From a virus: 22,449 nt of DNA. Below, one piece after another: positions 1 to 22,449 of this stretch. The stretch lies in the IMG/VR virus record IMGVR_UViG_3300031787_000907, positions 1-22,449 of that record, one strand, 5' to 3'. Both the position numbers and the translations under genes were made by a program. The notes below the pieces were generated by a model, which made no database searches, was not told the DNA's origin, and saw only the letters and a program-made list of their open reading frames with translations. Position 1 is the first letter of the stretch; each line of letters starts with the position of its first letter.

Positions 1-1363
1 AGACGTTGTTGCCCTTGGTATTTGGAGCACCAATAACGCCGTCGGCTGCAGACGTTGCGAATGGATTTGCAACCATTCCGTAACGTGTCTTGAAGCCGAT
101 CTTTGGCTGGAAGGTGTCTTGACCAACAGCACGAACCATCTGGAGTGGAACGTATGGGCAATAGAACAGACCAGCGTCAAAGGCAGAAGAGCCCTTATAG
201 CCGAGTGTGAAATACTGCTTGCCAGCTGACGAAGCGAAGTATGGGTCGATATAGACCTTGATACGTCCGTTGAGAACACCAGCGAAGGTGTTGCCTGTAT
301 CGTCAACATTGAGGTTGTTAGCAAGAGCTGGAGTGTAGTCCAGAACGCCTGCCATCTGAAGAGCTGATGCAACGTCAGATCCGCAGATCAGAACGTTACC
401 CTTGCCGCGACGAGTTGACTTAGCAATCTGGTTAGACTCGCGTTCGATCTGGAACAGGAGACCCTTGAACTTCTCAACCATCCAACGTCCGTTTGAGTCA
501 ACGTCCAGGTTAAACGTACCAGCAGTTGTTACGTTTTCCTGAGCACCAGCAGCAGCGGTGTAGTTGATTGTACGAACGACTTCGCGGTTGATTTCCGAAA
601 GGATTTCAGCAGCGAGGATGTTTGACAGTTCTGTCTCAGCGTCGAGACCATGAATGGCCTTGAGATCCTGAGCGAGTTCCATGGTGTATTCTGCCTTGAG
701 GGCGCGCGATACTGCTGTAACGGCTACCTTCTCAATGCTGAATGCCATTTCTTGGAACGCATTAGCTGAACCATCGCCCAGAGCTTCTGCGCGAGCACGG
801 GACATACCTGTCGAAACAGTATACGAACCTGTTGTAGCAGCAGATGCGCGGAGTGTTGGATCGTTAGTTTCTTGCGAACGACCTGACGAAGCGTTACCAA
901 CAACAAAGCGCGAAGCAGTGTTACCAGCAGCTGAACCAGAGAAAGTTGTGTTAGCTTCGTTGAAGAGAGCTTCCGCACCACCCTGAGTCGTGAAACGTGA
1001 ACGCATTGCGAAGATCAGGCCTGTTGGACCTGTCATTGGCTGAACGCCGCAGATGTCGTATGCGATCAGGTTAGGCATCGAACGACGAACGAGCGAGATC
1101 AGAACTGGATCGAAAGTATCGATCGAGCCGTCACCAGCTGTTGAAGATGAACCTGCCATAGCATTGGTTGGAGCAGCTTCGCCCAGGAGACCTGGAGCGC
1201 GATATCCGCCCGAACCAAATCCGTCTTCACGAGCAGCACGTTCCTGATTTTCCAGAAGTTGTGCAACTACGCTACGCTTGTGTGTATCCTTAATGGGAGC
1301 CAGATCAGGATGTTCCAGGACTGGCTGCCACTTCTTCTGAACGGTTTCATTCAGAGATTGCAT
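1..1363 (-). CDS. 23: Major capsid protein gp23 (partial, C-terminus beyond window)
   Basis: I translated this open frame by hand: 454 codons run from ATG at 1363 to the window edge with no stop. It is the T4-type major capsid protein, which builds the hexamers of the prohead shell around the gp22 core. The start is set by AAGGAG at 1371-1376, seven bases upstream. Family-like segments include SMPNLIAYDICGVQPMTGP (about residues 94-112) and FQPKIGFKTRYGMVANPFA near the visible end. Residues 60-63 read L-G-E-A, which fits the (L/I)xE|(A/G) rule of the gp21 maturation protease; cutting after Glu62 would remove an N-terminal propeptide of about the length T4 gp23 loses (65 residues). It is the last visible gene of a unit beginning with gp22, with a 23-base gap between them. 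T4 gp23 is 521 aa, so a modest C-terminal part is missing here. Confidence 0.96.
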   Translation of the reverse strand, partial: MQSLNETVQKKWQPVLEHPDLAPIKDTHKRSVVAQLLENQERAAREDGFGSGGYRAPGLLGEAAPTNAMAGSSSTAGDGSIDTFDPVLISLVRRSMPNLIAYDICGVQPMTGPTGLIFAMRSRFTTQGGAEALFNEANTTFSGSAAGNTASRFVVGNASSGRSQETNDPTLRASAATTGSYTVSTGMSRARAEALGDGSANAFQEMAFSIEKVAVTAVSRALKAEYTMELAQDLKAIHGLDAETELSNILAAEILSEINREVVRTINYTAAAGAQENVTTAGTFNLDVDSNGRWMVEKFKGLLFQIERESNQIAKSTRRGKGNVLICGSDVASALQMAGVLDYTPALANNLNVDDTGNTFAGVLNGRIKVYIDPYFASSAGKQYFTLGYKGSSAFDAGLFYCPYVPLQMVRAVGQDTFQPKIGFKTRYGMVANPFATSAADGVIGAPNTKGNNV

Positions 1364-1386
1364 GTTAATTCTCCTTAAAAACTATA

Positions 1387-2484
1387 TTACTTCTTGATTC
1401 CGCGAGTGATCGCGGACATATAAGCAGCCATTTCAACTGGAACCTGCTTTTCGGCAACGTCGTCGCCCACTGGTTCCTCATCGAGAGTTACTGATTCTGT
1501 CAAAGACCCGGCCGAAGCCTTTGTTGGGAAATAACTCTCACGAAGGGTAGCAATCTTGCTCTTGTATGTCTTAACATCTTCGAACTCGACTGCTTCAGAA
1601 AGTGACTGCAGTTTTGCTACTTGCGTATCTGTCAGGCCTTCTGAAACTTCTGCGAACGCGAACTCGCGCTCGAAGTTCTTGAGCTTGTTTGAAAGCTCAA
1701 TATTCTTTTCGATCTCTTCGTTGATCGCTGACTCAAGAGCATCAACCTTATCGGCCAGCTCTTCAGCTACGTCAACTGCGTCTTCTGGAATGTCGATATA
1801 GTGTGACTCAAACAGACCCTTCAGGCCTGACATGAATGACTCGACGATTTCAGCCTTGAGACCACGCTCAATAGCGACTGAGTTTGCGTCCATCCACTGC
1901 TCAACAACGTAGTCGAGATAGGTATCAACACGCTCAACGAGTTCTTCGCTGACTGTTGAAACTTCTTCTGACAATGACTCGTCGAACTTGGCATCAACTG
2001 CTTCGAGCTGCTCGTTTACCTTTGAAAGGATAGCAGCTGTGTAAACTTCTGTTGCCTTTGTGATGAACTCTTCAGAAACTTCTGTACCAGCGAAGATTGC
2101 CTTGATGTCATCTGAAACATCGATATCTTCAGCTGAAACACGAACAACCTTTGACTCACCGATTGAACGCTGCTTTGGATCAACAGATGAACCCTGAGTT
2201 GGGTTTGTCTTGTCGCCCTTGAACTTGTCGTACATGGATGATACTTCTGCTTTCTTCATGCCACCAAGAGCCTGAACCATAGCATTGATCATGCCTACCT
2301 TTGTATAAGGCTTAATACCTGAACCCTGAGTCATAGGCCCAGACTTCTCACCCTGTTGAGCCACACCACCAGGAACTGATGCTTGAACTCCAGTAGGGTC
2401 AGCGATCTCAGCGTTAACGCCGTAGCTCGCCTTTTTTGCTTCTTGCACGTCGAGCTTTTCGACGTTAGTATCCTGACCTGACAT
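1387..2484 (-). CDS. 22: Prohead core scaffolding protein gp22
   Basis: This 365-aa protein is the main internal scaffold of the T4-type prohead, on which gp23 assembles and which gp21 later degrades. The middle holds the family signature: VERVDTYLDYVVEQWMDAN (about 184-202) followed by AVERGLKAEI-like residues and FMSGLKGLFESHYIDIPED. A long acidic coiled-coil stretch (about 238-275, rich in Glu, Lys, Leu) follows. The first 110 residues are Gly/Gln/Ser-rich and probably disordered; T4 gp22 is shorter (269 aa), and the extra length lies mainly here. Several (L/V)xE|(A/G) strings, such as LSEA and VSEG in the C-terminal third, are possible gp21 cleavage sites. GAGGAG sits just upstream of the ATG, and a late promoter lies about 41 bases upstream, so gp22 and gp23 can be transcribed at high level independently of gp21. 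Confidence 0.95.
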   Translation of the reverse strand: MSGQDTNVEKLDVQEAKKASYGVNAEIADPTGVQASVPGGVAQQGEKSGPMTQGSGIKPYTKVGMINAMVQALGGMKKAEVSSMYDKFKGDKTNPTQGSSVDPKQRSIGESKVVRVSAEDIDVSDDIKAIFAGTEVSEEFITKATEVYTAAILSKVNEQLEAVDAKFDESLSEEVSTVSEELVERVDTYLDYVVEQWMDANSVAIERGLKAEIVESFMSGLKGLFESHYIDIPEDAVDVAEELADKVDALESAINEEIEKNIELSNKLKNFEREFAFAEVSEGLTDTQVAKLQSLSEAVEFEDVKTYKSKIATLRESYFPTKASAGSLTESVTLDEEPVGDDVAEKQVPVEMAAYMSAITRGIKK

Positions 2485-2525
2485 ATTGATATTCTCCTCA
2501 GGGTTATTAGAAGATTCTTCTAGTT

Positions 2526-2533
2526 TATTTATA
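2526..2533 (-). promoter_or_regulatory. T4-type late promoter upstream of gp22
   Basis: The minus strand reads TTTTTATAAATAAAC here; the core TATAAATA is an exact match to the T4 late promoter -10 element, recognised by the phage late sigma (gp55) with gp33/gp45. It lies in the 62-base gap between gp21 and gp22, 41 bases before the gp22 ATG. The same 11-base string TTTTATAAATA occurs in front of the gp67-like gene and of gp18. Confidence 0.85.
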
Positions 2534-2546
2534 AAAACGACGCCAT

Positions 2547-3200
2547 TTAGATATTCTTAAGGAACTTATTAAATGCATTCAGAAGAACCGTTTCACGATT
2601 TTCCCTTGTGCCGTATCCCTCATTAATATCATTCTTAATTTGAGCCACATCCTTTTCTACAAGGATGCCGTTATCCCAAACCCATTCCTTACCTTCCATG
2701 ATTCCGTTAGCAAGAGCTTGTGGAGCCGATGGATCAGCAACGATATCCGCAGCGGTAGCGAGATGGAAGTCATTCTGGACTTCCATGATATCACCCTTCT
2801 TAACGAGTGATCCCATACCGCGAGAAGAAAAGCCCAGTTTGGCACCTTCCTTCATAAGATTCTTTACGATATTTCCGTATGGAGTATCCATGATCTTTGC
2901 TTTGCCGATGAAGTTATCACCTTCTTGGCGCAGAGACTTGATCATGTGTGATACGCGCTCGAGATTGATGGTTGGTCCTTGTGGATGTCCAAGCTCACCA
3001 TAAGCGCGATTCTGCTCAACGAACTCACGATTGTAACGTGCAACTTCGTTGGCTAGAGTTTGTGTTGGATAGATACGTCCGTTCTTGTTCTTAAGATTAC
3101 CCTGCATGAGGATACCTTCAAGGAAGAACTGCTTTTCACCTGCTTCATTAGATTCTGTGATGATTTTTAAGTCTTCATTGACTTCGCAGATGAGTTTCAT
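2547..3200 (-). CDS. 21: Prohead maturation protease gp21
   Basis: This 217-aa protein matches the T4 prohead core serine protease, which is packaged in the prohead core and cleaves capsid and core proteins after glutamate. The two catalytic blocks are visible: GELGHP with the putative catalytic His72 (T4 has GELNHP) and GFSSRGMGSL at 123-132 with the putative catalytic Ser (T4 has GVSSRGLGSL). The N-terminal block FLEGILMQGNLKNKNGRIYP (27-45) corresponds to the T4 segment YIEGIFMQAEVVNRNKRLYP. Length is close to T4 gp21 (212 aa). Its ATG overlaps the stop of the upstream 128-aa gene in a TAATG junction, which indicates translational coupling. A 62-base promoter-containing gap separates it from gp22. 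Confidence 0.96.
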   Translation of the reverse strand: MKLICEVNEDLKIITESNEAGEKQFFLEGILMQGNLKNKNGRIYPTQTLANEVARYNREFVEQNRAYGELGHPQGPTINLERVSHMIKSLRQEGDNFIGKAKIMDTPYGNIVKNLMKEGAKLGFSSRGMGSLVKKGDIMEVQNDFHLATAADIVADPSAPQALANGIMEGKEWVWDNGILVEKDVAQIKNDINEGYGTRENRETVLLNAFNKFLKNI

Positions 3201-3586
3201 TAGTATTGCGAGCCTCCACTGATTGATGTTGTCTTATGCAACTTAAGAATAAGTGTAGCAGGGCCAGAACCAACTTTTGTTACTACTACATTTGATGTTG
3301 CTTCCGCATCACCATTGTCGATAAGGCGCGAGTCTGACATATCCATGACATGCTGACCGTCTGTTAACAGTAGGATTGTGTTTGCGCCGCGCTGAACTTG
3401 CCAATACACGTTGTTACCACACGACCACTCAGCAGAAACGATGTTCATGCGAGTAACGTTTTCACCCGCAGAGTTAGCACCAATTGTAGGCGTTGGATGA
3501 TTTCTTTTAATGAAACCACTTGCATTAAACTTAGCGATGAACCAACCGCCCTTGACGTGTTTATTTACAATTCCTTCAGCGGCCAT
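3200..3586 (-). CDS. Unknown 128-aa protein between prohead core genes and gp21
   Basis: I do not recognise this protein. It is small, has no signal peptide or membrane segment, and looks beta-rich: alternating hydrophobic residues run through EWSCGNNVYWQVQRGANTILLLTDG (about 53-77, shown in part) and VVVTKVGSGPATLILKLHKT (98-117). Two motifs stand out: GGWFIAKFNASGFIKRNHPT near the N-terminus and a C-terminal ISGGSQY tail. The gene is joined to its neighbours by TAATG overlaps on both sides, so it is translated together with the core proteins and the protease. Position and coupling argue for a head role, possibly a small decoration or internal head protein; that is inference only. Confidence 0.85.
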   Translation of the reverse strand: MAAEGIVNKHVKGGWFIAKFNASGFIKRNHPTPTIGANSAGENVTRMNIVSAEWSCGNNVYWQVQRGANTILLLTDGQHVMDMSDSRLIDNGDAEATSNVVVTKVGSGPATLILKLHKTTSISGGSQY

Positions 3587-4164
3587 TACTCATCCTCGCT
3601 CATTATGTCAGCAACGAAATCGAGGATGCGCTCGAATGAATCGACGCTCTCGTTAACAGCTGCTTTGAATACGGCTTGATTACCTGTGGTCAATCTATGG
3701 AACACTTCGTGAATAGAATTGTAGATGTCGGCGTTGATTTCGATAACGTCGCCGTTCATAAGTTCAAATTCCATCACGTCTTCATCCGACTCACTGATGA
3801 CTGGAGCATTGATGAAAACTGATTCACCAAATGATGGGGCTTGAACAGATGAAGGAGATGTCTTTAGTGGCTTCATGTCGCCTTGTGTCTTGTCAGCGCG
3901 AGTGAGCGGAGTCTTGCTACCCTTGAAACCAGACTGATCTTTAAGGTCTGAAGTACCTTGCTTGATAGGTCCGCGATCACCATTGTTTGGCTGATGATCA
4001 GCTAGTTTAGTTTCTCCGCCCTTGCTGGATACTGGATAATCTGTTACGTTGCGCGTATGTGCATCGTAAAAATCTTGTTCGCCCTGTGCGCGAGGACGCA
4101 GAGCTTTTGCCTCAGGATTTTCTTCCTTAGCCAGAGCTTCACGCAGTTGTCTGAATGTCTTCAT
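3586..4164 (-). CDS. Prohead protein in the gp68 position, function unknown
   Basis: The frame is open upstream to an ATG at 4236, but the better start is ATG 4164 (192 aa): it has AGGAG at 4175-4179, gives the N-terminus MKTFRQLREALAKEE, and reduces the overlap with the upstream gene to 26 bases. The first residues are a basic amphipathic helix; L-R-E-A at residues 7-10 fits the gp21 cleavage rule, so it may lose a nine-residue leader. Residues about 25-100 are polar, Pro/Gly/Lys-rich and probably disordered. The C-terminal 85 residues are acidic and look folded (EDVMEFELMNGDVIEINADI, then helices ending FVADIMSEDE). In T4 the gene after 67 is 68, a prohead core protein; I see no clear sequence match to gp68, so the assignment rests on position. 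It ends in a TAATG junction with the 128-aa gene. Confidence 0.82.
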   Translation of the reverse strand: MKTFRQLREALAKEENPEAKALRPRAQGEQDFYDAHTRNVTDYPVSSKGGETKLADHQPNNGDRGPIKQGTSDLKDQSGFKGSKTPLTRADKTQGDMKPLKTSPSSVQAPSFGESVFINAPVISESDEDVMEFELMNGDVIEINADIYNSIHEVFHRLTTGNQAVFKAAVNESVDSFERILDFVADIMSEDE

Positions 4165-4354
4165 CTGTCTCAATCTCCTGCTCGGCTGCGAGCTCTTCGT
4201 CCTGCTGTGGGTTAAACATATTTGAAGCGATTTCAACCTTCTTCAGCTCAAGCGCGTCTTCGATCTTAGCTGCAAGCGCGGCTCCGATAGCGTCGCGAAA
4301 TGAGTTTGCGTCCTGATCGGCGGCGGCTTGAATAGCTGTATAAATCTGTTCCAT
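4139..4354 (-). CDS. 67: gp67-like prohead core protein
   Basis: This 71-aa acidic protein resembles T4 gp67, a small major component of the prohead core that is degraded at maturation. The match is by pattern: MEQIYTAIQAAADQDANSF, then AIGAALAAKIEDALELKKVE, then IASNMFN (T4 gp67 has IARNFL at the same place), then a Glu/Asp-rich tail (EELAAEQEIETDED). T4 gp67 is 80 aa. Its position, immediately before the gp68-position gene and gp21, is the T4 order. GGAGT precedes the ATG and a late promoter lies only 21 bases upstream, making it the first gene of the core-protease unit. Its last 26 bases overlap the next gene. Confidence 0.85.
   Translation of the reverse strand: MEQIYTAIQAAADQDANSFRDAIGAALAAKIEDALELKKVEIASNMFNPQQDEELAAEQEIETDEDIQTTA
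4174..4179 (-). promoter_or_regulatory. Ribosome binding site that decides the 4164 start
   Basis: The minus strand reads AGGAGA ten bases before ATG 4164. No comparable site precedes the in-frame ATG at 4236, which lies well inside the gp67-like gene, so translation most likely starts at 4164. Confidence 0.7.
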
Positions 4355-4375
4355 AATGATACTCCGTTGTGAATC

Positions 4376-4383
4376 TATTTATA
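4376..4383 (-). promoter_or_regulatory. T4-type late promoter upstream of the gp67-like gene
   Basis: The minus strand reads AATTTTATAAATAGATTC, containing an exact TATAAATA core. It sits in the 32-base gap between the stop of the 1529-aa fibre gene and the gp67-like ATG, leaving an expected leader of only about 15 bases with the GGAGT ribosome site. It would separate expression of the core-protease genes from the inserted fibre cassette. Confidence 0.85.
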
Positions 4384-4386
4384 AAA

Positions 4387-7300
4387 TTACCCAATAATCC
4401 AACCCCAACTATATCCAATCACAGGAGCATTTGCAAATATCCAACCACTGTTATTTCCGCCATCTGTAGAAGCTGCTCCAGCATACCAAGTTGCTCCTCC
4501 AGTTGCGTTAGAGTAGCTGATGGAAAGATAATTGGCGTTAACAGTGCCGCTTGCCTTGGACAGCGTGTGAGAAGCCGCTGTGCCACTTTGAATAGTCACC
4601 AAATTGCCTGCGGTCCCGTTGATGTTCCAGTTGGTCAGAGTTGTGGTGGTGCCAGCCGTGAAACTGAACGTGGTAGGTTGGACGCTGTTGGCAAGCGTGA
4701 TGAACGTGTTGCTATCGGTAATGGTAAGCGCACCCGCACCCCCATTATTAAGTGTGCAGTTGTAAGTTGACCCACCGCCCACAAAGGTCTTGGCGCTTGC
4801 CGACGTCATGTTAATGGTGCCCGTACCAGTACCCGCAGTGGTGGTGAAACCAGTTGGTGCAGCATTATTGAAGGAGGTCGCGCCTGAGCTGGGACATGTT
4901 AAAGTGCCACCATTGAACGTCAGGTTCTTGGTACCTGCGGCAGTCGTGTAGGACGTGCCAGTGGTCAGTGTAAAACCGTTGAGGTCCAACGTACCGTTGG
5001 TGTGGGTAAGTGTGCGTGTTGATCCCAAGGTCAAGGCACTGAGCAGTCTGCAAGTGCCGCCTATGCCATTGAAAGTGATGGGAAAATCAAGCGTCTTGCC
5101 ATTAGTTGTAATTGTTTGAGTGCCTGTAGTAGCGAATGTCCAAGCATTAACACCAGCAGTCAATGTTGGAGAAGTACCGTTAACAGTAAGGTTTCCGTAG
5201 ATAATAATAGCTACGTTTGATAGTGTAAATGCACTGTTATCAATAGTAAGATTTTTAATTGTATTAGATGTTGTAAATGCAACAGATCCTGAAGTTAAAC
5301 TTAATTGAAAACTTACAGCATCTGCTTCTGAAAGTGCTCCCGCCCCTATTTGCTGCCCGGCAGTAGTACCAGTTATCTGAACCAAAATATTTCCATCTGT
5401 CGATAAATTGGTTACAACAGTTGTAGTCCAAACCGTGCCCAATGTATTTCGCGAAATAACAAACTTACCACCGGAGCCAGACATTTGAATTCTTCTTGTG
5501 CCAGTTCCTGAACCAGAAAATACTCCAAAGATAGTAAAATTATATGAATTTAATTCTAACGTTCCTGTTGTAAATGTAACAGTTCGAATTGCTGATGCAC
5601 CAACAGACAAAGCACTTCCTAGAGAATAAGTACCAGTACCACTAAACGTAATTGGAAAGTCAAGAGTCATACCATTTGTAGTTATTGTTTGTGTTCCAGC
5701 CGTACCAGCAAATGTCCAAATATTTGTACCTGCAGTAAGTGTTGGTGTAGTACCAGCAATTGTTAAATCACCGTAAATTGTAATTGCAACGTTTGATAGT
5801 GTAAAGGAATTGTTGTCAATTATAAGATTTTTTACACCGTTACCTGAAGTAAATGTTACAGTGCCTGAAGTTGTTGATAGTTGAAAATTATATGATCTGT
5901 TTGATACTGCTGGGCCAGCAGATATAGTTTTAGTTGTAGCTCCTCCACCAGTTAGTTGTACAAGAAGACTACCAGAGATAATTAAACCGTTATTAGTGGT
6001 AGTATCCCATACAATTTCTGCAGACGATGATGTGAGTACTATCCTACCAGTACCAAAATTTATTGCTCTAGTATTAGAGTTATTGGAGTCAAATTTATTA
6101 CAAGTAAAAGTAAATGCTCCTAGAGCTAGAGTTCCAAAAGTAAGAATAGCAGTACCAGTTGTTGTTAATGCATCCTGGAGAGTCCACTCACCTAGTGGAC
6201 CATTGAATGTAATTGCAGAAAATACATTACTATTTGTTGTAATAGTTAACCCAAGCTCACCGCCAGCAAAAGTTAGAGTACCTGTATAACTCTGTGTAAA
6301 ATTGGTTGAAGGTAAAGACAAGCTACCATAAACGGTTAAAGTTGAACTGCCACTAAGTGTCATATTATTATCTAAACCAGAGGCTGTCATTGAGTGACAT
6401 ACTGCTCCGGTGCTTACTGTAACTGCAAAGCCTGCGCCTGAATCTGAGTTTGCATCAAATATAACATCTGTATATTGATCTGGAATATAAGAACTAACAC
6501 TTCCACCCGAAGTATTTGACCAATTAGCATTAGAGGAAGCATTCCAAGTGCCACTACCACCTATCCAATAAAGAATAGGATTTGCAAACATTATATTGTT
6601 GTTGTTGCCATTATCAACTGAACCGTTTACCATATACCATATATTTGGAACGTTTGCAGAAATATCTCTAACAGCTGCATATGGAACAACAATACGAGTT
6701 GCTCCTGTGTAAACAATATTTGCACGAGATCCAACAGTGCTTGCTCTAATAGTATTAGTAGACGAGCGAGTAGCTCCACTAGTCGTAAGAGAAGCAAATG
6801 TATTAGTAGTTGTTGATTGTAGTATTAAATCACAAGCATTTTGTAAAGTTAAATTATTAAAAGTGTTGCTTCCATTTACAGATAGGTGACCATTTCCTGC
6901 AGATCCTGTAAACGAGACATTGTAGTAAGTTTTGCTCCCACCACTGAAAGTCGTGGTTCCGGTATTAGTAAGTAAAATTGTAGATGAGCTAGCATTTAGA
7001 GTTAAATTAGTACCATTTATATTCCACGATAAACCAGAGCTAGATATAGTCCAGGTACCAGTTCCTAAATTGAGTGTTCTAGTGTTAGTTACGTTTGAGC
7101 TGAAGACTGGAATAGTAACATTATACGTGGCCGCACTAAATGTGCCGTTTGTCAGAGTCACACTAGAAGAAGTAGTTAAAGCACTTTGAAGTGTCCAAGA
7201 ACCTCCTACACCATTAAATACAATTGGAAAATCGAGCGTTTTGCCATTAGTTGTAATTGTTTTTGAAGATGTTGCTGCAAACGTCCAATTGTTTACACCA

Positions 7301-8976
7301 GCCGTTAGTGTAGGGCTAGTACCAGCTATAGTTAAATTTCCGTAAATTGTAATAACTATATTAGTGGATATGCTAAAACTATTGTTATCAATAGTAAGAT
7401 CTTTTATAGTATCAGATGTTGTAAAAGCAACTGTTCCAGCTGTTGTAGATAATTGAAAACTTATAGAATTTGCTTCTGTTAAAGCACCTGCAGAAATTGT
7501 TTTGGTTACTGCACCACCACCTGTTAACTGGACAAGAACATTTCCATCAGTTGTTAAGTTAGTTACCGTAGCGGTATTCCAAACTGTGGCAAGAGTATTC
7601 AACGATAATACAATTTTGCCGCCTACGCTAGACCTTTGTATTTTTCTAACACCTGTACCCGAAGAAGAAAATATACCAAATAATGTAAACGTATATGAAT
7701 TTAATTCTAATGTACCAGAAGTTAATGTAACTGTTCTAGATGTAGAGGTTCCAACAGACAAAGCACTTCCTAAACTGTAGGTTCCAGTACCACTAAACGT
7801 GATAGGAAAATCTAATGTTTTGCCATTAGTAGTAATAGTTTGAGTGCCAGAGCCTGCAAACGTCCATGCGTTTGCACCAGCGGCAAGTGTTGGTATTGTA
7901 CCATTAATTGCCACATCACCATAAATTGTAATTGCAACGTTTGATAGTGTATAGGCGCTGTTAGACAAACCTAAACTTTTTACTGTATCTCCAGCTGTAA
8001 ATGATGTAGTTCCATTGAGAGATGAAATAGAAAATCTAATAGCATTAGCTTCAGATAATTGACCAGCTGAAATAGTTTGCGATATATTGTTAGTACCAAA
8101 TACAACAACTAAAACATTTCCATCAGTTGTTAAGTTAGTTACCGTAGAGGTATTCCAAAATGTTGCAGCTGATACAGGTCTTACGGTTATGATACCATTA
8201 CCAGACCTTTGAATTCTTCTAACACCTGTACCCGAAGAAATAAATGTACCATAGATATCAAAGCTGAACGAATTTACTTCTAACGTTCCTGTTGTTAATG
8301 TAACATTTCTATCAGCAGCAGTTGTACCAATAGTTACAGCACTATTCAAAGAATAAGTCGCTGTTCCCGCAAACGTAATTGGAAAATCTAATACTTTTAA
8401 AGATGCAACAGTTATGTTTTGGGTTCCACCTGTTTTTGCAAAAGTTTGAGTGTTTGTTCCACCAGTTAGTGTCATGCCGGAGGAAACCGTTAGGTTCCCG
8501 TAAATAGTTCTGGCAGCATTTGAAAGTGTTCCTGCAAATCCCGTAAAATTAAGAGACCGCACGTTGCCCGTAAGCGTTAGCGCGTAAGTCCCAGCGGTGA
8601 AATTGAAACTGATGCTATTTGCTTCACTTACCGCAGTGGCGGCTACTGTCGTAGCTGTTGCTGTATTGTTTGTGATATTGATAACAGGTGTACCAGTTAC
8701 GGTGACACCCGTTCCTCCAGTGAAAACTGTGCCAGTGCTATTAAGTGAAATTGTGTTGGTTCCAAACGCAAGAGTCCCTGTATAGCCGGTCATTGTTAGC
8801 GTTTGAATTGTGACGCTGCTGTCTAAGGTGGCAACGCCTGTTCCAGATGAGGCGTTAAAGATTGCAGCATCGTTCGTGCCAGGCACAGATGCGCCGCCCG
8901 CGCCACCAGATGTCGCTGACCACCGAGCAGTATCACTCCAGTTGCCGGTACCGCCAACCCAAAATCTGTTTGCCAT
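4387..8976 (-). CDS. Giant beta-rich repeat protein, probable virion fibre or adhesin (1529 aa)
   Basis: The protein is almost entirely Thr/Ser/Gly/Asn/Ala/Val with very few charged residues, as in beta-helical or beta-solenoid fibres. It begins with MANRFWVGGTGNWSDTARWS, a head motif seen in phage and bacterial repeat surface proteins; a second copy (YWIGGSGTWNASSNANWSN) lies near residue 800. In between and after are repeats of about 192 aa anchored on TNGKTLDFPITF: clear copies are encoded near 8385, 7810, 7230, 5660 and 5090, with a degraded copy near 6205. The C-terminus (SNATGGATWYAGAASTDGGN, then GYSWGWIIG) looks like a capping domain. No signal peptide, coiled coil or enzyme motif is seen. 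Composition changes inside the gene: about 57-65% GC in sampled lines near both ends against about 28% in the middle. Start ATG 8976 has AGGAG ten bases upstream; it follows the 73-aa gene by three bases. A function in attachment is inferred from architecture and neighbours. Confidence 0.9.
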   Translation of the reverse strand: MANRFWVGGTGNWSDTARWSATSGGAGGASVPGTNDAAIFNASSGTGVATLDSSVTIQTLTMTGYTGTLAFGTNTISLNSTGTVFTGGTGVTVTGTPVINITNNTATATTVAATAVSEANSISFNFTAGTYALTLTGNVRSLNFTGFAGTLSNAARTIYGNLTVSSGMTLTGGTNTQTFAKTGGTQNITVASLKVLDFPITFAGTATYSLNSAVTIGTTAADRNVTLTTGTLEVNSFSFDIYGTFISSGTGVRRIQRSGNGIITVRPVSAATFWNTSTVTNLTTDGNVLVVVFGTNNISQTISAGQLSEANAIRFSISSLNGTTSFTAGDTVKSLGLSNSAYTLSNVAITIYGDVAINGTIPTLAAGANAWTFAGSGTQTITTNGKTLDFPITFSGTGTYSLGSALSVGTSTSRTVTLTSGTLELNSYTFTLFGIFSSSGTGVRKIQRSSVGGKIVLSLNTLATVWNTATVTNLTTDGNVLVQLTGGGAVTKTISAGALTEANSISFQLSTTAGTVAFTTSDTIKDLTIDNNSFSISTNIVITIYGNLTIAGTSPTLTAGVNNWTFAATSSKTITTNGKTLDFPIVFNGVGGSWTLQSALTTSSSVTLTNGTFSAATYNVTIPVFSSNVTNTRTLNLGTGTWTISSSGLSWNINGTNLTLNASSSTILLTNTGTTTFSGGSKTYYNVSFTGSAGNGHLSVNGSNTFNNLTLQNACDLILQSTTTNTFASLTTSGATRSSTNTIRASTVGSRANIVYTGATRIVVPYAAVRDISANVPNIWYMVNGSVDNGNNNNIMFANPILYWIGGSGTWNASSNANWSNTSGGSVSSYIPDQYTDVIFDANSDSGAGFAVTVSTGAVCHSMTASGLDNNMTLSGSSTLTVYGSLSLPSTNFTQSYTGTLTFAGGELGLTITTNSNVFSAITFNGPLGEWTLQDALTTTGTAILTFGTLALGAFTFTCNKFDSNNSNTRAINFGTGRIVLTSSSAEIVWDTTTNNGLIISGSLLVQLTGGGATTKTISAGPAVSNRSYNFQLSTTSGTVTFTSGNGVKNLIIDNNSFTLSNVAITIYGDLTIAGTTPTLTAGTNIWTFAGTAGTQTITTNGMTLDFPITFSGTGTYSLGSALSVGASAIRTVTFTTGTLELNSYNFTIFGVFSGSGTGTRRIQMSGSGGKFVISRNTLGTVWTTTVVTNLSTDGNILVQITGTTAGQQIGAGALSEADAVSFQLSLTSGSVAFTTSNTIKNLTIDNSAFTLSNVAIIIYGNLTVNGTSPTLTAGVNAWTFATTGTQTITTNGKTLDFPITFNGIGGTCRLLSALTLGSTRTLTHTNGTLDLNGFTLTTGTSYTTAAGTKNLTFNGGTLTCPSSGATSFNNAAPTGFTTTAGTGTGTINMTSASAKTFVGGGSTYNCTLNNGGAGALTITDSNTFITLANSVQPTTFSFTAGTTTTLTNWNINGTAGNLVTIQSGTAASHTLSKASGTVNANYLSISYSNATGGATWYAGAASTDGGNNSGWIFANAPVIGYSWGWIIG
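5075..8410 (-). repeat. Internal coding repeats of about 570-580 bp in the 1529-aa gene
   Basis: Anchors coding LDFPI-type motifs occur near 5090, 5660, (6205, degraded), 7230, 7810 and 8385, mostly 570-580 bases apart. Some copies are still close at DNA level: 7537-7583 and 8113-8159 differ at one position in 47 bases at an offset of exactly 576 bases (192 codons), and 5601-5620 equals 7752-7771. This suggests recent unequal recombination or duplication within the gene. Confidence 0.85.
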
Positions 8977-8979
8977 GCA

Positions 8980-9201
8980 TTACTCCTGTACGACTGGTTC
9001 TTCAGTCGGTACTTCGGATACAGGCTGGTTTATGATAGCAATCCAATTATTATATCGCTGTTGTTTGATCTCAGCGATTTCTTCAGCCGACAAATTTTCA
9101 TAATCTTTTTGATACATAACTATTGCATCATTATAAATCAAAGGCTCACTACCCATTTGAAATGAGTCGCTTATCATACCGTTTTCAAGAATAGTAATCA
9201 T
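8980..9201 (-). CDS. Small acidic protein between fibre genes (73 aa)
   Basis: I do not recognise this protein with certainty. It is 73 aa and acidic, with a predicted helix AEEIAEIKQQRYNNWIAIIN (about 39-58) and a Pro/Glu/Val-rich tail ending TEEPVVQE. Small proteins with a similar helix occur beside tail-fibre genes in T4-like cyanophages, where some serve as fibre assembly factors or short structural adaptors; this is recollection, not a search result. The ATG at 9201 overlaps the upstream fibre gene region closely (stop at 9203-9205, GAGGAC upstream), and its stop is three bases before the 1529-aa gene, so the three genes are translated as one block. A chaperone or connector for the neighbouring fibres is a reasonable guess. 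Confidence 0.75.
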   Translation of the reverse strand: MITILENGMISDSFQMGSEPLIYNDAIVMYQKDYENLSAEEIAEIKQQRYNNWIAIINQPVSEVPTEEPVVQE

Positions 9202-9202
9202 A

Positions 9203-10612
9203 TTAAGTCCTCGTTAAGTTTAGTGATAGTGTTAATCTTGTTATAGTCGTAGAACTATCTATATTGAAACGCAGAGTATCTCCAGCTGTAATTGATGTAG
9301 TCCATCCAGTCAATGTAGAACTAGTCGCGCTCGTTTGAGATGTTAATGTTGGTTTAGCAGAACCAGTAATTGTATCTGCAACAGTCGGAGGATAGTTAGC
9401 GAACGTATCTTTCCATATGTCTACTACAGCACTACCAGATTGATCTGCCATTAAAGACCACGATGTAATCGTAGAATTAAATGGAATTTGCAAATCACCT
9501 TTTATGCCTGTTGTGATAGCTGATCCGCCGCCGTCAATTAAAAATCCAATACCTGCTGTTGTGGTTGAAGAAGAAATAGTAATGGTATCTGTTGTTGGAT
9601 TTCCAGCAAGTGTAATACCCGATCCAGCAACTAGAGTAAGTCTATCAGTTGTTGAGTCTGCTGAAACTACGTTAGCACCTACAAGGATACCAGAGAATCC
9701 GTTGGCTGCACTTCCACCGCCTCCAGATACAGGAGACCAATAGACACCTGTTCCAGACGTGCGAAGATAATAACCAGACACACCAGCTGTATTGTTTGCT
9801 ACAAGAGTTCCACCAAGTATTGTGTTACCTGATACGCTCAATTGACCATTGGCTACTGTTACACCGTTGATAACTGTTCTGTCTGTTACAACAGCAGGAT
9901 TGCCTAAGACGGTGTTACCAGCAACATATAAGTTTGTGGAAATTGTAGCACGACCAGTATGTGCTAGTAGACCAGATGTAGCTGGATTTGATTTTGTAGC
10001 GTATAACGTTGATGCGTTGGCTACTTGTAATCTGTCAGAAATAAGTGCGCGAAGAGCAGTATTGGTTCCCGTTAGATTTGTATTGACCAGTGTAATACGC
10101 GATGTTTGCGTAGCAATTGAAGAGTTTGTGTTAGCAAGTGCAGCACGTTCAATAGTTTTTGTTTGATAGATTGCTACAGCATTAGCCACTTGTAAACGAT
10201 CACTGATAAGTGTACGAAGAGCAGTGTTTGTGCCAGTGAGCGCAGTCCAGCTTGCTCTTGTTGCAATATAAGCGTTTGTATTGGCTAGTATAGTTTTGAC
10301 ATAGCTATTTGACGCAGCATATGCTTTTGTGGCATAGGTTGCGGAAGCATTAGAAACTTGGAGATAATTTGTTGATACAGCTGCTGTAACACCAGTAACA
10401 ACTGTATCATTTTGCGTTAGATTTTTTACAAGAGATGTTGTAGTAGAAACTAATCCGCCACTGCCACCACCAATTTCGAATACAGCCGTACCGTTGGAAG
10501 AGTAAAGTTTCTGATCTTTATAATTGATTGCAAGTTCACCAACGCTCAGCGAAGCTGTGTTTGGTTGTTTACCCAAAACGCCACTGCGTTTGATTTTAAT
10601 TGTTGATGCCAC
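9203..10612 (-). CDS. Fibre-type virion structural protein (469 aa), paralogue of the 417-aa protein
   Basis: The likely start is GTG at 10612, preceded by AGGAG at a short four-base spacing, and it yields MASTIKIKRSG, matching the start of the paralogue next door. Residues 1-50 form a small head domain (IKIKRSG, SLSVGELAINYKDQKLY) common in T4-like fibre proteins. Residues about 60-190 are a repeat shaft with ANTN(A/S)xIAT units and two copies of LISDRLQVANA. A linker (GTLVANNTAGVSGYYLRTSG) is shared with the paralogue. The last 119 residues form a distinct domain starting GIGFLIDGGGSAITTGIKGD and containing DIWKDTFANYPPTVADTI, a module I recall from the C-termini of diverse phage tail proteins, probably a beta-sandwich tip. 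Likely a trimeric fibre with a receptor-contacting C-terminus; target unknown. Confidence 0.88.
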   Translation of the reverse strand: MASTIKIKRSGVLGKQPNTASLSVGELAINYKDQKLYSSNGTAVFEIGGGSGGLVSTTTSLVKNLTQNDTVVTGVTAAVSTNYLQVSNASATYATKAYAASNSYVKTILANTNAYIATRASWTALTGTNTALRTLISDRLQVANAVAIYQTKTIERAALANTNSSIATQTSRITLVNTNLTGTNTALRALISDRLQVANASTLYATKSNPATSGLLAHTGRATISTNLYVAGNTVLGNPAVVTDRTVINGVTVANGQLSVSGNTILGGTLVANNTAGVSGYYLRTSGTGVYWSPVSGGGGSAANGFSGILVGANVVSADSTTDRLTLVAGSGITLAGNPTTDTITISSSTTTAGIGFLIDGGGSAITTGIKGDLQIPFNSTITSWSLMADQSGSAVVDIWKDTFANYPPTVADTITGSAKPTLTSQTSATSSTLTGWTTSITAGDTLRFNIDSSTTITRLTLSLNLTRT

Positions 10613-10632
10613 ACTCGACTCCTAGAAAGGAA

Positions 10633-10660
10633 AGGTGGGTGAAGCACTTGTCACCCACCT
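10633..10660 (-). terminator. Perfect 10-bp hairpin between the two fibre paralogues, possible terminator
   Basis: Bases 10633-10642 and 10651-10660 are perfect inverted repeats (AGGTGGGTGA and TCACCCACCT) around an eight-base loop. On the minus strand the stem is followed by TTCCTTTC, a broken pyrimidine run rather than a clean T tract. It lies in the 65-base gap after the 417-aa gene. It may be a rho-independent terminator that reduces read-through into the downstream fibre gene, or a stabilising leader stem. Confidence 0.65.
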
Positions 10661-10669
10661 GTGCATATC

Positions 10670-10677
10670 AATTTATA
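10670..10677 (-). promoter_or_regulatory. Possible weak late promoter (TATAAATT)
   Basis: TATAAATT, one base off the late consensus, begins directly after the stop codon of the 417-aa gene and 58 bases before the GTG of the 469-aa gene. The flanks (AATATAAATTG) lack the T-run shared by the three strong sites. If active, its transcript would start with the 10633-10660 hairpin. Confidence 0.35.
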
Positions 10678-11931
10678 TTAGTATGTTCCGCCGTCAACTA
10701 CAGCTTCGATTGTAGCAACTGCATAGCCAGCTGCACCAGTATCTACTGTTGTTCCTGGTTCTGTTTGAGAACCTGTATAGAACTTGAACACACCGTCTGT
10801 TGCATCGCGGAACAAACCAGAATACTTTGTTCCTGATGAAGCATACTTACCATAGAAACCTACGTCAACTGCGTCTGTCGAGTTATTAGCAGCCAACTTA
10901 ATCATCGAGTCATCAACGTTCAGAGTCGATGAAGAAATATAAGTTACTGCACCTTCAACAGTCAGATCGCCGTCAATGATTGTAGAACCGCTGATTCGTG
11001 TGTTACCAGAAACAGCAAGGTTTGTTCCAACGGTCAAGCGACCTGAGTGATTGAAGAACCCTGATGTTGACGGACTTGACTTGACTGCGTAAGTAGAAAC
11101 TGCATTAGCAACTTCTAGGTATTTGGCAACGTTGAGATTAGCTGTATCCAGAGGAGCCCAATAGACACCAGTTCCAGATGTTCTCAGATAGTAGCCAGAA
11201 GTTCCTGCTGTATTGTTAGCAACAAGAGTTCCACCAAGTGTTGTATTACCAGAAACCGAAAGGTTTGTGCTGATAGTCGCACGACCAGTATGTGCTAACA
11301 AACCAGATGTTGTTGGATTGGATGCGTTAGCTTTGGTTGCAATATATGTGTTGGTATTAGCAAGCGCAGAATTGAATGTGCTTGTGCTGACCTTAGTTGC
11401 AATGTACGAATTGGTATTAGCTAAACGAGCATCAGCTGTAGATTTTGTTTCATACGTTGATGCAGCATTAGCAACCTGAAGGCGATCCGAGATAAGTGTA
11501 CGGAGCGCTGTATTGGTATTGACAAGGTTTGTATTAACAAGCCCAATACGAGTTGCTTGTGTAGCAATGTATGAATTCGTATTAGCAAGATCTGTATTAT
11601 GGGTGCTTGTGTTTAGCTTAGTCGCAATGTATGAGTTGGTATTAGCTAATGCAGAATTGAACGTAGTCGTATTGACTTTTGTTGCGATATAAGAATTTGT
11701 ATTCGCAAGAAGAGTATTTACATACGAGTTGGCTGCTGCATATGCTTTCGTCGCATATACTGCAGAAGCATTGGCTACCGAAAGGTACTGAGCGCCAATT
11801 CGATAGATCGTTGCTCCATCACCGACGAATAGCTGACGATCAGGAATGTTGACGGCAATTTCACCTGCAACAAGTGCAGACGGCGCAGCCCCTGGCGTCG
11901 TACTTCTTTTGATTTTAATTATTGATGCCAT
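10678..11931 (-). CDS. Fibre-type virion structural protein (417 aa)
   Basis: The N-terminus MASIIKIKRSTTPG plus LVAGEIAVNIPDRQLFVGDG is the same head domain as in the 469-aa neighbour. The shaft (about 55-200) contains five copies of LANTN(S/T)YIAT, three of them exactly 20 residues apart, plus one LISDRLQVANA unit. Then follow TSGLLAHTGRATISTNLSVS and a beta-rich stem with GNTRISGSTIIDGDLTVEGA. The last 60 residues (FYGKYASSGTKYSGLFRDAT ... ending VVDGGTY) form a C-terminal domain I recall from several T4-like phage structural proteins. The ATG at 11931 lies inside the upstream coiled-coil gene, overlapping its last 17 bases. Both fibre paralogues probably trimerise and may form one long fibre or alternative fibres; the stop is followed by a hairpin. 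Confidence 0.88.
   Translation of the reverse strand: MASIIKIKRSTTPGAAPSALVAGEIAVNIPDRQLFVGDGATIYRIGAQYLSVANASAVYATKAYAAANSYVNTLLANTNSYIATKVNTTTFNSALANTNSYIATKLNTSTHNTDLANTNSYIATQATRIGLVNTNLVNTNTALRTLISDRLQVANAASTYETKSTADARLANTNSYIATKVSTSTFNSALANTNTYIATKANASNPTTSGLLAHTGRATISTNLSVSGNTTLGGTLVANNTAGTSGYYLRTSGTGVYWAPLDTANLNVAKYLEVANAVSTYAVKSSPSTSGFFNHSGRLTVGTNLAVSGNTRISGSTIIDGDLTVEGAVTYISSSTLNVDDSMIKLAANNSTDAVDVGFYGKYASSGTKYSGLFRDATDGVFKFYTGSQTEPGTTVDTGAAGYAVATIEAVVDGGTY
11337..11714 (-). repeat. 20-aa LANTNSYIAT coding repeats in the 417-aa fibre shaft
   Basis: Five copies are encoded near 11684-11714, 11625-11655, 11565-11590, 11395-11425 and 11337-11365. The first three are 60 bases apart and the last two 57. 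Related single or double copies occur in the 469-aa gene and in the 135-aa gene (near 13000). Confidence 0.85.
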
Positions 11932-12265
11932 TTCCTACACCTCTGTTTTTAAACATTGAGCCGTCAGAGCTCTTGCGTTTTTGTTGACGTTTTATTTTTT
12001 CTTTTAGAACTGCTTCGTTTCTTTCACTAGTGACATCATCAAGATAATTGCTTAAACTTTTTCGATCAACTCTAGTGAGTTTATCGAGTTGTTCTTTATA
12101 CTCGCTATTTATACTTTTTAGCTTATTGAGTTCTTTTTCGAGCATAGTATTTTTAGTCGTCAGTAAAAGTATCTGTTGCTGCAGCTGATTGATTTTGGTC
12201 TGCTGCTGCTCCATAAACTCATTGATAACTTCAAGCTCTTTGCCCTCTTCAAATGTATCAGACAT
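11915..12265 (-). CDS. Coiled-coil protein within the fibre cassette (116 aa)
   Basis: I do not recognise the family. Residues about 10-70 form a long coiled coil with Leu/Ile at heptad spacing and many Gln, Lys and Glu (FMEQQQTKINQLQQQILLLT, KNTMLEKELNKLKSINSEYK), and the C-terminal 35 residues are very basic (LKEKIKRQQKRKSS). It lacks a signal peptide or membrane segment. Its ATG follows the stop of the 206-aa gene without a gap and its 3' end overlaps the next fibre gene by 17 bases, so translation is coupled. A helical connector, trimerisation scaffold or fibre chaperone would fit; nothing in the sequence decides between these. Confidence 0.8.
   Translation of the reverse strand: MSDTFEEGKELEVINEFMEQQQTKINQLQQQILLLTTKNTMLEKELNKLKSINSEYKEQLDKLTRVDRKSLSNYLDDVTSERNEAVLKEKIKRQQKRKSSDGSMFKNRGVGNGINN
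12106..12113 (-). promoter_or_regulatory. Internal exact TATAAATA, possible late promoter or chance match
   Basis: An exact late-promoter core lies inside the 116-aa coiled-coil gene, 175 bases before the 417-aa fibre start. Its flanks (AAGTATAAATAGC) lack the TTT run found at the three intergenic sites, and about one chance match per strand is expected in a window of this size and composition. Confidence 0.3.
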
Positions 12266-12886
12266 TTACGAATAAGAACCTCCATCCACGTCATCGAACT
12301 TGGGAATCCCGTTAGATCCGATCTGCATTACTTTGCCGCTTGATCCTGTAGCAAAAGCAAACGCTGTGCTATTTGAAGCGTACATCACGCCATTTTGCGT
12401 CAATGAAGATTTGCCTGTGCCACCGTATTGAACACCAAGAACGTTGTTCAATACAAGATTTGTAATTGTTAGTTTTTCGAACGTGCTTGGTGTATTGGCT
12501 GTAACGACAAGCTGTGATGCTTGAATAGTAGCAGGTTGATTGTTACTAGTTACAAAAGTGATAACACCGTTACCACTGGCTTTGATTTGGGCTCCGGCAA
12601 GATAAATTGTATTACCAGCTAGATAAAGTGATCTCCATCTTTTGGTAGGTGTGCCAAGATCGTATGTTATGTTCGCTTGCGGAACAATGTTAGTCGTGAC
12701 GCTGAGTAGATTAGCTGAAGCTGCGCCTATCTCATTAAACTTTGCAAGACGCGTTCCACCAACAGTCGATCCGTCATGAACACGGATCGTCTTGTTAGTG
12801 GTATCAACCGTTATCTCACCGTTCGCTCCAGTGAACGAATTGTGCTGAGTGGCCGTACCTCTTCTGAACTTTATCTCGATAGCCAT
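12266..12886 (-). CDS. Virion protein with Mtd-like N-terminal domain (206 aa)
   Basis: The first 50 residues (EIKFRRGTATQHNSFTGANG, EITVDTTNKTIRVHDGSTVG) resemble the small N-terminal domain of phage tropism and tail-fibre proteins (the Mtd N-terminal type), a beta structure used to join trimers or attach to the virion. The middle (NITYDLGTPTKRWRSLYLAG, followed by a short beta-helix-like stretch with LYLAGNTIYLAGAQIKASGN) is the stem found in many phage fibres, and the C-terminus contains LNNVLGVQYGGTGKSSLTQN and ends DDVDGGSYS. No lectin or depolymerase motif is seen. It starts in a TAATG overlap with the 135-aa gene. Probably a short fibre or connector in the same structure as its neighbours; the domain assignment is from memory of the pattern. 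Confidence 0.83.
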   Translation of the reverse strand: MAIEIKFRRGTATQHNSFTGANGEITVDTTNKTIRVHDGSTVGGTRLAKFNEIGAASANLLSVTTNIVPQANITYDLGTPTKRWRSLYLAGNTIYLAGAQIKASGNGVITFVTSNNQPATIQASQLVVTANTPSTFEKLTITNLVLNNVLGVQYGGTGKSSLTQNGVMYASNSTAFAFATGSSGKVMQIGSNGIPKFDDVDGGSYS

Positions 12887-13293
12887 TACAGCGTTCCGTA
12901 ATCCTGTTGTGTATCTGGATCAACCGCAGATGTAATAAAGCCATAATCAAAACCCCCCGATGAAGGAGAAGCAGCAACAACAGACGCTATGTAAGAGTTA
13001 GTGTTTGCAAGCAACAACTTTACATATGCGTTCGATGCAGCATAAGCCTTCGTAGCATATTTATTAGCTACATTGGCTACTTGAATTCTGTCATTGATAA
13101 GTGCGCGAACAGCCACATTAGATGCAGCGTATGCTTTAGTTGCGAACTTTGCGTTCGCATTCGTTACTTCAATGTAGATGTGTTCATTACTACCAATTTC
13201 ATTAACAGCATCAATGATCTCATTGACCTTAAGTCGCAGAGATTTAATTGTTGTTGTAGAACTTGTGTTGGCTACTCCAATCGGATGGCTCAT
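12886..13293 (-). CDS. Short repeat fibre protein (135 aa)
   Basis: Residues 10-45 form a likely helix (TIKSLRLKVNEIIDAVNEIG). Residues about 48-112 repeat the shaft units of the two larger fibres: FATKAYAASN and YATKAYAASN, LINDRIQVANV and LLANTNSYIAS. The C-terminus GGFDYGFITSAVDPDTQQDY, then GTL, is a short tail I recall from T4-like structural proteins. It lacks the IKIKRS head domain of the larger paralogues, so it is a shaft-only version. The ATG overlaps the stop of the collagen-like gene (ATGA), and its own stop overlaps the next ATG (TAATG). Likely assembles with the neighbouring fibres. Confidence 0.83.
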   Translation of the reverse strand: MSHPIGVANTSSTTTIKSLRLKVNEIIDAVNEIGSNEHIYIEVTNANAKFATKAYAASNVAVRALINDRIQVANVANKYATKAYAASNAYVKLLLANTNSYIASVVAASPSSGGFDYGFITSAVDPDTQQDYGTL

Positions 13294-14144
13294 GGATTCT
13301 CCAGAGCGTCGATACGAGCTTCTAGAGCAGCGATCTGTGAGAGCGCATTATTAAGAGCATTCGTTAATACATTGATTGTGTTTGAAGACGCGCCTGTTAC
13401 GTTTACGACAACTAGATCGTTTTCGTTTAGGTCACCAAGTTCTGATTTCGTAACAAGAAGCGGAGCTGTATTACCACCTCCTCCAGCAACTGTTCCAGCT
13501 TGCCATTTACCAGTCGCTGAGTTATAGACAAGTGCTTGACCATTGCTCGCGTTCTTCAAGCTGGTATAATCAACGTCATCGAGTTTGTGAAGATTGACTT
13601 CACCAGATCCAGAACTACGACCAAGACCCATTGCGGCAGAAAATGCGATACGCGAGATGCGCTTTTCTGCGCCGTCAAGAAACTGCTCTACTTCTTTGCG
13701 AAGCGGAGTGATATCAGCCATAGGTCCGACTGGACCAACTGGACCTACCGGACCGCGCTCACCTGGATCACCCTTATCACCTCTGTCTCCCTTTTCGCCT
13801 TTCTCGCCGCGAATACCAATCTCGCCTTGTTCACCAATAAGACCGCGTGGACCAATATCACCTTTGTTACCTTTTGGACCACGTCGACCTTCAGGTCCAC
13901 GCAAGCGAACTTCCTTCAGCTCCAACACTCCGTTAGACTCTGAAAGAGTTTTGATTTGTTCTAGGATTTCGCGCTTGATTTCGTTTGCTTCTTGTTTGGC
14001 AAACTTGGAAGAGATAGAAAGTATTTTAGCCTTTTCTACTTCAGATATGCTATTTTCGAGTAGATTTTTGCGTAGTTCTTCCGCTTCTGCCTTAGCGAAC
14101 TTGGCAGCTATGGAAAGAATCTGAGCTTTTTCTAACTCTTTCAT
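13290..14144 (-). CDS. Collagen-like coiled-coil virion protein (284 aa)
   Basis: The protein has three parts. Residues 5-65 are two tandem helical repeats of 32 aa (EKAQILSIAAKFAK and EKAKILSISSKFAK at the starts). Residues 83-142 are 20 uninterrupted Gly-X-Y triplets, many charged (GEKGEKGDRGDKGDPGER) and ending in GPVGPVGPVGPM; such phage collagen repeats form trimeric rods. Residues about 180-284 include GSGEVNLHKLDDVDYTSLKN, a segment I recall from cyanophage-type fibre proteins, and a C-terminal coiled coil (ALNNALSQIAALEARIDALE) that could drive trimerisation. The gene starts two bases after the gp20 stop with only a weak GGAT-type ribosome site, so it may depend on translation from the portal gene. 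Probably a trimeric fibre or whisker at head or neck; inferred. Confidence 0.9.
   Translation of the reverse strand: MKELEKAQILSIAAKFAKAEAEELRKNLLENSISEVEKAKILSISSKFAKQEANEIKREILEQIKTLSESNGVLELKEVRLRGPEGRRGPKGNKGDIGPRGLIGEQGEIGIRGEKGEKGDRGDKGDPGERGPVGPVGPVGPMADITPLRKEVEQFLDGAEKRISRIAFSAAMGLGRSSGSGEVNLHKLDDVDYTSLKNASNGQALVYNSATGKWQAGTVAGGGGNTAPLLVTKSELGDLNENDLVVVNVTGASSNTINVLTNALNNALSQIAALEARIDALENP
13719..13898 (-). repeat. Collagen-like Gly-X-Y coding repeat, 20 triplets
   Basis: Sixty residues (83-142 of the 284-aa protein) follow a strict Gly-X-Y pattern without interruption. The last part is nearly homogeneous at protein level (four GP(V/M) triplets), while the rest is charged with Glu/Asp-Lys/Arg pairs that favour a triple helix without hydroxyproline. 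Confidence 0.95.
13950..14132 (-). repeat. Tandem 32-aa helical repeat at the N-terminus of the collagen-like protein
   Basis: Residues 5-36 and 37-65 align with EKA(Q/K)ILSI(A/S)(A/S)KFAK(A/Q)EA at their starts; the corresponding DNA segments are also visibly similar, pointing to a local duplication. Confidence 0.85.
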
Positions 14145-14146
14145 TT

Positions 14147-15907
14147 TTAGATAGCATCCTTGATCTCTTCTTCCACGTCGTCAAGATCTTCTTTAGAAAC
14201 CTTTTCAATAGCACGAGTCATGCTTTCGATGAGCTTCTTATCTTCTTCTGTTAATATTTTAGGAATGAAAGGAACGGTTTCTTCTTTCGCCGTTACTTTC
14301 TTTGTGCCAGAAGTATCATTCTTGACTCTAATTTCAACTTTTTGTGGCGTTGATTTTTCTTTTTGTGGTTGCGTGTTAGCTATATTCTGATCATTGTTTT
14401 GCTGCTGCTCTGCGTTAGCCTCAGCTTCAGCCTGACCCTCAATAGCCATCTGCTGATCCATTTCTTTCATCTCGTCTTCAGTTTGACGAAGAACGTTCTT
14501 ACGAATCCACTCGACTGAGTAATACTTACCAACGTATGCGTCAACAACACCAAGAACAGCAAGACGATTATTCATCATATCCTGTTCTTTGATTTCAGCG
14601 TAGTAGTTGTCACGCTGGAAATCATACTTGATATCGTTCTTCATATCCTTCCACTCTTCGCGGGTCATTACACCCTTGAGGAGCAGTTGGATTTCTAACA
14701 GATTATCAAACAGATGTGTAAAACGATCGCGCAGACGCTCAACGAACTTGGCATACTTTACTTCGTCGCGTGTGATTTCACCTGAACGACCAAGCGAGAA
14801 CTGACCGTCTGGTTCAAGGCGCGAGATAGGAACTGACAGAGACTTGTAGAGCTTCTTGCGGAAGTAGTCTACGTCATCCATCTGCCCAAGATTCTCACCG
14901 CCAGGCAACGTGGTAATTTCTGTACCACGTCCACCCTCGCGGCGTGGGAGCCAATAATCCTCAAGCATAGTCATGAACTTACGAGCGTCTTTGATTTCGC
15001 CGTTGTTCGCATCGTAGACCAGACGATTTTTGTGACGAACCATCATGTCGCGAACATACTGTTCAGCTTTTGCTTTGGGAAGATTACCAACGTCAATGTA
15101 GAAGATACGACGCTCGGGAGCGCGCGCGAGACGATAGATAACTACCGCGTCTTCGAGCATACGCAACTGATTAAGTGGCTTGATCGCTTTGTGTAGATGC
15201 GAAAGAACCATGCGATTGCGAGCGTCAAGCAAACCGCTGTGAACGTAGCAGATAGCATCTTTCGAAATCTTTACACCCTGTGTGAGCGTACCAGATGAAA
15301 GACCTGCTGGATTGAAGAGATAGTATTCTTCGTATGGAGGAGCAATCAGCTTAGAGTTCTGCCCAACAACTGGCGTTCTCTTGATTGGCTGACGAATCTT
15401 GCGGATACGACGAGGATCGATGTAACGCAGCTCTTGAATGCCCTTGCGAGGCTGAGCTGTGTCAATCATGATGTGATAGAACAAACGACCGTCGATATAC
15501 CAACGACGGAAGATTTCATAAGCCATGCTATTAAAGTCGAGCAGAGTTAGAATTTCATTGAACTCTTCTTCAATGCGCTTCTTGATGCTGTCTGGCTGTT
15601 CTAGTTTGTCGAGATTGAGTGAGACTGGATCATCATGTTCATTTGAGATGATGGCTTCATTAACAACGTCATCGACAGCAGACTCGCACTCTGGATACAT
15701 CGACATTTCGCGATATCGAGTTACGAGTTCTGCTTCGTTCTTAGCTGTACCTTCTAGATCAACATACGTTCCATATGCGCCACCAGGCGCGACTTCCATC
15801 GCGCCGTCAAGATTAGGAGGTGGGGCAAATGAAGGGATTTGGACTGCTTGCTTTTCAGCAACGTCGTTGTCCCTTCCAATGCGGAAGCCAAATAATTCGA
15901 TCGCCAT
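14147..15907 (-). CDS. 20: Portal vertex protein gp20
   Basis: This 586-aa protein is the T4-type portal: a dodecameric ring at one capsid vertex that nucleates head assembly, binds the gp17 motor and later joins the neck. Family segments include YREMSMYPECESAVDDVVNE (about 65-84), FRRWYIDGRLFYH (133-145), RYIDPRRIRKIR and, about residues 363-385, FSLGRSGEITRDEVKYAKF, which matches the T4 block with TITRDELKFSRF. T4 gp20 is 524 aa; the extra length is a C-terminal low-complexity tail (about 490-586) rich in Gln, Glu and Lys, likely disordered. AAGGAA precedes the ATG, and a near-consensus late promoter lies about 18 bases upstream. The collagen-like gene begins two bases after the stop. Confidence 0.97.
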   Translation of the reverse strand: MAIELFGFRIGRDNDVAEKQAVQIPSFAPPPNLDGAMEVAPGGAYGTYVDLEGTAKNEAELVTRYREMSMYPECESAVDDVVNEAIISNEHDDPVSLNLDKLEQPDSIKKRIEEEFNEILTLLDFNSMAYEIFRRWYIDGRLFYHIMIDTAQPRKGIQELRYIDPRRIRKIRQPIKRTPVVGQNSKLIAPPYEEYYLFNPAGLSSGTLTQGVKISKDAICYVHSGLLDARNRMVLSHLHKAIKPLNQLRMLEDAVVIYRLARAPERRIFYIDVGNLPKAKAEQYVRDMMVRHKNRLVYDANNGEIKDARKFMTMLEDYWLPRREGGRGTEITTLPGGENLGQMDDVDYFRKKLYKSLSVPISRLEPDGQFSLGRSGEITRDEVKYAKFVERLRDRFTHLFDNLLEIQLLLKGVMTREEWKDMKNDIKYDFQRDNYYAEIKEQDMMNNRLAVLGVVDAYVGKYYSVEWIRKNVLRQTEDEMKEMDQQMAIEGQAEAEANAEQQQNNDQNIANTQPQKEKSTPQKVEIRVKNDTSGTKKVTAKEETVPFIPKILTEEDKKLIESMTRAIEKVSKEDLDDVEEEIKDAI

Positions 15908-15924
15908 TAATTTTCCTTCAACTT

Positions 15925-15932
15925 AATTTATA
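15925..15932 (-). promoter_or_regulatory. Possible late promoter upstream of gp20 (TATAAATT)
   Basis: In the 42-base gap between gp19 and gp20 the minus strand reads TTTTGTTATAAATTAAG, one base off the T4 late core and with a T-rich lead-in. It lies 17 bases before the gp20 ATG, a very short leader. Confidence 0.45.
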
Positions 15933-15949
15933 ACAAAACGGCGATCAAA

Positions 15950-16558
15950 TTACTCGTTGATCACCCTACCGTTAACGTCAGCGTCAACAGTCCAGTAATC
16001 GTAGGCAAACTCTACAGTGAATTCTTCGATAGCATCAGTTGTTTCCCAATTCAGTTCGATGTTACCAACGTTTACTGGGAAGATGTTAATGAATGAATAT
16101 TCGCGAGTTGGAATAGCAGCATCGCCTGATGTAGTACCGCCAGCGAACACGCCCGTCTTAGCATAATGACGAACTGTAGCTGTTGTGCGATACGAAGCGA
16201 GACCCTGCTCAGTGATTACTGATGGATTACGAAGATTGTTTTCGTGTGAGTTGATGAATGAGCTCCAGAGTTCGAAAGCGTTACGAACCAGGAAGTCTTC
16301 ATCATTGAGAACTGTAACCGTCCAGTTTTCGAACGTGCGGTTACCAGCCATCTTTACCTTACGACCAAAGTAAGGGACTTCGATAGTGCCTACTGAAGAT
16401 GTTGGAATCGAAGTAGCCTTACATACGAACGTAAATTGCTGTTCAGCTGTTGGCTCTGCGATACCTGCTGGGAGCGTCAAGAACACCTCAAAGAGAGATG
16501 CTCTTGCGCCACCATATGGTAATCCTCTTGCGGCGAACGTAGATACATTAAAGGGCAT
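15950..16558 (-). CDS. 19: Tail tube protein gp19
   Basis: This 202-aa protein is the T4-type tail tube subunit, which stacks as hexameric rings inside the gp18 sheath. Support is from order (directly after the sheath gene) and from segments typical of the family: FEVFLTLP near residue 23, FVCKATSIPTSSVGTIEVPY (about 44-63), the tube-inner strand FGRKVKMAGNRTFENWTVTV and NDEDFLVRNAFELWSSFINS. T4 gp19 is 163 aa, so this one is longer, with an insertion around residues 125-160 (TATVRHYAKTGVFAGGTTSG). GGGAG lies upstream of the ATG; the gap to gp18 is 40 bases and contains no clear promoter core, so it is probably expressed with gp18. Confidence 0.93.
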   Translation of the reverse strand: MPFNVSTFAARGLPYGGARASLFEVFLTLPAGIAEPTAEQQFTFVCKATSIPTSSVGTIEVPYFGRKVKMAGNRTFENWTVTVLNDEDFLVRNAFELWSSFINSHENNLRNPSVITEQGLASYRTTATVRHYAKTGVFAGGTTSGDAAIPTREYSFINIFPVNVGNIELNWETTDAIEEFTVEFAYDYWTVDADVNGRVINE

Positions 16559-16598
16559 TAGTTTTTCTCCCTATCCTTTCTGATATTTAGTCCGCCGA

Positions 16599-18551
16599 TT
16601 AGAACTTTCCTACAACTTCAGTGAAGTCAACACCCGTGCGAACTGCTACGAAGTTGAGCTGGATGAAGTTGATTGAACGAGCTGGCTTGATGTAGATATC
16701 ACCGATGAACTCGTTGCGGTCAATAACTTCTGGCGTATTGTTTGTTTCGTCACAAACAACACGGAAGTCTGTGATACCACGACGACCCTGAACGTCACGC
16801 AGGAATGGTTCTACAAGAGCCTTGAACTGAGCACGAGTGAACGCATCGTTGAACTCGAACAGAGTATACTTGGCTGCTGTAGCGATTGCCTTTTCCAGAA
16901 CAATGAACAGACGACGAACGTTGATACGGTCAAAAGCAGATGGCTTTGTGAGCATCGTCTTATCACCGAACAGGATAGTTCCTTCGCCTGGGAATGTTGT
17001 GATTGGATTGACACCAGCCTTGTAGAGGGCGTCACGTTCAGACTTATTAGGATTGAACGCCAACTTAATAACATTCTTAATCTGTCCGCGGTTGAAACCT
17101 GCTGGTGAGTACCAAGGATCACGCTCGATATCCGTGCGAACCATTGTACCAGCAGTGTCGCCGTTGCAAGGAACGTAGCGGAAGAGATCGTTATACTTGT
17201 CGTACTGATACTTCCATCCAGAATCCATTACTGCGTAAGAAGTTGAGATACCAATTTGGTTTTTAAACGCGATGATACTATCTACTTCTGCACCAGCATA
17301 TCCAGAGTTATTCACGACGTCAGCTTGACGTGGCGAGAAGATAGCAATACAGTCTTTACGATACTCAGTGATGTTATTGATGATATGAATAGGAACAGTC
17401 GAAGTAGAGTGTCCGCCACCAAGAATCAACGAAACGTCAACAGATTCTGCAGACTTAAACAGATTGTATCCGTTGATGTAATCTGCAGCACGTGGCTGTG
17501 CTCCGTCACGCCCGTTGTAGAGAGTAAAGTTAACTGGCTTGTTGGTTGTTCCAGTTCCGCTGTTATGATTTACAGCAGATGTAACAGATCTTGTTGTGAT
17601 ACCTGTGACGTGTGCAGCCCACCACAGCCAACGTGAATTCTTATTGACGTAGTTCGAATAGTGAATAGTTGTTCCGTCTTCACTATGTGCGTTAGATGCT
17701 TTCGACAGAGCAGGAAACACTTCAAGAATCGTATCTGCAACGCCAGTAATACCACCGAGATTGTCGACAACTACAACATGCATTTCGTCGTTTGATCCGC
17801 CATACTGAGCAGCTTCTGCTGAAGTACCTGGAGCAGATGGTGCGTAGTTGTAGTATTCCCAACGACGAGTTACTGAAGTTTGACCAGCTACTGTGTTGCC
17901 AACATATGCACTAGAAAGCGTAAGTGATGTTGCGTTTGTGATCGTAGAAACTTGACATTGAATCTTATCGGGACCAATCAGGAGAATGTCGCCTTGAGCA
18001 ATCTGATTGCTAAAGTTTGTTCCAGCACCGGTTACGGCTACAGAGTTGTTTGAAACAGAAACAGCTCCAGTTAGCGTGCTTTCGTAAGCGTTGGCTGACA
18101 AGCAAACAGAAACGCGAAGATTGTTACCGAGAACGCCCGGATACTTAGCAACCCAAGCTCCAACGCCTGTGATGCCATTTGAATAGTTAGCATCGTAATC
18201 ATCTTCATTCTTGATGATTGTGTTTGTTGTATTTGATTGGTTTGCGATAGCGTTTCTTGCGCGAGATGTGTTCGAAGACTTCGTGCCGCCTTCGTTGATA
18301 ACACGGACTGTATAGAGAGCGTTTCCGTATGCAAGGAAGTTAGCAGCTGTGAAAAAGTCTACAGCTGTATTTGTATTTGGCTGATAGAATTGCTTTGCGA
18401 GCGTATCTTCTGTATCAAGAAGGACGCGCTGTCCTACTGGACCCCACTTAAAGTGACCAGCGAATGCACCAGTTGTCGTGCTAACGGCAGGGATAATCGT
18501 TGTGAGATCGATCTCACTGACATTAACTCCTGGAGAAACTTGGAAACCCAT
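16599..18551 (-). CDS. 18: Contractile tail sheath protein gp18
   Basis: This 650-aa protein forms the contractile sheath around the tail tube; T4 gp18 is 659 aa. The N-terminus MGFQVSPGVNVSEIDLTTI carries the sheath family's PGVxVxExD motif, followed by GAFAGHFKWGPVGQRVLL. A beta-rich insertion lies around residues 160-225. The conserved C-terminal domain has RINVRRLFIVLEKAIATAAK (about 540-560), FEFNDAFTRAQFKALVEPFL and IYIKPARSINFIQLNFVAVR, which carry the inter-subunit handshake strands in this family. AAGGAG is nine bases before the ATG, and a strong late promoter lies 61 bases upstream, fitting the large amounts of sheath needed. It is followed by gp19 after 40 bases. Confidence 0.97.
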   Translation of the reverse strand: MGFQVSPGVNVSEIDLTTIIPAVSTTTGAFAGHFKWGPVGQRVLLDTEDTLAKQFYQPNTNTAVDFFTAANFLAYGNALYTVRVINEGGTKSSNTSRARNAIANQSNTTNTIIKNEDDYDANYSNGITGVGAWVAKYPGVLGNNLRVSVCLSANAYESTLTGAVSVSNNSVAVTGAGTNFSNQIAQGDILLIGPDKIQCQVSTITNATSLTLSSAYVGNTVAGQTSVTRRWEYYNYAPSAPGTSAEAAQYGGSNDEMHVVVVDNLGGITGVADTILEVFPALSKASNAHSEDGTTIHYSNYVNKNSRWLWWAAHVTGITTRSVTSAVNHNSGTGTTNKPVNFTLYNGRDGAQPRAADYINGYNLFKSAESVDVSLILGGGHSTSTVPIHIINNITEYRKDCIAIFSPRQADVVNNSGYAGAEVDSIIAFKNQIGISTSYAVMDSGWKYQYDKYNDLFRYVPCNGDTAGTMVRTDIERDPWYSPAGFNRGQIKNVIKLAFNPNKSERDALYKAGVNPITTFPGEGTILFGDKTMLTKPSAFDRINVRRLFIVLEKAIATAAKYTLFEFNDAFTRAQFKALVEPFLRDVQGRRGITDFRVVCDETNNTPEVIDRNEFIGDIYIKPARSINFIQLNFVAVRTGVDFTEVVGKF

Positions 18552-18612
18552 CGGACTTATCTCCTTTTATGTAACGAAGTATGTTTCTTCGCGCCTTAAA
18601 TCCTACTCGTTT

Positions 18613-18620
18613 TATTTATA
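18613..18620 (-). promoter_or_regulatory. T4-type late promoter upstream of gp18
   Basis: The minus strand reads CGTTTTTTATAAATAAAACG: an exact TATAAATA core within an AT-rich, nearly palindromic flank. It lies in the 83-base gap between gp17 and gp18, the longest intergenic gap in the window, and 61 bases before the gp18 ATG. It shares TTTTATAAATA with the sites before gp22 and the gp67-like gene. Confidence 0.88.
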
Positions 18621-18634
18621 AAAAACGGACTTTA

Positions 18635-20260
18635 TTACCAAATACGGCCGTCGTTGAACCCGCCGTCGAGTGATGGATCGTCTCCACCCTCCATAGATTG
18701 AGTCACTCCACCGTCATCTAAGAATCCAGCGGGAAGGAGATCATCATGGACTTCTTTCATGTTCTCTTGAGCTAAACTGCGACGAACGTCACTATTAGTC
18801 AAATCTTTGAAGTAAGGCTGCGTAACAAGCCATCCAAATAGAACTAAAGTCATAGCCAAATCGTCATGACTACCTTCTTCAGCCTTATATGTGTCTTTTG
18901 TCTCTACGAAAGTCGTTAGCTCTTCGATCGTATCGAAATCAGTTATAAGAAGTTTATCGCTTTCGACGATAGTTTTTAAGTTCGAGCATCCAATCTTCTT
19001 AACTGATTTGGTTGTTCTAATACCAAAAGCTGATCTAGAGCTAAACCCGCCACCGACTTTGACGTTCTTGTTCTTGCTGAACGTAGCAATCACGTTTTCA
19101 TATTCAAGATCCATGAACAGAGAGTTAACAACTTGCTGACCAATGTTATTCGTTTCGCCTAATACCCATGCGTTGTTATACATCTTGCAGAATCGATAGA
19201 TCACATCAGGAAACATTAGCGGAGTGATCTCACGGCTTCGATACTTAGCCACTTGCTTATATGGGAACTGCGTGACGTCAAAGATAGATAACGCGGAGTA
19301 GTCTCCTCCTACGCCTTCAGAAACGTCAAACACACATATGTATAGTTTGCGTGGATTCGGGAGCTCATACATATCGAGTCCGAACTTATCTTTATCTGGC
19401 TTAGTCCAGGCTAGCTGTCTCAGTTTCAGTGGATGGATCAGAGTATGTGACGAACCGATGAACTCGCACTCAAACTCCTGACGGAACTGCTCTTCGCTGG
19501 TGTTAGCGATGGTTTGCTTGCGCCAGTTTTCATCGCGACCAGGAACGTCTGACCAGTGAATCTCGATAGGCTTATACTCACTTCGCCCTTCTGTAGCATC
19601 AACCCACATCTTGAAGAAGTGATTCATACCATTTGGCGTAGACACGATAATGATCTTTGTCGTGGTACCAGACGAAATCGTAGGATACGTCGACGCGAAA
19701 AACTGATCAGCAAGGTTACGCTGCACGAACGCGAACTCGTCGAGGAAGATCAGGTTATACGATCCACCGCGGATGGCGCTCGACGAAGTAGCAGCAGCTA
19801 CAACCTTGGAGCCGTTCTCTAGTTCGATGTTACCCTTGTTCCATGTAACAACACCTTGCTGAAGGAACTTAGGTAGATATTCGTATGCGAGCTGCAACTT
19901 AGCGAGCAGGTCTCGCGCGAGCGCGCCCTTGTTCGCGAGGATTGCTACGTTCTGCTGATCTGTGAATAGAATGAGCCAAAGGATGTATGCAACCGACGTT
20001 GTAGACTTACCAACCTGACGAGGGAGCTTGCAGATAGAAAAGCGATTGTTGGCGAACGTATGAAGCATCTTCGCCTGGAAGTCCCACATACGAAACGGGA
20101 TCAAGCCTTGATCGACGTTAACGATTCTGATATAAGTTCTGGCGAAATACTCTACGTCCTTAGCACACTTAATGTATTCATCAACTTCTTCTTTAGTATA
20201 ATGATGAATGACACCAGCAGCTTTAAGATTAGGATTACCAAGATACGTTTTAACGCCCAT
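18635..20260 (-). CDS. 17: Large terminase subunit gp17 (packaging ATPase and nuclease)
   Basis: gp17 is the motor that translocates DNA into the prohead through gp20 and cuts the concatemer. I prefer ATG 20260 (541 aa); a GTG one codon upstream is also in frame. Numbering from the GTG, the ATPase domain has the Walker A-like loop LPRQVGKST (80-88; T4 has SRQLGKT), Walker B NLIFLDEFAF (170-179) with Asp175-Glu176, and coupling motif STPNG (208-212). The nuclease domain has Asp313 in VFDVSEGVGGDYSAL, Glu370 in VLGETNNIG and Asp467/468 in EEGSHDDLAM, matching the T4 acidic triad region. T4 gp17 is 610 aa; this one has a shorter N-terminus. Gp16 stop and gp17 ATG overlap as TGATG. No intron or intein is seen. 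Confidence 0.97.
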   Translation of the reverse strand: MGVKTYLGNPNLKAAGVIHHYTKEEVDEYIKCAKDVEYFARTYIRIVNVDQGLIPFRMWDFQAKMLHTFANNRFSICKLPRQVGKSTTSVAYILWLILFTDQQNVAILANKGALARDLLAKLQLAYEYLPKFLQQGVVTWNKGNIELENGSKVVAAATSSSAIRGGSYNLIFLDEFAFVQRNLADQFFASTYPTISSGTTTKIIIVSTPNGMNHFFKMWVDATEGRSEYKPIEIHWSDVPGRDENWRKQTIANTSEEQFRQEFECEFIGSSHTLIHPLKLRQLAWTKPDKDKFGLDMYELPNPRKLYICVFDVSEGVGGDYSALSIFDVTQFPYKQVAKYRSREITPLMFPDVIYRFCKMYNNAWVLGETNNIGQQVVNSLFMDLEYENVIATFSKNKNVKVGGGFSSRSAFGIRTTKSVKKIGCSNLKTIVESDKLLITDFDTIEELTTFVETKDTYKAEEGSHDDLAMTLVLFGWLVTQPYFKDLTNSDVRRSLAQENMKEVHDDLLPAGFLDDGGVTQSMEGGDDPSLDGGFNDGRIW

Positions 20261-20673
20261 CACTTCCTACCATTGATTAGCTGCTGAAGTTCAGCTGCGT
20301 TTCCCACGAATATAGCGTTCTGCGCTTGCACCGACTGAGGAGCTTTCTCGTCTTCTACTTTCTTAAGATCTTTCAATTTCTTTTGGATGTCAAGTAGATC
20401 TTTGTTAGCGTCAACCAGCGTCTTGATAAGACCTCCGACGACTTCAAATGCTCTTGGGTGCTCTGAGCTTTTTGCGACGAGCAATGCTTCTTCCAGGGCA
20501 TCATTACCTTTGTGAATGATCTGATGCAAGTTATTGCGCGCTGTAGCAAAGTCATCATCAATGTTAGCATTCTCATTAACCTCTATAGGCGCTACAGGTT
20601 GAACCATAGGCGGTGAATCTGGTAAGTTTAAGGCTTGCTCTACACTAATTTCGAAGTTGGTCTTATCACTCAT
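20260..20673 (-). CDS. 16: Small terminase subunit gp16
   Basis: This 137-aa protein is the DNA-recognition partner of gp17, which forms a ring and stimulates gp17 ATPase at packaging initiation. The central helical hairpin typical of T4-type gp16 is visible: DDFATARNNLHQIIHKGNDA (about 41-60), LEEALLVAKSSEHPRAFEVV and LIKTLVDANKDLLDIQKKLK. The first 40 residues are acidic and Pro-rich, probably flexible, and the C-terminal 25 residues (ending LQQLINGRK) may contact gp17. T4 gp16 is 164 aa. Its ATG overlaps the gp15 stop (ATGA) and its stop overlaps the gp17 start (TGATG), giving tight coupling across the three genes. Confidence 0.94.
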   Translation of the reverse strand: MSDKTNFEISVEQALNLPDSPPMVQPVAPIEVNENANIDDDFATARNNLHQIIHKGNDALEEALLVAKSSEHPRAFEVVGGLIKTLVDANKDLLDIQKKLKDLKKVEDEKAPQSVQAQNAIFVGNAAELQQLINGRK

Positions 20674-21545
20674 TGATCTTGTCCTGTTACAGGATTATAC
20701 TTTCTGCCGTCTGTATAGAAGAACGTATTAGAGCAGAATCCATAATCATCGTCAGCGTCAATCTGTGTATATGGAACAGAAGCTGCGCTATTGGTTGTTG
20801 GGCTGCCGTTTGCGAGCAATCCTGGCTGTATAACGATACGCGAACTACGCCCAGTTTGAGCAACGTCTTCCAGCGTGATCTTGTTACCCACGTTTGAAGT
20901 AACAATACCAAAGTCGATTTGTGAACGCTTGATAATACCCTGGCGGCGAACTGGACCGTAGAAGTATGCTTTCACAGTAAAGTCGAATGTATAGATTAAA
21001 GCGCGGCGAGTTTCGAAGTCGCCTTCGTATGCGTCTTCGATAGACACTGTATTGAGAATCGTAGGAATATCCTGAGTAATGCTCGTTTGCGGAATGATGC
21101 GCAAGCTGTTAGTCCACTCAGGACCAAAGTAAGGTACGATCTGCTCAAGGATCTGCGCACCGTCATCTGCGTTACGAACATACGCATACAGATTGAACTG
21201 TAGATCATATGGGACTGGCGCATAGTTGAAGTCTAGCTTATCCTCGTCAGTTGTAACCTTTACGTTACGATTGTGTGCGTTCAAGCGACGCGTACCGTCA
21301 TAGTTGAGCGTCGTCATTTCAAAGCTCATGATAGGTAACTGAATGGCTACCTGCTGATCTAGCGCAGGATCTTGTGTGATACGAACAAGAAACTTTTCTT
21401 TTGGTGCATACGAAAGCGGAACAGCGATCGCACCTACGTTAGTACCTGCTGCATCGTAGCGACGAACGACGAGATCGTTGAACATGTTGCCAAACATGAT
21501 AACGTATCTGCGAATCGACTGATGGTAGAACTGTGATCCAAACAT
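20670..21545 (-). CDS. 15: Tail sheath stabiliser / tail terminator gp15
   Basis: This 291-aa protein corresponds to T4 gp15 (272 aa), the hexameric ring that caps the finished tail, stabilises the sheath and binds the neck. Evidence is the N-terminal segment HQSIRRYVIMFGNMFNDLVV (8-27), the block VPLSYAPKEKFLVRITQDPA (42-61), RLNAHNRN and the long middle strand region VPYDLQFNLYAYVRNADDGA followed by IVPYFGP, all recalled from gp15 of T4-like phages. Order between gp14 and gp16 is canonical. The C-terminal 70 residues (NKITLEDVAQTGRSSRIVIQ onward) are less conserved. Gene junctions: start overlaps the gp14 stop region at 21545, and the stop overlaps gp16. Confidence 0.94.
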   Translation of the reverse strand: MFGSQFYHQSIRRYVIMFGNMFNDLVVRRYDAAGTNVGAIAVPLSYAPKEKFLVRITQDPALDQQVAIQLPIMSFEMTTLNYDGTRRLNAHNRNVKVTTDEDKLDFNYAPVPYDLQFNLYAYVRNADDGAQILEQIVPYFGPEWTNSLRIIPQTSITQDIPTILNTVSIEDAYEGDFETRRALIYTFDFTVKAYFYGPVRRQGIIKRSQIDFGIVTSNVGNKITLEDVAQTGRSSRIVIQPGLLANGSPTTNSAASVPYTQIDADDDYGFCSNTFFYTDGRKYNPVTGQDQ

Positions 21546-22378
21546 TAGTAGCGATCCACTTCAGAGAATGGATTTCTTTCACTGAAGTCGATATACTCGA
21601 ACGACTTCTGGAAGTAAATCTCGTTGTTGGCTGTTTTGGTTTGCTCTTCGACTCTGTATTCTTGAAGAACGTATTCGCCGTCCTCGTTCTGTAGGATATC
21701 GCCGTCCTCGTAGAGGAACTGATACTGCAGAATATCCTGACTGTAACGAGTTTCGATAGCGTCGATTTCTGTGTTGCCTGTAGCAAGATCGATGCCTGTG
21801 ATACGATCTACAAGCTCGCAACGCAGCTCATATGTGTAGAGCTTACCGTGCTGATAGAACACTTGCTCGTGCTCGACGAATTTTACTTCATACAACTTCT
21901 TGTTCAGCGGAAAGTAAATGAAGTCACCTTCGAACGGACGCGGTGAAGTCGTTTGATACTGCTCAGTTCCGCCAGTCTCGAGTCGAAGCGCGACTGAGTT
22001 AGCCCAACGCCCAGTGTTCGCTTCTTCGAGCTGAATGTTATAGCCTACTTCCGTGAGAACCTTTTCGTTAGATACTTGTTCCCAACGTTTGCGAGCCATA
22101 ACAAGAGTCATAGAGTCGCGAATCTCAAGATTGAACTTAGAAAGGAAATCACCTTCGCCTTCGAAGTTCTGTGTGTTCTTAACATACATCTCGATGTCAA
22201 TCGCGTCGTCGAACTTAGAAAGAGGATCTTCACCGAGCAGAGCGTCAGGACCAATGATGGTGCGAGGCAAATACTTCACGTCAAGACCATGAATCTTGAT
22301 TGACTCGATGATCAAGTCTTCAGCCGTATCTTGTTCACGACCAAACGTAAAATAGTTGAAGTATTTGTTCGTGGCCAT
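21545..22378 (-). CDS. 14: Neck protein gp14
   Basis: This 277-aa protein corresponds to T4 gp14 (256 aa), which with gp13 closes the portal after packaging and provides the tail docking site. Family residues include DLIIESIKIHGLDVKYLPRT (about 21-40; T4 has [20 protein letters not shown]), GPDALLGEDPLSKF (T4 SPDLIFGEDLKNKF) and, further on, GDFIYFPLNKKLYEVKFVEH (T4 [20 protein letters not shown]) with FYQHGKLYTYEL. The C-terminal 90 residues are strongly acidic with ILQNEDGEYVLQEYRVEEQT. It starts two bases after the gp13 stop with a weak GGAT ribosome site, implying coupling, and ends at the gp15 start. Confidence 0.95.
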   Translation of the reverse strand: MATNKYFNYFTFGREQDTAEDLIIESIKIHGLDVKYLPRTIIGPDALLGEDPLSKFDDAIDIEMYVKNTQNFEGEGDFLSKFNLEIRDSMTLVMARKRWEQVSNEKVLTEVGYNIQLEEANTGRWANSVALRLETGGTEQYQTTSPRPFEGDFIYFPLNKKLYEVKFVEHEQVFYQHGKLYTYELRCELVDRITGIDLATGNTEIDAIETRYSQDILQYQFLYEDGDILQNEDGEYVLQEYRVEEQTKTANNEIYFQKSFEYIDFSERNPFSEVDRY

Positions 22379-22380
22379 TT

Positions 22381-22449
22381 TTATCCGATCATATCAGTGA
22401 CAGGCAGCGAGTAGTTGTTAATAACTTCTTGATCTAGCTTTTCGACTTC
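22381..22449 (-). CDS. 13: Neck protein gp13, C-terminal 22 residues only
   Basis: Reading in from the window edge, one frame gives 22 residues, EVEKLDQEVINNYSLPVTDM then IG, followed by TAA at 22381-22383. Ending two bases before gp14 and finishing in a short Leu-Pro ... Gly tail, it is most simply the end of gp13, which precedes gp14 in T4-like phages and binds it in the neck. Too little is visible to confirm by sequence. Confidence 0.6.
   Translation of the reverse strand, partial: EVEKLDQEVINNYSLPVTDMIG

Follow-up and report, generated by a model that had tools for sequence, protein, structure and literature searches.

The window, the 22,449 nucleotides of viral DNA analyzed here, is part of a genome of greater length. 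On its minus strand, gp14, gp15, gp16, gp17, gp18, gp19 and gp20 are followed by eight ORFs, the cassette, which run from 14144 down to 4387 and encode proteins of 284, 135, 206, 116, 417, 469, 73 and 1529 residues. On the 3' side of the cassette lie o71, a gene in the gp67 position, a 128-aa gene, gp21 (2547-3200), gp22 and gp23. The identities of gp15 to gp23 were set by PHROG matches.

21545-22378, minus strand: gp14, named via matches of relatives to the Mosig neck protein
14147-15907, minus strand: gp20, portal (phrog_213, 1.8e-210)
13290-14144, minus strand: col284, anchor protein (PF01391, 3.5e-10; anchor HMM)
12886-13293, minus strand: o135, fibre segment with type 1 ending DYGTL (sequence ending)
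12266-12886, minus strand: m206, fibre segment with Mtd-type N-terminal domain, FRRGT type (PF18454, 9.9e-16)
11915-12265, minus strand: cc116, small protein, coiled-coil-like, its gene lying between those of a type 2 protein and the corresponding partner
10678-11931, minus strand: F417, fibre segment with KRS-type N-domain (PF18454, 2e-06)
10633-10660, minus strand: terminator-like hairpin in the 65-base gap between F417 and F469 (consensus match only)
9203-10612, minus strand: F469, fibre segment with KRS-type N-domain (phrog_35197, 8.8e-37; phrog_10330, 3.1e-19)
8980-9201, minus strand: o73, small protein in front of F1529
4387-8976, minus strand: F1529, large, repetitive, AT-rich adhesin-like protein
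4139-4354, minus strand: o71, small gene, boundary of the cassette on the head-core side (conserved; in relatives, too, next to the gp67-position gene)
3586-4236, minus strand: gp67-position gene (phrog_696, 4.8e-5, a weak match)
3200-3586, minus strand: 128-aa gene in front of gp21, conserved in relatives

The original prediction had placed eight fibre-type genes on one strand (4387-14144) between gp20 and the prohead-core genes, and this arrangement was confirmed, with the flanking genes in canonical order. The uninterrupted T4 order 20-67-68-21-22-23 was verified in NC_000866. From gp20 onward, the gaps (+) and overlaps (-) measured 2, -4, -1, 0, -17, +65, +1 and +3 bases, which bears out the proposed coupling by overlaps, and the fibrous character was evident from Collagen (PF01391) in the first gene and Mtd_N (PF18454) in the third and fifth. 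A contig from another sample, L083, spans positions 1045-15351 of the window at 99.98%, so that an assembly slip of this record is ruled out. The gene adjoining the cassette had been called gp67-like; this name is tentative, its basis being position and a weak phrog_696 match, and o71 intervenes between the two. The listed start of the gp67-position gene is a TTG, and a downstream ATG is a better fit to the relatives, most of which, among those shown, have homologues starting with MKTF. The 128-aa gene gave no family match in Pfam and PHROG searches.

In T4, syn9, Mosig and HTVC008M the interval from gp20 to the core genes is 0.2-1.5 kb and holds only one to five small genes, and the proposal of an accessory fibre region of host-interaction type was upheld. 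The insertion is not unique to the window phage; the cassette characterizes a large clade of T4-like phages that are uncultured. One gene order, namely anchor, m206, small coiled-coil gene, F417, F469, was found repeatedly among phages with portals down to about 54% identity, and the distal genes are highly variable between relatives. In col284, the anchor protein of the window, a conserved N-terminal helix is present twice in tandem, followed by a collagen-like middle and a coiled-coil-like end. An HMM of the anchor located its gene directly behind gp20 in 58/58 unique cases in which the gene upstream could be seen.

The next protein, o135, is fused to the anchor protein in G005. The N-terminal domain of m206 matches that of Mtd (PDB 1yu0, 1.3e-9), and its C-terminus, DGGSYS, is a type 2 ending in which the DGG is invariant in 20/20 aligned relatives picked regardless of ending. 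F417 ends in VDGGTY; an invariant DGG in its alignment was dropped as evidence because the members had been selected by their ending. In unfiltered counts, the ending motif was present in 44 of 48 F417-like domain proteins (type 2) and in only 3 of 50 F469-like ones, as expected for inner and terminal segments, respectively. F469 itself is without the C-terminal motif; it has an exchangeable C-terminal domain, a candidate tip, and a portion of its end gave a match to a virion structural protein of S-SSM7. When the first 50 residues of F417 were used in tblastn, 796 phage records matched at E up to 0.1, and among the 40 listed most were tail-fibre genes, gp37 starts included. The AlphaFold models were weak, with a mean pLDDT of 51 for m206 and 70 for F417, and a Foldseek comparison of the F417 model with Mtd was not significant (E 1.1). 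The small protein cc116 is a possible assembly factor; at the corresponding position P-HM2 has an ORF of 68 aa whose make-up is similar.

The proteins encoded just upstream of the domain genes end in D-[Y/F/L]-G-x-hydrophobic or [D/N]-G-G-x-[Y/F]. In the pooled loci, an N-domain gene was found within two genes downstream of 235 of 260 motif-ending ORFs versus 229 of 2490 others; most of these loci had been retrieved by similarity to the cassette proteins themselves and so are not independent. The kind of ending was related to the kind of domain. Type 1 endings, with an aliphatic last residue, had an FRRGT-type domain next in 75 of 76 instances, and the 159 type 2 endings, with an aromatic one, were followed by a KRS-type domain (140), an FRRGT-type domain (18) or another (1). 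Long contigs and named genomes, 547 kb in total with 558 ORFs, of which 13 are N-domain ORFs, gave the same relation: all 10 motif-ending ORFs had an N-domain ORF within the next two genes.

The numbers of domains and endings also agreed. They were equal in 17 of 19 complete cassettes and 4/3 in the other two; eight of the 19, including all three one-gene fibres, had 0/0. Six further cassettes, left out of the 19 as repeats of anchor starts already present, were balanced too, and that of the window's contig L083 counted 3/3. In two fibres, of 1498 aa (L124) and 1066 aa (L011), anchor-, F417- and F469-like parts are joined in a single chain; no joint element was found in either, neither Mtd/gp37-type N-domains nor D-x-G endings. 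Within the parts examined, G002 and G003 have joint domains and endings behind gp20 and nowhere else, whereas G001, Mosig and HTVC008M have them solely where fibre genes usually lie. The fibre genes of HTVC008M, Mosig and P-HM2 conform to the joint rule.

The motif was written in several forms, and the extent of agreement varies with the form. With the form fixed before the T4 records were examined, 16 of 22 named phages obey; with the type 1/type 2 form of the pooled-loci count only 6 of 22 do, because T4-type endings mix both types. The ending is absent in the named phages Phosso, S-CAM3, Sf-FS3 and S-SSM7, and D69 and K437b have a near-miss. Nor is the rule general: among 17 loci from bacterial genomes in which the pair could be read, only 2 obeyed it. 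Counting independent origins by clustering the upstream proteins (motif majority in 6 of 26 clusters) failed because one merged cluster took 199 of 313.

The closest parallel is the gp36-gp37 pair of T4. PMC3004832 describes binding of gp36 to the N-terminal region of gp37. The start of gp37 is the same kind of domain as the starts of F417 and F469 (35.7 bits against the cassette N-domain profile), and gp36, like the proteins upstream of the cassette domains, ends in a D-x-G motif. The ending D[FY]Gx[YF] was present in 9/9 T4-type gp36 proteins examined; DYGTL, DGGSYS and VDGGTY are of the same general kind but differ in their letters, and the T4 endings mix the two types that the cassette keeps apart. 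The cassette further differs in its locus, in having more than one joint in series and in its collagen-like anchor behind the portal. Up to E = 1, none of the cassette proteins matched the gp36 domain PF03903; T4 gp36 itself gave 9.6e-53. Domains of gp36 and gp34 were absent from the ten proteins scanned against Pfam and PHROG, and no gp34- or gp35-type matches occurred among the window proteins scanned. T4 gp37 is connected with Mtd through intermediates only, with no Pfam match and an E of 0.39 against the Mtd profile. PDB sequence searches returned no solved structure for T4 gp36 and no credible one for the N-terminal region of gp37.

The segment m206 shares its N-terminal domain with Mtd of Bordetella phage BPP-1, and Bbp9, the BPP-1 fibre protein encoded just upstream of mtd, ends in ADLGGIA. 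According to PMC10743442, it is presumably through its N-terminal prism that Mtd is fixed to the tail fibre. The two systems differ in the lectin domain: Pfam matches with E up to 1 included no C-type lectin variable domain for m206 or F417. No protein of the window was noticed to be a reverse transcriptase. Like the cassette, the host recognition cluster of pelagimyophages and cyanomyophages contains variable fibre genes with collagen-repeat and Mtd-domain proteins; PMC7029224 places it always between VrlC and gp14, and with its position between VrlC and gp13/gp14 it is unlike the cassette, which lies between gp20 and gp21. The cyanomyovirus hyperplastic region g15-g18, described with metabolic genes in PMC2984593, is likewise a variable block within the structural module, in a different place.

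In the most probable reading, at about 0.65, the cassette serves the clade as its main locus for host recognition by tail fibres, moved from the usual place of fibre genes behind the baseplate genes to a position behind the portal gene, and it encodes a segmented fibre. The anchor, with its conserved N-terminal helix and, here, a collagen-like stem, comes first after gp20. By analogy with gp36 on gp37 in T4, the C-terminal peptide of each segment, presumably trimeric, would dock into the N-terminal domain of the next. The chain in the window would then run o135 -> m206 -> F417 -> F469, with o135 probably tied to col284, since both are one protein in relatives, and with the C-terminal domain of F469 as an exchangeable tip. 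F1529 may be a further adhesin and o73 its helper. The least certain element is that the anchor has its seat on the tail and not on the neck or the head.

The possibility was considered that these are head, collar or neck fibres, with the anchor seated on the portal or neck. Such a seat would explain the adjacency to gp20 in 58/58 anchor genes, and also the special C-terminal tail of the portal in carriers. In the window this tail reads ..EEDKKLIESMTRAIEKVS.., and by eye its kind was found in the cassette carriers among 88 portals listed: it was present in 58 anchor carriers, divergent in some, and in L039, L040, L041 and L071, whose anchor is weak. Of the remaining portals, 25 are without the tail, and L099 represents a split ORF. 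However, 2-3 changes of state suffice in the portal-cassette tree (in the rows of which L039 had been labelled 'none'), so the link between tail and cassette counts as few events, and their co-occurrence was rejected as proof. Homology of the portal tail with the anchor helix, alike by eye, was also rejected (hhalign P 0.39), and the portal C-terminus probably points into the head interior. Finally, the segments are of tail-fibre type, which makes a portal or neck seat unlikely. The original prediction had weighed head, collar or neck fibres as heavily as tail fibres; modules of the T4 gp36/gp37 and Mtd kind make a tail fibre the likelier of these. It had also held that known tail-fibre parts in close relatives at this place would speak against a new structure, and half of this was found, in that the relatives carry the same genes, with gp36/gp37- and Mtd-type modules.

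Less probable again is that the cassette encodes at least two distinct short fibres or spikes instead of one chain, with each protein binding the virion independently and the endings and N-domains being other attachment parts and not partners. The small genes such as cc116 that lie between some pairs, the tip-like appearance of both F1529 and F469 and the 18 of 159 type 2 endings ahead of the other domain type would fit such spikes. The equal counts in 17 of 19 cassettes, the absence of both elements from the fused fibres and the binding of gp36 to gp37 in T4 (PMC3004832) argue for partners. Passive hitchhiking of a mobile adhesin gene set, tolerated behind gp20 without a common structure, would suit the widely varying distal genes and those of the G005 cassette that, by their N-termini, we take to resemble sugar- or sulfate-transfer enzymes, but is very improbable given the gene order that recurs down to about 54% portal identity.

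Phage host range is largely set by fibre tips and, to our knowledge, the joining of fibre segments is known for few phages. Under the segmented-fibre reading, a T4-like fibre block is not bound to the baseplate region. A broader and more tentative proposal, which we rate at slightly less than even odds, is that one joint serves much of phage fibre architecture: a C-terminal D-[YFLG]-G-x-hydrophobic peptide may plug into the next Mtd/gp37-type N-domain, its last residue, aliphatic or aromatic, addressing two socket subtypes, and here the chain would be plugged into a portal-linked anchor. If true, this joint would account for the seat of Mtd on its tail fibre, for the junction of gp36 with gp37 in T4 and for the fibres that marine and freshwater phages assemble as daisy chains, and gene order would reveal how the segments are physically arranged. 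The sequence of an uncultured phage would then suffice to predict fibre order and partners, and short peptides could serve to test two blanks: the hold of gp36 on gp37 and the binding partner of the Mtd N-terminal prism. No description of a peptide-socket joint was found in the literature searched by titles and abstract starts, nor in the available parts of PMC3004832, PMC10743442 and PMC3567102.

Several minor observations were made. The terminator consensus that the hairpin matches was found at 14 sites versus a mean of 8.7 in shuffles. TGA recoding in the L140 contig was considered and dropped, as it barely altered open-frame coverage (0.971 to 0.98). F1529 had zero matches at 1e-5 among 50,697 phage records. 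In the contigs G001 and G008, the window phage is joined to another T4-like phage inside F1529; the explanation that F1529 had recently been exchanged between two phages was dropped, since one junction overlap is 92% over 190 bases and assembly chimaeras are as likely. Genes like o73, a possible helper of F1529 judging from its place, also lie ahead of F1529-like genes in L162 and in G001, the latter possibly a chimaeric contig.

The T4-like phage virion module lies on the minus strand of the 22,449-base window. PHROG matches gave gp15, gp16, gp17, gp18, gp19, gp20, gp21, gp22 and gp23 in T4 order, and gp14 was named through the matches of relatives to the Mosig neck protein. The original prediction, that the flanking genes keep the T4 order and that eight same-strand, mostly coupled genes lie between gp20 and the prohead genes, was borne out, the latter by the ORF positions:

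14144 down to 4387, minus strand: eight cassette ORFs between gp20 and the prohead genes, mostly abutting or overlapping

Contig L083, from another sample, matched window 1045-15351 at 99.98% identity. The part of the large adhesin-like protein F1529 at 5001-8000 had a G+C content of 37-38%, compared with 40-51% elsewhere in the window. A clade-conserved 128-aa protein in front of gp21 (3200-3586) gave no family match; its ending, ISGGSQY, faintly resembles the fibre endings. Residues ~160-224 of the gp18 tail sheath (16599-18551) matched the tail-fibre PHROG family phrog_1980 (1.1e-10), as if a fibre-type domain had been inserted.

In T4, genes 67 and 68 alone were found between gp20 and gp21, in agreement with the claim of an uninterrupted order there, whereas the window has eight extra fibre-type ORFs. 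At this place syn9 has one small gene, Mosig five and HTVC008M four. Gene order was compared in 39 loci or joined contigs, some overlapping, that hold both gp20 and gp21. Fibre-type genes were present in 18, spanning 2,785 to 20,128 bases, and absent from 21, where the spacing was 216 to 1,549 bases. The cassette is accessory, as had been proposed, but not a one-off. A profile built on residues 1-40 encoded by the first cassette gene (the anchor) retrieved 60 unique genes, located directly behind gp20 in all 58 with a visible upstream gene. The cassette behind gp20 is real and clade-wide. On a tree of 86 portals there were three changes between carriers and non-carriers, one depending on the long branch L121, or two if the weak-anchor row L039 is taken as a carrier. 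The cassette is thus long established within a deep-branching clade. Portals of named phages reached ~59% identity at best among the matches listed, and the closest gp23 in the sampled rows was that of Pelagibacter phage Mosig (68%). A portal tail is common to carriers, yet represents few evolutionary events on the portal tree. The possibility that it is related to the anchor helix was rejected, as comparison revealed no relation.

The start of m206 is the Mtd N-terminal domain (PF18454, 9.9e-16; PDB 1yu0, 1.3e-9) and that of F417 is a variant (PF18454, 2e-06). The start of F469 was matched only by an in-house domain profile that included F469 among its seeds. The domain was N-terminal in 220 of 221 matches in the first set of loci. 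According to the joint rule, a protein with the C-terminal motif is encoded just upstream of a domain protein. A neighbour was visible upstream of 156 unique domain genes. The strict ending was on the immediately preceding protein in 85 of these and one gene further upstream in 43 (the intervening gene being cc116-like in 26); the remaining 28 had neither arrangement, many of them with near endings. When all loci were pooled, with the later additions among them, a domain gene lay within two genes downstream of 235/260 motif-ending ORFs vs 229/2490 others, and the ending type predicted the downstream domain type; since the pool was collected by similarity and its members are mutually related, the Fisher value is no fair probability. 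In long contigs and named genomes, which were not trimmed around the motif, all 10 motif-ending ORFs obeyed the rule. Outside the clade, a new set from Mtd-domain scans had the ending in 73/168 immediate pairs compared with 39/334 background ORFs.

A short coiled-coil-like gene lies between the DGG-ending protein and its partner in P-HM2 (L376:2847-3053), Mosig (L233:37915-38124) and the window (11915-12265), and may help in making the joint. Loci L316, L329, L346 and similar ones up to L352 encode four domain proteins in series. Three of the four have only 67-120 aa and carry DYG, DGG or DMG motifs at their ends, so that such a series would be a natural minimal set on which to test the joint.

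The number of domains equalled that of endings in 17 of 19 complete cassettes, a count that left out cassettes whose anchor start had already been seen; eight of the 19, including the three one-gene cassettes, had neither. The numbers were also equal in six left-out cassettes: L083 (that of the window phage itself), L096, L124, L162, L091 and L066. The ending was common in F417-like domain proteins (44/48) and scarce in F469-like ones (3/50), as expected if F469 is terminal. In L124 (1498 aa) and L011 (1066 aa) a single chain corresponds to parts spread over several genes in L005, which is what a fusion making the joint needless would look like.

At E values of 0.1 or less, the first 50 residues of F417 matched 796 phage records; of the 40 listed, most were annotated as tail fibre, often as the gp37 distal subunit. 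A cassette profile scored 35.7 bits against T4 gp37. At its start, T4 gp37 had no Pfam match, and its E value with the Mtd profile was 0.39; gp37 is therefore linked to Mtd through intermediates. D[FY]Gx[YF] ends gp36 in 9/9 phages: T4, phiP4-3, Apostate, Acj133, Entb_45 (gp36 assigned by position), JS10, Prick1, RB5 and Ec_YwIITB1, whose gene downstream of gp36 has an internal start in its annotation and scored only E 0.0099. The broader form of the motif, fixed before the T4 records were read and after an earlier set of named records, was obeyed by 16 of 22 named phages and the narrower form by only six; the 23rd row of this table holds a further upstream gene from P-HM2. The rule was not obeyed by Phosso, S-CAM3, Sf-FS3 and S-SSM7, and only nearly by D69 and K437b. 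PMC3004832 describes gp36 as a trimer that attaches to the N-terminal part of gp37, and PMC10743442 presumes attachment of the Mtd prism to the fibre protein. Sequence searches of PDB found no solved gp36 structure and only chance-level matches to the gp37 start.

The best reading is that the cassette is a relocated, putative tail-fibre locus for a segmented fibre. The pelagimyophage fibre island is described in PMC7029224 as always between VrlC and gp14. In the parts read, with both places visible, contigs G002 and G003 had domains and endings behind gp20 only; those read of G001, Mosig and HTVC008M had them in the usual fibre place only. Since one place of the two is occupied in each of these, the chain appears to have been moved rather than duplicated.

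The wider joint rule is of greater interest than the relocated locus but is less secure. Of 17 bacterial-genome loci in which a pair could be read, 2 obeyed it (3 of 21 pairs), and the Mtd-domain genes of L266-L286 mostly had no motif-ending neighbour. Many of these loci are alphaproteobacterial and probably belong to prophages, and their proteins may have another mode of attachment. The motif was in the majority in 6 of 26 clusters of upstream proteins, one merged cluster holding 199. Predicted structure models of m206 and F417 were weak. On contig G004, a portal relative (83561-85060) read with two in-frame TGA codons; frame statistics for another stretch of this contig (L140) did not clearly point to recoding.

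Next to gp20 the gene order varies rather little: collagen-stem anchor, o135-type, m206, small coiled-coil-like gene, F417 and F469. The distal genes vary between relatives, and the C-terminal part of F469 is exchangeable, several relatives matching only the preceding stretch and having different ends. The smallest cassettes are one gene (L021, 519 aa; L006, 558 aa; L011, 1066 aa). In contigs G001 (L235) and G008 (L253-L254) sequence of the window phage is joined, within F1529 (window 5639-8976) and in opposite senses, to that of another T4-like phage, with an overlap of 92% over 190 bases at one junction. These are likely assembly chimaeras, possibly recombination, and exchange of F1529 with another phage was dropped as a reading. 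The largest cassette, in G005 (L251, contig 25270-34469), has 16 same-strand genes before o71; they include repeat proteins and genes that, judged from their N-termini, presumably resemble sugar or sulfate transfer enzymes, as are also found in the usual host recognition cluster.
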